Origin: Kribbella monticola
GTDB taxonomy: Bacteria; Actinomycetota; Actinomycetes; Propionibacteriales; Kribbellaceae
DNA length: 64,000 bases
Direction: 5' to 3'
Assembly (NCBI RefSeq): GCF_003261635.1
Contig: NZ_QFXK01000009.1
Coordinates: forward strand, 372,001 to 436,000
Shown here piece after piece: positions 1 to 64,000 of this stretch (positions are counted from its first letter, which is position 1; every line of letters begins with the position of its first letter). The notes under the pieces were generated by a model. It saw only the letters and a program-made list of their open reading frames with translations. It searched no databases and was not told where the DNA came from. Made by a program: the position numbers and the translations under genes.

Positions 1-257
1 GTTCCCGGCGGCTGCTTGTAGTCGGACCAGGTCATCTGGTCGGGGTTGACCCAGTGCTGCGGGTCGATCGGCGAGGTCGAGGTTGCGAGCCGGGCGGGTG
101 AGGCCGACTGCTGCCAGGGCTGGGTCTGCGGCCAGTGGTCGTACTGCCAGGCGTTGGCCGGATCCGGCTTCGAGGGCGACGGTGCCGCGAGGGCGAGACT
201 GGGGACCGACACTGCGGCGAGTACTGCGATCAGCCGCAACGGGAGGTGGAGTTTCAC
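1..257 (-). CDS. Secreted protein, N-terminal part only
   Basis: Reading the minus strand from a GTG at 257 gives 85 residues that run off the left edge. Residues 1-25 form a signal peptide: basic start (VKLHLPLRLI), hydrophobic core, and an ALA-type cleavage site near residue 24. The mature part is rich in Trp, Gln, Pro and Ser (for example WQYDHWPQTQPWQQ), which is typical of the linker or propeptide of actinobacterial secreted enzymes. No catalytic domain is visible, so the function is unknown. The start lacks a strong ribosome binding site, and no better in-frame start is visible. Confidence 0.6.
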   Translation of the reverse strand, partial: MKLHLPLRLIAVLAAVSVPSLALAAPSPSKPDPANAWQYDHWPQTQPWQQSASPARLATSTSPIDPQHWVNPDQMTWSDYKQPPG

Positions 258-468
258 GGGGCGGAGATCCGATCTACGAGGGCGGGAGAACGGTTCCTGA
301 CAGCTTGCCCTGCGCGGCCGGGCGACGACAGTCGATCCGGCCTGTCTCAGCCGATCAGCTGCTGGCCCTGGCTGCCCCGGTGCACATCGCGGTTCGTGGT
401 TGCCGTACGGTCAAAGGAGCTAGCGATCGTCCTGCCGGCTCTCCCCGATCAGCACCTGAGGTGCCTCT

Positions 469-1017
469 ATGTCCGGCAAAGCAAAAGCTCTTATCGTGTG
501 CGAGTCCCTGGCCGGATCGACCCGGCTGGTCGCCGAGGAGATCGGCAAGGGGATCGGCAAGGACCTGATGATCGAGATCGTCGAGGTGAGCAAGGCACCG
601 GAGCAGTTGTACGGATCCGTGGCGCTGCTGATCATCGGCGGTGCGCCGCAGGCGTTCGGCAGCACCCGGCCGACCGCGGACCGCCCGGTGCCGACGCCGG
701 ACAGCGGTCTGCGCAAGTGGCTCGGCGGCCTGACCGGCTCGGCCAATCTCGCCGCCGCCGCGTTCGACACCCGCCCGATGCACAGTCGCCGCCTGCCCGG
801 TTCGGCAGCGAACGGCGCCGCCACCCTGCTGGCCAAACGCGGCTACACCCTGGTCTCCACGCCGCACAGCTTCTGGCTCAAGGACGCCACCGAAACCCTC
901 GCCATCGGCGAAGCCGCCCGAGCCCGCCGCTGGGGCGACGACCTCGCCGCCGCCCTGGAAAAACTCCGCAACCCCGGCCCCGCCCCCTACCGCCGCACCG
1001 CCGGCCACACGGGCTGA
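469..1017 (+). CDS. Flavodoxin-family protein
   Basis: This 182-residue protein opens with KALIVCESLAGSTRLVAEEI, the beta1-loop-alpha1 layout of flavodoxins, where the Ser/Thr-Gly loop holds the FMN phosphate. The LLIIGGAPQAFG segment near residue 60 fits the second flavin loop. It is therefore probably a small cytoplasmic electron-transfer or FMN-binding protein; the partner is unknown. A GAGGTG Shine-Dalgarno lies 7 nt before the ATG. It stands alone, convergent with the XRE gene downstream. Arg/Pro/Ala-rich sequence makes up the last 30 residues. Confidence 0.75.
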   Translation: MSGKAKALIVCESLAGSTRLVAEEIGKGIGKDLMIEIVEVSKAPEQLYGSVALLIIGGAPQAFGSTRPTADRPVPTPDSGLRKWLGGLTGSANLAAAAFDTRPMHSRRLPGSAANGAATLLAKRGYTLVSTPHSFWLKDATETLAIGEAARARRWGDDLAAALEKLRNPGPAPYRRTAGHTG

Positions 1018-1096
1018 CTTCACACCGTCCACCCTGTACGACGGATCACTTTCGCCTGCGGGAAGAGAAGCCTGCCTCCGGTTGCGCGTGGGTGTG

Positions 1097-2002
1097 CTAG
1101 TCCCATTCCCAGTCGATGCCGATGAGGCCTCGGGGTACGGCGGGGGCTACTACGTGGACTCGGTTGTCGGGGGTCATCATCAGTTCTCGGCGGGCGATGT
1201 CTTCGCCGCCGGAGTGGTGGCGGCGGAACTCGCTGACGCGGACCGGCAGCGCTTCGCGGTGGAACTGCACCTCGAGCACGTAGTGGGTGCCGGGCCATTC
1301 GTGGAAGCGGTAGTACTGCTGCGACTCGATCCCGCTGCGGTCCTCGACTTCGTAGCGGACGACCGCGGTGTCGCCGACCGCCAGCATCCGGTCGAGCAGC
1401 AGTTCGCCGAGTACGGCGCCGTCGTCGGGGTCGCGGGCGATCCGGCCGGTCCGGCAGCCGGTCACGCCGCGCAGCGCGATGAGCGTGACGTCGCAGCCCG
1501 GCTCGCCTTGGTGGACGACGATCTGCCGGTCGGTTTCCTTCACCGCGACCAGCGTCTGCACGACCCGCTTCGACGTCACGCTGTGATCCGCGCCGAGGAT
1601 GATCTCCTCGACCACGGTGACACCGCGCAACCGCCCGTGGGCGTCCCGCCGTACTTCGTTCAGCAGGCGGGCCAGCGTCGGCGCGTAGTCGACGACGGCG
1701 TACGGCGGATCGTCGGCGGGCGACTCGGGTCGCGCCGGCGGGATGCGGACCGCCAGCCAGCCTGCCGGGAGGTCCAGCAGTTCCTCGAGCGCGGTGACTA
1801 CGGCCAGCGAGCCCGGCCGGGGATGGCGGCTGCCGTTCTGCCAGGTACTGAGCGTGGCGACGCCGACGTGCAGCCCGCGGCAGGCGAGTTTGGCCTGGAT
1901 CCGGTTCAGGGCGAGCCCGCGGTTCGCGATCGCGGTCCGGAGGGCGTCCGCGAAGGGCGCGTCCGGGCTGACGTCCGGGACGTGGAACCGCGCTTCGGTC
2001 AT
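1097..2002 (-). CDS. XRE-type transcriptional regulator
   Basis: This 301-residue protein has a helix-turn-helix at about residues 15-70, including a recognition region with VATLSTWQNGSRHPRPGSL. It is followed by a roughly 200-residue C-terminal domain of beta-strand character that I cannot assign. The ATG at 2002 is chosen because GAGGG sits 7 nt upstream; an in-frame TTG at 2017 has no such site. It is transcribed away from the secreted protease pair starting at 2197. The shared region has inverted repeats, so it may regulate that pair and itself (inference). Confidence 0.7.
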   Translation of the reverse strand: MTEARFHVPDVSPDAPFADALRTAIANRGLALNRIQAKLACRGLHVGVATLSTWQNGSRHPRPGSLAVVTALEELLDLPAGWLAVRIPPARPESPADDPPYAVVDYAPTLARLLNEVRRDAHGRLRGVTVVEEIILGADHSVTSKRVVQTLVAVKETDRQIVVHQGEPGCDVTLIALRGVTGCRTGRIARDPDDGAVLGELLLDRMLAVGDTAVVRYEVEDRSGIESQQYYRFHEWPGTHYVLEVQFHREALPVRVSEFRRHHSGGEDIARRELMMTPDNRVHVVAPAVPRGLIGIDWEWD

Positions 2003-2060
2003 GGTGATCCCTCGCAAAGGCCTGGTCCGGCGTCAGTGTAAACGTTCACAGCTGGACCTT

Positions 2061-2076
2061 GGTGACAGCCGTCACC
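2061..2076. promoter_or_regulatory. Candidate operator, GGTGAC-N4-GTCACC, between XRE and protease genes
   Basis: A perfect 6-bp inverted repeat with a 4-nt spacer lies in the 194-bp divergent region. Around it the heptamer CGTTCAC recurs at 2043, 2080 and 2098, and TGTAAACGTTCACA (2036-2049) is itself near-palindromic. These repeats could be the binding site of the divergent XRE protein. No promoter hexamers could be fixed with confidence. Confidence 0.4.
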
Positions 2077-2196
2077 TGCCGTTCACCACGGGTCGGCCGT
2101 TCACACCGGGCGCGCGGAGCCCGCGGGCCGTCTTGTCGGCCGGTGAGCAGGTGATCACGATGAGTGCTCTCACCCCGCCCCCACAGAGGAGGACCC

Positions 2197-2778
2197 ATGA
2201 GGAGGGTCAGGATCCGCCGTACCTGGTCATTGCTGCTGGCAACGATCATCGGACTGGCAACGCTGGTGCCACTCGCCCCGGCGGCCTCGGCCGCGCCCGG
2301 CAGCTGGTATCTGAACATCACCGGCCAGGCGCAACAGAAGACGAACTGGTGCTGGGCCGCGTCCGGCAACAGCGTCGCGACGTACTACGGCTACGGCTAC
2401 TCGCAGAACCAGTTCTGCAACCTTGCCTTCGGCTACTCCATGAACGCCACCTGCCCGAACAACCAGGCCACCCTGGGCAACGACCAGCGCGCGTTCTCGT
2501 CGATCGGCATCAGTCAGGGCAACTACGTTTCCGGCACGCTGAGCTTCAGCACGCTCGTCACCGAACTGTCGAACAACCGGCCGGTGATGACGCGGATCGG
2601 CTGGACCTCCGGCGGCGGCCACATGATGGACATCATCGGCTACGACTCCTCGAACAGCACGATCGAGTACTACAACCCCTGGCCGGACGACCAGCGGTAC
2701 AACTACTCGACCTACAACTGGTACCGGTCCAACTCGCAGTTCACCTGGACCCACTCGCTCTACCGGATCGGAGCCTGA
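2197..2778 (+). CDS. Secreted papain-like (C39-type) cysteine protease
   Basis: This 193-residue protein has a signal peptide (residues 1-33, ending AASAAP). The mature domain starts with the papain-like active-site motif QQKTNWCWAAS, where Q and C are the oxyanion and nucleophile residues. The later GGGHMMDIIGYD supplies the catalytic His, and YYNPW the downstream Asn. This is the AvrRpt2/C39-like family pattern, with length close to a single catalytic domain. GAGGAGGA lies just before the ATG at 2197. The next gene starts 3 nt after its stop, so the two are almost certainly co-transcribed and probably act together outside the cell. Confidence 0.85.
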   Translation: MRRVRIRRTWSLLLATIIGLATLVPLAPAASAAPGSWYLNITGQAQQKTNWCWAASGNSVATYYGYGYSQNQFCNLAFGYSMNATCPNNQATLGNDQRAFSSIGISQGNYVSGTLSFSTLVTELSNNRPVMTRIGWTSGGGHMMDIIGYDSSNSTIEYYNPWPDDQRYNYSTYNWYRSNSQFTWTHSLYRIGA

Positions 2779-2781
2779 GCC

Positions 2782-3603
2782 ATGTCGCCCCTCAAGCATC
2801 AGGTACTGCGGGTAGCACGTCTCACCGCCACCGCGCTCGGCGTCGGCACCCTGTTCGCCTTCTCGGCGGCCGCGACGGCCGGAGCCGCGACCCCAGGTCC
2901 GGATCTCGCCGCGGCCTCCGGTGCGGCGCACTCCGCCCAGGCCGGCCAACTGCTCGACAAGGTCGCCGTCCAGATGTCCCAGCGATCCGGCCAGTCGGCG
3001 TCCGCCAAGGCGGCGACGGCGAAAGCGGCACTCGTAGTACAGCAGGACGTCGTGCCTGTGTACGCGCTGAACCCCGACTTCGTTCGGTCCCGGTCGGCCG
3101 AGGTCGGCACGCTCTGGTACGTCGCCACCAAGGCGACCAAGGGGACTGCGATCATGACCGTCTACACCGCTCCGGACCAGGCCGGCGCATGGCAGCCGGT
3201 CAACATCGCGACCGGTGACACCGAGGCGAGGATGGCCGCGGCGGCACACGGCGGCAAGCTGCTCATCGAGCCACAGCTTGACGCCTGGTACGTCGTCGCA
3301 GGCAGCCAGATCCGCGCCCTCGATGCCGATGCCACCAAGGCGATCGGGACCAAGCCGATCAGCATCACGGCGTACCGTCAGCAGGTCGCTGCCCGATACG
3401 CCGACAAGCAGGCGGGCAGCACGTACGCGAAGAACGGCACCGCGGGCGGGTACGACGTTGCCGCAGCCCCCGCAACCGCGACCGCACCCGCGATGGCGGT
3501 GCCCGCGGACGGCGACAGTTGGCTCGTCCCTGCAACCGGCGCGACGGCCGTCGTACTGGCTGCCGGTGTCGTGCTCTTCGCGCGGCGGCGCTCGCTGAGC
3601 TGA
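2782..3603 (+). CDS. Secreted Ala-rich protein with C-terminal anchor, partner of the protease
   Basis: This 273-residue protein has an N-terminal signal peptide (residues 1-35) and an Ala/Thr-rich mature region. Its C-terminus is LVPATG, then about 17 hydrophobic residues, then ARRRSLS. That order (pentapeptide, hydrophobic span, basic tail) matches a sortase sorting signal, although VPATG departs from LPXTG/LAXTG. It could equally be a plain C-terminal membrane anchor. The middle has no family I recognise. It follows the cysteine protease by 3 nt and may be its substrate, inhibitor or surface anchor (inference). Confidence 0.65.
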   Translation: MSPLKHQVLRVARLTATALGVGTLFAFSAAATAGAATPGPDLAAASGAAHSAQAGQLLDKVAVQMSQRSGQSASAKAATAKAALVVQQDVVPVYALNPDFVRSRSAEVGTLWYVATKATKGTAIMTVYTAPDQAGAWQPVNIATGDTEARMAAAAHGGKLLIEPQLDAWYVVAGSQIRALDADATKAIGTKPISITAYRQQVAARYADKQAGSTYAKNGTAGGYDVAAAPATATAPAMAVPADGDSWLVPATGATAVVLAAGVVLFARRRSLS

Positions 3604-3614
3604 TCACCGAACGC

Positions 3615-3653
3615 AAAGGCTGCGGGTCCCATCGTCTGGGGCTCGCAGCTTTT
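3615..3653 (+). terminator. Stem-loop terminator after the protease operon
   Basis: A 16-bp stem (arms 3615-3630 and 3638-3653, with a few G-U pairs) with a 7-nt loop begins 12 nt after the stop codon. The 3' arm ends in TTTT, as in an intrinsic terminator. Confidence 0.7.
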
Positions 3654-3795
3654 CGTCGCCCCACATGCTGTCGTCCCACAAGCTGGATAGAGAATGCTGC
3701 AAGGCGGTCTGCCTACCGTCGCGGGGTATGAAGCCCACGCGTACTGACCCCTCCTGCACCCACTGTTCCCGGTGGACCACAAGGTCGGCCGGCTG

Positions 3796-4362
3796 ATGGC
3801 AAGGCGACTGCAGTGGCAGCCGCTGAAACACCGGCCCGATCTCGCCGCGGTCGCCGTCCGTTCGGTACTCGACGACCTGGACGCCCTGGTCGCGCCGATC
3901 GACCCGGATCTCGCGGACACGGCCGCGTTCTGCGCCGAGTACGGCGTACCGCTCGACGCCTCCGCGAACTGCCTGATCGTCGAGGGCCGCCGGTCGGCCG
4001 TCACGCGAGTGGCCGCCGTGGTCGTCCTGGCGACCGCCCGCGCGGACGTCCGTGGCGTCGTCCGGCGACATCTCGACGTTCGCAAACTCTCCTTCACCGC
4101 CCACGACGACGCGCTCGGCCGGACGGGGATGGAGTACGGCGGGATCACCCCGCTCGGATTGCCGGCCGACTGGCCGGTCCTCGTGGACGAGGCCGTCACC
4201 ACGGCGGGCTCGGTGATCCTCGGCAGCGGGATCCGGGGCTCCAAGCTGCTGGTCGAAGGCTCGGCCCTGCGCCGCCTGCCGGCCGCCCAGATTCTCAGCC
4301 TCGCCCTGCCCACGACCGACGCCGACATCGAGGTCGCGCGTCCTGCCCTGTCCGGTTTCTAG
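3796..4362 (+). CDS. YbaK/EbsC-type aminoacyl-tRNA deacylase-like protein
   Basis: This 188-residue protein fits the YbaK/ProX editing-domain family. Hallmarks are the N-terminal hydrophobic-rich half, RKLSFTAHDDAL, then the GGITPLGLP loop and the DWPVLVD strand, followed by GSGIRGSKLLVEG, the glycine loop that forms the substrate pocket. Members hydrolyse mischarged Cys- or Ala-tRNA(Pro) in the cytoplasm; the substrate here cannot be read from sequence. The ATG at 3796 (MARRLQWQPL) matches the usual family start; a GTG at 3772 is an alternative. Neither has a strong ribosome binding site. Confidence 0.8.
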   Translation: MARRLQWQPLKHRPDLAAVAVRSVLDDLDALVAPIDPDLADTAAFCAEYGVPLDASANCLIVEGRRSAVTRVAAVVVLATARADVRGVVRRHLDVRKLSFTAHDDALGRTGMEYGGITPLGLPADWPVLVDEAVTTAGSVILGSGIRGSKLLVEGSALRRLPAAQILSLALPTTDADIEVARPALSGF

Positions 4363-4374
4363 ACCTCCTCGTTC

Positions 4375-4415
4375 CACCGCCATGCCTCGGCCTCATCACC
4401 TGGGGCATGGCGGTG
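4375..4415 (+). terminator. Perfect 12-bp inverted repeat after the YbaK-type gene
   Basis: The arms CACCGCCATGCC (4375-4386) and GGCATGGCGGTG (4404-4415) are perfect complements with a 17-nt loop, starting 12 nt after the stop codon. There is no clear T-run, so it may be a terminator or an mRNA-stabilising hairpin ahead of the methyltransferase gene. Confidence 0.5.
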
Positions 4416-4446
4416 CCGTCGATTGACGCTGGGTACCGACCTGGCG

Positions 4447-5202
4447 ATGAACAGCGAAAAGATGGAAGCCGAGTTCGATGTGGTCGCCGAGTGGACCCGG
4501 GCAGCGGTCGAGGACCTCGGCGACGAGCACGCGATTCCTGCGGGCTGCCGGGGCAGTGCCAGCCCCTCGGCGCTCGCCTGGCTGGCCGAGGCGCTCGAGT
4601 TCGGTCCTTCGACCACACTGCTCGACCTGGGTGCCGGGATCGGCGGTCCGGCGGCCTGGGCGGCTCGGCGGTACGGCGTACGGCCTGTTCTGGTCGATCC
4701 GATGGAGGGTGCCTGCCGGGCCGCCGCCGGATTGTTCGGACTGCCGGCGATCCGGGCGGACGGGTTGGTCGTTCCGTTGCGGACGGCATCGATCGGTACG
4801 GCGTGGTGCCTCGGGGTGCTGTGTACTGTGCAGGACAAGGCTGCTCTGCTGGCGGAGCTGCATCGGGTGCTCACGCCGGGCGCCCACCTCGGGCTCCTCG
4901 TCCTGGTCGCGCAGACACCGGACCTCGAACCGGTGCCGGAGGGGAACTCGTTCCCATCGCAGGAGGAGCTGGTCGCCGTGCTGGACAAGAGTGGCTTCGC
5001 GGTCGAGGAGCAGGTCGACGATCCGGGGGACACCCCCGCCTCCTGGACCAAACGGTCAGGGCGGGTCGACGACCTGATCCGCGAGCGGCACGAGGGAGAA
5101 GAGGCGTACTCCCAGGAAGCCGAGCAACAGCACCGGCTCGGTCAGCTGCTGTCCACCGGTCAGGTCAGTTCCCAGTTGCTGCACGCCGTCCGGTTGGACT
5201 GA
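4447..5202 (+). CDS. Class I SAM-dependent methyltransferase
   Basis: This 251-residue protein carries SAM-binding motif [21 protein letters not shown], at about residues 58-77, then the acidic post-I position VLVDP. A motif IV-like region ([13 protein letters not shown]) and the [17 protein letters not shown] strand complete the Rossmann core. The substrate is unknown. The ATG at 4447 is preferred over a TTG at 4423. It lies 76 nt before xfp on the same strand, but nothing links the two functionally. Confidence 0.75.
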
Positions 5203-5278
5203 TCGGCGATGGGTACCAGACACCGGGCGCGTGATCGCCTGGCCTGACGCGTGCCGACCGATCTTCGATGGGAGAACC

Positions 5279-7657
5279 GTGGAGCACGCTGAGGGACGGC
5301 CGCTGACCGACGACGAACTGCAGGGATTGGACGCCTACTGGCGGGCCGCGAATTACTTGTCCGTGGGCCAGATCTACCTGCTCGCGAACCCGCTGCTGAC
5401 AGAGCCGCTGCGACCCGAACACATCAAGCCGCGGCTGCTCGGCCACTGGGGCACCACGCCAGGCCTGAATCTGGTCTACACCCACCTCAACCGGGTGATC
5501 CGCCAACGTGAGCGGGAGCTCATGTACGTGATCGGCCCGGGGCACGGCGGCCCCGCGATCGTGGCGAACAGCTGGCTCGAGGGCAGCTGGACCGCGACGT
5601 ACCCGGAAGTCACGCAGGACGAGTCCGGTATGACCAGGCTGTTCAAGCAGTTCTCGTTCCCAGGCGGTATCCCCAGCCATGTCGCGCCGGAGGTACCCGG
5701 GTCGATCAACGAGGGCGGCGAACTCGGCTACTCGCTCAGTCACGCCTACGGCGCCGCCTTCGACAACCCGCGCCTGGTCGTCGCTTGCGTCGTCGGCGAC
5801 GGCGAGGCGGAGACCGGGCCGCTGGCCACCTCCTGGCACTCGAACAAGTTCCTCGATCCGCGCCGCGACGGCGCAGTGCTGCCGATCCTGCACCTGAACG
5901 GCTACAAGATCGCGAACCCGACCGTGCTCGCCCGGATCGGCGACGAAGAGCTCACCGCGCTCCTGCGCGGCTACGGCCACGAGCCGTACCTCGTCGAGGG
6001 ATCCGAACCGGCCGAAGTACACCAGGCCCTGGCCGCGGCGATGGATCGCTGCCTGGACCGCATCGACGAGATCCAGCTGGAAGCCCGTACTGCGGACGCT
6101 GCTCCGGCGCGCTCGGCGTGGCCGATGGTCGTGCTCCGTACGCCGAAGGGCTGGACCGGTCCGCACACGGTCGACGGCGAACCGGTCGAAGACACCTGGC
6201 GATCGCACCAGGTCCCGCTGTCCGGCGTACGGACGAACGAGGAGCATCTGCGGCAACTGGAGGACTGGCTGCGCAGCTATCGGCCAGAGGAGTTGTTCGA
6301 CAGTAGCGGCCGGCCGATGCCGGGACTCGCCGAGTTGGCTCCGCCGGCCAGTTTGCGGATGGGGTCGAGCCCGCACGCGAACGGCGGCGTGATCACCCGC
6401 GATCTCGAGCTGCCCGCGGCCGCGGAGTACGCCGTACCGGTGAAGTCTCCGGGTGCCGAGGACGGCGAGCCGACCAAGGTGCTCGGTGGGTTCCTGCGTG
6501 ACGTGTTCACGCTGAACGCCGACCAGCGGAACTTCCGGATGGTCGGTCCGGACGAGACCGAGTCGAACCGGCTCTCGTCGGTCTACGAGGTGACCGCGAA
6601 GGCCTGGAACGCGGACCGGCGCGACACCGACGAGCATCTGGCCGTCGACGGCCGGGTCATGGAGATGCTCAGCGAGCACACCTGTCAGGGCTGGTTGGAG
6701 GGGTACCTGCTCACCGGGCGGCACGGGTTGTTCTCGTCGTACGAGGCGTTCGTTCACATCGTGGACTCGATGGTGAACCAGCACGCCAAGTGGCTGAAGA
6801 CCGTGAACCGGCTGGACTGGCGGCGGCCGATCCCGTCGCTGAACTACCTGCTCACCTCGCACGTCTGGCGGCAGGACCACAACGGCTTCTCGCACCAGGA
6901 TCCCGGCTTCATCGATCACGTGGTGAACAAGAAGGCGGAGGTCGTCCGCGTCTACCTGCCGCCGGACACCAACACCCTGTTGTCGACGATGGATCACTGC
7001 CTGCGGACCCGCAACTACATCAATGTCGTTGTCGCAGGCAAGCAGCCGCAGCCGAACTGGCTCGACTGGGAGGCCGCGCAACTGCACTGCGCGCGGGGGA
7101 TCGGGGTCTGGGACTTCGCCAGCAACGACGCCGGCGATCCGGACGTGGTGATGGCGTGTGCGGGTGACGTGCCGACGATGGAGACGCTGGCCGCGGTCGA
7201 CCTGTTGCGCGAACACCTGCCGGAGTTGAAGATCCGGGTGGTGAACGTGGTCGACCTGATGCGGCTGCAGGACGCCACCGAACATCCGCACGGGCTGACC
7301 GATCCGGACTTCGACGCGTTGTTCACGCCCGACAAGCCGGTGATCTTCGCGTACCACGGCTACCCGTGGCTGATCCACCGGTTGACCTACCGGCGGGCGA
7401 ACCACGAGAACCTGCACGTTCGCGGGTACATCGAGGAGGGCACCACGACGACGCCGTTCGACATGGTGGTGCTGAACAACCTGGACCGGTACCACCTCGC
7501 GATGGATGTCATCGACCGGGTGCCGTCGCTGCGCAGCCGGGCCGTCTCGGTTCGCCAGCACTTCGCCGACCAGCGCGCGCGTCACCGCGCTCATGTGACC
7601 TCGGTCGGTGAGGATCTCCCTGAGGTCCGGGACTGGCGCTGGAGCCGGCAGGGATGA
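5279..7657 (+). CDS. xfp: Xylulose-5-phosphate/fructose-6-phosphate phosphoketolase
   Basis: This 792-residue protein is full length for the family. It cleaves xylulose 5-phosphate (and often fructose 6-phosphate) with phosphate to acetyl phosphate and an aldose phosphate, using thiamine diphosphate. Visible hallmarks: [20 protein letters not shown] at the N-terminus, [28 protein letters not shown], the ThDP motif [19 protein letters not shown], and SHQDPGF with NTLLS in the second half. The GTG at 5279 has GGGAGA upstream and gives the usual family start. Its stop overlaps the ackA start by 4 nt, making a two-gene phosphoketolase bypass. Confidence 0.96.
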
Positions 7658-8721
7658 ACCTGCTGATCGTCAACGCCGGGTCGTCGAGCCTGAAGTTGCG
7701 GGTCCTCGACGACGAGGACCAGGTGATCGACGAGAAGGACGTCTCCGACTGGGACGGATCGCCGGGACCGATCGACGCGATGGCCGGCGATGCGGTGGTG
7801 CACCGGGTCGTGCACGGTGGGGACCGGTTCGACGGCGCCGCCGTGGTCGACGACGAGGTCGAGGCCGCCATCGAGGACCTGGTCTCACTCGCCCCCTTGC
7901 ATCAGCCGAAGGCGCTGGAACTCATCCGGGCCAGCCGGTCGGGTGGCCGGCCGGTGGTGGCCTGCTTCGATACGTCGTACCACCGGACGATTCCGGACGC
8001 CGCGGCGACGTATGCGTTACCAGCGGGATGGCGGGAGCGGTTCGGGCTGCGGAAGTTCGGGTTCCACGGGTTGTCGCATGCGTACGTCGCTCGTCGGGCG
8101 CCCGAACTGCTCGATCGCGAAGTGCCGCGGCTGATCAGTTGTCATCTGGGCTCGGGGGCGTCGTTGTGTGCGATCGAGGACGGGCGGTCGGTGGACACGA
8201 CGATGGGGTTCACCCCGCTGGACGGGCTGGTGATGGGGACCCGGCCGGGGTCGGTGGATCCGGGGCTGTTGCTGTGGTTGCAGACGTCCGGCGGCCTCGC
8301 GGCCGAGGAGATCGCCGATGCGTTGGAGCACAGTTCCGGCCTGCTGGCGTTGAGTTCGCGATCCGGTGACCTGCGCGAGGTACTGGCTGGCGTCGAGCAC
8401 GGCGACGAGACCTGCCGGCTGGCGTACGACGTATACGTGCACCGGCTCGTCGGTGAGATCGCCCGGATGGCGGCGGCTCTCGGCGGCGTCGATGCACTCG
8501 TCTTCACCGGTGGGGTTGGTGAGCACTCGGCGCCGCTGCGGGCCGCGGTCGCCCGGCGACTCGACTGGCTGGGCATCGTACTCGATGCCGAGAGCAACGA
8601 ATCGTCGGCGCCGGTGATCAGTGCTCCCGGCGCCCCGATCGCGCTCTGCGTCATCGAGTCGCGCGAGGACCTCACAATGGCCGCGCAGGCCCGCGAGGTG
8701 CTCGGGTCAGACGCTTCGTAG
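7654..8721 (+). CDS. ackA: Acetate kinase
   Basis: This 355-residue protein converts acetyl phosphate and ADP to acetate and ATP, so it directly uses the phosphoketolase product. Motifs: NAGSSSLK at the N-terminus, [10 protein letters not shown], the FHGLSHAYV signature, [20 protein letters not shown] and [24 protein letters not shown] lies near the C-terminus. It is about 40 residues shorter than common bacterial AckA (near 400). The start ATGA overlaps the xfp stop, implying translational coupling. Its 3' end overlaps the 3' end of the opposing lexA-like gene by 15 bp. Confidence 0.95.
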
Positions 8722-9366
8722 GACGGACACGACGACGCCGAGGATGGTGGCGTTGTCGCCGTCGATGACCTCGTACGCCGGGTTGCGCGGCTCCAGGTAG
8801 ACGTGACCGTTGCGCCGGCGGTAGACCTTCACGGTCGCCTCGTCGTCGATCATCGCCGCCACGATCTGGCCGGAGTGGGCCTCGGACTGCTGCCGGACCA
8901 CGACCGTGTCGCCGTCGCAGATCGCCGCGTCGATCATCGACTCGCCGCGGACCCGCAGGGCGAAGATGGTGCCGCGGCCGGTTAGTTCGCGCGGCAGCGT
9001 GATGAAGTCGTCGACGTGCTCGACCGCGGAGATCGGCGTACCGGCGGCGATGTCACCGACGACGGGCACCGCGATCGACTGGTCGTTGCTCGCTTGCGCC
9101 GGACCCTCCTTGAGGAACGCCCGGACGTCGATCGGGCGCGACACCGACTCGCTGCGCCGCAGGAACCCCTTCTCCTCCAGCGCTGTCAGGTGCTTCGAGA
9201 CCGAAGAGGTCGACCGCAGCCCGACGGCGGCGCCGATCTGCCGGGTGCTCGGCGAGTACCCGTTCTTGACCACGCAGTCCCGGATCGCCACCAGAATCCG
9301 CTGCTGCCGCTCCGGCAGCGTCGAGGTGTCCAACTGACCGAACGGCTCAAGATCGTCGTAGCTCAC
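8707..9366 (-). CDS. lexA: LexA-family SOS-type repressor
   Basis: About 219 residues with the full LexA layout. A winged helix at residues 15-75 contains YSPSTRQIGAAVGL and STSSVSKHL. The cleavage site lies in VVGDIAAGTPI (Ala-Gly bond), the catalytic Ser in RVRGESMIDAAICDGD and the catalytic Lys in EATVKVYRR. It therefore should self-cleave when stimulated by RecA. The start is uncertain: GTG at 9366 keeps a normal-length head, GTG at 9405 is also in frame. I see no SOS-box palindrome upstream, so this may be a second LexA paralogue rather than the master SOS regulator (inference). Confidence 0.88.
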   Translation of the reverse strand: MSYDDLEPFGQLDTSTLPERQQRILVAIRDCVVKNGYSPSTRQIGAAVGLRSTSSVSKHLTALEEKGFLRRSESVSRPIDVRAFLKEGPAQASNDQSIAVPVVGDIAAGTPISAVEHVDDFITLPRELTGRGTIFALRVRGESMIDAAICDGDTVVVRQQSEAHSGQIVAAMIDDEATVKVYRRRNGHVYLEPRNPAYEVIDGDNATILGVVVSVLRSV

Positions 9367-9426
9367 CCGCGGAATCCTAGAGGCAGGAACACCTCCGCCC
9401 GGCACCGCCTCGCGGGATCCGAGTGT

Positions 9427-10551
9427 TCACTCCGTGGCCGTGCGGGCGCGCCAGCCAGTGCGGTCATTGGTGAGCGCTTCGTAGAGGTTGAGGGCGCCGA
9501 CGACTGCTGCCAGACCGAGAACGGCGGCGAGCGCCGGGAGCAGGGGAGCAAGTGGCAGCAGAACCAGTACTGCGGCTGCCGCTGTGAGCCGGGTGCGGGA
9601 GACGAGGCGGAACATCGCCCAGCGGGTGAAGCCGAAGCCGGCGAGGTAGAGCGCGGTACCGCCGTACAGGAGGCCGGTGATCGCCCAGGAGAGGTGGTGG
9701 CCCGGATGGGCGACGGCGTCGTGCAGGCCGACGGCGATCGCGATGATCGCACCGATGAACATCAGGTGGCCGTAGCTCAGCACGAGCCGGATGATGTCCA
9801 GCTGAATGGTTGCCGTCGCCAACGAATGCCGCATCGCGTCGGCGGCGAAGTGGAAGTAGACCCACCACAACCCGGCGGTCAGCGCGAAGGCCGCCGCCAC
9901 CGCCGCGCCGACCGCGACGCCGAGGTGCCCGGCCTGGGCCGAGGCGCCGATCGCGACGACGGATTCGCCCAGCGCGATCAGCACGAACAGGCCGAAGCGC
10001 TCGGCCAGGTGCGACGGGTTGACGTGCATCCGCAGCAAGCGGGCGCGCAGCAGCGTCGGCGTCGCCAGGTCGATGAACGCGGCGAGTGCCCACACGGCGG
10101 TGCGCGGCCACTCGTCGAGCAGGGCGCCGACGACCAACAGGGGGCCGGTGACGAAGATGCTGATCGTGTACGGATTGATCCGCCCGCGTCCGGCCGCCAG
10201 TTCCAGTGCCAGGGCGATTCGCGCCAGCCAGTAGGCGATAGCGAGCAGCAGCCCGAGTCTTCCGTAGGCCTCCGGAATCGCGATCGCGAGGAAGATGGCG
10301 GCGAGAGCGACCGCGAAGACCATCAGTCGCAGCCGGGGACTCGCCACGTCGCGCTGGTTGGTCAGCACCGCCGTACCGACCCAGACCCAGTAGACCGGTA
10401 CGAAGACGATGAGGGCCCGCAGGAGTCCGGTCCAGGAGTGATCGGAGCTCAGCAGTGACGAGACTTCGGTGACGGCGAACACGAACACCAGGTCGAAGAA
10501 CAGCTCGGCCCAGCTGACCTTCTTTTCCGGCTCGGCCGCTGTCTCGCTCAT
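9427..10551 (-). CDS. Low temperature requirement A (LtrA) family membrane protein
   Basis: This 374-residue polytopic membrane protein has many hydrophobic segments. The start SWAELFFDLVFVFAVTEVSSLL is the LtrA signature (family ELFFDLVFV). Mid-protein NPSHLAERFGLFVLIALGES is the second LtrA hallmark (HLxERFGLFxIIxLGES). The molecular activity of the family is not established; it was named from a Listeria cold-growth mutant. The ATG at 10551 begins the conserved N-terminus. It follows the secreted repeat gene on the same strand but is separated from it by a strong terminator. Confidence 0.88.
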   Translation of the reverse strand: MSETAAEPEKKVSWAELFFDLVFVFAVTEVSSLLSSDHSWTGLLRALIVFVPVYWVWVGTAVLTNQRDVASPRLRLMVFAVALAAIFLAIAIPEAYGRLGLLLAIAYWLARIALALELAAGRGRINPYTISIFVTGPLLVVGALLDEWPRTAVWALAAFIDLATPTLLRARLLRMHVNPSHLAERFGLFVLIALGESVVAIGASAQAGHLGVAVGAAVAAAFALTAGLWWVYFHFAADAMRHSLATATIQLDIIRLVLSYGHLMFIGAIIAIAVGLHDAVAHPGHHLSWAITGLLYGGTALYLAGFGFTRWAMFRLVSRTRLTAAAAVLVLLPLAPLLPALAAVLGLAAVVGALNLYEALTNDRTGWRARTATE

Positions 10552-10589
10552 CGGCGACAGTGTGCCACTTGGCGAGGCCAGCCAGGTGG

Positions 10590-10619
10590 AGAGAGCCCAG
10601 AGCGAACTCTGGGCTCTCT
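10590..10619 (-). terminator. Perfect 13-bp hairpin with CGAA tetraloop
   Basis: The arms at 10590-10602 and 10607-10619 are perfectly complementary (AGAGAGCCCAGAG and its reverse complement) around the tetraloop at 10603-10606. On the minus strand it begins 5 nt after the stop of the secreted repeat protein, as expected for its terminator, and would insulate the LtrA gene downstream. Confidence 0.8.
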
Positions 10620-10624
10620 GTCGA

Positions 10625-11875
10625 TCACCAGCTGTTGTTCGAGATGTCCTGGCCGAGGATGACCTGGTCGTAGGTGTTGCCGTCGTTGTCGTCGGTGTAG
10701 GCGACGGCCACTTCGGAGTACGGCGAGACTGCCACGGTCTGCTGTTCCTGGCGGCCTGCCGTGACCTGGCTGAGGCGTTGGGCCGAGAGTCGACCCGCGT
10801 CCGTTCCGGTGGTGTTGAAGCCGCGGAGCCATACGTCGGGGTCGGCCCCCTGCACTGTCCATCCGACGACCGAGTTCGACTGGTCGTCGATCCCGATCGA
10901 CGGTGCCGTGCCGCCGACAGCGACCTCCACATCGGAGAAGCGAGCAGCCCCGGTTACGTCGAAGGTCCGGGTCCACGCGCCCGCAGTACCGGTGTGGTCG
11001 GATTCCCAGGCGACGGCGAAGTCGCCGTTGAAGTTGGCCGCCACCGACGCGTGCCGCTCCTGCCCGCTCCCGAGGGCGTTCGCTGTACGGCGGGACAGGG
11101 TGGCCGCGCCGTTCGTGCGAGCCAACCGGATCAGGCCGACGTTGTAGGCGCCGTTGGCGTCACCGTCCTCGTCCCAGACCACGACCGCCTCGCCGGAAGC
11201 GGATACGCCGACGTCCGGGTTGTGGTGCTGACCCGTGGTCTGCGAAGCCGTCACCTCCCAGGCCCGCGTGGTCGGACCGGTGAACCCGGCCGCCTTGACC
11301 ATCGCCTGCGCGCCGGTCTGAATGTCCTCCCACACCACGGTGAATGCCACCGCCGCACCAGAGGGTGCACCGTCCGGATCGACAGCCACGCGCGGATTGA
11401 TCTGCTGGCCCGTCGAACTGCTGTTGGCATTGCCTGAAGCAGTGACGGTGCCGGCGGTGTTCACCACGCGGTACGGGATGTTGTAGTAGCCGTTGCCGTC
11501 CGGGTCGTCGGCCCAGACCACGACAGCATTGCCCTTGTCGTCGAGGCCGACATCCGGGTGCAGATGGCGCCAGTTGGTGACCCCGCTGCTGCCGCCGGCG
11601 GACAGCTTCACCTCGTACGTCGCTGTGCCGTTGTGGAACATCCGCAGGAAGATCTCGCTGTGGGCGTTGTCGGTCGCGTCGGTGCTGTCCCGGTCGTCCT
11701 CCCAGACGACCGCGACGTAGCCGTTGCGGTTGGTTGCGATCGACGGCGTGTCCTGGTCGCCTGTCGCGACACTGTTCGCCGTCTGCCACGTCGGTGTCGC
11801 CACAGCGGCACTTGCGTTCGTCGCGGTGAAGACGACCGACGATGCCACCACGGCCAGGGCGATGAGCTTCTTCAT
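10625..11875 (-). CDS. Secreted repeat (beta-propeller-like) protein with Asp-rich loops
   Basis: This 416-residue protein has a clear signal peptide (MKKLIALAVVASSVVF to NASAA). The mature chain repeats a unit of about 50-60 residues: a strand such as AVVVW, then an acidic loop (DDPDGNGYYNI, DEDGDANGAYNV, DDNDGNTYDQV), then H/N-P-D-V-G or S-I-A. The DxDGNG loops look calcium binding, and the spacing suggests a beta-propeller. It has no catalytic motif I recognise. It starts 12 nt after the PhoD phosphatase stop, so the two are one operon; a substrate-binding or wall-binding role beside PhoD is inference. Confidence 0.75.
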   Translation of the reverse strand: MKKLIALAVVASSVVFTATNASAAVATPTWQTANSVATGDQDTPSIATNRNGYVAVVWEDDRDSTDATDNAHSEIFLRMFHNGTATYEVKLSAGGSSGVTNWRHLHPDVGLDDKGNAVVVWADDPDGNGYYNIPYRVVNTAGTVTASGNANSSSTGQQINPRVAVDPDGAPSGAAVAFTVVWEDIQTGAQAMVKAAGFTGPTTRAWEVTASQTTGQHHNPDVGVSASGEAVVVWDEDGDANGAYNVGLIRLARTNGAATLSRRTANALGSGQERHASVAANFNGDFAVAWESDHTGTAGAWTRTFDVTGAARFSDVEVAVGGTAPSIGIDDQSNSVVGWTVQGADPDVWLRGFNTTGTDAGRLSAQRLSQVTAGRQEQQTVAVSPYSEVAVAYTDDNDGNTYDQVILGQDISNNSW

Positions 11876-11887
11876 GAGCCGGCCCTC

Positions 11888-13426
11888 TCAGACTGCCTGA
11901 AGGCCGGGCTGGCCCTCTTGGACGACGAACGACTTCACCGTGGACGCCGCGGCGCCGTGTTCGGACACCTTGGCCACGGCCCGGAAGTCCGCGCGTACCT
12001 GGGTCGGGCTGATCGCTGTCCGCACATAGCCGCGGCGGTTGTTGTAGAACTTCAGCCATGGGTTGGTTCCGACGTCCGGGATCGTCGTCGCGCCGTCGCC
12101 GTCACCGCTGGAGGTGACGGAGCTGGTGACGAGTTCGGTGCCGATCACGGCCGAGGACGGATTGTTGTAGTCGGCAACCAAATTGCTGGCCCAGGCCCGG
12201 TGCACGTCACCGGTCAGGACGAGCGGGTTGCGGACGCCGCGATCGACCCAGCCCTGCTGGATCCGGGCCCGGGACGCGCGGTACCCGTCCCACGAGTCCA
12301 TGCTCGCGCCGGTCGAGTTGAACCGCCGGGCGAAGAACACCTGCTGGCCGATGATGTCCCACGTCCCCTGGTGCTGGGACAGACCGTCCAGCAGCCAGGA
12401 CTCCTGAGCGTTGCCCGGCAGGCTGCGCGACGCCAGATCCGCGTCCGAGCAGATCTTCCAGCCGTCGCCGCAGGCCTGGTCGTCGCGGTACTGCCGGGTG
12501 TCGAGCATGTGGAAGGTGGCCAGGTTGCCCCAGCGAATCCTTCGGAACAAGGGAATGCTGGCACCGTTGCTGGCCTGCGCAGGCCGCAGCGGCATGTTCT
12601 CGTAGTACGCCTGGTAGGCGCCGGCCTGTCGCGCCGTCCACTGCGCCGCGGTCAGCGCCGGCACGTTGTTCTCGCGGATGTTGCCGGCCCGGTTGTTCTC
12701 GACCTCGTGGTCGTCCGGTACGACGATCCACGGCGCGACCGCGTGCGCCGCTTGCAGGTCTGGGTCCGTCTTGTACTGCGCGTAGCGAACCCGGTATTCC
12801 GCGAGCGTCGTGATCTCGGCGGTACCCGCGTGCAACCGCGTCCGGCCCGCCGTCGGACCGTACTCGTAGATGTAGTCGCCGAGGTGCAGGATGACGCCCG
12901 GGTTGTCCTCGGCCATCCGCCGGTAGACGGTGAAATAGCCCTCCTCGTAGTGCGAGCAGGAGGTGAACGCCATCAGCAGATCGCGACCGGCGGCGCCGAG
13001 CGCGGGCGTAGTACGGGTGCGGCCGACGGGGGAGAGGTGGCCCTGGGCGCGGAATCGGTAGAAGTAGTCCGAGTCGGGGTTGAGGCCGCCGGCGATGACG
13101 TGCACCGAGTGCGCGGCGGCGTAGGTCGCTGTGACGGATCCCGAGGCGACGAGGTTGGTGAAGAGTTCGTCACTGGCGACCTGCCAGTCGACGACCACGT
13201 CGGCGTTGGCCATGCCGCCGTGGCCGTCGGCGTTCAGGGGGACCGGTGCGAGTCGCGTCCATAGCACGACGCTGCTCGGGTCGGGCTCACCGGAGGCGAT
13301 CCCCAGCTGGAAGGGGTAGGGCACTGCTGCGGTGGCGGTGATGACACTGGAATGGGCTGGCAGGGCGGTTGCTCCGGCAGCCGCGAGTCCACCGAGGACG
13401 AGAGTTCGACGACTGAGAGGTTTCAT
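11888..13426 (-). CDS. PhoD-family alkaline phosphatase (Tat-exported)
   Basis: This 512-residue secreted phosphodiesterase/phosphomonoesterase frees phosphate from organic esters outside the cell. The N-terminus SRRTLVLGGLAAAG is a twin-arginine signal, as in known PhoD. The PhoD N-terminal domain follows (FQLGIASGEPDPSSVVLWTRL). The metallophosphatase core shows FTSCSHYEEGYF, HLGDYIYEY, VVPDDHEVENN and LTGDVHRAW, supplying the metal-binding Asp/His/Asn residues. The ATG at 13426 has GGTGAGG upstream and places the Tat motif correctly; earlier in-frame codons would bury it. It is the first gene of an operon with the repeat protein. Confidence 0.92.
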   Translation of the reverse strand: MKPLSRRTLVLGGLAAAGATALPAHSSVITATAAVPYPFQLGIASGEPDPSSVVLWTRLAPVPLNADGHGGMANADVVVDWQVASDELFTNLVASGSVTATYAAAHSVHVIAGGLNPDSDYFYRFRAQGHLSPVGRTRTTPALGAAGRDLLMAFTSCSHYEEGYFTVYRRMAEDNPGVILHLGDYIYEYGPTAGRTRLHAGTAEITTLAEYRVRYAQYKTDPDLQAAHAVAPWIVVPDDHEVENNRAGNIRENNVPALTAAQWTARQAGAYQAYYENMPLRPAQASNGASIPLFRRIRWGNLATFHMLDTRQYRDDQACGDGWKICSDADLASRSLPGNAQESWLLDGLSQHQGTWDIIGQQVFFARRFNSTGASMDSWDGYRASRARIQQGWVDRGVRNPLVLTGDVHRAWASNLVADYNNPSSAVIGTELVTSSVTSSGDGDGATTIPDVGTNPWLKFYNNRRGYVRTAISPTQVRADFRAVAKVSEHGAAASTVKSFVVQEGQPGLQAV

Positions 13427-13575
13427 GGGCCTCACCTTCAGGAGAGCGCATGGCGGCAGGCCCCTCGGACAGATGAAGCGGGCGGAAACATCCGGGAACC
13501 TTGTGGGCGGTGGTAGTGCGTTCCCATAGTTCCCGGTTTTATGTAACTTTTCTACGGCGCGCCGCGAGCCGCTGC

Positions 13576-15783
13576 TCAATCAGGATTGGCGGCGACCAGC
13601 AGTTGTTCGAGTTCGGCGCGGGTGAGCCGGCCGCCGGAGAAGCCGACCAGGCGCCCGACCGGCAGCGCACCGAGCATCGCGCCCATGTCCGCGCCGGCCG
13701 CCTCTTCGCCCATCGTGGTGCCGAAGACGGACTCGATCAGGCCGCCGAGCGCCTCGGCGCCGATCGGGTCGCGCAGAATCTCCGCGATCGTGGAGTCGAG
13801 GGTGATCGGCAGGCGAATCTCGTCACCCGTGACGGATACGGCCGCGTTGGCTCGCAGATCCCTGCTGGAGGAGCCGACGGACACGACGTACTCGCCGCTC
13901 TCCACGACCCAGCGATCCGCTCGGACGTCCCAGTAAGCGAGGTCGCCGCGATCGATGGTCACCTGGATCGTCGTACTTTCGCCGGGTGCCGGGCTCGCAT
14001 GGGCGAACGCGACCAGCTGCTGCGGGGCCCGCGTTACGGCCGAGCCGGGCAGCGAGACGTAGAACTGAGCGACTTCGCGGCCTTCGCGCTTGCCGGTGTT
14101 GGTGATCGTGACACTGGCCTGAAGGCCGGCATCCGTTGCTTCGACCACGAGGTCGCTGTAGTCGAAGGTCGTGTACGACAGGCCGTGCCCGAACGGGAAA
14201 GCCACGGCGAGGTCGCGAGCGTCGTACCAGCGATAGCCGACGTGCAGGCCTTCGCCGTACAGGACGTGCCCGTTCTCCCCGGGGAAGTTCCCGTACGCCG
14301 GTACGTCGCGCAGGCGCACCGGGACGGTCTCGGTGAGTTTGCCGGACGGGTTCACGCGGCCGAAGAGCACCTCGGCGATCGCCGCGCCGCCACCTTGGCC
14401 GAGCAGGGCCGCGTCGAGAACTGCCGGAGCGATCGCGGCGACGGGAGCGATACGTAGTACAGAACCGTGGATGAGCACGACCACCGTGCGCGGCTGTGCT
14501 GCGACAACGGCGGTGAGCAGTTCGAGCTGCTCGGCCGGGATCTCGATGTCGGTGCGATCGGCACCTTCGGACTCCTGCCGTGCGGCCAGGCCGAGAAACA
14601 CGACGGCGGTGTTGGTCGCAGCGGCAGCCTGTACTGCGTCGTCGCGCAAGGCGGCCGCGTCGCCCGAGCCGTCGGTGCTGAAGCCAGGTGCGTACGTCAC
14701 CTCGGCGTGGGCGCGGATCTCGTCCAGCGGCACGTCCAATCGAGTGGGCGTCACGTGCGAGCTTCCGCCGCCCTGGTACCGCGGTTTCTCGGCGAACTCA
14801 CCGATCACGGCGAGGCGGTCCGAGCTGTCCAGCGGGAGGAGCTCATCCGCGTTCTGGAGAAGGACGATGCTTTGTGCTGCGGCGTCTCGGGCGAGTTGGT
14901 GATGCGCGTCGGCATCGAAGCTGGCGTCCGCGCGATGCGCTTCCGTCGTACGGATCGCCAGCGCCGCGACGCGCTCGGCGGCTCGCGCGACGTGCGCCGG
15001 GTCGACAGTGCCGTTGCTCAGGGCAACGACCAGCTCGTTGTCCGTCGTACCGGTGGCGCCGGGCATCTCGAGATCGAGGCCGGCAGCAACGGCCGCGGGC
15101 CGATCGGCGACAGCACCCCAGTCGCTGATGACGACGCCTTCGAAGCCCCATTCGTCGCGGAGCACCTTGGTGAGCAGCCATTCGTTCTGCGAGGCGAGTA
15201 CGCCGTTGATGCGGTTGTAGGAGCACATCAGGCTCCACGGATTCGCCTCGGTGACGACGCGGTGGAAGGCGCGCAGGTAGATCTCGCGCAGGGTGCGCGG
15301 ATCGACGTCGGCGCTGACCCGCATCCGGTCGTGCTCCTGGTTGTTGGCCGCGAAGTGCTTCACGCACGCGCCGACGCCTTCCCCCTGGACGCCGCGAACC
15401 CAGGCGGCACCGAGGACGCCGCTCAGATAGGGATCCTCGGAGTAGTACTCGAAGTTGCGGCCGCAGCGCGGGTCACGCTTGATGTTGATGCCGGGACCGA
15501 GAAGCACCTGGACGTTCATGGCCTGCGACTCCCGGCCGAGCGCCGTACCGACCCGCTCGACCAGTTCCGGATCCCAGCTCTGCCCGAGCCCGGCGGCCGG
15601 CGGGAAACAGGTCGCCGGCTCGTTCTCGGCAATCCCGAGTTGATCACTCGAAGCAACCTGCTTGCGAACCCCGTGCGGCCCGTCGGTCAACACGATCGCC
15701 GGCACCGCCCCGACCTGCTTGGTGGTCCAGAAATCGGCCCCACTTCCCAGCGCAGCCTGCTCAGCAGTCGACAACTCAGCCAT
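13576..15783 (-). CDS. Glycoside hydrolase family 3 (beta-glucosidase-like)
   Basis: This 735-residue enzyme has the GH3 two-domain core plus a C-terminal fibronectin III-like domain. The nucleophile Asp is in GVVISDWGA near residue 220. Substrate-binding residues include DGPHGVRKQ, GPGINIKRDPRCGRNFEYYSEDP and CVKHFAANNQEHDRM. The middle domain has AVIGEFAEKPRYQGGGSS. No signal peptide is seen, so it probably acts on imported oligosaccharides in the cytoplasm. GAAGAGGG precedes the ATG. It lies 102 nt downstream of the tetR gene on the same strand. The exact sugar specificity cannot be read. Confidence 0.93.
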   Translation of the reverse strand: MAELSTAEQAALGSGADFWTTKQVGAVPAIVLTDGPHGVRKQVASSDQLGIAENEPATCFPPAAGLGQSWDPELVERVGTALGRESQAMNVQVLLGPGINIKRDPRCGRNFEYYSEDPYLSGVLGAAWVRGVQGEGVGACVKHFAANNQEHDRMRVSADVDPRTLREIYLRAFHRVVTEANPWSLMCSYNRINGVLASQNEWLLTKVLRDEWGFEGVVISDWGAVADRPAAVAAGLDLEMPGATGTTDNELVVALSNGTVDPAHVARAAERVAALAIRTTEAHRADASFDADAHHQLARDAAAQSIVLLQNADELLPLDSSDRLAVIGEFAEKPRYQGGGSSHVTPTRLDVPLDEIRAHAEVTYAPGFSTDGSGDAAALRDDAVQAAAATNTAVVFLGLAARQESEGADRTDIEIPAEQLELLTAVVAAQPRTVVVLIHGSVLRIAPVAAIAPAVLDAALLGQGGGAAIAEVLFGRVNPSGKLTETVPVRLRDVPAYGNFPGENGHVLYGEGLHVGYRWYDARDLAVAFPFGHGLSYTTFDYSDLVVEATDAGLQASVTITNTGKREGREVAQFYVSLPGSAVTRAPQQLVAFAHASPAPGESTTIQVTIDRGDLAYWDVRADRWVVESGEYVVSVGSSSRDLRANAAVSVTGDEIRLPITLDSTIAEILRDPIGAEALGGLIESVFGTTMGEEAAGADMGAMLGALPVGRLVGFSGGRLTRAELEQLLVAANPD

Positions 15784-15885
15784 AACTCAACCCTCTTCAC
15801 AGACAGGAGCAAGCACCGGGTAGTCGAGACTGTACCTTCGCCCGCAAGGACCGCAGCCGGTCCGAGGCGGTCGATGCCGGAGGGC

Positions 15886-16443
15886 TCAGCGAGCCAGCGC
15901 GAGTACGTCGCGGACGAGTCGCTCGGCGTGGTCTTGGTCGAGTGGCAAGGCGAAGACGACGGGGTAGTACAGCGGCGCGACGATGTGGTCGAGAATCTGC
16001 GCGACGGTCGGTGTCTTCTCCCCGCGCTCGGTGGCGCGCCGTACCATTTCGGCCGCCTGGTCGCGGCGCGTGTCGGTGATCGCGCAGTTCGCAACCAGGT
16101 CGACGCGGGCCGCCACCATCGCCCGCAGGTAGCGGGCTCGCTCGGGACGGTTGATGTCGCGGGCGATGATGTTCGCCCATTCGGTCAGGTCCTGCTGGAG
16201 GGATCCGGTGTCGGGCACGGACTCGCCGTCCCGCGTCAGGGCCGCGACGGCGACGTCCTCGAGCAGCGCGTTGACGTCGGGCCAGCGCCGGTAGAGCGTC
16301 GTCGGGTTGACACCGGCGCGCTCGGCGATGACCGGAAAGCTGATCTTGTCGGCGCCCTGGCCGACGAGCTCACCGACGGCGGTGTAGATCGCGGTCAGCA
16401 CCCGGTTGCTCCGCCCGCCAGGGCGACTCGGTCGATCAGGCAC
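15886..16443 (-). CDS. TetR-family regulator, C-terminal domain of efflux-type regulators
   Basis: This 185-residue protein has an N-terminal TetR helix-turn-helix (ISFPVIAERAGVNPTTLYRRW, residues 35-55) and an all-helical C-terminal domain for ligand and dimer contacts. The start is GTG at 16443. It is divergent from an MFS transporter, with two nearly identical palindromes in the 93-bp gap. It therefore most likely represses itself and the transporter/epoxide hydrolase pair until an effector, perhaps an exported compound, binds. Confidence 0.9.
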   Translation of the reverse strand: MPDRPSRPGGRSNRVLTAIYTAVGELVGQGADKISFPVIAERAGVNPTTLYRRWPDVNALLEDVAVAALTRDGESVPDTGSLQQDLTEWANIIARDINRPERARYLRAMVAARVDLVANCAITDTRRDQAAEMVRRATERGEKTPTVAQILDHIVAPLYYPVVFALPLDQDHAERLVRDVLALAR

Positions 16444-16455
16444 GACACCATTCTA

Positions 16456-16524
16456 AGCAAAGAAGTTTGCTTTTGGGTTGGTTGGGGCACAGGATGTTCT
16501 TAGAGCAAAGATTATTGCTTTTGG
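16456..16524. promoter_or_regulatory. Duplicated TetR operator between tetR and the MFS gene
   Basis: Two 21-bp elements at 16456-16476 and 16504-16524 share 18 of 21 bases. Site 1 reads AGCAAA-GAAG-TTTGCT followed by TTTGG; site 2 reads AGCAA-AGATTA-TTGCT followed by TTTGG. They are 48 bp apart, both palindromic, and flank the divergent start region. The second ends immediately before the transporter leader. Confidence 0.75.
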
Positions 16525-16536
16525 ATGGAGGTCCTT

Positions 16537-17778
16537 GTGTTCAGCCGTTCAGTTTCGTTCGTCGTTGCCGGGGCAGCCGGCGCAGCCACGCTGACTGCCG
16601 CGTCGGCGCCGTCGCCGCTCTATCCCGTCTACCAGCGCCTCTGGGGGTTCTCGGCGTTCGTGCTGACCGTCGTTTTCGCCGTCTATGTCTTCGCGCTGCT
16701 CGCCGCTTTGCTGACCGTCGGCTCGCTCTCCGACCGGGTCGGCCGTCGCCCGGTCGCCTCCGGTGCTCTGGTGCTGCTCGCACTGGGCATGGTGCTGTTC
16801 GCGATCGCCGGCGGTACCGGGGCGCTGGTGGTCGCGCGCATCGTGCAGGGTGTTGCCGTCGGCGCAGCCACCGGTACGACGACGGCCATGATCCTGGACT
16901 CGGCGCCGAACCCACGGTTGGGCTCGGTCGTCAGCAGTGCGGTCCCGTCCCTGGGTATCGTGATCGGAGCGGTCCTCGCCGGTGCGCTCGTGGAGTTCGC
17001 GCCGCTGCCTCGCCAGCTCGTCTTCTGGATCCTCGCGGTGGTCTACGTGGTGCTCGCAGCGCTAGTTTGGCTGATCCCCGAGCGCGCTCGCCAGCAGCCG
17101 GGCTCGCGAGAGTCGCTCTGGAGGTCGCTGCGACCGAGCGCCGGACTTCCGCCGGCCGTGCGGCCGGTCTTCTTCGGCTTGGTTCCTTCGATGGCGGCGA
17201 CCTGGGCGCTCGGCGGGCTGTATCTGTCCCTCGGTTCGTCGGTACTCGGCAAGGTCCTCGAGGTACACAGTCATTTCGTCGTCGGCGTCGTGCTCGGAGT
17301 GTTCTTCGCCGCCGGGGCAGCCGGCACCGTCGTCTCGACGGTCTTGTCGCCGCGATGGCGCGAGTGGCTCGGGTACGGAACGCTCGCCGTCGGCGTCCTG
17401 CTCACGATCGCGGCGATGCCGCTCACCACGTTGCCGCTCTACGTGGCCGGATCGGCCGTCGCCGGCCTCGGCTTCGGTGCGGGGTTCCGCTTCGTGGTTC
17501 AGGCACTCGGCGAGGCCGCGCCGGACACCCAGCGCGGGGAGGTGTTCGCGACGATGTACATCGTCAGCTACCTCGCCTTCAGTGTGCCCGCACTGGCTGC
17601 GGGGCTCGCGACCGAGCGCTTCGGTCTCGAGCCGACAGCCGTCGCGTACGGCGCTTTGGAAGTCGCCCTGATCCTCATCGCGGCAGCTGCCGGGATCGTC
17701 CGACAGGCCAGCAAGAACGAGTCGCCGACGGAGCACACTGTCGTCGACGAAGGGGAGTTGCCATGTCGGACCAGTTGA
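16537..17778 (+). CDS. Major facilitator superfamily transporter
   Basis: This 413-residue membrane protein has about 12 hydrophobic segments. The loop 2-3 motif GSLSDRVGRRPVASGAL is the MFS hallmark (GxLaDrxGRrp), and a weaker copy lies in the second half. The GTG at 16537 is preferred because GGAGGT sits 4 nt upstream; the ATG at 16525 would overlap that site. The paired TetR gene suggests drug or metabolite efflux. The downstream epoxide hydrolase gene overlaps its end by 16 nt. Confidence 0.88.
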   Translation: MFSRSVSFVVAGAAGAATLTAASAPSPLYPVYQRLWGFSAFVLTVVFAVYVFALLAALLTVGSLSDRVGRRPVASGALVLLALGMVLFAIAGGTGALVVARIVQGVAVGAATGTTTAMILDSAPNPRLGSVVSSAVPSLGIVIGAVLAGALVEFAPLPRQLVFWILAVVYVVLAALVWLIPERARQQPGSRESLWRSLRPSAGLPPAVRPVFFGLVPSMAATWALGGLYLSLGSSVLGKVLEVHSHFVVGVVLGVFFAAGAAGTVVSTVLSPRWREWLGYGTLAVGVLLTIAAMPLTTLPLYVAGSAVAGLGFGAGFRFVVQALGEAAPDTQRGEVFATMYIVSYLAFSVPALAAGLATERFGLEPTAVAYGALEVALILIAAAAGIVRQASKNESPTEHTVVDEGELPCRTS

Positions 17779-18875
17779 TCGCAGTACCGGATGCAGAGCT
17801 GGACGAACTGCGCCGCCGGATTCGTGCCACCAGGTGGCCCCGTCCTTGGCCGATGAGTGGCTGGGGAGCGGGGACCGAGCCGGAGGCGTTGCGGCGGCTG
17901 GCGGAGTGGTGGGCGGACGGGTTCGACTGGCGCGCCCAGGAGCGAGTGATCAATGCACTGCCGTCGTACTGGGCGACGGTCGACGACTTGCCCTTGCACT
18001 ACTTGCGTTTCGACGGCGAGACGGCCGACGCGCTGCCGATCGTGCTCACGCACGGATGGCCGAGCACGTTTCTCGAAGAGGTGGAGCTCGCCAAGCGACT
18101 GGCACGGCCGAGTGAGTACGGCGAGGCCGGGGCGCGCGCGTTCACCGTTGTCGTGCCGTCCCTGCCCGGCTTTCCCTTCACACCGGAGCAGCCGACGATG
18201 CCCGGTGTTCCGACGCATGAGCTGTGGCACGGGTTGATGACCGGGCTCGGCTTCGAGCGGTATCTCGCGCATGGGGGTGATCTCGGCGCTGGGATCAGCG
18301 CGCGGCTCGGCCAGGCGCATCCAGAGGCTGTTGCCGGCATCCACGTGCTGGCGGTTGCTGACCCCACGGATCGGTCGCAGCCGACCGAGGAGGAGTCCGC
18401 GTACTCCGCGCAGGGCGAGCGGTGGTACGCCGACGAGGGTGGGTACGAGCACCTGCAGCGCACGCGGCCGCTGACACCGGCGTACGGGCTCAACGATTCC
18501 CCGGTGGGGTTACTCGCGTGGCTCCTGGAGAAGTACCGCGTCTGGACCGACCACGGTGATCAGCTCTCGGGGCTCAGCGATGACCTGATCCTGACCCAGG
18601 CGAGCCTGTACTGGTTCACCGGAGCGATCGCGGCGAGCTTCCGACCGTACTGGGAGCACAACCACTACCCGCCCGGTGCCGTGCAGGTATCGGTGCCGAC
18701 CGGTCTGGCCGTGTTCCCGGCCGATCTGGTCCAGCCGCCGCGATCGTGGGCCGAACGCAACTACAACGTCGTCCATTACACGCAGCTGCCACGCGGCGGT
18801 CACTTCGCGGCCACCGAGGAGCCAGACCTCCTCGCCGCCGACATCCGAACCTTCGCCGCACTCACAGCAGACTGA
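17763..18875 (+). CDS. Epoxide hydrolase (EHN-domain alpha/beta hydrolase)
   Basis: This 370-residue protein starts with an EHN domain (LDELRRRIRATRWPRP, then the WRAQERVIN linker) typical of microsomal/juvenile-hormone-type epoxide hydrolases. The alpha/beta hydrolase core has HGWP (oxyanion), the nucleophile Asp in AHGGDLGAGIS, and the catalytic His in RGGHFAATEEPDLL. It would open epoxides to diols. GGGAG precedes the ATG. It overlaps the transporter gene by 16 nt and is under the same TetR operator, so the unit looks like efflux plus detoxification of a reactive epoxide. Confidence 0.9.
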   Translation: MSDQLIAVPDAELDELRRRIRATRWPRPWPMSGWGAGTEPEALRRLAEWWADGFDWRAQERVINALPSYWATVDDLPLHYLRFDGETADALPIVLTHGWPSTFLEEVELAKRLARPSEYGEAGARAFTVVVPSLPGFPFTPEQPTMPGVPTHELWHGLMTGLGFERYLAHGGDLGAGISARLGQAHPEAVAGIHVLAVADPTDRSQPTEEESAYSAQGERWYADEGGYEHLQRTRPLTPAYGLNDSPVGLLAWLLEKYRVWTDHGDQLSGLSDDLILTQASLYWFTGAIAASFRPYWEHNHYPPGAVQVSVPTGLAVFPADLVQPPRSWAERNYNVVHYTQLPRGGHFAATEEPDLLAADIRTFAALTAD

Positions 18876-19061
18876 TCACCGCGCCAGCGAAGCGGTCCGG
18901 GGCTTCCTGCGGGAGTTGTGTCCCGTGTTTTCGAGGACTCGGTGCTCGTAGGGGCCGATGAAGTGCGGCCGGTCGTCAGCTGGGCTCGGCCCGAGCAGGC
19001 CGTCCGCACCGGACTCGAGCATCACCGTTGGGACTGCGATCGGCGGCTGCCCGGAGCGCGG
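18862..19061 (-). pseudogene. C-terminal remnant of an alpha/beta hydrolase gene
   Basis: The minus strand from about 19061 reads SGQPPIAVPTVMLESGADG, then PHFIGPYEHRVLENTGHN, the typical last strands of an alpha/beta hydrolase with its catalytic His in GHN. Right after GHN the frame breaks. Shifting by one base gives LPQEAPDRFAGAVISLL and a stop at 18862, the expected family ending (GHNLPQEAP). One missing C explains it. Upstream the same frame has an immediate stop, and another frame gives weakly related sequence up to about 19126. Its tail overlaps the epoxide hydrolase 3' end by 14 bp. Confidence 0.7.
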
Positions 19062-19143
19062 CGTGGCGGGCCATCACCGTGAGCGGGTCGTGGGCAGCCC
19101 AGGCCGCCGCCGAAGTGAATCCCATCCGCCGATCCTCGCACTG

Positions 19144-19773
19144 TCAGGCCCACTGGAGCACGTCGTCGTCTGACAGCCGCGGCAGGCGAGGGAACCAGGG
19201 GTCCTCGCCCGGGTGTCCGATGTTGACGACCAGGATCGAGTGCAACCGTCCGTCAGGGAAGAACTCGCTGTCCATCCCGGCCGAGTCGAACCCGCCCATC
19301 GGGCCGACCGCCAGGCCGTGTGCGCGGACCGACAGGATGAAGTAGCCGGCCTGCAGGATCGCGTTGAACTTCGCCGCTTCGGTGCGCAGTTCCGCGTTCG
19401 CCGCGAATGTGTCCTTCAGCTCCGGCCGGAACGGCAGCAAGTCCGGGATGTGCTCGTGGAACCGCGTGTCGGTCGCGAGCACGGCCACGGCCGGCGCGGA
19501 CGCGGTCTTGGCCCGGTTGCCTTCGTCCATGTGCTTGACCAGCCGATCCCGCGCTTCACCGGGATGGACGTAGAGCACGCGGAGCGGCTGGGTGTTTGCC
19601 GCAGTGGGACCCCACTTGGCGAGCTCCCAGATGTCGCGTAGCTCCGTGTCCGGTACCGGGGTGTCCGCGAAGGTGTTCGCGGTCCGGGCCTCGGTGAACA
19701 GGACGCGCTTGGCCTGCTCGTCCAGCCGGCCGAGGCGAAGCGCGTCCGGATCGCTGTATTCCTTGGAGTTCAT
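19144..19773 (-). CDS. Nitroreductase-family oxidoreductase, malonic semialdehyde reductase-like
   Basis: This 209-residue flavoprotein resembles RutE/HadB-type nitroreductases. It shows ELAKWGPTAANTQPLRVLYV (FMN phosphate and ring contact), AILQAGYFILSVRAHGLAVGPMGGFD (the GxGxxPMxG-like loop), and an HSILVVNIGHP C-terminal strand. RutE reduces malonic semialdehyde during uracil breakdown, but no other rut genes are here, so the substrate may differ. It lies 19 nt downstream of the NAD(P)-binding reductase gene and is probably co-transcribed from the promoter shared with the divergent marR. Confidence 0.82.
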   Translation of the reverse strand: MNSKEYSDPDALRLGRLDEQAKRVLFTEARTANTFADTPVPDTELRDIWELAKWGPTAANTQPLRVLYVHPGEARDRLVKHMDEGNRAKTASAPAVAVLATDTRFHEHIPDLLPFRPELKDTFAANAELRTEAAKFNAILQAGYFILSVRAHGLAVGPMGGFDSAGMDSEFFPDGRLHSILVVNIGHPGEDPWFPRLPRLSDDDVLQWA

Positions 19774-19792
19774 CGTTGGGTGCCTTTCGACG

Positions 19793-20404
19793 TCAGGAGA
19801 GTGGGCGTTCGACCAGGTTGCGCAGCACGAGCGCGTTGGGCGCCTCGATCAGCCGGCCGCCTTCGTCCAGTCGTCCCACCTGGACCGGCGACAGGCCGAG
19901 CGAGTCGACGAGCTTCGCGATCCGCTCGCCGGCCTCCTGGTTGTCGGAGGCAACGAAGACGACGCGCCGTCCGACGGCGGGGTCGAGCGCTTCGGACAGC
20001 ACCTTGGCGGGCAGCTGGTTGAACGCCTTGACGACTGTCGCGCCGGGTAGCTGTGCCGCGACGTACTGGGACGACGGCCGGCCGCCGAGGATGTCCTCGG
20101 CGTTCGGTGCGTAGTGCGCGTTGGTCGCGTCGACGACGGTCTTGCCGGTCCAGTCCGGCAGCGATCGGCCGAACTCCGCGATCGCCGGGAACGGGATCGC
20201 CATCAGGACGACGTCGCTCGCCAGCGCCTGCTCCAGCGGTACGGCGTGGACGCTCGCGCCGAGCTCGTCGGTGAGCTCGCGGAGCGTCTCCGGTTCGCGG
20301 GTGTTCGCGATGCTCACCTCGACGCCCGCGCGGGCGAAGAGCCGGGCCAGCGCCGAGCCGACGCTCCCGCTGCCGACGATCGAGTACTGCGGTACAGCAG
20401 CCAT
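19793..20404 (-). CDS. NADP oxidoreductase, coenzyme F420-dependent family
   Basis: This 203-residue Rossmann protein starts YSIVGSGSVGSALARLFARAG, an NADP loop, then IANTREPET. It continues with VVLMAIPFPAIAEF, VVDATNAHY and VVKAFNQLPAKVL, all features of the NADPH-dependent F420 reductase-like (Fno/YqkO) family of short proteins. GGAGGAG lies just before the ATG at 20404. Its start faces the marR gene across 79 bp carrying an inverted repeat. Probably reduces F420 or a small substrate; the cofactor choice is inference. Confidence 0.82.
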   Translation of the reverse strand: MAAVPQYSIVGSGSVGSALARLFARAGVEVSIANTREPETLRELTDELGASVHAVPLEQALASDVVLMAIPFPAIAEFGRSLPDWTGKTVVDATNAHYAPNAEDILGGRPSSQYVAAQLPGATVVKAFNQLPAKVLSEALDPAVGRRVVFVASDNQEAGERIAKLVDSLGLSPVQVGRLDEGGRLIEAPNALVLRNLVERPLS

Positions 20405-20425
20405 GATCTCCTCCAAGTAGTTAAC

Positions 20426-20457
20426 GTGTGAACCAACTTAGCACAAGTAGTTCACAC
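20426..20457. promoter_or_regulatory. MarR operator, GTGTGAAC-N16-GTTCACAC
   Basis: Perfect 8-bp inverted repeat arms (20426-20433 and 20450-20457) lie between the divergent reductase and marR genes. The octamer AAGTAGTT occurs at both sides (20415-20422 and 20445-20452). This is the natural site for autoregulation by the adjacent MarR protein. Confidence 0.65.
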
Positions 20458-20483
20458 ATCAACCAGTCGTGTACGATCGTCGG

Positions 20484-20954
20484 GTGACGCAGACACGGTG
20501 GCTGGACGACCGGGAGGACCGGGCCTGGCGGAGCCTGATGGCGATGCAGGACGCGCTGAGCGAGTACCTCGACCGCCAGCTGCGGACGCGGTCCGGTCTG
20601 TCGACGCCGGACTACCAGGTCCTGGCACACCTGTCCGAGGCGGCCGATGGCAGGCTGCGTCCGTTCGAGCTGGGCCGGTTGCTGCACTGGGAGAAGAGCC
20701 GGTTGTCGCAGCACCTGAGTCGGATGGAGAAGCGCGGCCTCGTGGCGCGCGAGCGCTGTCTCACCGATCAGCGCGGCGCGATCATTGTGATCACACCGCA
20801 GGGCCGCGCGCTGATCGAGGCCGCCGCTCCGCTGCACGTCGCGGAGGTCCGCAACACCTTCATCGACCACGTGACCGCCGAGGAGCTGGAGACCCTCACA
20901 ACCATCGGAGACAAGGTCCGGAAGCGACTCGGAGAGCTCGACCCCGACGACTGA
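20484..20954 (+). CDS. MarR-family regulator
   Basis: This 156-residue protein has a MarR winged helix: TPDYQVLAHLSEAADGRLRP, LGRLLHWEKSRLSQHLSRMEKRGLV (recognition helix) and the wing CLTDQRGAIIVITPQGRAL. The GTG at 20484 is the likely start; GTG at 20469 is in frame upstream. It is divergent from the two reductase genes and flanks an inverted repeat, so it probably controls them in response to a reactive or phenolic compound. Confidence 0.88.
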   Translation: MTQTRWLDDREDRAWRSLMAMQDALSEYLDRQLRTRSGLSTPDYQVLAHLSEAADGRLRPFELGRLLHWEKSRLSQHLSRMEKRGLVARERCLTDQRGAIIVITPQGRALIEAAAPLHVAEVRNTFIDHVTAEELETLTTIGDKVRKRLGELDPDD

Positions 20955-21109
20955 GGTCAAGCACCGGGCGACAGTATTGGCGTCCCGGTCGTCGAGCCCG
21001 CATGGTCGTCCAGCCTGTTCCGGTCGTTGAGCCGGAGCGGACGAGCAGGCAGGAACGTTTACCTGCGAGGGAATTGGTTTGCCTTCGGCGGGATCGCAGG
21101 GTTGAGGGC

Positions 21110-21679
21110 ATGAACAGTTACCAGATCCAAACCCCGGCGTCCGCGGACGAGACGGTGCGGGAGCCGCTCGAGATCCTGCAGCAGGCGTTCGGGTTCGTGC
21201 CGGCCGCGGCCGGTCTGATGGCAAACTCGGCGCCGTTGCTCAACACTTTCTTCTCCGCCTTCGGATTGTTCCGGAACACCGGTACTTTCACCGCCGCCGA
21301 GCGTCAGGTGCTGCTGCTGTCGAACGCGGTCGCCAACCGCAGCGAGTGGGCGGTCGCCTTCCACACGCTGGAGGCGCTGGCGGACGGCGTCGAACCGGAG
21401 GCGGTCGAGGCACTGCGCCGCGGCGAGCTTCCGGCCGATCCGCGGATGGCGGCGTTGTCCCAGCTGACCCGCGCACTTATCGAGAACCGTGGGCACCTGG
21501 ACGACGCCGATGTGTCCACCTTCGAGGCGGCCGGCTTCACCGCCGAACAGTTGCTAGAGGCAATCACCGGCGTCGCGATCTCGGCAATGACGAACTACAC
21601 CGCCAGCGCCGCGAAACCCGAGCTCGAGGAAGCGGTGGCGCCGCATGCCTGGAAACCTGGATACTCGGCAGGTGTCTGA
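21110..21679 (+). CDS. Carboxymuconolactone decarboxylase-fold (AhpD-like) protein without CxxC
   Basis: This 189-residue helical protein matches the CMD/AhpD fold, with TAAERQVLLLSNAVANRSEWAVAFHTLEA corresponding to the active-site helix. In redox-active AhpD the same helix carries CxxC before the His; here it reads SEWA, so the thiol pair is absent. The His is kept. A peroxidase-type function is therefore unlikely. The last 35 nt overlap the start of the MmyB-type regulator gene, suggesting a joint unit. It lies 155 nt after marR. Confidence 0.78.
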   Translation: MNSYQIQTPASADETVREPLEILQQAFGFVPAAAGLMANSAPLLNTFFSAFGLFRNTGTFTAAERQVLLLSNAVANRSEWAVAFHTLEALADGVEPEAVEALRRGELPADPRMAALSQLTRALIENRGHLDDADVSTFEAAGFTAEQLLEAITGVAISAMTNYTASAAKPELEEAVAPHAWKPGYSAGV

Positions 21680-22466
21680 GGTCGGATCGCTGCTCAAGCA
21701 GTGGCGTGGTGCCCGGAGGCTCAGCCAACTGGCGCTGGCCTCCGAGGCCGACGTCTCCATCCGTCACCTGTCCTTCGTCGAGACCGGCCGGTCCAACCCC
21801 AGTCGCCAGATGGTCCTCAAGCTCGCCGAGGTACTCGACGTACCGCTGCGCGAGCGCAACACGTTGCTGCTGAGCGCCGGGTTCGCGCCGGAGTACCGAG
21901 AGTCCGGGCTGGAGGAGCCGGAGCTCGCCGCGGTCAGGCAGGCGCTGGACACGATCCTCCTGCAACAGGAGCCGTTCCCGGCGCTGGTGATGGACCGAAG
22001 CTGGGACATCCGTCGTACGAACGCCGCGGCCCGGCGATTCTTCGCCCTGCTGCAGGACGGGTCGACGCAGGAGCCGCCGGGGCCGCCGAATGTACTGCGC
22101 CGGATGTTCCACCCCGACGGCGTACGACGTCATGTCACCAACTGGCAAGAGGTGGCCGAAGCCCTCGTACGACGTGTACGCCGCGAGGCGGTCGGCGGCC
22201 TCATCGACGAGCGCGCGCAGGTAATCCTCGCCGAAGTGCTCGACTATCCAGGCGTCCCGCGCAGCCTCCGCTCCCTCGACGCCACCCAACCGCTGCTCCC
22301 GATCGTCCCGATCCGCTACGCGTTCGGAGACCGGCGGTTCGAGTACTTCTCCACGGTGACGACACTCGGCACACCCCAGGACGTAACACTGCAGGAACTC
22401 CGTATCGAATGCTTCTTCCCAGCCAACGCCGAAACCCGAACAGCCGCCCAGAAACTAGTCGACTGA
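21645..22466 (+). CDS. XRE-family regulator with MmyB-like ligand-binding domain
   Basis: This 273-residue protein has an N-terminal helix-turn-helix (WRGARRLSQLALASEADVSI, then HLSFVETGRSNPSRQMVL). The C-terminal domain, MDRSWDIRRTNAAARRFF onward with RYAFGDRRFEYFSTVTTLG and ELRIECFFPA, matches the MmyB-like PAS-type ligand domain common in actinobacteria. ATG at 21645 is taken as the start; GTG at 21672 would remove most of the overlap. It is coupled to the CMD-fold gene, whose redox-type substrate it may sense (inference). Confidence 0.9.
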   Translation: MPGNLDTRQVSEVGSLLKQWRGARRLSQLALASEADVSIRHLSFVETGRSNPSRQMVLKLAEVLDVPLRERNTLLLSAGFAPEYRESGLEEPELAAVRQALDTILLQQEPFPALVMDRSWDIRRTNAAARRFFALLQDGSTQEPPGPPNVLRRMFHPDGVRRHVTNWQEVAEALVRRVRREAVGGLIDERAQVILAEVLDYPGVPRSLRSLDATQPLLPIVPIRYAFGDRRFEYFSTVTTLGTPQDVTLQELRIECFFPANAETRTAAQKLVD

Positions 22467-22532
22467 CCTTCAACCACCAACGGACGTGAACCACGGGTTT
22501 GTTGGCGATCGGGCTTGCGACGTAGGGACTTC

Positions 22533-23126
22533 TCAGTCTTCGGCGACGGGTGGCAGCATCGGGTAGTCGAGGATTGGGTAGAGGCCGACGGTGAAGCCGT
22601 ATGTCGTGTCGCCTGAGCGCGGCAGTTGGTCGAACTCGTGGATGACCTGATCCACCTTCTGCCAGAACTCCGCCGCTCGCTCGTCGGGGATGCGGGCGTG
22701 CCGGATGAACGATCGCATCTGCCCCGCGTCGTACGCCGCGGCCGATTCCTTCATCGCGACCTCGAAGTCGTTGAAGTCGTGGGGGAGTGGTGAACCTTCC
22801 CCCTGCCGCCCGAGTCCGACGTAGAACATCCGCGCCGCGCGACCGTAGTACCGCTCGTCGATCGCACGCACCCGCTTGGTCCGGACGACGCGCAGCAGCC
22901 CCGCCGTGGCCAGCACGTTGACGTGGTGTGCGACGGTGCTTTTGGGGCGTTTGACGGCGGCGGCCAGTTCGGTGACGGTCGCCGCGCGTTCGTGCAGCAG
23001 CCCGAGGATGGTCGTGCGGAGCGGGTCGCTGATCGCCCGCACCTGCTCGGCTGTGGTGAGCTCGATCGTCTCCTCGAGCTCGTAGTCCGGCACTCCGGTG
23101 GAACGAAGAGGGTTTTCAGTCGCCAT
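22533..23126 (-). CDS. ArsR-family winged-helix regulator
   Basis: This 197-residue protein has an ArsR/SmtB-type helix-turn-helix at residues 22-90 (AISDPLRTTILGLLHERAATVTELAAA, RPKSTVAHHVNVLATAGLLRVV). It has no metal-binding Cys cluster, so it is not a classic arsenic sensor. The C-terminal half carries a conserved PHDFNDFEVA region and is unassigned. It begins 12 nt after the stop of the PucR gene, so both are probably one transcript. Confidence 0.85.
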   Translation of the reverse strand: MATENPLRSTGVPDYELEETIELTTAEQVRAISDPLRTTILGLLHERAATVTELAAAVKRPKSTVAHHVNVLATAGLLRVVRTKRVRAIDERYYGRAARMFYVGLGRQGEGSPLPHDFNDFEVAMKESAAAYDAGQMRSFIRHARIPDERAAEFWQKVDQVIHEFDQLPRSGDTTYGFTVGLYPILDYPMLPPVAED

Positions 23127-23138
23127 GGTCGGATCAGC

Positions 23139-24359
23139 CTAACGAAGCGGTTCGGCGGCGAGTGCGATCGTCAGGTCGAGCACGGTCCGCGGGTCGTCGA
23201 GCCGCTCGCCGAACAGCTCCCGCACCTGGCCCATCCGGTAGCGCACGGTCTGCGGATGGACATGCAGCGCGGCCGCCACCTCGTCGCGCCGGCCCAGCTG
23301 CAGAAGCCATTCCCGCAAGGTCTCGATGAGCCGCTCGGCCGTCGCCGGCCGCAACTTCGCGAACGGCGCGAGCACGCGAGCACGGAGATCCTCCAGCGCC
23401 GCCGGATCCGATGTCACCACCAGACTGGCCAGGTGGTGCTCGGTGTCGACCGGCGCGCTCGTCTCCAGGACCAGCCCGAGTTCGCGGGTTCGAAGAACTC
23501 GCTCGTACGACGTACGCACGGTGGTCCAAGGTTTGTCGGGACCGACCCAGGCCTGCCGTCCGCGCAAGGCTCGAAGGAGCGCGGGTCGCGCCGGCCCGTG
23601 CGCATCGGGGACCAACAGCACTGCGACGTCCTCCTTCTCGAGTCCGGGCAGCTCGTCCTCAGTCCTCAACGTGCGCGGATCCAACGCGGCAAGCACACCG
23701 CGCACATGAGCATTCGGCAGAATCACGGCGGTCAACGTCTTAGGCGGTTGCCAGTCGGCTCGCTCAGCCCGGTCAGCAAGCTGATCAGCCGAATCGCCCT
23801 GCAACAGACTTCGCGCGAGCGCCTGCAAGTACCGCTGCCGGACCTGGCCGCTCGTCGCGAGTTCGTCGGTGTGCCCGGCGACGCTCGCCGCGGACAGTTC
23901 GTCGATGTAGGCGAAGACGAGTTCGGCGAACTTGGCCAGCGTCTCTGCGGACAGGCCGACCTCTACCGCAGTACCGGACAGCTCTCGCCACGAAACGCGC
24001 GCTCCGACGCGGTAGGCGGCGAGCAACGCGTCCATGCTCCGGCCGCTGCGCGCCTCACCGCGGCCGAGGATGTACGCACCCTCCAAGGCCGGCGTGAGCG
24101 GCGTACCGGGATCGCCGCTGCTGGCGAGGCGGAGGAATCCGCCCAGGGCGAGCTGGACGGCACCCTCGATCTTGGCGCCCATCGGGCCGGCCAGCGCGTT
24201 GGTGTAGCCGGGCACCTCGGCGATGATGGCCGTGACGGTGTTCTCCGCGATGTCGACCAGGCGGGACCGCAACAGGTCCATCGCCGCCTCGCCGAGTTCG
24301 AGGTCGGCGGCACCCCGAGCCGTGCGGCTGGCGTGACGGATGGGATCGGGATCGGCCAT
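23139..24359 (-). CDS. PucR-family helix-turn-helix regulator, divergent from desaturase pair
   Basis: This 406-residue protein ends in the PucR-type HTH at residues 345-400 (LREWLLQLGRRDEVAAALHVHPQTVRYRMGQVRELFG). The central region matches the GGDEF-like domain of this family, and the N-terminal 150 residues form a helical sensor domain. It is transcribed away from the ferredoxin reductase and fatty acid desaturase genes. Regulation of membrane-lipid desaturation is therefore the likely role (inference). ATG at 24359 is the start; GTG at 24398 is in frame but would overlap a TTTGT-N9-ACAAA repeat at 24362-24380. Confidence 0.85.
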   Translation of the reverse strand: MADPDPIRHASRTARGAADLELGEAAMDLLRSRLVDIAENTVTAIIAEVPGYTNALAGPMGAKIEGAVQLALGGFLRLASSGDPGTPLTPALEGAYILGRGEARSGRSMDALLAAYRVGARVSWRELSGTAVEVGLSAETLAKFAELVFAYIDELSAASVAGHTDELATSGQVRQRYLQALARSLLQGDSADQLADRAERADWQPPKTLTAVILPNAHVRGVLAALDPRTLRTEDELPGLEKEDVAVLLVPDAHGPARPALLRALRGRQAWVGPDKPWTTVRTSYERVLRTRELGLVLETSAPVDTEHHLASLVVTSDPAALEDLRARVLAPFAKLRPATAERLIETLREWLLQLGRRDEVAAALHVHPQTVRYRMGQVRELFGERLDDPRTVLDLTIALAAEPLR

Positions 24360-24445
24360 TCTTTGTTCGCTCCGTACAAAATCGGGAGACAGATTCACCG
24401 CCTACGGTCATGAAATTACACCCTCGGTCGAGGACATTGGAGTGT

Positions 24446-25534
24446 ATGACGACTTTCGTGCCCGATCAGAGCCCGCGGGCCACCCCGCGCGGGCGGCTGC
24501 GCGAGCGGGTCTGGCAGCTTGCCGCCGCCGCGACGCACCCGCGGGATCCGGCCGATTACCTCGACATGTTCCGGCCGCTGCGATCCGGCGCCGACCTGCG
24601 CGCCCGCGTCGTCGACGTCCGACCGGAGACCGCGGACGCGGTGACCGTCGTACTGCGGCCTGGCGGCGCCTGGCGCGGCCACCAGCCCGGTCAGTACGTC
24701 CGGATCGGCATCGAGGTCGACGGCGTCCGCCTCTGGCGCTCGTACTCACTGACCTCCGCACCCGAGAACGGGCTGCTCACCATCACCGCGAAGGCAGTGC
24801 CCGACGGTGTCGTCAGCGCACACCTCGCGCAGGAGTTGCGTCCCGGCCAACTGGTCCATCTCGACCAGGCTGTCGGCGACTTCGTGCTGCCCGACCCGGC
24901 GCCGACCAAGGTCCTCTTCGTCACCGGTGGCAGCGGCATCACCCCCGTCATGGGCATGCTGCGCGCCGGCCTCGACCGGCTGAAGGACGTCGTACTGGTC
25001 CACTCCGAGGCCTGCGCCGACGACGTGATCTTCGGCAGCGAACTCCGCCGCTTCGCCGAGGACGGCCGGCTTCGCTTGGTCGAGCAGCACACCGACACAC
25101 ACGGGCGCCTGGACGTGGCCGCGCTTGCCGAACTCGTACCTGACCTCGCTGAGCGGGAGACCTGGGCCTGTGGCCCGGCTGGTCTTCTCGACGCGCTCGA
25201 AGAGCAGTGGGCAGACCCTGAGTTGCTGCACACCGAGCGGTTCCGGACCGCCCTGGCCGAGCCGGGCGACGGGGGGACCGTCCGCTTCACCGCGGCCGGC
25301 GTCACCCTCGAAGCCGATGGTGCCACCCCGATCCTCGAAGCCGGCGAGGATGCCGGCGTCCTCATGCCGTCGGGTTGCCGGATGGGTATCTGTTTCTCGT
25401 GTGTGCTGCCACTACGCGAAGGCTCGGTCCGCGATCTGCGCTCCGGCGAGGTCACCACGGCCGCGCCCGGCGACGGCGTACTGATCCAGACCTGCATCTC
25501 CGCCGCGGCCGGCTCCTGCGACATCGACCTCTAG
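24446..25534 (+). CDS. Ferredoxin reductase-type oxidoreductase with C-terminal 2Fe-2S domain
   Basis: This 362-residue flavoprotein has three parts. The FAD domain shows RLWRSYSLTSAP (RxYS motif), the NAD(P) domain shows VLFVTGGSGITPVMGML and TWACGPAGLLDAL, and the plant-type ferredoxin domain shows CRMGICFSC plus a later TC (four Cys ligands). It carries electrons from NAD(P)H to the desaturase encoded 55 nt downstream, like the Rv3230c/DesA3 pair of mycobacteria. The first 45 residues are an unassigned helical lead. Divergent from the PucR regulator. Confidence 0.93.
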   Translation: MTTFVPDQSPRATPRGRLRERVWQLAAAATHPRDPADYLDMFRPLRSGADLRARVVDVRPETADAVTVVLRPGGAWRGHQPGQYVRIGIEVDGVRLWRSYSLTSAPENGLLTITAKAVPDGVVSAHLAQELRPGQLVHLDQAVGDFVLPDPAPTKVLFVTGGSGITPVMGMLRAGLDRLKDVVLVHSEACADDVIFGSELRRFAEDGRLRLVEQHTDTHGRLDVAALAELVPDLAERETWACGPAGLLDALEEQWADPELLHTERFRTALAEPGDGGTVRFTAAGVTLEADGATPILEAGEDAGVLMPSGCRMGICFSCVLPLREGSVRDLRSGEVTTAAPGDGVLIQTCISAAAGSCDIDL

Positions 25535-25589
25535 TCACCCGCCTCCACCGGCTTCCTTCCTTACTTCCTTTCTTGAGAGAGATTTCCCT

Positions 25590-26735
25590 ATGACAGTGCT
25601 GCAGAAGAAGGCTGACAACCCGATCGCCCACCTGAGCGCGGACGACATCGAGGAGATCGGTCGCCGGCTCGACGAGATCCGGGCCGAGGTGATCGAGGCC
25701 CGGGGCGCGTCCGACGCGGCGTACATCCGCAAGGTCATCAACGTGCAGCGGAAGCTGGAGCTGTCCAGCCGGGCGGTGCTGTTGCTGTCCCTGTTCCCGC
25801 CGGCCTGGCTGATCGGTACCGCGGGGCTGTCGGTGGCCAAGATCCTGGAGAACATGGAGATCGGCCACAACGTCATGCACGGCCAGTGGGACTGGATGCG
25901 GGACCAGAAGATCCACTCCACCACCTGGGAGTGGGACCACGCCTCGCCGTCGGACCAGTGGAAGCACTCGCACAACGAGTTGCACCACACCTACACGAAC
26001 GTGGTCGGCAAGGACAACGACCTCGGCTACGGCATCATGCGCGTCGACGAGGACCAGCGCTGGTACCCGCTCTACCTGGCCCAGCCGTTGTGGAACTTCA
26101 TCAACGCGATGTTCTTCGAGTACGGCATCGCGGCGTACGACCTCGAGCTCGGCAAGAACCTGGCCAGCAAGGAAAGTCGTCGCGACCCCGAGTTCAAGGC
26201 GCGGGCGAAGCAGGTCTTCAAGAAGATCCGCGGCCAGATGACGAAGGACTACGTCGTCCACCCGCTGCTGTCCGGCCCGTCGGCCCTGCACACGCTGGCG
26301 GCCAACTTCACCGCCAACATCGTGCGCAACGTGTGGGCGCACTCGGTCATCATGTGCGGTCACTTCCCCGAAGGCGTCGAGACCTTCGAGCGGAAGTCGA
26401 TCGACGGCGAGACCCGCGGCGAGTGGTACCTGCGGCAGATGCTCGGCTCGGCCAACATCTCCGGCGGCCGCGCGATGCACATCATGACCGGCAACCTGTC
26501 GTACCAGATCGAGCACCACCTGTTCCCGGACCTGCCGAGCAACCGGTACCAGGAGATCGCGCCGAAGGTCCGGGCGATCTTCGACGAGTACGGCCTGAAG
26601 TACACCACCGGCCCGCTGCCGAAGCAGGTCGGGTCGGCGTGGGCCAAGGTCGTCCGGCTGTCCCTCCCGAACGACTTCGCCAAGAAGCTCACCTCGCGCC
26701 TGGGCGTCCGCCGCCTGGCCCTCTCGGCCGGCTGA
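25590..26735 (+). CDS. Membrane fatty acid (acyl-CoA) desaturase, DesA3-like
   Basis: This 381-residue di-iron membrane desaturase has the three His boxes: box 1 HNVMHGQWDWMRD, box 2 HSHNELHHTYTN, and box 3 QIEHHLFPDLPSNRY. Box spacing fits delta-9-type acyl-CoA/phospholipid desaturases. Hydrophobic segments flank residues 55-90 and 230-260. It probably acts with the oxidoreductase just upstream, in one operon, to introduce a double bond into membrane lipids. GAGAGA precedes the ATG. A 16-bp palindrome at 26728-26743 spans the stop codon. Confidence 0.95.
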   Translation: MTVLQKKADNPIAHLSADDIEEIGRRLDEIRAEVIEARGASDAAYIRKVINVQRKLELSSRAVLLLSLFPPAWLIGTAGLSVAKILENMEIGHNVMHGQWDWMRDQKIHSTTWEWDHASPSDQWKHSHNELHHTYTNVVGKDNDLGYGIMRVDEDQRWYPLYLAQPLWNFINAMFFEYGIAAYDLELGKNLASKESRRDPEFKARAKQVFKKIRGQMTKDYVVHPLLSGPSALHTLAANFTANIVRNVWAHSVIMCGHFPEGVETFERKSIDGETRGEWYLRQMLGSANISGGRAMHIMTGNLSYQIEHHLFPDLPSNRYQEIAPKVRAIFDEYGLKYTTGPLPKQVGSAWAKVVRLSLPNDFAKKLTSRLGVRRLALSAG

Positions 26736-26795
26736 TCAGCCGGAAGCAACCTCGTCTGGTTCCCCGGCCGGTCCGCGCCGACGAAGCTGCGGTCG

Positions 26796-27182
26796 TCAGC
26801 TGCGGCGGCGCGATTCGGCCGCGGCCTTGATGCGTTCGGCTTCCTTCTGTACTTCGGCCTGGGTCTCGCGCTCGCGCTGGAGCCACTCCGGGTTCTCTTC
26901 CCGCAGGGCCTCGATCTGCTCGGTGGTCAACGCTTCCGTGACGCCGCCGCGGGCGAGGCCGGAGATGGAGACGCCGAGGCGCGCCGCGACGACCGGGCGC
27001 GGGTGCGGTCCGGTACGGCGCAGTTCGCGCAGCCACTCCGGCGGGTCGGCCTGCAGGGAGTTGAGCTCGTCGCGCGAAACGACACCCTCCTGGAACTCCG
27101 CGGGGGTGGCTTCGAGGTACACGCCCAGCTTCTTCGCCGCGGTCGCGGGCTTCATTGTCTGGGTCGTCTTTTGCGGGCTCAT
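26796..27182 (-). CDS. DUF5997 family protein
   Basis: This 128-residue cytoplasmic protein starts MSPQKTTQTMKPATAAKKLG and matches the conserved actinobacterial DUF5997 pattern (TQTMKPATAAKKLGVYL, ATPAEFQ). Its second half contains a helix-rich SAM-like repeat (WLRELRRTGPHPRPVVAARLGVSISGL) and an Arg/Glu-rich tail. Function is unknown. It is divergent from the LysR-effector-domain gene with only 58 bp between start codons, a pairing I recall as common in actinobacteria. Confidence 0.8.
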   Translation of the reverse strand: MSPQKTTQTMKPATAAKKLGVYLEATPAEFQEGVVSRDELNSLQADPPEWLRELRRTGPHPRPVVAARLGVSISGLARGGVTEALTTEQIEALREENPEWLQRERETQAEVQKEAERIKAAAESRRRS

Positions 27183-27240
27183 GAGGTCAAGGGTAACGAG
27201 CGCGCACCCCGGCTCCGACCACGCCCGATAGCCTGAGCCG

Positions 27241-28008
27241 GTGACAGCTCCCGACGGACCGGCATCCTTCAGGCTCGCGTACGTCCCTGGGGTGACGCCC
27301 ACCAAGTGGGTGCGGGTCTGGAACGAGCGGCTGCCCAGGGTCGCGCTGACCCTGATCGGCGTGACCGCCGCCGAAGCGGCCGACGTCGTCCGGGCCGGTA
27401 CGGCGGACGCCGGGCTGGTGCGGCTGCCGATCGACCGGACCGGGCTGAGCGCGATACCTCTCTATACGGAGACGACCGTCGTGGTCGTGCCGAAGGATCA
27501 CCTGGTGACCGCGGCCGACGAGGTGACGGTGGCGGACCTGGCCGACGAGTTCGTCCTGCATCCGCTCGACGACACCTTGGGCTGGACGGAACTGCCGGGC
27601 GAACCGGCGTTCGAGCGGCCGGCGACGACGGCCGCCGCGATCGAGCTGGTGGCGGCAGGCGCCGGCGTCCTCGTAGTACCGCAGTCGCTGGCGCGGTTGC
27701 ACCATCGCAAGGACCTCACCTATCGGCCGGTCTCCGACGCGCCCGAGTCGCAGGTCGCGCTGACCTGGCCGGAGGCCGAGACCACCGAGCTGATGGAACA
27801 GTTCATCGGCATCGTCCGCGGGCGCAGCGTCAACAGCACGCGCGGGGCGGCAACCCCCGCGTCGACGACGGATCCGAAGAAGAAGGCGGCCCCGGCCAGG
27901 AAGCAGTCCGCCAAGAACCAGTCGGCCAAGAAGCAGTCGGCCAAGAAGCAGCCGGCCAAGCCTGCCAAACGGCAGCCCGCGCGGCGCGGTAAGCCCCGTG
28001 GCCGCTGA
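27241..28008 (+). CDS. LysR-type substrate-binding domain protein without HTH, with basic AK-repeat tail
   Basis: Residues 1-200 of 255 resemble the type-2 periplasmic-binding fold of LysR effector domains: FRLAYVPGVTPTKW, AGLVRLPIDRTGL, VVVVPKDHLV, VAAGAGVLVVPQSLARL. No N-terminal helix-turn-helix is present, since the start GTG is directly before the domain. Residues 205-255 are a lysine/alanine/glutamine tail with repeating KQSAK units ending RRGKPRGR, like histone H1-type tails, and could bind DNA or RNA non-specifically. It is divergent from DUF5997. A sensor or nucleoid-associated role is inference. Confidence 0.82.
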   Translation: MTAPDGPASFRLAYVPGVTPTKWVRVWNERLPRVALTLIGVTAAEAADVVRAGTADAGLVRLPIDRTGLSAIPLYTETTVVVVPKDHLVTAADEVTVADLADEFVLHPLDDTLGWTELPGEPAFERPATTAAAIELVAAGAGVLVVPQSLARLHHRKDLTYRPVSDAPESQVALTWPEAETTELMEQFIGIVRGRSVNSTRGAATPASTTDPKKKAAPARKQSAKNQSAKKQSAKKQPAKPAKRQPARRGKPRGR

Positions 28009-28108
28009 ACTGAACCTCCGTCGCCGCTCCTGACGCGTTCTTTCCGCCGTTCGCCATCCGTGTCCGTGCGGCCACCCGAAATCACCGTGGCGTTATGTCA
28101 ACTTCGGA

Positions 28109-28145
28109 CCCCCCGAGAGCATCTACCAAGTGTCTCTAAGGGGGG
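28109..28145 (+). promoter_or_regulatory. 5'-leader hairpin covering the Shine-Dalgarno of the next gene
   Basis: CCCCCC (28109-28114) can pair with GGGGGG (28140-28145), and AGAG (28116-28119) with CTCT (28134-28137). The G-run is part of the AAGGGGGGA ribosome binding site that precedes the ATG at 28153, so the hairpin would mask it. A translational control role is a guess. Confidence 0.4.
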
Positions 28146-28152
28146 ACACATC

Positions 28153-28737
28153 ATGAAGTCGATCCACCACATCCGCAGACCGATCCGCCGACCTCTCCGA
28201 GCCGCTCTCGCCGTCCTGGCTGTCGCGGCCGTCCCGGCAGCCGCGGTCGCTGTGCCGGCGGTCGCGGACGCCAACACCACGTGCTCCACCCGGTGGGGTT
28301 CATTGCCTGAGGCAAGTACCTATCGCGGCCTCGGCCGGCTGACGAACGTCCGGACCGGCCGGCACGACTGCTTCGACCGGATCGTGTTCGACGTCCGTGG
28401 CAAGCCGTCCTGGTTCCGCGTGCACTACGTGCCGAACGTCTACACCAGCGGGCAAGGCGAGCTCGTGCCACTGCGCGGTGGCGCCAAGCTGGAGATCATC
28501 CTGTCCGTGCCGACGTACGACGACGCCGGCCACAGCACCTACAACCCGGCGAACAGTGACGAACTGACCAACGTCAGCGGCTTCCGGACCTTCCGTCAGG
28601 TCGCGTACGCCGGCAGCTTCGAAGGTGAGACCGCGATCGGCCTCGGCGTCCGCGCCCGCCTCCCGTTCCGGGTGTTCACACTCACCGGCGCGAACAACAC
28701 CAGTCGCATCGTCGTGGACGTCGCCCACACCTGGTAG
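28153..28737 (+). CDS. Secreted AMIN-like domain protein
   Basis: This 194-residue protein has a signal peptide (residues 1-39, basic start, VADA cleavage). A domain with LTNVRTGRHDCFDRIVFDV, WFRVHYVP, and late GVRARLPFRVFTL matches the AMIN-like domain found in exported actinobacterial proteins. These small domains are thought to bind cell-wall or protein surfaces; no enzyme motif is seen. A pair of Cys residues (near 44 and 74) may form a disulfide. A strong AAGGGGGGA Shine-Dalgarno precedes the ATG. It is followed by a perfect-looking terminator. Confidence 0.78.
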   Translation: MKSIHHIRRPIRRPLRAALAVLAVAAVPAAAVAVPAVADANTTCSTRWGSLPEASTYRGLGRLTNVRTGRHDCFDRIVFDVRGKPSWFRVHYVPNVYTSGQGELVPLRGGAKLEIILSVPTYDDAGHSTYNPANSDELTNVSGFRTFRQVAYAGSFEGETAIGLGVRARLPFRVFTLTGANNTSRIVVDVAHTW

Positions 28738-28745
28738 TTCCTGTC

Positions 28746-28782
28746 CCGGTCGGCATCTCCGGCAATCGGAGGTGCCGACCGG
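28746..28782 (+). terminator. 16-bp stem-loop terminator
   Basis: Arms 28746-28761 and 28767-28782 pair over 16 bp with one wobble and a 5-nt loop, starting 9 nt after the AMIN-like gene's stop codon. No T-run follows. Confidence 0.65.
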
Positions 28783-28887
28783 CCTGCTGCCGAAAGATAA
28801 CTACCAGCAGTTGCGGCTCGCGGTGAACTGTCGCCCGGCGGCCATCCGGTGTTGGATGGAGTCGTCCGACTATGTCAGGAGGAACTT

Positions 28888-29883
28888 GTGTCGCAACCGC
28901 TCAAGCTCGCGGTCCTGGGGTTCTGGCACGTTCACGCGAAGGACTACGCACAACAGACCGAGCAGCATCCCGGCACGGAATTGGTCGCCGTGTGGGACGA
29001 CGACAGCGCACTCGGCCAGGCCGGCGCGGACCAGTTCGGCGTACCGTACGTCGATGATCTCGACGCTCTGCTGAGTCGTGACGACCTCGACGGCGTCATC
29101 ATCACCACAGCGACCAACGTGCACCGCGACCTGATGGTCAAGGCGGCGAACGCGGGCAAGCACATCTTCACCGAGAAGCTGCTCGCGCCGACCGTCGCGG
29201 AGGCGGAGGAGATCATCGCCGCCGCCGACGCCGGCAACGTCAAGCTCGTGGTCTCGCTGCCACGGCTCGCACACGGTTACACCAAGGCGATCCAAGAGGT
29301 GCTCGACAGCGGTGAGCTCGGGCAACTCACCTACGGTCGCGTCCGGCTCTCGCACGACGGAGCCATCCCGAAGGACGGGGGAGAGGACGGCTGGTTGCCG
29401 CGGCGGTTCTTCGAGCCCGAAGCCGCCATCGGTGGCGCGCTGACCGACCTCGGCTGTCACCCCGTCTACCTCATCCAGCTCTTCCTCGGTGCGGACGCGG
29501 AGACCGTCAGCGCGACGTACCGGTCGGTGACCGGCCGCGACCTGGAGGACAACGCGGTCGTGACGGTCGGGTACGCCGACCAGAAGATCGGCGTGATCGA
29601 GGCCGGATTCGCCAGCCCGAACCCGTTCACGATCGAGCTCTTCGGCACCGCCGGCAGCCTCACCTACACCGACGACGGCAACGTACTACGGGTCGGCGGC
29701 AAGGAACTCCCCGTGCCCGACCACGGCCAGGATCCCTTCGGTCAATGGGTCGACCACATCACCAATGGCACCCGGGCCGACGACAACCTCGCCCGGGCGG
29801 TGGAACTGACCCGGATGGTCGTCGCCGCCAACGAGGCCGCGGCCACCGGCCGGAAAATCCCGTACGCCGGCCAGCCGGCCTGA
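28888..29883 (+). CDS. Gfo/Idh/MocA-family dehydrogenase, variant with WHVH loop
   Basis: This 331-residue NAD(P)-dependent dehydrogenase begins LAVLGFWHVHAKDYA: the first loop is GFWHVHA, not the usual GxGxxG. HIFTEKLLAPTV has Lys in the catalytic motif but Leu where Pro is normal (EKP). GALTDLGCHPVYLIQLFLG carries the conserved H of the active site. Such variants act on sugars or inositols, but the substrate is not deducible. The GTG at 28888 has AGGAGG upstream. It is followed by a second family member 22 nt later, so a two-enzyme operon. Confidence 0.88.
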   Translation: MSQPLKLAVLGFWHVHAKDYAQQTEQHPGTELVAVWDDDSALGQAGADQFGVPYVDDLDALLSRDDLDGVIITTATNVHRDLMVKAANAGKHIFTEKLLAPTVAEAEEIIAAADAGNVKLVVSLPRLAHGYTKAIQEVLDSGELGQLTYGRVRLSHDGAIPKDGGEDGWLPRRFFEPEAAIGGALTDLGCHPVYLIQLFLGADAETVSATYRSVTGRDLEDNAVVTVGYADQKIGVIEAGFASPNPFTIELFGTAGSLTYTDDGNVLRVGGKELPVPDHGQDPFGQWVDHITNGTRADDNLARAVELTRMVVAANEAAATGRKIPYAGQPA

Positions 29884-29905
29884 CTCCATCTTCGAGGAGA
29901 CCGCC

Positions 29906-30907
29906 ATGCCACAGCTCAAGGTCGGCCTGATCGGGGCCGGCGGAATCGCGTCCGCGCACATCAAGGGATACCGCGAGCACGCGGACAAGATCGCCGTTAC
30001 CGCGGTGACCGACGCAGTCCAGGAAACGGCCGCTGCCCGCGGAACCGAGCTCGGCGCTACGCCGTACAGCGACTATCGCCAGATGCTCGAAGCCGAGGAG
30101 CTCGACGCCGTCGACATCTGCCTGCCGCACCACCTGCACCGCGACGCCATCGTCGCCGCCGCCGAGGCAGGCAAGCACATCCTGTGCGAGAAACCGCTCT
30201 GCCTCACCGCGGAAGAGGCCGCGGCCGTCCGTACGGCGGTCAGCGCGAACGGCGTGACGTTGATGTGCGCACACAACCAGCTCTTCATGCCCGCCGTCGC
30301 CAAGGCCAAGGAGCTGCTCGACGCCGGCACCCTGGGCACTGTGTACGAGGTGCGGACCACCGACAGCTTCTACAACGACTTCGACCCCGCGAACATGGGC
30401 TGGCGCGCCAGCACCAAGACGAGCGGTGGTGGCGAGCTGATCGACACCGGGTACCACCCGACGTACCTGATGCTGCACCTGGCCGGCGGCTCTCCGGTCG
30501 AGGCGACCGCGATGCTGTCCACGCACCGGCTGAAGTTCATGGAGGGCGAGGACTCCGCGCAGGTGCTGATCAGGTTCGACAACGGCGTCGTCGGTCAGCT
30601 GGTGACCAGTTGGGCTTATCAGCCGGCCGCCAGCACCGAGCGCTTCTCCGTCGTCGGTGAACTGGGTGCTCTGCACAGCGACGGCAGTTCCGTCACCACT
30701 CGGCTGCGCTCCGGTGAGACCACCACCATCGAGCTGGAACCGGTCGACACCTTCGTCGCCGAGATCGGTCACTTCGCCGACTCACTCCTCGGCAAGACCC
30801 GACCGCTGCACACCGAGGAGGAGGGGATCGCTGTCCTGGGCATCCTGCTCGCCGCGTATGAAGGTGCGCGCACCAAGACCATCGCGCCCGTGCTCCAAGT
30901 CGGTTGA
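29906..30907 (+). CDS. Gfo/Idh/MocA-family dehydrogenase
   Basis: This 333-residue protein has a canonical nucleotide loop (GLIGAGGIASAHIKGY) and the catalytic EKP in HILCEKPLCLTAEE. The substrate half includes GGGELIDTGYHPTYLMLHLAGG. It probably oxidises or reduces a sugar or polyol with NAD(P). CGAGGAGA precedes the ATG. Together with the preceding gene it suggests a carbohydrate conversion, one enzyme perhaps supplying the oxo intermediate of the other; no transporter is next to them. Confidence 0.9.
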   Translation: MPQLKVGLIGAGGIASAHIKGYREHADKIAVTAVTDAVQETAAARGTELGATPYSDYRQMLEAEELDAVDICLPHHLHRDAIVAAAEAGKHILCEKPLCLTAEEAAAVRTAVSANGVTLMCAHNQLFMPAVAKAKELLDAGTLGTVYEVRTTDSFYNDFDPANMGWRASTKTSGGGELIDTGYHPTYLMLHLAGGSPVEATAMLSTHRLKFMEGEDSAQVLIRFDNGVVGQLVTSWAYQPAASTERFSVVGELGALHSDGSSVTTRLRSGETTTIELEPVDTFVAEIGHFADSLLGKTRPLHTEEEGIAVLGILLAAYEGARTKTIAPVLQVG

Positions 30908-30929
30908 ACGAACGCGCGATAGTTGAGGC

Positions 30930-31721
30930 GTGACCAGCTCCACTGACAGTGCCGGGCCGTTGGATCGGACGACAGCTGACAGCGTGCTGGTGAAGGAGGT
31001 CTGGCTGGTCCTCGCGCTGTCACTCGGCGCATCGGCCGTCTCGGCGCTGATCTCCTTCACCGGCGTGCTCACCTCCCACCACCCGATCGGTGATCAGACG
31101 GCGGTGATCGTCGGTTCGCGTGCGCCGGGGCGGCCGTGGCTCGACCTTGCCTGGCAGGTTTTCGCCATCGTGACCGCGCTGGTCCCGGTCGCGCTCGTCG
31201 CGCACCTGCTGGCGCGCGGCGGTGAGTCCCTGCGGACTCTGGGGTTCGACCGACGGGACGCCGTACGGGATCTCGAACGTGGAGCGGCGGTGGCTGCTTG
31301 TGTGGGTGGCGCCGGCCTGGCCTTCTACCTTGCCGCGCACGCGTCGGGGGTGAATCTCGCCGTCGACCCCGCACAACTGCCCGGGACCTGGTGGCGGGTG
31401 CCCGTGCTGATCGCCGTCGCGGCGCAGAACGCGATACTGGAGGAGGTCATCGTCCTCGGCTACCTGACCCGGCGACTGGAGCAGCTGGGCTGGTCCTTTC
31501 GCCGGCGTACGACAGCAAGCGCCGTACTGCGTGGGTCGTACCACCTCTACCAAGGGCTTGGTGGCTTCGCGGGGAACGTGGTGATGGGGGTGCTGTTCTG
31601 CCACCTGTATCGCCGGTGGGGCCGGGTGATGCCGTTGGTGGCCGCGCACACGCTGATCGACATTGTCGCGCTGGTGGGCGCGACGTACCTGATCGGCAAG
31701 GTGGGCTGGCTACCCGGCTGA
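30930..31721 (+). CDS. CPBP-family intramembrane protease
   Basis: This 263-residue polytopic membrane protein has about 6-8 hydrophobic segments. The CPBP/Abi motif appears as ILEEVIVLGYLTRRLEQL (EExxxxxY/R pattern), followed by ASAVLRGSYHLYQGLGGF with the conserved His, and VAAHTLIDIVALV with the last His. Family members cleave or modify membrane proteins. Substrate unknown. The start is GTG at 30930. Its 3' end overlaps the opposite-strand ANTAR gene by 12 bp. Confidence 0.88.
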   Translation: MTSSTDSAGPLDRTTADSVLVKEVWLVLALSLGASAVSALISFTGVLTSHHPIGDQTAVIVGSRAPGRPWLDLAWQVFAIVTALVPVALVAHLLARGGESLRTLGFDRRDAVRDLERGAAVAACVGGAGLAFYLAAHASGVNLAVDPAQLPGTWWRVPVLIAVAAQNAILEEVIVLGYLTRRLEQLGWSFRRRTTASAVLRGSYHLYQGLGGFAGNVVMGVLFCHLYRRWGRVMPLVAAHTLIDIVALVGATYLIGKVGWLPG

Positions 31722-32438
31722 GCTGCCGTAGCTGTGCTGAGGCAGCTTACGGGTGTCGATCAGCTGCTGGGCGACGTCGCGCAGCTTGACGTTGTTGTCC
31801 TGCGAGTAGCGGCGCAGGATGGCGAAGGCCCGGTCGCTGTCGACGTCGAACCGCTCCATCAGGATGCCCATCGCCTGGCCGACGAGTTTGCGGGCGTCGA
31901 CCGCGGACGTCATGGTCTCGTCGTGTCGCGCCGAGGCGACCGCGACGGCGGCGTGCCGCGCGAGGATGTGCGCGATCGCCTCGTCGTCCTCGCTGAACGC
32001 ATCCGGAAAAGGGCTGTAGAGACCGAGTACGCCGACCGCGCGGGTCATGTCGTTGCCGGTCAGCAGCGGGACGTCCAGCACGCTGCGCACCCCGAGGCCG
32101 GCCACCTTCGCCGCCCACTCGGGCCAGCGGTCGTCGGCGCCGGTGTCCCGGATCAGCACGGTCCTGCGCTCGCGCAACGAGGTCACCAGCGGACCGATCG
32201 AGGAGTTGAGCTGCAGGTCGTACACATCGGCCACCACGGGGTCGGTCACCGCTGCGACCTGCGGCTTGGCGCCCCTCGTGTTGAGCGCGACACCGGCATA
32301 GCTGCAGCTCAGGGCCTGGAGGGCGAACTGGACGACGGCGTCGATGGTCTCCTCGACACCGTCGGCGTCATGGAGCTCGAGTGCGAGCCGCGCGAACGTC
32401 TCCGCGATGTCGGCGGCGGCAGGGTCAAGCGGGGGCAT
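31710..32438 (-). CDS. GAF- and ANTAR-domain transcription antiterminator
   Basis: This 242-residue protein has a GAF domain at residues 20-165 (for example LQALSCSYAGVAL, VLDVPLLTGNDMTRAVGVLGLY) and a C-terminal ANTAR domain (VDARKLVGQAMGILMERFDV, then YSQDNNVKLRDVAQQLID). ANTAR proteins bind stem-loops in RNA to stop termination when the GAF sensor is active. Its target here is unknown. It is convergent with the CPBP gene. Confidence 0.92.
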   Translation of the reverse strand: MPPLDPAAADIAETFARLALELHDADGVEETIDAVVQFALQALSCSYAGVALNTRGAKPQVAAVTDPVVADVYDLQLNSSIGPLVTSLRERRTVLIRDTGADDRWPEWAAKVAGLGVRSVLDVPLLTGNDMTRAVGVLGLYSPFPDAFSEDDEAIAHILARHAAVAVASARHDETMTSAVDARKLVGQAMGILMERFDVDSDRAFAILRRYSQDNNVKLRDVAQQLIDTRKLPQHSYGSSAG

Positions 32439-32562
32439 AGAAAGCTCCAGGCAGGTGTCAGCACCAGGAGCACCCTCATCTCCGGAGTGATCCGGCTACA
32501 ACGTAGTGCACCGCTCCGACAATGTCGTCGGCAGGGCGCGACACGCCGGTACGGCGAGACGC

Positions 32563-33429
32563 TCAGAGGAAGCCGCGAAGGGTGTCGACCAGCGCGCCGG
32601 GAGCCTGTTCGGCGACGTGGTGGGTGGAGTCGATGCCGTGTCCGATGACGTGTGGGCACCATGGCCGCCAGATGGCCAGCGGATCGCCGTACAGCTGTTC
32701 GAGATCGTCCTTGGTCGACCAGAGCATCAGCATCGGGCATTCGATCTGCCGGCCCGCCGCCCGGTCCTCCTCTTCCGTGCGCCGGTCGATGCCGAGTCCG
32801 GCCCGGTAGTCCTCGACCATCCCGTGCACAGTGGCCGGGTCCCGGATGGCGGCCAGGAAGTCGGCGTGGTTCTCCGGACCGAGGGCGTCGGGGGAGTTGA
32901 GCGTCCAGGCGTTGTACCAGGTCTCCGGATCCGCGCAGATCACCCGCTCGGCGGGTTTGGCGGTCTGGGCGAAGAAGAACCAGTGCCACCACTCGGTGGC
33001 GAACCGGGCGTTGCAGCGCTCCAGGTGCTCGACGACCGGCAGCCCGTCCAGCACCACCAGCTTGCTGACCCGGTCGGGATGGTCCATCGCGCTCCTGAAG
33101 GCGACCAGCGCGCCGCGATCGTGGCCGACCACGGAGTACGTCTCGTGGCCGAGCGCGGTCATCAGCCCCGCCACGTCCGCCGCCATGGCGGCCTTCGAGT
33201 ACTGCGTGTGCTCGTCGTCCGCTGCCGGTTTGCTCGACTGGCCGTAGCCGCGCAGGTCCGGACAGACCACGGTGTAGTCCCGGGCCAGTTCCGGCGCCAC
33301 CTGGTACCACGTGGTGTGCGTCCGCGGGTGCCCGTGCAGCAACACCACGGCCGGACCCGAACCGCCGTACCGGACTCGCAGGCTGACGTCGCCGACCTGG
33401 ATCCGGTCCAGGGTGAATCCTTCGAACAT
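32563..33429 (-). CDS. Haloacetate dehalogenase-like alpha/beta hydrolase
   Basis: This 288-residue protein has the fluoroacetate/haloacetate dehalogenase pattern: HGHPRTHTTWYQVAPELA, CPDLRGYGQSSKP, the Asp nucleophile in VVGHDRGALVAFRSA, WWHWFFFAQ (halide or substrate pocket) and the late catalytic His in STHHVAEQAP. The Asp nucleophile (not Ser) marks dehalogenases or epoxide hydrolases. It would hydrolyse a haloacid or related compound. It is the last gene of the minus-strand run from 39585, 30 nt after the LLM oxidoreductase gene. Confidence 0.85.
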   Translation of the reverse strand: MFEGFTLDRIQVGDVSLRVRYGGSGPAVVLLHGHPRTHTTWYQVAPELARDYTVVCPDLRGYGQSSKPAADDEHTQYSKAAMAADVAGLMTALGHETYSVVGHDRGALVAFRSAMDHPDRVSKLVVLDGLPVVEHLERCNARFATEWWHWFFFAQTAKPAERVICADPETWYNAWTLNSPDALGPENHADFLAAIRDPATVHGMVEDYRAGLGIDRRTEEEDRAAGRQIECPMLMLWSTKDDLEQLYGDPLAIWRPWCPHVIGHGIDSTHHVAEQAPGALVDTLRGFL

Positions 33430-33459
33430 GCTTCTCCTGGGGTTCAGCGGCTCCTGGGG

Positions 33460-34422
33460 TCAGCCGCGGCGGAGCTCGGGGAGCACCTCTTCGCGGTACA
33501 GCTTCATCATGTCGATCGAGTGCGGGCCCATGTTGGCCACGTAGATCTCGTCGAAGCCGGCCTCGACGTACGGCTGGAACGCCTTCAGGTGATCGGCGGC
33601 CTTCGCACCACCGGTCACCGACTGAGCGGTCTGCTCCTTGGTGACGAGCTGGCTCGCCTGCTCGAAGTGCCGCGGCGAGGGCAGCACCTGCGACAGCTCG
33701 CCGGGCAGCCCTGAGTTGGCCCAGATCCGATGCGCCTGCTCGATGCCCTCCTCCTCGGTCGGGGCGTAGCTGACCTTGAAGCCGACCTGGGTCGGCTTGT
33801 CGCCGCCGCCGTTCTCGCGGAACCGCTTCAGCAGGTCGGAGTCCGTTGAGGTGGTGATGTAGCCGTCCGCGATCCGCGCCGCCACATCCGTTGCCTCCGG
33901 CCCGAATCCGGACATGTAGATCGGCACCGGCGAGTCCGGCCGGGTGTAGATCCGGGCGTTGTCGACGGTATAGTGCATGCCGTGGTGGCTGACGAAACCG
34001 TCCTCGGTCCACAGCCGGCGGATGATCTCGACGGCCTCTTCCAGCATCTCCAGCCGGACGTCGACCGTCGGCCAGGCGTCGCCGAAGATGTGCTCGTTCA
34101 GGGCCTCACCGGTCCCGATCCCGAGCGTGAAGCGGCCGTTCAGCAGTACGGCGCTGGTCGCCGCGGCCTGGGCGATCACGGCCGGATGGATCCGCACGGT
34201 CGGACAGGTGACGGCTGTGGTGACGGGCAGTTCGCAGACCTGCGAGATGGCGCCGATCGTCGACCACACGAACGCACTCTGGCCCTGCTCGTCGTTCCAC
34301 GGGTGGTAGTGGTCGCTGATCCACAACGCGTCGAACCCGGCTTCCTCCGCCAGGCGCGCCTGTTCGATCAACTGCGCGGGCGTGTATTCCTCACTGGACA
34401 GGAAGTATCCGATCTTGTTCAT
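33460..34422 (-). CDS. LLM-class F420-dependent oxidoreductase, G6PDH-like (TIGR03557)
   Basis: This 320-residue TIM-barrel protein follows the luciferase-like F420 family: IGYFLSSEEYTPAQLIEQARLAEE, ALWISDHYHPW, GRFTLGIGTGEALNEHI, and SGFGPEATDVAARIADGYI. It resembles F420-dependent glucose-6-phosphate dehydrogenase but with unclear substrate. Members transfer hydride between F420 and an alcohol or aldehyde in the cytoplasm. It lies 37 nt after the GH13 gene. The pairing with a dehalogenase-like hydrolase hints at xenobiotic breakdown (inference). Confidence 0.88.
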   Translation of the reverse strand: MNKIGYFLSSEEYTPAQLIEQARLAEEAGFDALWISDHYHPWNDEQGQSAFVWSTIGAISQVCELPVTTAVTCPTVRIHPAVIAQAAATSAVLLNGRFTLGIGTGEALNEHIFGDAWPTVDVRLEMLEEAVEIIRRLWTEDGFVSHHGMHYTVDNARIYTRPDSPVPIYMSGFGPEATDVAARIADGYITTSTDSDLLKRFRENGGGDKPTQVGFKVSYAPTEEEGIEQAHRIWANSGLPGELSQVLPSPRHFEQASQLVTKEQTAQSVTGGAKAADHLKAFQPYVEAGFDEIYVANMGPHSIDMMKLYREEVLPELRRG

Positions 34423-34459
34423 GGCCTGCCGGTGCCCGCCGCTCGGGCTCACAAACACC

Positions 34460-36133
34460 TCAGACCAGATACCGATCGCCGGGGTGCAGGACGCGCAGCC
34501 AGCAGCAGCCGTAGGCTCCGACCGGGTGTCGGAGGGTGCCGTCGGTCTCCACCTCGGTGACCTTGCCGCTGAGGAGATCCGCGACCCGCAGGCCGGCCGC
34601 TGCGCCTTCCACCGCAAGCTTGACCTCGGTCGGCTCGGCGGCGAAGTTGTGCAGCGCGATGACCGTGCCGTCCTCGTAGTCGGACCGGTGGGCGAAGACC
34701 GAGGGGACACCCGGATCGAGGATCGTGCACTGGCCCCAGGACAGCTCCGGGCTCTCCCGGTAGCGCTGGATCAGCAACTTGATCCAGTTGTACAGCGAGT
34801 CCGGGTCGCGACGCTGGTCCGCGACGTTCACCGACTCCGCCGACAGCTCCCCTTCGACCATCGGCCGGAACAGCTCGTCCGGATCGGCCTCCGAGAAGCC
34901 ACCGTTCAGGCCCTTGGTCCATTGCATCGGCGTCCGGACCGCGTTCCGTCCTTCGATCTCCAGGTTCTCGCCCATACCGATCTCCTCGCCGTAGAACAGC
35001 ACCGGAGTCCCGGGCATGCTGAACAGCAGGCTGTAGACCATCTTGAGCCGGGCCTGGTCGTTGCCGAGCATGGTCGGCAACCGGCGGCGCAGCCCGCGGC
35101 CGTACAACTGCATGTTCTTGTCGGGTCCGAAGGCGTCGAAGACCTCCTGCTTCTCGTCGTCGGTGAGCTTGTCGAGGGTGAGTTCGTCGTGGTTGCGGAC
35201 GAAGGTTCCCCACTGCGCTTCTTCCGGCGGCACGGGCCGTTCGCGCAGCGCCTTCACCAGCTCGGCCGGTTCGGAGCGGGCCAGCGAGAGATAGAGCTTC
35301 TGCATACCGATGAAGTCGAAGCACATCGTGAGCTCGTCGCCGTCCTCGTCGCCGAAGAACCTGCGGGTGTCCTTGTACGGCAGGTTGACCTCACCGAGGA
35401 GCATCGCCTGGCCGTCGCGCCGGCCGAGGAAGGCCCGCAGATCGCGCAGGTAGTCATGGGGTCTCGGCAACCGGCCGGCGTCCTGCGCGCCCTTGGTGTC
35501 CAGCAGGAACGGCACCGCGTCGACCCGGAACCCCGACAGTCCGAGCTGCATCCAGAACCCGATGATCTTGAGGATCTCGTCGCGGACCGCCGGGTTCGCG
35601 ATGTCGAGATCGGGCTGCTGCTTGTAGAACTGGTGCAGGTAGTACTGGCCGGCCTGTTCGTCGTACTGCCACAGGCTGGTCTCCTTGTCCGGGAACACGA
35701 TGCCCTTGTCGGCGTCCGCCGGCGGCTCGTCGCGCCAGACGTACCAGTCCCGGTACGGCGACTGCCGCGACGCACGCGCGCTCTGGAACCACGGGTGCTG
35801 GTCGGAGGTGTGGTTCACCACCAGGTCGGCGATCACCCGGATGCCGCGGTCCTGGGCCAGCGTGATCAGCTCGACCAGGTCGCCGTGGGTGCCCAGTCGC
35901 GAGTCGACGCCGTAGAAGTCGGTGATGTCGTAACCGTCGTCGCGGTCCGGCGTCGGGTAGAACGGCATCAGCCACAAACAGGTGACCCCGAGCTCGGCCA
36001 GGTAGTCGATCCGCTGCGACAGGCCGCGGATGTCACCACGGCCGTCGCCGTCGGTGTCGAAGAACGTCTCGATGTCCAGGCAGTAGATGACAGCGTTCTT
36101 CCACCACAGGTCAGCAGTCTCGGTCAGCCTCAC
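34460..36133 (-). CDS. GH13 alpha-amylase family enzyme, trehalose-synthase-like
   Basis: This 557-residue enzyme starts DLWWKNAVIYCLDIETFFDT. GH13 motifs are VIADLVVNHTS (I), GFRVDAVPF with the nucleophile Asp (II), MLLGEVNLPY with the acid/base Glu (III) and FVRNHDELTL with the stabilising Asp (IV). NHDELTLDKL and the DRDDGYDITDFYGVD start resemble trehalose synthase more than amylase. The C-terminal beta domain ends near residue 555. The start GTG overlaps the stop of the LLM gene upstream by 4 bp (GTGA). No signal peptide, so it is intracellular; maltose/trehalose conversion is likely but not shown. Confidence 0.93.
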   Translation of the reverse strand: MRLTETADLWWKNAVIYCLDIETFFDTDGDGRGDIRGLSQRIDYLAELGVTCLWLMPFYPTPDRDDGYDITDFYGVDSRLGTHGDLVELITLAQDRGIRVIADLVVNHTSDQHPWFQSARASRQSPYRDWYVWRDEPPADADKGIVFPDKETSLWQYDEQAGQYYLHQFYKQQPDLDIANPAVRDEILKIIGFWMQLGLSGFRVDAVPFLLDTKGAQDAGRLPRPHDYLRDLRAFLGRRDGQAMLLGEVNLPYKDTRRFFGDEDGDELTMCFDFIGMQKLYLSLARSEPAELVKALRERPVPPEEAQWGTFVRNHDELTLDKLTDDEKQEVFDAFGPDKNMQLYGRGLRRRLPTMLGNDQARLKMVYSLLFSMPGTPVLFYGEEIGMGENLEIEGRNAVRTPMQWTKGLNGGFSEADPDELFRPMVEGELSAESVNVADQRRDPDSLYNWIKLLIQRYRESPELSWGQCTILDPGVPSVFAHRSDYEDGTVIALHNFAAEPTEVKLAVEGAAAGLRVADLLSGKVTEVETDGTLRHPVGAYGCCWLRVLHPGDRYLV

Positions 36134-37098
36134 AGTGCGCTCACTTCCAGTTGGGGGAGGACCTTCTCGCCGAACACGTCGATGAACTCCGACTGCTCGC
36201 GCCCGACGTGGTGCAGAAAGATCGCGTCGAAGCCGAGGCCGGCGTACGCGTTCAGCCACTCGGCGTGCTGGGCCGGCTCGGACGACACCCGTACCGCCTG
36301 CCGCATCGCCTCCGGCGGCACGTGCTCGGCCGCCTGGTCGAACGCTTCGGCCGAGTCGACGTCCCAGCACAGCGGCGGCGCGAAGACGTTGGTCCGCCAT
36401 TGGTCGTGGGCGATCCGGAGGGCGCGGTCCTCGTCGTCGGCGTAGCTCAGATGGACCTGCAGGCAGACCTTCCCGCGTCCACCGTTCTCCTTGTACGCCG
36501 AGATCATCTGACGTAGGTGGTCTTCCTCGGCGGCGACGGTGATCAGCCCGTCGGCCCAGCCGGCGCACCACTTCGCCGTACTGGTGGAGACCGCGGCGGC
36601 GAGGAGTGGGGGTGGCTCGGTCGGCAGGGTCCACAGCCGGGCGCGGTCGACAGTCACGAGTCCTTCGTGGCTCACTTCGTCGCCCTGCAAGAGCTTCCGG
36701 ATCACCTGGACCGACTCCTCGAGGCGCTGGTTGCGCAGCTCCTTGCGAGGCCATGGGCCGCCGGTGATGTGCTCGTTGCTGGCTTCGCCGGTTCCCAGGG
36801 CGGCCCAGAAGCGGCCGGGGTACATCGAAGCCAGCGTGCCGATCGCCTGCGCGATGATCGCCGGGTGGTACCGCTGACCTGGTGCGTTGACCACGCCGAA
36901 CGGGAGTCCGGTCGCCTGCAGCGCGGCGCCGAGCCACGACCAGGCGAAGCCGGACTCTCCCTGGCGCACACTCCACGGGCTGAAGTGGTCCGAGCACATC
37001 GCTGCCGTGAAGCCCGCTTGCTCGGCGCGCACCACCGCTTGCAGCAGGTCGGCGGGCGGGACCTGTTCATGAGAGGCGTGGAAGCCGTAGGCGGTCAT
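36130..37098 (-). CDS. LLM-class FMN-dependent oxidoreductase (TIGR03885-like)
   Basis: This 322-residue protein is of the luciferase-like family (YGFHASHEQVPPADLLQAVVRAE, SDHFSPWSV, GRFWAALGTGEASNEHITGG, SSEPAQHAEWLNAYAGLGFD). I assign it to the probable non-F420 flavin oxidoreductase branch, from memory of the TIGR03885 pattern. Its end is translationally coupled to the GH13 gene by a 4-bp overlap, so the pair probably works on the same glucoside or is expressed in fixed ratio. 38 nt separate it from the MAPEG gene upstream. Confidence 0.82.
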   Translation of the reverse strand: MTAYGFHASHEQVPPADLLQAVVRAEQAGFTAAMCSDHFSPWSVRQGESGFAWSWLGAALQATGLPFGVVNAPGQRYHPAIIAQAIGTLASMYPGRFWAALGTGEASNEHITGGPWPRKELRNQRLEESVQVIRKLLQGDEVSHEGLVTVDRARLWTLPTEPPPLLAAAVSTSTAKWCAGWADGLITVAAEEDHLRQMISAYKENGGRGKVCLQVHLSYADDEDRALRIAHDQWRTNVFAPPLCWDVDSAEAFDQAAEHVPPEAMRQAVRVSSEPAQHAEWLNAYAGLGFDAIFLHHVGREQSEFIDVFGEKVLPQLEVSAL

Positions 37099-37136
37099 GC
37101 CTCCCCGTGCCCCGACGCCGCCGGTCGTACACGGGG

Positions 37137-37535
37137 TCACATGACGGCGATGGCTGTGACACCGAGCGTGATGCCGACCAGATAAGTACCCAGGGCGCCG
37201 ACGTCGCGCAGGGGGCCGTGCGTGGCAAGGGTCTTCGACGTGAGCATTCCGGCGGCGTGCACCGTCCGCACCACCAAAGCGGCGACGGCGAGCGCGTCGA
37301 CCCACCAGCTGTCCGACAGCGCGGAGCAGACCAGCACCAGGACGATCATGGTCGGGATGTACTCCGCGGCGTTGCCGTGCGCCCGGATCGCGATCAGCAA
37401 ACGGTCGGCAGGATCGGTCGGTTGTTGGTTGCCGCCCTTCGAGCCGATGATCGCGCGGTGCCGCGTGACGTTGGCGCCGAGCAGGAACAGCAGGATGCCC
37501 ATCAAGGCGATGGAGATGATGGTGACGGTACTCAT
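37137..37535 (-). CDS. MAPEG-family membrane protein
   Basis: This 132-residue protein has four membrane spans and the MAPEG pattern: LFLLGANVTRHRAIIG, then AIRAHGNAAEYIPTMIVLV (the conserved RAHxNxxEY motif) and RTVHAAGMLTSK. MAPEG members are glutathione-dependent transferases or peroxidases in eukaryotes and some bacteria. Here it starts inside the stop of gshB (ATGA overlap) and follows a glutamate-cysteine ligase, so glutathione use is likely. The substrate is unknown. Confidence 0.9.
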   Translation of the reverse strand: MSTVTIISIALMGILLFLLGANVTRHRAIIGSKGGNQQPTDPADRLLIAIRAHGNAAEYIPTMIVLVLVCSALSDSWWVDALAVAALVVRTVHAAGMLTSKTLATHGPLRDVGALGTYLVGITLGVTAIAVM

Positions 37536-38503
37536 GTCAGAACTCCTAGGGTCGATTCGGTCAGCTTGCGCACCATCGCTCGGCTGAGCTGGGTGCCGAG
37601 CAGGGCATCGGTCTTGTGCATGCCGCCGGGACAGGTCACGTTGACCTCGATCAGCCGGCCGCCGATGACATCGAGGCCGGCGATCGCGAGACCGTGCCGG
37701 CGCAGGTGCGGCCGGAGGGCGGCGACGATCGCCTGATCGGCGTCGTCGATCCCGGCGACCGCGACCGGCGGTCCGATGCGGAAGTCGTCGGCCGACGGGC
37801 GACGCAGTACCGCGCCGACGATGTCGCCGTCGAGCAGGAACAGCCGCTTGTTGCCGTGCTCGACAGCGGGGAGGTACTGCTGGGCGATCACCTGACGACG
37901 GCCGCCGTGAGTGGCCGACTCCAGCAACGCGGTGGCCGCGTGGTCGTCGCCGATCAGCCAGACGTCGAGCCCCGCGAAACCGTCGACCGGCTTGACCACC
38001 GCAGTACCAACTCTGGCCACGAAGTCGCGCAGACCGGACAGCCCGGCGCCTACGTACGTCGGTGGGCAGAGCTCCGGGAACCGCAGCGCGATCAGCTTCT
38101 CGTGCATCGCCCGGACACCCTCCGGCCGGTTGACCACGCGGGTGCCCGCTGCCTCGACCAGATCCAGCAGGTACGTCGTGTGCAGGTACCGCTGGTCGAC
38201 CGGCGGATCGATGCGCAGGTGCACCAGGTCGAAGCGGGCCGCGTCGACAACGGTCCGGTCGGCTTCGTCCCACCAGATCGGGTCGACCACCCAGCGATGA
38301 TCGCCGGCCGCGCAGTGCCGCGGACGGAGGCGGATCCGGCGAGCGTGGACGAGAACGTTGCCGTCGGCAACCGCCAGGTCGCTCGGTTCACAGCACCAGA
38401 CCTCTAGGCCTAGGTCTTGGGTAGCGCTCATCAGGCCGATACTGGCGTCGACGTCGGCCCGCAAACCGCCGAGCGGGTCGGTGACGAACAGCACGGCGTT
38501 CAT
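37532..38503 (-). CDS. gshB: Glutathione synthetase (ATP-grasp), GshB type
   Basis: This 323-residue protein aligns with E. coli GshB by pattern. It has an N-terminal substrate domain (FVTDPLGGLRADVDASIGLM), the Lys of the ATP-grasp loop in AVVKPVDGFAGLDVWL, QQYLPAVEHGNKRLFLLDGD (GDKRxLLxDGE equivalent) and AGLDVIGGRLIEVNVTCPGG (metal-binding E and N). It would join glycine to gamma-glutamylcysteine. Four-bp overlaps with its neighbours on both sides couple it to the ligase and the MAPEG gene. Glutathione synthesis is rare in actinobacteria, which usually make mycothiol. Confidence 0.88.
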   Translation of the reverse strand: MNAVLFVTDPLGGLRADVDASIGLMSATQDLGLEVWCCEPSDLAVADGNVLVHARRIRLRPRHCAAGDHRWVVDPIWWDEADRTVVDAARFDLVHLRIDPPVDQRYLHTTYLLDLVEAAGTRVVNRPEGVRAMHEKLIALRFPELCPPTYVGAGLSGLRDFVARVGTAVVKPVDGFAGLDVWLIGDDHAATALLESATHGGRRQVIAQQYLPAVEHGNKRLFLLDGDIVGAVLRRPSADDFRIGPPVAVAGIDDADQAIVAALRPHLRRHGLAIAGLDVIGGRLIEVNVTCPGGMHKTDALLGTQLSRAMVRKLTESTLGVLT

Positions 38504-39585
38504 GCGACGAGCTCCAGATTCGGGAGCTGCGCGAGTTCGCGGCCGCGGCTTGCGATGCCTGGGTCGCCGGCGGCTGCTGCGCGCCAGTGGTCGGCCAGGT
38601 GGGGGAGTTCGGGCTCCAGTGCCCGGAGCGTACGGCGGCGGAGGTCGTCGTCGTACATCAGGTTTGCCAGAGCCGTGACGACTGGTGCGACTGCGGTGGG
38701 TTCCTGGGCGTCGAGGAAGCGGACTTCCAGGTAGGTGGTGCGCGGGCGGACGGGTGGGAAGAGGGTGCTCAAGTGCTCGGCTGGTCCGTCGGTGAAAGGG
38801 GTCGCGTGGGCGGCGAAGGCGATGTAGGCCGGGATCGGGGAAGTGCTGGGGTGGTCGGGCAGCAGGCGGTTGTCGAAGCCTGTCCGGTCGGGGTCGACGT
38901 TCAGCCAGGTGGTGAGTCTGCCTTCGTGGCCGGCGCTTCTGGCGAAGGCGGCGGCCAGGAACGGGGCGGCGAGATTGAGGACTCGCCACTGTTCGGCGCC
39001 TGCGTCTCCGGGCCACCAGTCCAGGCAGATCTGGGTGGACGCGGTTCGGCGCATCATCCGTCGTCCGGCCGGGCCGATCGTGTCGAAGTGGGTTTGCATC
39101 GCGACGTACCGCGGAGTCGTCAACTGCAGTGGGACGTTCTGGCGCGGGTCGCAGGGGATCGCGTCGAGGCGGATCCCGGCTGCGCCCAGGTGCCGCCGGA
39201 GGTCATCGGTGAGAACGCCGAGAAGACGCGTGATCGCCGCCGATCCGGCCACACACGGCAAACTCAACTCGACCTGCCCCCCGGGCTCGAAACTCAAATA
39301 CGCCGCAGCTCCGGTTGAAGGGCGGACCGGCTGGGTGATGGGTGCGCTGGTTGACCCGCCGGCCGACTGCGTCGGTGGGGTGGTGGGTGCGCCGGTTGGA
39401 CGGCGTACCGGCTGGGACGGCGTCGTGGTGGGGGTTCCGGCAGTCCGGCGTACCAGGTCGATGGGGCCGGGGAGGCCGCTGGTGTCGGTGGTGATGAACT
39501 CCTGTTCGATCGCTACCCGGGTGGTGCGGTGACGGGCTCGGGTGAAGAGGCCGGTGACCAGCCGGGGTTGCTCCTTGGTGTCCAT
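38500..39585 (-). CDS. Glutamate-cysteine ligase family 2 protein (EgtA/GshA-like)
   Basis: This 361-residue protein has the GCS2 pattern: an N-terminal EQEF (family Glu), then FEPGGQVELSLPC, STQICLDWW, LTTWLNVDPDRTGFD and TYLEVRFLDAQEPT. It would make gamma-glutamylcysteine, the precursor of glutathione and also of ergothioneine (EgtA). Because gshB follows with a 4-bp overlap, glutathione is the likelier product. Residues 46-92 are an odd Thr/Pro-rich insert of about three 15-residue repeats, lacking in the family. AGGGGGAACG precedes the ATG. Divergent from a MarR gene. Confidence 0.85.
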   Translation of the reverse strand: MDTKEQPRLVTGLFTRARHRTTRVAIEQEFITTDTSGLPGPIDLVRRTAGTPTTTPSQPVRRPTGAPTTPPTQSAGGSTSAPITQPVRPSTGAAAYLSFEPGGQVELSLPCVAGSAAITRLLGVLTDDLRRHLGAAGIRLDAIPCDPRQNVPLQLTTPRYVAMQTHFDTIGPAGRRMMRRTASTQICLDWWPGDAGAEQWRVLNLAAPFLAAAFARSAGHEGRLTTWLNVDPDRTGFDNRLLPDHPSTSPIPAYIAFAAHATPFTDGPAEHLSTLFPPVRPRTTYLEVRFLDAQEPTAVAPVVTALANLMYDDDLRRRTLRALEPELPHLADHWRAAAAGDPGIASRGRELAQLPNLELVA

Positions 39586-39601
39586 CGTTCCCCCTGATAC
39601 C

Positions 39602-39639
39602 GTAAGGTTTCCTGTCGAAATAATGGAAGGAATCCTTAC
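39602..39639. promoter_or_regulatory. MarR operator, GTAAGGnTTCCT-N14-AGGAATCCTTAC
   Basis: Arms 39602-39613 and 39628-39639 match as an inverted repeat at 11 of 12 positions. The right arm ends 3 nt before the marR ATG and the left lies 17 nt from the ligase ATG. Each half is itself near-palindromic (AAGG-TCCT). Natural site for the adjacent MarR protein to control itself and the glutathione-type operon. Confidence 0.75.
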
Positions 39640-39642
39640 AAG

Positions 39643-40125
39643 ATGTCAAGGGGTGAGCTTCCCAGGCTCGGCCGCAAGCCGCTGGTCGCGCTGATGGACC
39701 GGGCGAACCGCGCGCTGCAGGCCGACATGGTGCAGACCGCGCACCGGCGTGGTCACCCGGAGCTGAAGGCTGCCCACAACTACGTCTTCTCGACGCTGTC
39801 CGAGAACGGCTCGCGGGCCGCGGACATGGCGGTCCGGGCCGGGGTGACGCGGCAGTCGATGGGGGAGGTGATCCGCGAGATGGTCGACCTCGGCATTCTC
39901 GAGATGCGCCCGGATCCCGAGGACCGGCGGGCCAAGCTCGTCACCTACACCGAGCACGGCCGCTGGATCGCAGGACACGGCCGCGAGCGCCTGATCGAGC
40001 TCGAGGACCGGTTCGCCGAGGAGTTCGGTCCGGAGCAGTACGACATCGCCCGCGACGTCATCGGCCGGATCGCGGGGCTTCTCGATCGCTGGTCCGAAGA
40101 AGACCACGAAGAAGAAACCGCCTGA
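39643..40125 (+). CDS. MarR-family regulator of the glutathione-type operon
   Basis: This 160-residue protein has a MarR-type winged helix: AHNYVFSTLSENGSRAADMA, then VTRQSMGEVIREMVDLGILEM with the wing RPDPEDRRAKLVTYTEHGR. It faces the seven-gene minus-strand run across 57 bp holding a strong inverted repeat. It probably represses the glutathione-type/dehalogenase set until an electrophile or its conjugate is bound. No Cys residues stand out for redox sensing. Confidence 0.88.
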   Translation: MSRGELPRLGRKPLVALMDRANRALQADMVQTAHRRGHPELKAAHNYVFSTLSENGSRAADMAVRAGVTRQSMGEVIREMVDLGILEMRPDPEDRRAKLVTYTEHGRWIAGHGRERLIELEDRFAEEFGPEQYDIARDVIGRIAGLLDRWSEEDHEEETA

Positions 40126-40128
40126 AAG

Positions 40129-40893
40129 TCAGTGGAGGTCTTCGGAGAGGGATTTGGCTGCCTCGGTGAGGAGGGGGACTGCGCGGCTGACCAGGGTTTC
40201 GGTCATTCGGCCGGCTGGGCCTGAGATGGAGATGGCCAGCCGGGACGGTACGTCGGGCACCGGTACGGCGACGCAGCGGACGCCGACTTCCTGCTCTCCC
40301 TCGTCGGTGGCGTAGCCCTGCTCCTGGGTGCCCTGCACCTGCGTCATGAACGCGTCCGGATCGGTGATCGTGTTCTCGGTGTGCTTGGGCATGCCGGTGC
40401 GCTGGAGGAGTTCGCGGACCTCGCTCTCCGGTAGCTGCGAGAAGATCGCCTTGCCGACCGCCGTACAGTGCGGGAGGACGCGGCGCCCCACCTCGGTGAA
40501 CATCCGCATCGAGTGTCGCGACGGGACCTGCGCGAGGTACACGATCTGGTCGCCGTCGAGCATCGCCATGTTGGCCGACTCGCCGAGTTCGTCGACCAGA
40601 TGCGCCAGGTGCGGGCGGGCCCAGACGCTCAGCATCCGCGAGGAACTCTCACCCAGCCGCACCAACTTCGGCCCGAGAACGTACTGCCGAGAGGGCTCCT
40701 GCCGCAGGTATCCGAGGTCGACGAGCGTGCGGACCAGCCGGTGGATCGTCGGCAACGGCAGTCCGGACGCGGTGGCCAACTGGGACAGCCCCAGCATCCC
40801 GCCGGCGTCGGCCATCACCTCGAGCAGCCCGAACGCGCGCTCGATGGACTGCACGCTGCCGGAGCGACTCTTGCTGCCGGTCTCTTCGGTCAC
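40129..40893 (-). CDS. IclR-family regulator (AllR-like)
   Basis: This 254-residue protein has the IclR HTH at residues 15-75 (VQSIERAFGLLEVMADAGGM, LSQLATASGLPLPTIHRLVRTLVDLGY). The effector domain has SRHSMRMFTEVGRRVLPHCTAVGKAIF and EEQGYATDEGEQEVGVRCVAVPV-type residues, a form typical of actinobacterial AllR/purine-glyoxylate regulators. It is divergent from the DUF6986 gene, and matching boxes occur at the glyoxylate operon 14 kb away, so it is the probable allantoin/glyoxylate regulator. Confidence 0.9.
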   Translation of the reverse strand: MTEETGSKSRSGSVQSIERAFGLLEVMADAGGMLGLSQLATASGLPLPTIHRLVRTLVDLGYLRQEPSRQYVLGPKLVRLGESSSRMLSVWARPHLAHLVDELGESANMAMLDGDQIVYLAQVPSRHSMRMFTEVGRRVLPHCTAVGKAIFSQLPESEVRELLQRTGMPKHTENTITDPDAFMTQVQGTQEQGYATDEGEQEVGVRCVAVPVPDVPSRLAISISGPAGRMTETLVSRAVPLLTEAAKSLSEDLH

Positions 40894-40917
40894 TGTGGTC
40901 CACCTTGTCCTCGAGGC

Positions 40918-40932
40918 TTCCGGATCACGGAA
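40918..40932. promoter_or_regulatory. IclR box 1, TTCCG-GATCA-CGGAA
   Basis: A perfect inverted repeat of 5-bp arms sits 25 nt before the iclR start. On the minus strand it directly abuts a -10-like TAAACT (40937-40932). An autoregulatory site is likely. Confidence 0.65.
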
Positions 40933-40963
40933 GTTTACCCTCAGATAGTGGAAGCGCGAATGC

Positions 40964-40993
40964 TTGCGACTTCCGTAATACAGATACTAGTAT
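40964..40993 (+). promoter_or_regulatory. Promoter of the DUF6986 gene
   Basis: TTGCGA (40964-40969) and TAGTAT (40988-40993) form -35 and -10 hexamers with an 18-bp spacer. They are 29 nt upstream of the GTG at 41022, so the leader is short. The IclR boxes overlap the spacer and -10. Confidence 0.55.
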
Positions 40994-41006
40994 CCGCATT
41001 ACGAAA
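40971..41006. promoter_or_regulatory. IclR box pair (21 bp apart) at the DUF6986 promoter
   Basis: Two 15-nt boxes: TTCCG-TAATA-CAGAT at 40971-40985 and, at 40992-41006, ATCCG-CATTA-CGAAA (reverse: TTTCG-N5-CGGAT). The whole is an inverted repeat matching at 14 of 17 arm positions. The start-to-start distance is 21 bp, identical to that of the pair at 55300-55335. Confidence 0.65.
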
Positions 41007-41021
41007 TCCCGAGGATATGAG

Positions 41022-42284
41022 GTGCGGTCCGCCGTGGAAGATGCACTCCTTGCCGAACTGGATCGGCGGCTCGCCGAAGCCGACACCGAGCTCGCCACGC
41101 TGTACCCGGGAGACCGGGGCGTCCGGCAACCCGTCCATACCGTCTATGTGCCGGCCGACAAGTTCCACGCCGGCACGGTCGGTGAGTGGGCCACGGCAGC
41201 TCGTGCCGCGCTCAGCACACATGGCGGCTCGCCGACGGAGCTCGCCGAGGCGCTGGAGTTGCCCCCGGAGCTGGCCGACGAGGTCTACGAACGGGTGCAC
41301 GCGAAGCTGGAGAGCGAGCCGATCGAGGATCTGCGGATCGACTTCGAGGACGGCTACGGGACCAGGCCGGACGAGCAGGAGGACGCTGCGGCAGTCGACG
41401 CGGCGCGAGCCCTGGCGGACCTGGTGAAGACTGCCGAAGCTCCGCCGTACCACGGGCTTCGGATCAAGTCGCTCGAGGCGCCCAGTCGCCGGCGCGGTGT
41501 GCGGACGCTCGACTTGTTCGTCGGTGAATTGGCTGGTGCCGGTGCATTGACGGACGGATTCGTCATCACGCTCGCCAAAGTTACGTCGGTGGAGCAGATC
41601 GAGGCGATGGTGCTCGTGCTCGACTCGATCGAGAAAGCTCATGGGGTGCCGGCGGGTTCGCTCAAGTTCGAGATCCAGGTGGAGACGCCGCAGGCGATTC
41701 TCGGCGCGGACGGGACGACGCCGCTGGGCCGGATGATCCGGGCCGGCGCGGGCCGGGTGACCGGGCTGCACTACGGCACCTATGACTACTCGGCTTCGCT
41801 CGGCGTCGCAGCGGCGTACCAGAGCATGGAGCATCCGGTCGCCGATCATGCCAAGGACGTGATGCAACTGGCCGCGGCAGGTACGGGCGTCTTCGTCTGC
41901 GACGGCTCGACCAATGTCCTCCCGATCGGCGATCGCTCAGCGGTGCACGCTGCCTGGCGGCTTCACCTGCGGCTGGTACGCCGCTCGCTCGCGCGCGGCA
42001 TCTACCAGGGCTGGGACATGCACCCCGCCCAGCTCCCGAGCCGCTACGTCGCCACCTACCTCTTCTACCGCGAGGGCCTCATGTCTGCCGCCGCAAGACT
42101 GCGCGCGTACGTCGACGGCGGCGACTCCGGCTACCTGGACGAACCCGCCACCGCAGCAGCCCTGGCCGGCTACCTCCTCCGAGCCCTCGACTGCGGCGCC
42201 CTCGACCACACCGAACTGCACGACCTCATCGGCATAGACACCCCCACCTTGGCCAAACTCGCCCGCCGCCCCCTCCGCCCCTAA
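41022..42284 (+). CDS. DUF6986 family protein, HpcH/CitE-like aldolase fold
   Basis: This 420-residue protein belongs to the phosphoenolpyruvate/pyruvate (HpcH/CitE) fold. Metal-site motifs are LRIDFEDGYG and KFEIQVETPQ; GLHYGTYDYSASLG and QGWDMHPAQLPSRY look like active-site loops. Family function is undefined (DUF6986). The reaction may be a glyoxylate-acetyl-CoA condensation (malate-synthase-like) or a lyase, by analogy with CitE-like malate synthases. The IclR boxes upstream tie it to glyoxylate/allantoin metabolism. GTG at 41022 follows GAGG by 7 nt. Confidence 0.78.
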   Translation: MRSAVEDALLAELDRRLAEADTELATLYPGDRGVRQPVHTVYVPADKFHAGTVGEWATAARAALSTHGGSPTELAEALELPPELADEVYERVHAKLESEPIEDLRIDFEDGYGTRPDEQEDAAAVDAARALADLVKTAEAPPYHGLRIKSLEAPSRRRGVRTLDLFVGELAGAGALTDGFVITLAKVTSVEQIEAMVLVLDSIEKAHGVPAGSLKFEIQVETPQAILGADGTTPLGRMIRAGAGRVTGLHYGTYDYSASLGVAAAYQSMEHPVADHAKDVMQLAAAGTGVFVCDGSTNVLPIGDRSAVHAAWRLHLRLVRRSLARGIYQGWDMHPAQLPSRYVATYLFYREGLMSAAARLRAYVDGGDSGYLDEPATAAALAGYLLRALDCGALDHTELHDLIGIDTPTLAKLARRPLRP

Positions 42285-42389
42285 CCGACGCCGCCCCGCC
42301 CCGCCGCCCCTCCGTCACCCGGCCGGTCCTCTGTCACCCCGCCCCACCCCCCGGCCGGCATCGGAGCCGTCCGGCGGTGGGGTCCACTT

Positions 42390-42416
42390 CTCGTGGTGGG
42401 GTAACCCCACCACGAG
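42390..42416. terminator. Perfect 13-bp inverted repeat between convergent genes
   Basis: CTCGTGGTGGGGT (42390-42402) and its reverse complement (42404-42416) surround a single central A. It lies in the 225-bp gap between the DUF6986 and 8-oxoguanine deaminase stops, and probably ends transcription from both sides. The rest of the gap is C-rich without a gene. Confidence 0.65.
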
Positions 42417-42509
42417 GAGTCATCCCCTCTTTGTGGCGGGTGGGGGTCGCGGGCGTGGGAGCAGCCGCCTTGGCCGGGTGGGGGCAGGGCGGCTGCGGGT
42501 GGAAGTGGG

Positions 42510-43859
42510 TCAGGTGGTTGCGGTAAGGCGGCGCTGGGTGTGGGCGACCTGGCGGGCGATGGTGGGCTCGTCGATGGTGGTGACCGTGTCGTGTTCGACG
42601 ACTGGGCGGCCGTTGACGAGGAGGAGTTCCAGTGGGGGCGGGGTGCCCAGGATCAGGGCGGCTACCGGGTCGGGGATGCCGGCGTGGGGGAGGGTGTCCA
42701 GGCGCCAGACGGCGAGGTCGGCGAGTTTGCCTACCTCGAGCGAGCCGATCTCGTTCTCGCGGCCGAGGATGCGGGCGCCGTCGAGGGTCGCCATCTCCAG
42801 GACGTCCCGTACGCCGAGCGCCTGCGGGCCGCCTCGGGCGCGGGCGAAGAGCAGCGCGTGCCGCAGTTCTTCGAGCAGACTGCCGGCTTCGTTGCTCGCG
42901 GCACCGTCCACTCCGAGCCCGACCGGGCAACCGGCCGCCCGAAGATCTGCAACTCGAGCGATCCCGGCGCCCAGCCGAGCATTGGAGCTCGGACAGTGTG
43001 CGACGCCAGTGGTCGTCTGCCCGAGCCGCTTGATCTCGGCGTCGTCGAAGTGGATGCCGTGCGCGAACCAGACGTCCGGACCGGTCCAGCCGAGATCCGC
43101 GGCGTACTCCGACGGCGTACAGCCGAACTTGTCGTCACACCAATCGGCCTCGTCGGTCGTCTCGGCCAGGTGCGTGTGCAGCCGGACGCCCTTGCGCCGG
43201 GCGAGTTCCGCGGCTTCCCGCATCAGCTCGCCGGTGACGCTGAACGGCGAACAGGGTGCGACCACGAGCTGCAGCATCGACTCCGGCGAAGGATCGTGCC
43301 AGCGATCGATCGCAGCTTCGGTGGCGAGCAGGATCTCGTCGCGGTCCTGCACCACCGAGTCCGGCGGCAATCCGCCGTCCTTCTCGCTCAGATCCATCGA
43401 TCCCCGCGCCGGGTGGAACCGCAGCCCGACCTCTCGTGCGGCAAGGATCTCCGCTTCGAGCAGGTCGCCGTCGGGGAACACGTAGTGGTGATCGGAGGCA
43501 GTCGTGCAGCCGGTCCGCGCGAGTTGCGCGAGCGCGCCCTGGGCCGCGACGTGAACGGATTCCTCGTCGATGCGAGCCCACACGGGGTACAGCGTCGTCA
43601 GCCAGCCGAACAGGGTGGCATCCGTGGCGAGCCCGCGAGTCACCCACTGATAGAGATGCTGATGGGTGTTGACGAAGCCGGGGGTGACGAGACAGCCCCG
43701 TCCGTCCACGACCCGCGCGCCGCTTCGCAGGAAGGACGACGGTGCCGGACCGGGGTCGACGGCAACGATCCGGTTGCCGTCGACAACGACATGGCCGGTG
43801 GTCAGCTCGCGCCGCTCGCGGTCGAGCGTGACCACCGCCGCCGACTCGATGACGATCAA
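42510..43859 (-). CDS. 8-oxoguanine deaminase
   Basis: This 449-residue amidohydrolase removes the amino group of 8-oxoguanine to give urate. The metal motif is VNTHQHLYQWVTRGLATDATLFGWL, the pattern of 8-oxoguanine deaminases. Further metal ligands are in VRLHTHLAETTDE and GLGVDGAASNE. It feeds urate to the uricase just upstream. A TTG at 43859 overlaps the uricase stop by 4 bp and is the likely start. It is the last gene of the nine-gene purine operon. Confidence 0.88.
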   Translation of the reverse strand: MIVIESAAVVTLDRERRELTTGHVVVDGNRIVAVDPGPAPSSFLRSGARVVDGRGCLVTPGFVNTHQHLYQWVTRGLATDATLFGWLTTLYPVWARIDEESVHVAAQGALAQLARTGCTTASDHHYVFPDGDLLEAEILAAREVGLRFHPARGSMDLSEKDGGLPPDSVVQDRDEILLATEAAIDRWHDPSPESMLQLVVAPCSPFSVTGELMREAAELARRKGVRLHTHLAETTDEADWCDDKFGCTPSEYAADLGWTGPDVWFAHGIHFDDAEIKRLGQTTTGVAHCPSSNARLGAGIARVADLRAAGCPVGLGVDGAASNEAGSLLEELRHALLFARARGGPQALGVRDVLEMATLDGARILGRENEIGSLEVGKLADLAVWRLDTLPHAGIPDPVAALILGTPPPLELLLVNGRPVVEHDTVTTIDEPTIARQVAHTQRRLTATT

Positions 43860-44761
43860 CAGAACCCCGGCACGGCGTGCCAGGCCGACCCGGCGTCGCT
43901 GGCGTCGTCGCGCACGACGGTTGCCTCGATCAACCCGTACGGACGGTCGGCCGCGATGAACACCTCGCCCGGGTTCTCCACGTCGAACGGCGACAGGTCG
44001 ACCAGGAAGTGGTGCTTGTTCGGCGCGGAGAACTTGATCTCGGCGACCTCGGGGTGCCGTTCGAGGACCGCCTCGCCCATCCCGTACAGGCTCTGCTGGA
44101 GCGCGAGGCTGTGGATCTTGGCGAACTGTTCGAGCAGCAGGCCCTTGATCTCGTCGTACGACTTGTCCCAGTCGACGTCGGTGTGGTCGTAGCGCCAGCG
44201 CGCGACCAGCGAGGTCGCGAGGATGCGATCGTTGGTCTCCGGCAGCGTCGTGTACTTGTCCTTGAGGAAGCCGTGAAACTCCGAGCCGGTGGACTTGAGC
44301 ACGGTGAGATCGCGGATGCCCGACACGACGTACGCCGTACGGTCGTCGCCGCGGCCTTCGACGTTGACCACCGTCGTGCGGATGCCGGCGCCGCTGCGGA
44401 CGAACGAGTGGTCGTGGCCGGCGCCGTCGACGGAGATCCGTTCCCACGGGTACTCCTCGATCTCGATCCGCGCGCCGTCGGCGGCGGGGGAGGCCTGCAG
44501 GAAATGGTCGCCGAGAGTGAGCGCGAACTCCTCGATCGCACCGACGCCCTTCTCCTTGGCGAAGGCGAACGCGGTGTTCTTCTGGGTGTCGGTCGGCAGC
44601 ACGTCGGACTGGTCGCCGGTCGTGTGCGCGTTCTCGAACCGGCCGCGGAGCGCGGAGGAGACGTTCAGGTCGCGGATCTGGTGCCGCGGGGTGTCTCGGT
44701 AGATGCGGACGACGCGGCTCTCGGCCTTGCCGTACTGGTTGGCTCCCAGGTGGATCGCCAT
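43856..44761 (-). CDS. Uricase (urate oxidase)
   Basis: This 301-residue enzyme oxidises urate to 5-hydroxyisourate with O2 and no cofactor. The catalytic Lys-Thr pair is visible: K12 in YGKAESRVVRI and T57 in PTDTQKNT. The second half has the conserved NKHHFLVDL with the His relay. It is flanked by the hydrolase for its unstable product (5 nt upstream) and 8-oxoguanine deaminase downstream. The order shows direct channelling of 5-hydroxyisourate to the next two enzymes. Confidence 0.95.
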   Translation of the reverse strand: MAIHLGANQYGKAESRVVRIYRDTPRHQIRDLNVSSALRGRFENAHTTGDQSDVLPTDTQKNTAFAFAKEKGVGAIEEFALTLGDHFLQASPAADGARIEIEEYPWERISVDGAGHDHSFVRSGAGIRTTVVNVEGRGDDRTAYVVSGIRDLTVLKSTGSEFHGFLKDKYTTLPETNDRILATSLVARWRYDHTDVDWDKSYDEIKGLLLEQFAKIHSLALQQSLYGMGEAVLERHPEVAEIKFSAPNKHHFLVDLSPFDVENPGEVFIAADRPYGLIEATVVRDDASDAGSAWHAVPGFC

Positions 44762-44766
44762 CGCGA

Positions 44767-45090
44767 TCAGCTCCCTCGATAGGTGGAATAGGCGAACGGG
44801 CTGAGCAGCAAGGGGACGTGGTAGTGCCGCTCGTCGGTGATCGTGAACGTGACCGTCACCTCAGGAAAGAAGAACTCTTGACCGGTAGCTCGCGCGTAGG
44901 CGGCGACGTCGAAGCGAAGCTGATAGACACCGGGCACCAACTGAGTCGAGCCGAATTCACTGACCCGGCCGTCAGCATCCGTCGTACTTTTTCCAACCAC
45001 AGCAGAGTCTGCTGTCTGCAACTGGACGGGGATGCCTTCGGCGGGGTGGCCTTGGGCGGTGTCGAGGACGTGGGTGGTGACGGTGCTCAT
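44767..45090 (-). CDS. 5-hydroxyisourate hydrolase (transthyretin-like)
   Basis: This 107-residue protein hydrolyses 5-hydroxyisourate to OHCU. Signatures: STVTTHVLDTAQGHPAEGI (catalytic His 7), the middle GVYQLRFDV, HYHVPLLLSPFAYST and the canonical YRGS C-terminus. The start overlaps the OHCU decarboxylase stop by 4 bp (ATGA), so the two successive steps are co-translated. Confidence 0.95.
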   Translation of the reverse strand: MSTVTTHVLDTAQGHPAEGIPVQLQTADSAVVGKSTTDADGRVSEFGSTQLVPGVYQLRFDVAAYARATGQEFFFPEVTVTFTITDERHYHVPLLLSPFAYSTYRGS

Positions 45091-45599
45091 GCGGGGATCT
45101 CCTTGCTGAGGGCAATGAGTTTCTCCAGGCGCAGAACGGCGATCTTGCGGAGTTCGTCCCGTACGACGTGCGCCTCGGTGGGCTCGTCGTTGGTCAGGCG
45201 GTGGCGCAGGTCGGCGAGCATCTCCTCGGCGGACAGGCCGGTGGCGCAGATCAGGAAGACCCGGCCGAAGCGCTGTTCGTACTCGCGGTTCCCGGCCGCC
45301 AGTGCTGCCCGGATTCCCGGATCGTCGCCGACACCGGACTGCTCCTTGCGCGACCATGCAGCCTCCGTGCTCTCGCCGTCGGCGCGATCGCCGATCCGCG
45401 GGTGAGCCGCGAGTGCCTGCGCGACTTCGCTGTCGTCAAGGTCGCGTGCGGCTCGATCGGCGACTTCGGTGATCGCCGCGAGGTCGTCGTACGGGCGCCC
45501 CGCGAGGACGCGATCGACCCAGCGGGGTACGTCGCAGCAGGCGGCCAGCAGCGGCCGCAGCCGGTCGGGCGGGGAGGAGTTGAATTCCTGCAGGTCCAC
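45087..45599 (-). CDS. OHCU decarboxylase, stand-alone copy
   Basis: This 170-residue protein decarboxylates 2-oxo-4-hydroxy-4-carboxy-5-ureidoimidazoline to S-allantoin. The catalytic His 66 is in AAHPRIG and the Glu in SRKEQSGV (Glu 86), both kept. The C-terminal strand reads FGRVFLICATG instead of the usual FGFPFVIxVKG, a small deviation. It starts with GTG at 45599, 3 nt after the guanine deaminase stop. A second decarboxylase-like domain, lacking these catalytic residues, is fused to the permease of this operon. Confidence 0.92.
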   Translation of the reverse strand: MDLQEFNSSPPDRLRPLLAACCDVPRWVDRVLAGRPYDDLAAITEVADRAARDLDDSEVAQALAAHPRIGDRADGESTEAAWSRKEQSGVGDDPGIRAALAAGNREYEQRFGRVFLICATGLSAEEMLADLRHRLTNDEPTEAHVVRDELRKIAVLRLEKLIALSKEIPA

Positions 45600-45602
45600 C
45601 GA

Positions 45603-46898
45603 TCACACCTTTCCGGAGGAGTCGTCCAGCAGTTGGCCGTCGATCCAGACGGCCCGGATGTCGGCCGGCGTCCCGAGCGTGAAGACGCGCGCCAGGGTGT
45701 CCTCGGCGTCGGCGGCATGCTCGATCCCTACCGCCAGCGGCGAACCCTCGGCCGGCCGCAGCAACTGCGCGTCGAACCGCTTGCCGACGCTCAGATCCCC
45801 GACGTCGCTCAGCCCGAGCGCCTCGGCGCCGGCCGCCGTCGCAAGGTGCAGCAGGTGGGCGGAGCTGAGCGGATGACCGTGATCCCCGAGCAGTTGCTGG
45901 CAGAAGTACGCCTGCAATCCCTCCTTCAGCAAGGAGAATCCGGTGCCGGCGCCTACGTCCGAACCGAGCGCGACCCGTACGCCGTGGTCGAGATGCCTCC
46001 CGAGCGGGAACAACCCGCTGCCCAGTACTGCGTTGCTCGTCGGGCAGTGCGCGACCGTCGCCCCGTTCTCAGCGAGCAGCTTGAGCTCGACATCGGTCGG
46101 GTGCACGTTGTGCGCGAACACGCTGCGGTCGTCGACGAGCCCGTGTCGTTCGTACGTGCTGACGTAGTCGCTGCCTGCGAACAGTTCGGCGACGGTCGCG
46201 ATCTCGGCCTCGTTCTCGTTGAGGTGCGAGGTGAACAGCGCGCCTGGGATCTCTTCCAGCACGGTCTGGCAGGAAGCGAGCAGCTCGTCCGTGCAGGACA
46301 AGGAGAACCGGGGCGTCACGGCGTACCGGTTGCGGCCTACGCCGTGCCAGCGGGAGGCGAGCGCGACCGATTCGTCGTACGCGCGTTGCGGTGTGGTGAG
46401 CAGATCGTCGCGGATGATCCGGTCGCTGACGACGAGTCCGCTGGTGATCCGCAGACCCACCCGGGACGCTGCGGCGAAGAGCGTGTCGACCGCGGCGGCG
46501 TAGTGAGCTCCGAAGACCAACGCGCTCGTCGTTCCGGCTGCTGCCAGGCCGCGGACGAACTCGTCGGCAACGCTGGAGGCGTACGCCGCGTCGGCCATCC
46601 GCGCCTCCTCGGGCAGCGCGTACTTGTCGAGCCATTCCAGTAGCGGCATCCCCATCCCGCCGACCGCCCGGATCTGCGGGAAGTGCACGTGGGTGTCGAC
46701 GAACCCGGGCAGCACCAGACCGCCGGTCAGATCGACGATGTGCTCGGCCGGGTGGGCGGCACGGATCTCCGCGAACGGGCCCCGGGCAACGATCACACCG
46801 TCCTGGACCAGCAGGCCGGCGTCGGTGGCGACCCGCAGGCTGCCACCGGTGAAGGGATTGTCCGGGGTGTCGAGGAACGTGCCTCTGAACAGGGTCAT
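45603..46898 (-). CDS. guaD: Guanine deaminase
   Basis: This 431-residue amidohydrolase converts guanine to xanthine. Metal motif PGFVDTHVHFPQ, then MGMPLLEWLDKYALPEE, ALFTSHLNENEAEI and VALGSDVGAGTGFSLL match the guanine deaminase family (TSHxxE and GSDVGxG). It supplies xanthine to XdhAB. Its start overlaps xdhC by 4 bp; the OHCU decarboxylase starts 3 nt downstream. Confidence 0.93.
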   Translation of the reverse strand: MTLFRGTFLDTPDNPFTGGSLRVATDAGLLVQDGVIVARGPFAEIRAAHPAEHIVDLTGGLVLPGFVDTHVHFPQIRAVGGMGMPLLEWLDKYALPEEARMADAAYASSVADEFVRGLAAAGTTSALVFGAHYAAAVDTLFAAASRVGLRITSGLVVSDRIIRDDLLTTPQRAYDESVALASRWHGVGRNRYAVTPRFSLSCTDELLASCQTVLEEIPGALFTSHLNENEAEIATVAELFAGSDYVSTYERHGLVDDRSVFAHNVHPTDVELKLLAENGATVAHCPTSNAVLGSGLFPLGRHLDHGVRVALGSDVGAGTGFSLLKEGLQAYFCQQLLGDHGHPLSSAHLLHLATAAGAEALGLSDVGDLSVGKRFDAQLLRPAEGSPLAVGIEHAADAEDTLARVFTLGTPADIRAVWIDGQLLDDSSGKV

Positions 46899-47740
46899 GT
46901 TGTTGCCTCACTAGGAGCCGGCGCGGAGTTGCGCTCGGCAACGAACAGTTGGAGGAGCCGGGCGGCCACGCTGACCGCGATGACGGCCGGCTCCTTGCCG
47001 GGCAGATCGGGCAGCCCGATCGGGGTGACGATGGTGTCGATCGCCTCGGACGAGTGGCCGTCCTCGGCGAGCTTGCGGCGGAATCGGGACCACTTGGCGC
47101 TGGACCCGATCAACCCGATCGTGGCCAGCTGCCCGTTGCGCAGGGTGGCGTCGCACAAGGCGGCGTCCTCCGCATGGTCGTGGGTCATCACCAGCGCGTG
47201 CGTGCCCGGCGGCAGCTCGGCGATCACCAGTTCCGGGAGCACCGGCACGTGGTGCACGTGGATGCCCGCCACGGCGTCGTCGAGCACCGACAGTCGCTCG
47301 GGTGTGAGCTGGTCCGGTCGCGAGTCGACCAGGTGCAGCTCGAGGTCGTGCCGGGCGAGAATCCGCGCGAGCTCCAGGCCGACATGGCCGACACCGAAGA
47401 TCGCGACCGACGGCACCACGGGCAGCGGTTCCAGCAAGAGCTTCACCTCGCCACCGCAGCACTGAACCCCGTGCTGGTACGGCGCTTTGTCGGACAACGC
47501 GAAGTCGAGCACCTCCGGCTCGGCGGCTCCGGCAGCGAGCAACGACCGCGAACGCTCGATCGCGACCGACTCCAGGTTGCCACCGCCGACGGTGGCCCAG
47601 ACCTGATCGGCGGCCACCACCATCTTGGCTCCCGCCTCGCGCGGCGCATGACCACGAACCGACATCACCGTCACCAGTACGCCGGGACGCCGCTGCTCGC
47701 GGAGCCGCTGGACCGCCTTCATCCACTCCATCTCGCTCAC
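46895..47740 (-). CDS. xdhC: Xanthine dehydrogenase accessory factor XdhC
   Basis: This 281-residue protein sulfurates and inserts the molybdenum cofactor into XdhB. N-terminal VLVTVMSVRGHAPREAGAKM and QCCGGEVKLLLEPL belong to the XdhC/CoxI domain, followed by a Rossmann half (VAIFGVGHVGLELARIL). The gene overlaps xdhB and guaD by 4 bp each. Confidence 0.94.
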   Translation of the reverse strand: MSEMEWMKAVQRLREQRRPGVLVTVMSVRGHAPREAGAKMVVAADQVWATVGGGNLESVAIERSRSLLAAGAAEPEVLDFALSDKAPYQHGVQCCGGEVKLLLEPLPVVPSVAIFGVGHVGLELARILARHDLELHLVDSRPDQLTPERLSVLDDAVAGIHVHHVPVLPELVIAELPPGTHALVMTHDHAEDAALCDATLRNGQLATIGLIGSSAKWSRFRRKLAEDGHSSEAIDTIVTPIGLPDLPGKEPAVIAVSVAARLLQLFVAERNSAPAPSEATT

Positions 47741-50133
47741 CTCCCTTCCGATCCCACGAACTCTCGCGAGTGCGAGTGCGAGTGCGAGTGCGAGCGCGAG
47801 TCCGAGTTCGAACGGGCGCGATCGAGCGCCCAGTAGACGGCTTCGGGCGTGGCAGGTGACGGCAGATCGACGCTGGTCCCAGCCGGGCCGAAGGCCGCGG
47901 CGGCCTGCCGGAGCGCCTCCCGGACGGAGAAGGCGAGCATCAACGGCGGTTCACCCACAGCCTTCGAACCGTAGACGGCACCGTCCTCGTGCGCCTTCTC
48001 CAGCAGCCGGACGTTGAAGACCTCCGGCATCTCGGAGAAGCTCGGCAGCTTGTAGGTACTGGCCGCCTGGGTCGCCAACCTGCCGCGGTGCGGACCGTCG
48101 CTCTCGTCCCAGCGGAGATCTTCGAGCGTCAGCCAGCCGGCACCCTGGACGAAACCGCCCTCGATCTGGCCGAGGTCGATCAACGGGCTGAGGCTGTCGC
48201 CGACGTCGTGGACGATGTCGACCTGCCGCAGTTTGTAGGCACCGGTGAAGCCGTCCACCTCCACCTCGGCCGCGGCCACGCCGTACGCGAAGTACTTGAA
48301 GGGCTCGCCCCGCATCGCGTTCGCATCCCAGTGCAGGCCTTCGGTGCGGTAGAACCCGGCCGCCCACAACTGGACGCGCTGGAAGTACGCCGCGAGGACG
48401 ACCTCGTCCCAACTGAGCGTGTCGCTGCCGAAGCTCAGCCCGCGGACGGCACCGTCGACGAACCGGACGTCCTTGGGGTTGATCCCGAGCTTGCCGGCGG
48501 CAACTTGTTCGAGCCGTTCGCGGATCTGCTCACAGGCGTTCTTGATCGCTGCGCCGTTGAGGTCGGCGCCCGAACTCGCCGCGGTGGCCGAGGTGTTCGG
48601 TACCTTGTCGGTCCGGGTGGGCGCCAGCCGGACCCGCGACAGCGGTACGCCGAGGCAGGTGGCCGCCACCTGCAGCATCTTCGTGTGCAGGCCTTGTCCC
48701 ATCTCGGTGCCGCCGTGGTTGATCAGCACCGAGCCGTCCTTGTAGACGTGCACGAGCGCACCGGCCTGGTTGAACGCGGTCAGGTTGAACGAGATGCCGA
48801 ACTTCACCGGCGTCATCGCGATCGCACGCTTGGTGTCCGGGTGGGTCGCGTTGAACGCGTCGATCTCCGCCTTGCGCTGCTCGATCCCGCCCCGCTCGAG
48901 CACCTCGCCCCAGCACGCCTCCAACCGCTCGGCATGCCGAACGGGCATCCCGTACGGCGTACTGTGCTGCGACTGGTAGAGGTTGCGGCGGCGCAGCTCC
49001 ATCGGGTCGTACCCGAGCAGCGGTGCGCAGCGGCCGAGCAGGTCCTCCACGACGAGCATGCCCTGCGGGCCGCCGAAGCCGCGGAAGGCCGTCTGGGAGG
49101 TCTTGTTGGTCCTGGCGATCCGGCCGTCGACCCGGACGTTGGGGATCCAGTACGAATTGTCGATGTGGCACATCGCGCGCGCCAGTACCGGTTCGGACAG
49201 GTCGAGACTCCAGCCGCCGTCGGCGGTGATGGTCGCGTCGAGCGCTACCAGGTGGCCGTCGTCGTCGAAGCCAGCCCTCCATTCACTGTGGAAGCCGTGC
49301 CGCTTGCCCGTCATCGTGATGTCCTGGGTGCGGTTGAGCCGCAGCCGGACCGGACGTCCGGTCAGCGTCGCGCCGAGTGCCGCGATGGCGGCGAATCCGT
49401 GCGGCTGCATCTCCTTGCCGCCGAAACCACCGCCCATCCGCAGGCACTGCACGGTCACGGCGTGGCTCGCGACGCCGAGGACATGCGCGACGATCTCCTG
49501 CGTCTCCGAGGGATGCTGGGTGCTGCTCTGCACGAAGATCTGGCCGCCCTCGTCGACCAGCGCCAGCGCGGCATTGGTCTCGAGGTAGAAGTGTTCCTGC
49601 CCCGCGAACTCGAACTCACCGCTGAACACGTGTGGCGCCGCGGCCAGCGCCCCTTCGACGTCACCGCTCTCCAGGTGCCGCCCGGTGCCCTGGAAGTTGC
49701 CTGCGGCAATGGCTTCGCGGACGGTCACCAGCGACGGCAGCGGTTCGTACTCGACCTCGACCGCAGCCGCACCGAGCCGGGCAGCCTCCAGCGTCTCCGC
49801 GAGCACCCAGCAGATCGCGTGCCCGTGGAACATCACCTCGTCCGGGAACAGCGGCTCGTCGTGCTTCACCCCGGCGTCGTTCACGCCGGGCACGTCCTCA
49901 CCGGTGAGCACCCGGACCACCCCCGGTACGTCGTACGCGGGCTTCACCTTCAGCGAAAGGATCCGCGCGTGGGCGTGCGGCGACTGGACCGGGAAAGCGT
50001 GCAGGACATCGCGGGTCCGCATCACGAGGTCGTCGGTGTAGAGAGCCTGACCGGTGACATGCAGCGCCGCGCTTTCGTGCGGAAGTGGCAGGCCGACCAC
50101 GGCTCGCTGCGGTCGTTGGGACAGGGCGCTCAT
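47737..50133 (-). CDS. xdhB: Xanthine dehydrogenase molybdopterin subunit XdhB
   Basis: This 798-residue large subunit oxidises hypoxanthine and xanthine to urate. Mo-site motifs: MGGGFGGKEMQ, AFRGFGGPQGM, INHGGTEMGQGLHTK, TSATAASSGADLNG and the catalytic Glu in VGEPPLMLAFSV. The C-terminal 15-20 residues form an odd Ser/His tail (SRSHSHSHSHS), encoded by a hexamer repeat. 4-bp overlaps with xdhA and xdhC show a coupled operon. Confidence 0.96.
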   Translation of the reverse strand: MSALSQRPQRAVVGLPLPHESAALHVTGQALYTDDLVMRTRDVLHAFPVQSPHAHARILSLKVKPAYDVPGVVRVLTGEDVPGVNDAGVKHDEPLFPDEVMFHGHAICWVLAETLEAARLGAAAVEVEYEPLPSLVTVREAIAAGNFQGTGRHLESGDVEGALAAAPHVFSGEFEFAGQEHFYLETNAALALVDEGGQIFVQSSTQHPSETQEIVAHVLGVASHAVTVQCLRMGGGFGGKEMQPHGFAAIAALGATLTGRPVRLRLNRTQDITMTGKRHGFHSEWRAGFDDDGHLVALDATITADGGWSLDLSEPVLARAMCHIDNSYWIPNVRVDGRIARTNKTSQTAFRGFGGPQGMLVVEDLLGRCAPLLGYDPMELRRRNLYQSQHSTPYGMPVRHAERLEACWGEVLERGGIEQRKAEIDAFNATHPDTKRAIAMTPVKFGISFNLTAFNQAGALVHVYKDGSVLINHGGTEMGQGLHTKMLQVAATCLGVPLSRVRLAPTRTDKVPNTSATAASSGADLNGAAIKNACEQIRERLEQVAAGKLGINPKDVRFVDGAVRGLSFGSDTLSWDEVVLAAYFQRVQLWAAGFYRTEGLHWDANAMRGEPFKYFAYGVAAAEVEVDGFTGAYKLRQVDIVHDVGDSLSPLIDLGQIEGGFVQGAGWLTLEDLRWDESDGPHRGRLATQAASTYKLPSFSEMPEVFNVRLLEKAHEDGAVYGSKAVGEPPLMLAFSVREALRQAAAAFGPAGTSVDLPSPATPEAVYWALDRARSNSDSRSHSHSHSHSREFVGSEGR
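47765..47806. repeat. Hexamer microsatellite at the 3' end of xdhB
   Basis: Seven consecutive 6-bp units, including four perfect TGCGAG units at 47771-47794, then CGCGAG and TCCGAG. They encode alternating His and Ser on the minus strand. Slippage in steps of 6 keeps the frame, so length variation would be tolerated. Confidence 0.85.
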
Positions 50134-51584
50134 GCGCTCACCCCCTCCGGCGAGAGTTGCTGGGCATAGAAACGGAGTAGTGACTGGCCGAGCATCGCCG
50201 AGCGGTACGACGCGCTCGCGCGATGATCGTCCATCGGCGTTCCCTCAGATGCCATCACGGCAGCGGCTTCGCGGACGCTGACTTCGGTCCACGGCTTGCC
50301 GATCAAGGCGTCCTCGGTCGCGTGGGCGCGCAGCGGGGTGGCGGCCACCCCGCCGAGGCCGATGCGCGCCTGGCTGACCACACCGTCCGCGACCTCGACC
50401 GCATAGCCGACGGCGACACTGGAGATGTCGTCGAACCGGCGCTTGGCGATCTTGTGGAAGGCGGTCATCGATGCCAAGGGCAACGGAATCAGGACGGCCC
50501 GGATCAGCTCGTCGGGTGCTTTCAGCGTCTCCCGGTAGCCGGTGAAGTAGTCGCTCAGGGCAACGACCCGCTCGCCGCGGTGCGACGCCAGCACGAGCGA
50601 GGCGTCGAGGGCCAGCAAGGCGGGTGGCGTGTCGCCGATCGGCGAGCCGGTCCCGAGGTTGCCGCCGATCGTGGCGCCGTTGCGGATCAGCCGGGAGGCG
50701 AACTGCGGGAACAACTGCCCGAGCAACGGCACCCGGCCGTCGAGCAGCCGCTCGAGCTCGCTCAACGTCAGCGCCGCCCCGATCCGGATCTCGTCCGTCC
50801 CGACCTCGAATTCGCGCAGCTCGGCCAGCCGGTCCACAGCGACGACGAGGGGCGCCCGTACGCCGCGCAGGTTCACCTCCACGCCGACATCGGTCGACCC
50901 GGCGACGATCCGCGCGTCCGGCCGTTCGGCCAGCAGCCCGAGCACGTCATCGAGGCTGGCCGGCCGCAGGAATTCTGCCCCGTCGAAGGACAGCCGCGTG
51001 GCAGCCGCCGCGGGAGGCGGCGAGGACCGGCGAGCCGCGAGCGCGTCGTTCTCCTCCGGTACGCCGAGTGCGTACGCCGCGTCGCGGATCGGCCGGTAGC
51101 CGGTGCACCGGCAGAGGTTCCCGCTGAGCGCGTGCAGGTCGAAGCCGTTCGGGCCGTGCTCGTGGTCACCGGCGCACGGCGTACGGGCTGGGCGGTAGTA
51201 CTCGGCGGCCATGCTGCAGACGAAGCCCGGCGTACAGAAGCCGCACTGGGATCCGCCGCGGACGGCCATTTCCTCTTGCACCGGGTGGAGTTCGGCCGGA
51301 GAGCCCAGGCCTTCGGAGGTGATGATCTCCTGGCCGTCAAGCGCGGCGGCCGGGAGCAGGCACGCGTTCACCGCGGTCCATTCGGTCGGGCTGTCGATGC
51401 CGGGGCGGGCGACGAGGACGGAGCACGCGCCGCATTCGCCTTCGGCGCAGCCCTCCTTCGCTCCCGTCAGGCCGCGGTCGCGCAGCCAGTCGAGCAGGGT
51501 GGTGTGCACGGGCACGCCGTCGAGCCGGGTGTCTTTGCCATTCACCTTGACGGCAGCCGCGCGGAGGGTCTGCGGTGTACTCAT
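50130..51584 (-). CDS. xdhA: Xanthine dehydrogenase FeS/FAD subunit XdhA
   Basis: This 484-residue small subunit carries two 2Fe-2S clusters and FAD. Cluster motifs: CAEGECGACSV plus VNACL, and CGFCTPGFVCS with LCRCTGYRPI. The FAD domain has IVAGSTDVGVEVN and IRNGATIGGNLGTGSPIGD. It passes electrons from the Mo site to NAD. Start ATG at 51584 overlaps the permease gene stop, the XdhB start overlaps its own stop. Confidence 0.96.
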   Translation of the reverse strand: MSTPQTLRAAAVKVNGKDTRLDGVPVHTTLLDWLRDRGLTGAKEGCAEGECGACSVLVARPGIDSPTEWTAVNACLLPAAALDGQEIITSEGLGSPAELHPVQEEMAVRGGSQCGFCTPGFVCSMAAEYYRPARTPCAGDHEHGPNGFDLHALSGNLCRCTGYRPIRDAAYALGVPEENDALAARRSSPPPAAAATRLSFDGAEFLRPASLDDVLGLLAERPDARIVAGSTDVGVEVNLRGVRAPLVVAVDRLAELREFEVGTDEIRIGAALTLSELERLLDGRVPLLGQLFPQFASRLIRNGATIGGNLGTGSPIGDTPPALLALDASLVLASHRGERVVALSDYFTGYRETLKAPDELIRAVLIPLPLASMTAFHKIAKRRFDDISSVAVGYAVEVADGVVSQARIGLGGVAATPLRAHATEDALIGKPWTEVSVREAAAVMASEGTPMDDHRASASYRSAMLGQSLLRFYAQQLSPEGVSA

Positions 51585-53479
51585 CGGTTGCTGCTCCAGC
51601 GGGTTCGTGCGCTGTGGATGGGGTTCGCGTCCTGCAGGAAGTCGTCGAACCGGTACCCCGCGATCTTCGCGATCTCCAGCAGGGCGGCGGCGTGTTCCTG
51701 GTTCTCGCAGTTGCCGAGCCGGACCCGGCCCTGCTCGACGATCCGGTCGAACGACTCCGCGTCCCGGACCGAGATGACCAACGGGAAGCCGAAGCGCTCG
51801 CGGTACGCGGCGGTGATCGAGGCGAGCTCGTCGCGATCCGGCTCGGACAGGTAGGTCAGGCCGCGGGTCGCCTGGTCGCGCAGCGACGCCTCGCCGCTCA
51901 GCCCGTCGGCGACGAACTGCGAGCCGAGCTGCGGGTAGGACTCGATCAGCTCGCGTTGCTCGTCCTTCGATCCGGAGAAGAGCGCCTCCTGGAACGACCG
52001 GCGCAGCGCGTGCGTGTCGGCGAACGGCCGCATCTCCCAGGCCCGCTCGACCATCCAGGTGGGTCCCTGGAACAGGTCGGAGAAGGTGGTGACGAACTCG
52101 GCGCGGGTCATCTCGTTCACTTGGTCCAGCCGGATGGTGTCGCCCGGCTGCCCGGCGACGGCGGGGCCGAAGTCCTTGCCGACGTGGTGGAACAGCAGGT
52201 TGAGGCCGATCGCGGTCAGGCTGCCGAGGGTGATGCCGCTGCCGAAGATGATCTCGGCCCAGCCCGGCACCGCCTGGGAGATCTGCGGCTGCGCGGTGAC
52301 GTACATGGCCAGGCCGACGCTGGTCGCCACGATCACCACGTTGCGGTGGTCGTGGAAGTCGACCTTGGCCAGCGTCTGGAAGCCGACGACCGCGACGGTG
52401 GCGAACATCGCCAGGGCGGCGCCGCCCAGCACCGGGTGCGGAACCCCCGCGACGACGGCGCCGGCCTTGGGGACCAGGCCGAGCAGGATCATGATCGCGC
52501 CGGCGGCCGCGACCACCCAGCGGCTCTTCACCCGCGTCAGCCGGACCAGGCCGACGTTCTCGGCGAAACACGTGTAGGGGAAGGAGTTGAAGACCCCGCC
52601 GATGGTGGTGGCCAGGCCGTCGGCGCGCAGTGCGCGGGCGATGTCCTCGCGGCCGATCCGCTTCTCGACGATCTCGCCGGTCGCGAACACGTCGCCGGTG
52701 GTCTCGACGGCGGTGATCAGCATGACCACGATCATCGAGATGATCGCGGCGACCGAGAACTTCGGCCAGCCGAAGTTGAACGGCGTGGTCACGCCGACCC
52801 AGTCCGCACCGCTGACCGCGCCGAAGTGGGCATCGCCGAAGGCCCAGGCGACCGCCGTACCGACGACGAGGCCGACCAGTACGGCGATCGTCGCCAGGAA
52901 CCCCTTGAAGATCCGCTGGATCGCGACGATCAGCGCCAGGGTCCCGAGTGCGTAGGCGAGGTTCTTACCGCTGGTCGGGTCGGACGTCGGGCCCGCGCCA
53001 CCAGTGGCATCCCCGGCGGCCACCGGTAGCAGGGCGAGGCCGATGATCGTGATGACCGAACCGGTCACGACGGGTGGGAAGAACCGGATCAGCCGGCTGA
53101 AGTAGGGGGCGATCAGGAAGGTGGCCAGGCCGGCGACGAGTACTGCGCCGTAGATGACCAGCAGGCCGTCGGTCCCGCCACCGGCAGCGAGGCCGATCGC
53201 GATCATCGGCGAGACCGCGGTGAAGGTGACACCTTGCAGCAGCGGCAGCCGGACACCGACCTTCCAGAAGCCGACGGACTGGATGATCGAGGCGATACCG
53301 CAGGTGATCAGGTGCACCAGCTGCGCGGTGCTGAGCCCGATCGAGTTCGCCAGCAGGATCGGGACGATCACTGCGCCGGCGTAGAAGGCGAGGACGTGCT
53401 GGGTGCCGTACACGGCGAGGCGTCCGGGCGAGAGCACCTGGTCCACCGGATGACGGGAAGCTCGCGTTTTTGCCTTCAT
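51581..53479 (-). CDS. Nucleobase permease (NCS2) fused to an OHCU-decarboxylase-like domain
   Basis: Residues 1-445 of 632 are a nucleobase:cation symporter: YGTQHVLAFYAGAVIV, AVETTGDVFA (substrate Glu) and FNSFPYTCFAENVGLVRLT, the xanthine/urate branch signature. Residues 455-615 resemble OHCU decarboxylase (MTRAEFVTTF, ESYPQLGSQFVA, RERFGFPLVISVRD). The catalytic His is Tyr (YPQLG, near residue 515) and the Glu is Asp (SLRDQA), so it may be inactive or regulatory. It likely imports xanthine or urate. GGAAGG precedes the ATG; first gene of the operon. Confidence 0.92.
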   Translation of the reverse strand: MKAKTRASRHPVDQVLSPGRLAVYGTQHVLAFYAGAVIVPILLANSIGLSTAQLVHLITCGIASIIQSVGFWKVGVRLPLLQGVTFTAVSPMIAIGLAAGGGTDGLLVIYGAVLVAGLATFLIAPYFSRLIRFFPPVVTGSVITIIGLALLPVAAGDATGGAGPTSDPTSGKNLAYALGTLALIVAIQRIFKGFLATIAVLVGLVVGTAVAWAFGDAHFGAVSGADWVGVTTPFNFGWPKFSVAAIISMIVVMLITAVETTGDVFATGEIVEKRIGREDIARALRADGLATTIGGVFNSFPYTCFAENVGLVRLTRVKSRWVVAAAGAIMILLGLVPKAGAVVAGVPHPVLGGAALAMFATVAVVGFQTLAKVDFHDHRNVVIVATSVGLAMYVTAQPQISQAVPGWAEIIFGSGITLGSLTAIGLNLLFHHVGKDFGPAVAGQPGDTIRLDQVNEMTRAEFVTTFSDLFQGPTWMVERAWEMRPFADTHALRRSFQEALFSGSKDEQRELIESYPQLGSQFVADGLSGEASLRDQATRGLTYLSEPDRDELASITAAYRERFGFPLVISVRDAESFDRIVEQGRVRLGNCENQEHAAALLEIAKIAGYRFDDFLQDANPIHSARTRWSSNR

Positions 53480-53594
53480 CGGGCACCTTCCAAGGGGTCG
53501 CGGGCGGTTCTGGCCTGCACGACAGCTTGGGCTCAGCGCGGCGCGGATTGCACCCGAGGAACCTCCGAACTTGGCCCGCTTCAGGGCCTCACGC

Positions 53595-53612
53595 TTTGGA
53601 GGATCATCCAAA
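53595..53612. promoter_or_regulatory. Palindromic operator TTTGGA-N6-TCCAAA before the purine operon
   Basis: An 18-bp element matching its reverse complement at 16 positions lies 10 bp past the end of the PucR gene and 116 bp upstream of the permease start. A PucR site controlling the purine operon is plausible. It cannot be tied to PucR from sequence alone. Confidence 0.5.
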
Positions 53613-53621
53613 CAGCGCGGC

Positions 53622-55154
53622 TCAGAGCGACTTCAGTGCCAAGAACACGTCGACCCGGTCCTCGAACCGCGACAGATCGCGACCGGTCAGTTGCTCGATG
53701 CGTTCGATCCGGTACCGAACCGTGTTGACGTGCAGGTGCAGCGTCTCGGCCGCCCGGGACCACGAGCCCGAACAGGCGAGGAACTCGCTGAGGGTTGCGA
53801 TCAGGTCGGCGCGGGTCCGCCGATCGTGCTCGAGAACCGGCCCGAGCACCCGGTGCGCATACGTCCGTCGTACGTCGTCGGGGACGGTGGCCAGCAGCAG
53901 GACATGCGAAGCAACCTCGTCGGAGGTGACGACGGAGATCGGGGTCCGTCCGGCCAGGGCCGCCCGCTGCGCGAAGCGCGCTTCTTCCAGCGCACCGGTC
54001 AAGGCATCGGCCGTCGTCTCGCCGCTGACGCCGATCGTCAGTCTTGCCCTGGCCAGGCCGGGGGAGAGCCGGCCGAACGCGCGACGAAGCAGATTCGGCA
54101 GATCGGGGGACGCGGGCAGCAAGGCGACCGGCAGCCCGTCGCGCCCGGTGGCGACGACCGCGGGACCGACCGTGAGCGCGACGTCCTCGAAGATCGTCAG
54201 CGCGATCTCGACCGGCCCGTCCTCGCGCAGTTCCCCTACCGCGACAACCATCGGCCGATCGGAGTGCACGCCCGCCTGCCGCAGCCGGGTGGCGACCTCG
54301 GCCGGTGGTCCGCCGGACTCGATCAGGGCGAGCGCGTCGGCGACCAACGGCCGCAGAGCGAGGCGGCCTTCGTCGCGGCGTACGCGGTCGAGGGCCGCGA
54401 TCGCGGACAGTTCCTGCACCGCCTCGACATGGGCACGGGACCACTGGGTGTGGTCGCCCTCGACGACCAGCAGCCAGGCGGTCAACCGGTTCCCGAGTCC
54501 CGACCCGATCGGGAACAGGCTGTACGGCGTACCGTCGGCCGCCGCGACCGCTGGGGTCCGTTCGGCGGTCAGGAACCGCCGGGTCACCGCGTCGAGGGTG
54601 TCGTCGTCCAGCGGCCCGGGTCCCGGTACGACGTGCCGCCCGGTGGAGGTGATCACCCGGCAGTCGTGCCCGATCTCGGTCGAGATCCGGGCCGTCAGTT
54701 CGTCGAGACTGCGACCGGAAGCGATGGCCGAGAGCAACTGACGCTGGCGGACGAGACTCGCCGACAACCGGGCGCCGGTGTCGGCCGACCCGGCGGCCGC
54801 GACGTACTCCGTGACGTCCGCGAAGGCGACCTCGGTCGGCACCTCGACGAGGGTGACCTGGTGACGCCGGCAGGCCTCGAGCAGGTCGTCGGGGATCGTG
54901 CCGAGCAGTGCCTTGCCGGCCAGGATCGTGGTTGCGCCCCGGCCCGCCACCGAGGCGACGAAGGTCTCGCTGTCCGCGGCGCTGCGGCGCCAGACCAGCC
55001 CGGTCAGGACCAGCTCGCCACCGTTGAGGTAGTTGCCCGGTTCGAGCAGGTCGGTGGTGATGATCCGGCCGATCGGACGGTCGTAGGCGCCCTGGGCCGC
55101 GTGCAGCAGCCGGAGTCGCAGTTCGGGTGCGTCGAACAGCTCCGAGAGCAACAT
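53622..55154 (-). CDS. pucR: PucR-family purine catabolism regulator
   Basis: This 510-residue protein has an N-terminal PucR domain (LLSELFDAPELRLRLLHAAQG, IITTDLLEPGNYLNGGELVLTGLVW), a central GGDEF-like region and the C-terminal PucR HTH (LACSGSWSRAAETLHLHVNTVRYRIERIEQLTG). Relatives activate purine breakdown genes under nitrogen limitation. It lies upstream of the permease-xdh operon on the same strand and divergent from the hydroxypyruvate isomerase operon. GGAGGAGGTCG precedes the ATG at 55154. Confidence 0.92.
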   Translation of the reverse strand: MLLSELFDAPELRLRLLHAAQGAYDRPIGRIITTDLLEPGNYLNGGELVLTGLVWRRSAADSETFVASVAGRGATTILAGKALLGTIPDDLLEACRRHQVTLVEVPTEVAFADVTEYVAAAGSADTGARLSASLVRQRQLLSAIASGRSLDELTARISTEIGHDCRVITSTGRHVVPGPGPLDDDTLDAVTRRFLTAERTPAVAAADGTPYSLFPIGSGLGNRLTAWLLVVEGDHTQWSRAHVEAVQELSAIAALDRVRRDEGRLALRPLVADALALIESGGPPAEVATRLRQAGVHSDRPMVVAVGELREDGPVEIALTIFEDVALTVGPAVVATGRDGLPVALLPASPDLPNLLRRAFGRLSPGLARARLTIGVSGETTADALTGALEEARFAQRAALAGRTPISVVTSDEVASHVLLLATVPDDVRRTYAHRVLGPVLEHDRRTRADLIATLSEFLACSGSWSRAAETLHLHVNTVRYRIERIEQLTGRDLSRFEDRVDVFLALKSL

Positions 55155-55267
55155 CTCGACCTCCTCCGGCCCGGGAAGCTCCTTGGAGGAACGTACAACG
55201 CGGGCCCGCGCGCGCGATACGTCTGTGGGGGCAACGTCCAGACCTGGCCGGTCCGGTCGCCCGGCGC

Positions 55268-55297
55268 TTGACGGGCCGCTGCGAGCCATCCTATGGT
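55268..55297 (+). promoter_or_regulatory. Promoter of the glyoxylate/allantoin operon
   Basis: TTGACG (55268-55273) and TATGGT (55292-55297) are separated by 18 bp, a good housekeeping sigma pair. The expected start near 55304 falls in IclR box A, so box binding would block transcription. Confidence 0.6.
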
Positions 55298-55299
55298 CA

Positions 55300-55335
55300 T
55301 TTCGCATAGCAGAAGCAAGCTTCCACAATGCGGAA
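55300..55335. promoter_or_regulatory. IclR box pair at the glyoxylate/allantoin operon
   Basis: Box A TTTCG-CATAG-CAGAA (55300-55314) and box B TTCCA-CAATG-CGGAA (55321-55335), 21 bp apart, match the pair at the DUF6986 promoter. Both lie between the -10 and the first gene. Confidence 0.65.
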
Positions 55336-55353
55336 ATACGAAAGAAGGATCCT

Positions 55354-56199
55354 ATGAGCCACGGGCTGCGCTACGCGGTGAACTGCTCGATCCTGTTCAC
55401 CGAGCTACCGCTGCTGGAGCGTCCGGCGGCCGCGCGGCAGGCCGGGTTCGGCGCCGTCGAGTTCTGGTGGCCGTTCGCCGAGGCAGTGCCGACGGATCGC
55501 GAGGCAGACGCCTTCGTGACCGCGGTCCAGGACGCCGGTGTCCAGCTGATCGGGCTGAACTTCTTCGCCGGCGACATGCCGGGCGGCGATCGCGGCCTGG
55601 TCTCCTGGCCCAAGCGGGGCGGCGAGTTCCGGGACAACATCGAGGCCACCCTCGGCATCGGCGACCGGCTCGGCTGCCGGGCCTTCAACGCCCTCTACGG
55701 CAACCGGGACGACAACCACTCCGCGACCGAGCAGGACGAACTCGCCGTCGAGAACCTCGGTCTCGCCGCCCGAGCGGCTGCCCGGGTCGATGCGCAGGTG
55801 CTGATCGAGCCGGTGAGCGGCGCCGACAGGTATCCGCTGCGCACGGCTGCCGACGTACTGACCGTCATCGATCGCGTGCAAGCGGCGTACGGCGTACAGA
55901 ACGTCGGTCTGCTCGCCGATCTTTACCACCTCGCGGTCAACGGCGACGACGTCGATCGCGTGATCGCGCAGTACGCCGACCGGATCGCACACGTCCAGAT
56001 CGCCGATGCACCGGGGCGCAACGAGCCCGGCACCGGCACGCTCCCGCTCGATTCCCAGCTGGCCGCGCTCGCGGCCGGCGGTTACGGCGGCTGGGTCAGC
56101 TTGGAGTACAAGCCGGCCACCACCACTGTCGACAGTTTCGGCTGGCTGCCGCGCGAACGCCGCGGCCCGGCCGACCCCGCCAAGGAGACTCAGTCATGA
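55354..56199 (+). CDS. hyi: Hydroxypyruvate isomerase
   Basis: This 281-residue TIM-barrel protein interconverts hydroxypyruvate and tartronate semialdehyde. It starts LRYAVNCSILFTELPLLERP and has GAVEFWWPF, NALYGNR, the metal Glu in VLIEPVSG, LLADLYHLAVNGDD, HVQIADAPGRNEPGTG and SLEYKP. All are Hyi hallmarks. GAAGGA precedes the ATG at 55354. It is the first gene of the operon; the next starts inside its stop codon. Confidence 0.93.
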   Translation: MSHGLRYAVNCSILFTELPLLERPAAARQAGFGAVEFWWPFAEAVPTDREADAFVTAVQDAGVQLIGLNFFAGDMPGGDRGLVSWPKRGGEFRDNIEATLGIGDRLGCRAFNALYGNRDDNHSATEQDELAVENLGLAARAAARVDAQVLIEPVSGADRYPLRTAADVLTVIDRVQAAYGVQNVGLLADLYHLAVNGDDVDRVIAQYADRIAHVQIADAPGRNEPGTGTLPLDSQLAALAAGGYGGWVSLEYKPATTTVDSFGWLPRERRGPADPAKETQS

Positions 56200-57079
56200 C
56201 GAACATCGCCTTCATCGGCCTAGGCATCATGGGCAGCCCGATGGCCGTCCACCTCGCCACCGCCGGTCACCAGGTCGCCGGCGTGAACCTCGACCCGTCC
56301 CGGGCCAGGCCGCTCGTCGAGGCGGGCGGCCGCGCGGCGGAATCGATCGCGGACGCGGTCAAGAACGCCGACGTGGTCTGCGTGATGGTGCCGGACTCGC
56401 CGGACGTCGAGCTGGTGCTCGCGGGCGAGGGCGGCGTGTTCGAGAACGCGCAGCCCGACGCACTGATCATCGACTTCTCCAGCATCCGGCCCGACGTCAC
56501 CATCGAACTCGCCCGGCAGGCCCGCGAGCGCGGCTTCCGGCTGCTCGACGCACCGGTCTCCGGTGGGGAGGCGGGCGCGAAGAACGCGGCGCTCTCCATC
56601 ATGGTCGGCGGCGAGGAGAGTGACTTCCAGGAAGCGAAGCCGCTGCTCGACGCGGTCGGCAAGACCATCGTCCACGTCGGTGCGAGTGGTGCTGGGCAGA
56701 CGGTCAAGGCCGCGAACCAGCTGATCGTCGCCGCCAACATCCAGGCGCTGTCCGAGGCCGTCGTCTTCCTGGAGGCGTACGGCGTGGACACCAAGGCGGC
56801 CCTCGAAGTACTGGGCGGCGGGCTGGCCGGGTCGGCGGTGCTGAACCAGAAGAAGGAGAACATGCTGTCTCGCTCCTTCCAGCCGGGCTTCCGGATCGAC
56901 CTGCACCACAAGGACATGGGCATCGTCACCGCGGCCGCCCGCGAGCGAGGGGTCGTCGTACCGCTCGGTTCGCTGGTCGCTCAGCTGGTGGCGTCCGCCC
57001 GGGTGAACGGCGACGGTGGTCTCGACCACTCCGCTCTGCTGCGCGGCGTCGAGCGGCTGTCCGGAAAGGCGTCGGACTG

Positions 57080-57080
<1 letters not shown>
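56196..57080 (+). CDS. 2-hydroxy-3-oxopropionate (tartronate semialdehyde) reductase
   Basis: This 294-residue enzyme reduces tartronate semialdehyde to D-glycerate with NAD(P)H. NAD loop [15 protein letters not shown], the substrate loop [22 protein letters not shown] and the catalytic Lys in [17 protein letters not shown] match GlxR/Gar[11 protein letters not shown] near the C-terminus is also conserved. It overlaps hyi by 4 bp and touches gcl by 1 bp. Confidence 0.94.
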
Positions 57081-58851
<1,771 letters not shown>

Positions 58852-58852
<1 letters not shown>

Positions 58853-60069
58853 TGCGCATCTTGGTTGCCTCTGACAAGTTCAAAGGCACGTTGAGCAGCG
58901 CCGAAGTGGCGGCGGCGGTGGGTGACGGGGTGCGGATGGTTTGCTCGGACGCGGTCATCGAGTCGGTGCCGGTGGCCGACGGTGGCGACGGCACGCTGGC
59001 CGCCGCCGCCGCCGCGGGGTTCGAGCTCGTACGGCGAACCGCTACCGGTCCGACGGGTGAGCCGGTGTTCACCGGTTTCGCGCGGCGGGACGAGGTTGCC
59101 GTTGTCGAGTTGGCCGACGTGTCGGGGCTGAGCCGGCTGCCCGGGGGCGAGCCGGCTCCGCTGACGGCGACTTCCCGCGGTACGGGCGAGCTGATCGCCG
59201 CGGCCATCGACAGCGGCTGCACCCAAGTGATCCTCGGCATCGGCGGCAGCGCCTGTACCGACGGGGGAGCAGGCCTGATCCGCGCCCTCGGCGCCCGGCT
59301 GTTGGATGCAGATGGCGAGGAACTGGCAGAGGGTGGCGCTGCGCTGGCGGCCGCCACTTCGCTGGATCTGACCGCACTTCACGAGCGCCTGAACGGCGTC
59401 GAGATCACGGTCGCCTGCGACGTAGACAACCCCTTGACGGGCCCGTCCGGGGCAGCTGCAATCTACGGGCCCCAGAAGGGCGCCTCGTCTGAGCAGGTCG
59501 ACCAGTTGGACGCAGCCCTCACCCACTGGGCCGACTTGGTCGCCCGGACCACCCACGCGCCGACCGGCGTCCGTGCCGTGGACGCAGGGGGCGCCCTCGG
59601 CGTCGGCTTTTCGCGCCGCGGAGTGGCGGATCTTCGGGGGGCGCCGGGGGCTGGTGCGGCTGGGGGTGTGGGGTTTGCGGCGTTGGCGGTGTTGGGGGCG
59701 GAGATGCGGCCTGGGATCGAGCTTCTGCTCGAGCTGGTCGGGTTTCACGAGCGGGTTGAGGATGTTGAGTTGGTGATCACCGGCGAAGGGGCGCTGGATG
59801 AGCAGACGTTGCGTGGCAAGGCTGTGGCTGGTGTCGCCGCGGCTGCGCGCAAGGCCGGCGTACCGGTGGTGGCAGTGTGTGGGAGCAACCGGCTCAGCGA
59901 GGAGCGGCTGCGGGAGGCTGGGATTGAAAAGGCCTACGCGTTGACGGAGCTCGAACCGGACGTACGGAAGTGCATCGCCGAGCCCGTTCCGCTGCTGCGG
60001 CAGCTCGGTGAGCGGATTGCCGAGGACTGGAGCTTTACGATGACTGCAACTGAGAGGGGCGTCGTATGA
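58852..60069 (+). CDS. Glycerate kinase (GlxK/GarK family)
   Basis: This 405-residue protein starts [16 protein letters not shown] and has [39 protein letters not shown] and [21 protein letters not shown], all hallmarks of the family making 2-phosphoglycerate. It is about 20-25 residues longer than common members. The extra piece, [13 protein letters not shown] in 59604-59645, splits the usual [12 protein letters not shown] loop. It overlaps the allantoinase gene by 4 bp. Confidence 0.92.
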
Positions 60070-61409
60070 CTGCGCTGGACCTCGTCATCCGGGCCCACCG
60101 GATTATCGGTACGACGGGCGAAGTGTCCGGCGCCGTCGGTGTGAAAGACGGCCGGATCGTCGCCGTCGAGCCGTACGAGGCGGCGCTCGCAGGCGCCCGC
60201 GAACACCACCTCGCCCACGACGAGGTGCTGCTACCGGGCCTGGTCGATTCGCATGTGCACGTCAACGACCCGGGCCGGACCGACTGGGAGGGTTTCACCA
60301 GCGCCACCCGGGCAGCGGCGGCCGGCGGCGTCACCACGATCATCGACATGCCCCTCAACAGCATCCCGCCGACCTGCGACGTGCCCGCGCTGGAGTTGAA
60401 GCAGAAGGTCGCGGGAAGCCAGGCGTACGTCGACGTCGGCTTCTGGGGCGGCGCGATCCCGGGCAACGCCAGCCAGTTGCGGCCGTTGCACGACGCCGGG
60501 GTCTTCGGCTTCAAGTGCTTCCTGCTGCATTCGGGCGTCGACGAGTTCCCACCGCTCGACCCGGCCGAGCTCGAACTGGCGATGCGCGAGATCAGCGCGT
60601 TCGACGGACTGTTGATCGTGCACGCCGAGGACGCCCACCGGATCGACGACGCGCCCGCACCGCACGGAGCCGCCTATCAAGACTTCCTCCGCTCGCGACC
60701 GCGCGAAGCGGAGTACGCCGCCGTCGCCGACGTCATCGGGCTCGCCGCGTTGACCGGGTGCCGCGTGCACATCCTGCATGTCTCGAGCGCGGATGTGCTC
60801 CCGATGCTCGCGGAGGCGCGTCGCGACGGCGTACGGATCACCGCGGAGACCTGTCCGCACTACCTCACCTTTTCCGCCGAGGAGATCCCGGCCGGCGCCA
60901 CGCAGTACAAGTGCTGTCCGCCCATTCGCGAAGCGGAGAACCGCGAGCTGCTCTGGGAAGGCTTGCGGGACGGCGTGATCGACCTGGTCGTCTCGGACCA
61001 CTCGCCGTCGACGGTCGACCTCAAGTGCCTGGACACCGGCGATTTCGGCGCGGCCTGGGGTGGTATCGCGTCGCTTCAACTCGGTCTGCCGGCCGTCTGG
61101 ACGCAGGCCCGCCGCCGCGGCTTCACGCTGACCGACGTGGCGAGCTGGATGTGCCAGGCGCCCGCGAACCAGGTGGGCCTGCGACACAAGGGCAGGATCG
61201 AGGCCGGGTACGACGCGGACTTCTGCGTCCTCGCGCCGGACGAGACCTTCGTCGCGGACGCCCACACCCTGCACCACAAGAACCCGCTCACGCCGTACGA
61301 CGGGATGCCACTCACCGGAGTCGTCCGGGAGACCTGGCTCCGTGGTGCGCCTGTCGACCTCGCAGCCGGCCACCGGGGACGCCTGCTGACCCTAGGAGAA
61401 CAACGATGA
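60066..61409 (+). CDS. allB: Allantoinase
   Basis: This 447-residue amidohydrolase opens allantoin to allantoate. Metal ligands are in [18 protein letters not shown] (HxH), the carboxylated Lys in [27 protein letters not shown] and VVSDHSPS. It starts with an ATG inside the glycerate kinase stop. Together with the ureidoglycine aminohydrolase downstream it processes uricase-derived allantoin; allantoate amidohydrolase is not in the window. Confidence 0.96.
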
Positions 61410-62230
61410 CGTACTACGCACCGGCCGGTGGGCTGCCGGCTCAGACCGAGCTGACCACCGACCGCGCCGTCTTCACCGAGGCGTACGCCGTTCTGCCGCG
61501 CGGGACCATGCGCGACATCGTCACCAGCCAGTTGCCGTTCTGGGAGAACACCCGGCTGTGGGTGCTGGCCCGGCCGTTGTCGGGCTTCGCGGAGACGTTC
61601 TCGCAGTACATCGTGGAGGTTGCGCCGGGCGGCGGCAGCGACAAGCCGGAGACGGATCCCGGTGCCGAGGCCGTCCTGTTCGTTGTCGAGGGCAACTTGT
61701 CGCTCACCGTGGAAGGTGACAAGCACGAACTCGAACCCGGTGGCTATGCGTTCCTGCCGCCGGCGGCCAACTGGACGGTGTGGAACACCAGCGACAGCAG
61801 GGCAGTGTTCCACTTCGTCCGCAAGGCCTACGAGCACGTGGAGGGCATCGACGTACCGGAGGCGTTCGTCACCAACGAGGCCGACGTCGAGGGGCACGAG
61901 ATGCCGGGCACGGACGGGCGCTGGAAGACCCAGCGGTTCGCCGACCCGCTCGACGTACGGCACGACATGCACGTCAACATCGTCACCTTCGAGCCCGGCG
62001 GGGTGATCCCGTTCCCGGAGACGCACGTGATGGAACACGGGCTCTACGTGCTGGAGGGCAAGGCGGTCTACCTGCTCAACAAGGACTGGGTCGAGGTGCA
62101 GGAGGGCGACTTCATGTGGCTGCGGTCCTTCTGCCCGCAGGCCTGCTACGCCGGTGGACCGGGCCGGTTCCGCTATCTGCTTTACAAGGACGTCAACCGG
62201 CATCCGAAGCTTCCTAGGCATCACCTGTGA
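61406..62230 (+). CDS. allE: (S)-ureidoglycine aminohydrolase (bicupin)
   Basis: This 274-residue bicupin releases ammonia from S-ureidoglycine to give S-ureidoglycolate. Start [21 protein letters not shown]; first cupin around [22 protein letters not shown]; second cupin with [20 protein letters not shown] (metal Glu and His), [18 protein letters not shown] (Gln). The usual partner is allantoate amidohydrolase. AGGAGAA precedes the ATG, which overlaps the allantoinase stop by 4 bp. Confidence 0.93.
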
Positions 62231-62247
62231 CTGTCGCGAGGTTGTGT

Positions 62248-62275
62248 CGTTAGGCTCTTCGGCGTACGCCTAACG
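62248..62275. promoter_or_regulatory. CGTTAGGC-N12-GCCTAACG inverted repeat before the aminotransferase
   Basis: Perfect 8-bp arms (62248-62255 and 62268-62275) around a central GGCGTACGCC palindrome sit 18 nt after the AllE stop and end 15 nt before the aminotransferase GTG. It could be a terminator or an operator. Confidence 0.5.
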
Positions 62276-62290
62276 GTGAAAGGGACCCTC

Positions 62291-63550
62291 GTGACCAGCA
62301 ATGAAGAGTTGACGGCTCAGCGCGACCAAGCGCGTCAGGACTACGAGGCGCTGGTCGCCCGGGGGCTGAAGCTGGATCTCACCCGGGGGAAGCCGTCGCC
62401 GGACCAGCTCGACCTCGCGCACGGACTGCTGGAGTTGCAAGGTCCGCCGACCGCGGCCGACGGGACCGACCTGCGCAACTACGGCGGTCTGCACGGCCTG
62501 CCGGAGTTGCGGGAGATCTTCAGCGAGGCGCTCCAAGTTCCCGTCGAGCAGTTGCTGGCCGCCGGGAACTCCAGCCTGGAGTTGATGCACGACGCGGTCG
62601 TCTTCGCCATGCTCAGCACGCTTCCGGGCGGCGAGCGTCGCTGGGTGGAGGAGCCTGAGGTCGCCTTCCTCTGCCCGGTGCCCGGCTACGACCGGCACTA
62701 CGGCATCTGCGAGCGGTACGGCATCACGATGATTCCTGTGCCGATGACGGCCGAGGGACCGGACATGGACGTGGTGGAACGCCTCGTCGCCGAAAATCCT
62801 GCGGTCAAAGGCATCTGGTGCGTACCGAAGTACAGCAACCCCGACGGTGTCGTGTACTCCGACGAGACCGTCCGCCGGCTGGCCGCGATGGAGACCGCAG
62901 CACCGGACTTCCGGATCTTCTGGGACAACGCGTACGCCGTCCATCACCTGACCGACGAGCCGGCCGAGATCGCCGACGTTCTCGCCCTCGCGGCCGAGCA
63001 CGGTCACGCCGACCGGGTGTTCGTGTTCGGCTCCACCTCGAAGATCACCTTCGCCGGAGCGGGCGTCGCGTTCTTCGGTTCGTCGCCCGCCAACGTGACC
63101 TGGTGGCTGAGCCACACCGTGAAGCGCAGCATCGGGCCGGACAAGATCAACCAGCTGCGGCACGTGCAGTTCCTCAAGGACGCCGACGGTCTGCGCGAGC
63201 ACATGGCCCGGCATGCCGCGGTGATCCGGCCGAAGTTCGACGTGGTGGACAAGATCCTCACGGCCGAACTCGGCGACACCGGCCTCGCGTCCTGGACCAG
63301 CCCGGCCGGCGGCTACTTCATCAGCCTTACGGTCCCCGAGGGGTGTGCCCGCGAGGTGGTCGCGAAGGCGAAGGCGGCCGGCATCGCCCTGACCCCGGCC
63401 GGTGCGACCCACCCGTACGGCGACGAGCCCGCGGACCGCACCATCCGGATCGCCCCGACGTACCCCGATCCGGCCGAACTCGAGACCGCGATCAGCGGTC
63501 TGGCCACCTGCGTCCGGCTAGTTGCTCTTGACAAGCTCTTGAACGCGTAA
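62291..63550 (+). CDS. Class I/II aminotransferase, aspartate-type (subgroup Ic)
   Basis: This 419-residue PLP enzyme has LTRGKPSPDQLDLAHGLLEL, WCVPKYSNPDGVVYSDETVRRLA (the Asn-Pro-Asp-Gly), FWDNAYAVHHL and the PLP Lys in FGSTSKITFAGAGVAF, then TIRIAPTYPDP with the Arg. This is the actinobacterial aspartate aminotransferase type. GTG at 62291 has GGGA upstream. It is set apart from the allantoin operon by an inverted repeat, so its link to that operon is uncertain. Confidence 0.88.
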   Translation: MTSNEELTAQRDQARQDYEALVARGLKLDLTRGKPSPDQLDLAHGLLELQGPPTAADGTDLRNYGGLHGLPELREIFSEALQVPVEQLLAAGNSSLELMHDAVVFAMLSTLPGGERRWVEEPEVAFLCPVPGYDRHYGICERYGITMIPVPMTAEGPDMDVVERLVAENPAVKGIWCVPKYSNPDGVVYSDETVRRLAAMETAAPDFRIFWDNAYAVHHLTDEPAEIADVLALAAEHGHADRVFVFGSTSKITFAGAGVAFFGSSPANVTWWLSHTVKRSIGPDKINQLRHVQFLKDADGLREHMARHAAVIRPKFDVVDKILTAELGDTGLASWTSPAGGYFISLTVPEGCAREVVAKAKAAGIALTPAGATHPYGDEPADRTIRIAPTYPDPAELETAISGLATCVRLVALDKLLNA

Positions 63551-63588
63551 CCCTTCCCTGACGCGGCGTGTTCGGGGTTTGTGAACTC

Positions 63589-63618
63589 TGGACAGGCACG
63601 GCCCAGACACGGTCTACT
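63589..63618 (+). promoter_or_regulatory. Candidate promoter of the ABC transporter gene
   Basis: TGGACA (63589-63594) and TCTACT (63613-63618) with an 18-bp spacer lie 25 nt upstream of the GTG at 63643. The -10 is a weak match. Confidence 0.35.
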
Positions 63619-63642
63619 CACCCTTGATCGACCGGGAGGGCC

Positions 63643-64000
63643 GTGACAGGAATCAGGCTGGACTCCGTGTCCAAGGTGTACGACGGTGGGCAGCTGGCCG
63701 TCAACGAGCTGTCCCTGGAAATCGAGGACGGCGAGTTCATGGTGCTGCTCGGGCCGTCCGGGTGCGGGAAAACGACCGTCCTGCGGATGATCGCGGGGCT
63801 GGAGGACCTGACCAGCGGTTCGGTCTGGTTCGACCGCACTGAGGGCACCGGGCTGACGCCCAGGGACCGCGGTGTCGCGATGGTCTTCCAGAACGGCGCG
63901 CTCTACCCCAACCGGACCGCCCGGGAGAACATCATCTTCCCGTTGCGGATGGCGGGCGAGGACCTGGTCGAGGCGAACGCCAAGGCTTCGGGGCTGGCGC
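63643..64000 (+). CDS. ABC transporter ATP-binding protein, N-terminal part
   Basis: The first 119 residues run off the right edge. Walker A is GPSGCGKTTVLRMIAGLEDL and the Q-loop is MVFQNGALYPNRTARENI, typical of sugar importer ATPases (MsiK/UgpC type), which energise uptake of oligosaccharides with partner permeases. GGGAGGG lies before the GTG at 63643. The substrate-specifying permeases are beyond the window. Confidence 0.9.
   Translation, partial: MTGIRLDSVSKVYDGGQLAVNELSLEIEDGEFMVLLGPSGCGKTTVLRMIAGLEDLTSGSVWFDRTEGTGLTPRDRGVAMVFQNGALYPNRTARENIIFPLRMAGEDLVEANAKASGLA

Follow-up and report, generated by a model that had tools for sequence, protein, structure and literature searches.

A MarR-flanked GCS2–GshB–MAPEG cassette as a probable second thiol system in Kribbella and other Actinobacteria

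The 8.0-Mb genome of Kribbella monticola contains, within the 64,000-nucleotide stretch analyzed here (hereafter the window), a cassette encoding a GCS2-family ligase, a GshB-family ligase, and a MAPEG membrane protein, in that order on the minus strand and joined by two ATGA overlaps (Table 1). The actual unit consists of this cassette together with a divergent MarR gene and a double operator. We consider it probable, though well short of certain, that the unit is a second thiol system, self-contained and under MarR control, whose product, glutathione or a near analogue, supplies a dedicated membrane transferase. An initial annotation had proposed a glutathione-type module formed by the three linked genes. 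Sequence and Pfam profiles bear out this linkage, and the biochemical class was correctly recognized; however, the borders and origin of the module were misplaced, and the divergent MarR gene and operator were overlooked.

Table 1. Features of the cassette and its surroundings (window coordinates)
Feature	Position	Strand	Basis
Trehalose-synthase-like glycosidase, between the two LLM genes	34460-36133		
MAPEG membrane protein, 132 aa, predicted thiol S-transferase/peroxidase	37137-37535	-	Pfam MAPEG
ATGA stop/start overlap, GshB/MAPEG	37532-37535	-	Sequence
GshB-family ATP-grasp ligase, 323 aa, separate MAPEG-linked actinobacterial subfamily	37532-38503	-	Pfam, model, clade
ATGA stop/start overlap, GCS2/GshB	38500-38503	-	Sequence
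Short GCS2-family glutamate–cysteine ligase-like protein, 361 aa, first cassette enzyme	38500-39585	-	Pfam GCS2
Double operator GTAAGGnnnCCT-N14-AGGnnnCCTTAC, between MarR and GCS2	39602-39639	.	Conserved intergenic sequence
Sigma-70-like promoter TTGACA-N18-CATTAT for GCS2–GshB–MAPEG	39620-39649	-	Promoter scan
Divergent MarR-family regulator, 160 aa	39643-40125	+	Pfam MarR_2, 30.0 bits

Of 38 Kribbella genomes, 27 carry the complete cassette, with GshB identities of 72% to 95%, and one (G036) has a decayed copy. Conservation of the three-gene order in 27 congeneric genomes, as well as in other orders, excludes a chance arrangement. A single MAPEG gene lies beside gshB in all 27 Kribbella genomes with this GshB, and none occurs in the 11 genomes without it; among 395 genomes sampled from the class, MAPEG hits over the cut-off came from 10/10 genomes with this GshB and 0/385 without. 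Fisher tests of this co-occurrence returned 8e-10 (genus) and 4e-20 (class), with underlying counts overstated by shared ancestry. The MarR/GCS2–GshB–MAPEG order, with MarR divergent from GCS2, is observed in all Kribbella and Nocardioides-type cassettes. This four-gene set recurs in 13 Nocardioides/Marmoricola/Pimelobacter-type loci, while GshB–MAPEG, often with GCS2, appears in Frankia, Protofrankia, Kutzneria, Pseudonocardia, and Pedococcus. In one Kribbella assembly (L053/L089), a gap of ~670 bases precedes MAPEG. Additionally, the record L082, named Streptomyces sp. SID13031, carries Kribbella-type genes and is probably a misnamed Kribbella.

In the decayed locus of G036 (L178:1825-3500, G036:C300), MarR, operator, and GCS2 are intact, whereas ~45 residues of gshB and a scrap of MAPEG are left; these two genes have decayed together. 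A contig break was ruled out as the cause of this loss, as the contig continues and short remnants of both genes are present. In other loci, the cassette has additional neighbors. Several Nocardioides-type loci, like Kribbella G031, encode a Peptidase_C26 protein directly 3′ of MAPEG, and in G403 such a gene lies just past GCS2. In Frankia, Kutzneria, and Pseudonocardia-type loci, the gene after MAPEG encodes an MFS transporter and, in Frankia, overlaps MAPEG. Among these genes directly after MAPEG, encoding Peptidase C26 or an MFS transporter, are L062:4745-5551 and L075:7375-8736. Neither family is present in the window's cassette. No GST-type gene family was common to the cassette loci; the window's genome, searched family by family, returned no match to PF02798 and contains one Xi-type GST, on another contig.

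The GCS2 ligase scores 67.7 bits against its Pfam profile (cut-off 21) and retains, in alignment, the core motifs EPGGQxEL, RxMMRxTAxxQ, and HLSTLFPPVRPR. The top fold match of its AlphaFold model (pLDDT 85.8) is plant glutamate cysteine ligase (2gwc, TM 0.75). A Pro/Thr-rich insert of ~45 residues (48–92; window 39308-39444, minus strand) is disordered in the model and missing from the other aligned orthologues; a search for tandem repeats underlying this insert found none. The ergothioneine ligase EgtA belongs to the same Pfam family and contains the same core motifs, but the window protein lacks both the segment before HLSTLFPPVRP and the EgtA C-terminal part, and reaches 118.7 bits against the EgtA equivalog TIGR03444 (cut-off 370.8). 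A second GCS2 gene in the same genome, encoding EgtA, adjoins an EgtB-like gene on contig C77; the window GCS2 is not adjacent to EgtB. With a separate EgtA present beside an EgtB-like gene, the ergothioneine role is already taken, which leaves the window GCS2 free for another product. An assignment as EgtA was ruled out by this pair, by the score, and by the missing segments.

The window GshB exceeds the Pfam cut-offs for both GSH-S_N (102.6 bits) and GSH-S_ATP (134.4 bits), but falls short of the NCBIfam cut-offs for glutathione synthase (TIGR01380, 253.4 vs. 299.05; NF003573, 254.9 vs. 272); neither ligase of the cassette reaches its curated equivalog cut-off. The best fold match to the GshB AlphaFold model (pLDDT 93.3) is E. 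coli GshB (1gsa), with a Z score of 36.1 and an rmsd of 2.3 over 308 residues, as compared with a Z score of 23.5 for RimK, the next fold match. "E. coli-like" is a loose description of this protein, whose model aligns to 1gsa with 28% identity and whose sequence lies below both NCBIfam cut-offs. Active sites were compared between 36 MAPEG-linked GshBs and 38 other GshBs from several phyla, using E. coli numbering. Eight positions separate the two groups almost without exception (A23, N123, D208, N235, F269, T280, T288, and E292). Five of these (D208, N235, T280, T288, E292) are altered in 36/36 cassette GshBs and N123 in 35/36, whereas all six are retained in 38/38 of the others. Fixed substitutions in the cassette group are Asp208→Asn, Thr280→Ile, Thr288→Gly, and Glu292→Lys; in all 36, the loop that reads NLAAG in E. 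coli is shorter, Asn235 having been deleted with part of it. Nucleotide, metal, and catalytic residues (K160, R210, R225, R233, D273, E281, and N283) are common to both groups. The window enzyme thus has the fold and ATP/metal residues of E. coli GshB, but also the shortened loop without Asn235 and the changes Asp208Asn, Thr288Gly, and Glu292Lys.

This pattern suggests that GshB catalysis is retained while recognition at the acceptor end may be altered. As the changed positions are fixed elsewhere, the C-terminal residue that is added may not be glycine; glutathione is nonetheless the likely, if not assured, product. Elsewhere in the genome, the gene for a MATCAP/QEGLA-type protein overlaps that of another GshB-like ATP-grasp protein (L041:3783-5959; G000:C63:76782-78958), which is highly divergent, with ~30% identity to the window GshB; this pair is distinct from the cassette.

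The MAPEG protein scores 68.0 bits against Pfam (cut-off 23.4). Residues R51, N55, E58, and R90 are invariant across 18 aligned cassette MAPEGs, and the R-x3-N-x2-E pattern of the first three aligns to leukotriene C4 synthase, in which the corresponding positions contact glutathione. The window protein shares the Pfam family and an R-x3-N-x2-E(Y)-x-P pattern with the MAPEG superfamily (leukotriene C4 synthase, microsomal GST), but is only weakly similar to its members, and a PDB search with the window MAPEG alone returned no MAPEG match. A PDB match to leukotriene C4 synthase was rejected as circular, since one row for this enzyme sat in the query alignment; with that row removed, the MAPEG profile recovered neither leukotriene C4 synthase nor any other MAPEG structure. 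The predicted thiol S-transferase/peroxidase activity therefore rests on the Pfam profile and the R-x3-N-x2-E motif.

The active-site changes in GshB could also reflect a cassette that makes a different gamma-Glu-Cys-X thiol, in which the ligase adds a non-glycine amino acid or amine and the MAPEG protein is matched to the product. Such a role would be in keeping with the loss of Asn235 and the four fixed substitutions in 36/36 cassette GshBs and none of the 38 others, with the membership of all MAPEG-linked GshBs in one clade, and with the preserved catalytic and metal positions, which imply that the chemistry is probably kept and recognition altered. However, the altered loop could equally be neutral remodeling; E. 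coli GshB is by far the top fold match; and the MAPEG protein retains the pattern that contacts glutathione in leukotriene C4 synthase. We regard this alternative as unlikely. Less likely still—and in our judgment quite improbable—is that the two ligases make or modify a specialized metabolite, for example, a gamma-glutamyl compound, with MAPEG acting in that pathway and no thiol being formed. Fold matches do include GshB-related ATP-grasp ligases that act in peptide natural products, and both cassette ligases lie below equivalog cut-offs; but GshB, rather than RimK or RiPP ligases, is the top fold match by a wide margin, the GCS2 core motifs are retained, MAPEG proteins are known glutathione users, and the loci compared share no further biosynthetic genes around the cassette.

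MarR is the probable repressor of the cassette. Every Kribbella intergenic region between MarR and GCS2 retains the double operator, with minor differences in the spacer; in Nocardioides it is partly degenerate. A genome scan allowing two mismatches identified exactly one site per genome in 26/38 Kribbella genomes, in each case at the cassette, or at what is left of it in G036; the reversed pattern, used as a control, matched in just one genome. The cassette genomes without an operator match (G016 and G025) both have a 13-base spacer. The sigma-70-like promoter, which is the sole promoter-like site in window positions 32400-40200, overlaps both the operator and the MarR start codon. MarR is inferred to bind the double operator.

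MshC scores above its cut-off here and in each of the 47 genomes tested, including every cassette carrier among them, which indicates that mycothiol synthesis coexists with the cassette. Together with the separate EgtA, this supports the earlier proposal of a second, glutathione-type thiol module beside mycothiol. An MshC-like paralogue (~258 bits) was also observed, in a frame with one in-frame TGA, in G026, G034, G012, G018, G022, G019, G021, G016, and G032; the gene may have decayed, the frame may be shifted, or the TGA may stem from how the frame was chosen.

The phylogeny of GshB does not agree with the origin initially suggested for the module, a horizontal gain of the rhodococcal kind. 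In a tree of 75 rows, the MAPEG-linked GshBs form a single all-actinobacterial clade (36 rows, support 99/100). Rhodococcus/Gordonia plasmid-type, cyanobacterial, and E. coli/gamma GshBs all fall outside the clade, and the plasmid-type sequences form a separate one (100/99). Within Kribbella, pairwise GshB distances correlate with those of MshC (Mantel rho 0.70, 0 of 2000 permutations); on the strength of this correlation and the all-actinobacterial clade, a recent proteobacterial origin of GshB was rejected. Cassette presence is patchy on the MshC tree, requiring at least seven changes. Because GshB distances track MshC, these data favor an old cassette with repeated losses within Kribbella over a recent gain, and an earlier transfer between actinobacterial orders is possible.

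The initial annotation had also tied the cassette to the downstream LLM oxidoreductases and a "dehalogenase-like" hydrolase, the latter of which is, by Pfam, a generic alpha/beta hydrolase. The LLM1, glycosidase, LLM2, and hydrolase genes follow on the same strand with short gaps and may share a transcript with the cassette in this strain. However, they adjoin the cassette only here (G000) and in the closest relative, G037. LLM1 orthologues occur in 15/38 Kribbella genomes. Five of these show no sign of the cassette, and in the others, apart from this strain and G037, LLM1 lies at different chromosomal places; the four genes were therefore ruled out as parts of the system, and the proposed functional link is not upheld. 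Window positions 40905-47740, as read from translations, appear to comprise a purine/ureide breakdown region (amidohydrolases/deaminases and urate oxidase-like, OHCU decarboxylase-like, and hydroxyisourate hydrolase-like proteins) with a malate synthase-like gene and an IclR regulator (Pfam match).

These data also bear on the view that the locus was recently gained by horizontal transfer and is a glutathione module of the plasmid type, comparable to those of the rhodococcal isoprene and Gordonia styrene clusters, that acts with the downstream LLM and hydrolase genes. The biochemical steps would be identical, the Gordonia CWB2 plasmid encodes a GCS2-family ligase as well as GshB, with a MarR gene nearby, and the downstream genes lie close by on the same strand; yet the GshBs belong to different clades, the cassette has MAPEG in place of cytosolic GSTs, its G+C resembles that of neighboring genes, its GshB tracks MshC in Kribbella, and in the other Kribbella that have LLM1, G037 excepted, it lies elsewhere. 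Such an acquisition is hardly credible and can be considered largely refuted already.

Under the preferred reading, of a MarR-regulated system for glutathione or a near analogue, MarR would sit on the double operator over the GCS2 promoter until freed by an inducing chemical. GCS2 would then join glutamate and cysteine into gamma-glutamylcysteine, to which the GshB-family ligase would add a C-terminal residue, most likely glycine. With the resulting thiol, the membrane MAPEG protein would conjugate lipophilic electrophiles or reduce them. The gamma-glutamyl hydrolase-like Peptidase C26 or the MFS transporter encoded after MAPEG in relatives may serve in conjugate processing, through cleavage of the gamma-glutamyl bond, and in export. 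It is conceivable, if rather doubtful, that mycothiol producers here make, on demand and for a dedicated MAPEG protein, an unreported gamma-glutamylcysteine-based thiol with a non-glycine C-terminus.

A dedicated single-operon thiol system thus appears to be retained in many soil and plant-associated actinobacterial genera, and the cassette is the sole place of MAPEG proteins in the 395-genome class sample. It offers a clean gene set for studying why a mycothiol producer retains a second thiol, what role a bacterial MAPEG protein plays, and whether glutathione is still the product of a GshB that lacks the canonical loop. No literature match to an actinobacterial MAPEG–GshB cassette was identified in open full texts, though Johnson (2009) and Lienkamp (2020) could mention one. 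Cyanobacterial gshB genes are among the next nearest to the window GshB (35–41% identity), but encode canonical active-site motifs, and no cassette-type MAPEG was found alongside them in the loci compared. Glutathione use in Actinobacteria has been described as rare and mostly tied to unusual carbon sources (PMC8552685). The isoprene cluster of Rhodococcus sp. AD45 and the styrene cluster of Gordonia rubripertincta CWB2 likewise place an actinobacterial gshA/gshB-type pair, with a glutathione transferase, beside mycothiol (PMC4676930, PMC8552685). However, these Rhodococcus/Gordonia modules combine a canonical GshB of another clade (AD45 not being represented in the tree) with cytosolic GSTs in degradative clusters, and the GCS2 of Gordonia CWB2 is longer and divergently oriented; the window cassette, in contrast, is chromosomal, flanked by MarR, and partnered with a MAPEG protein.
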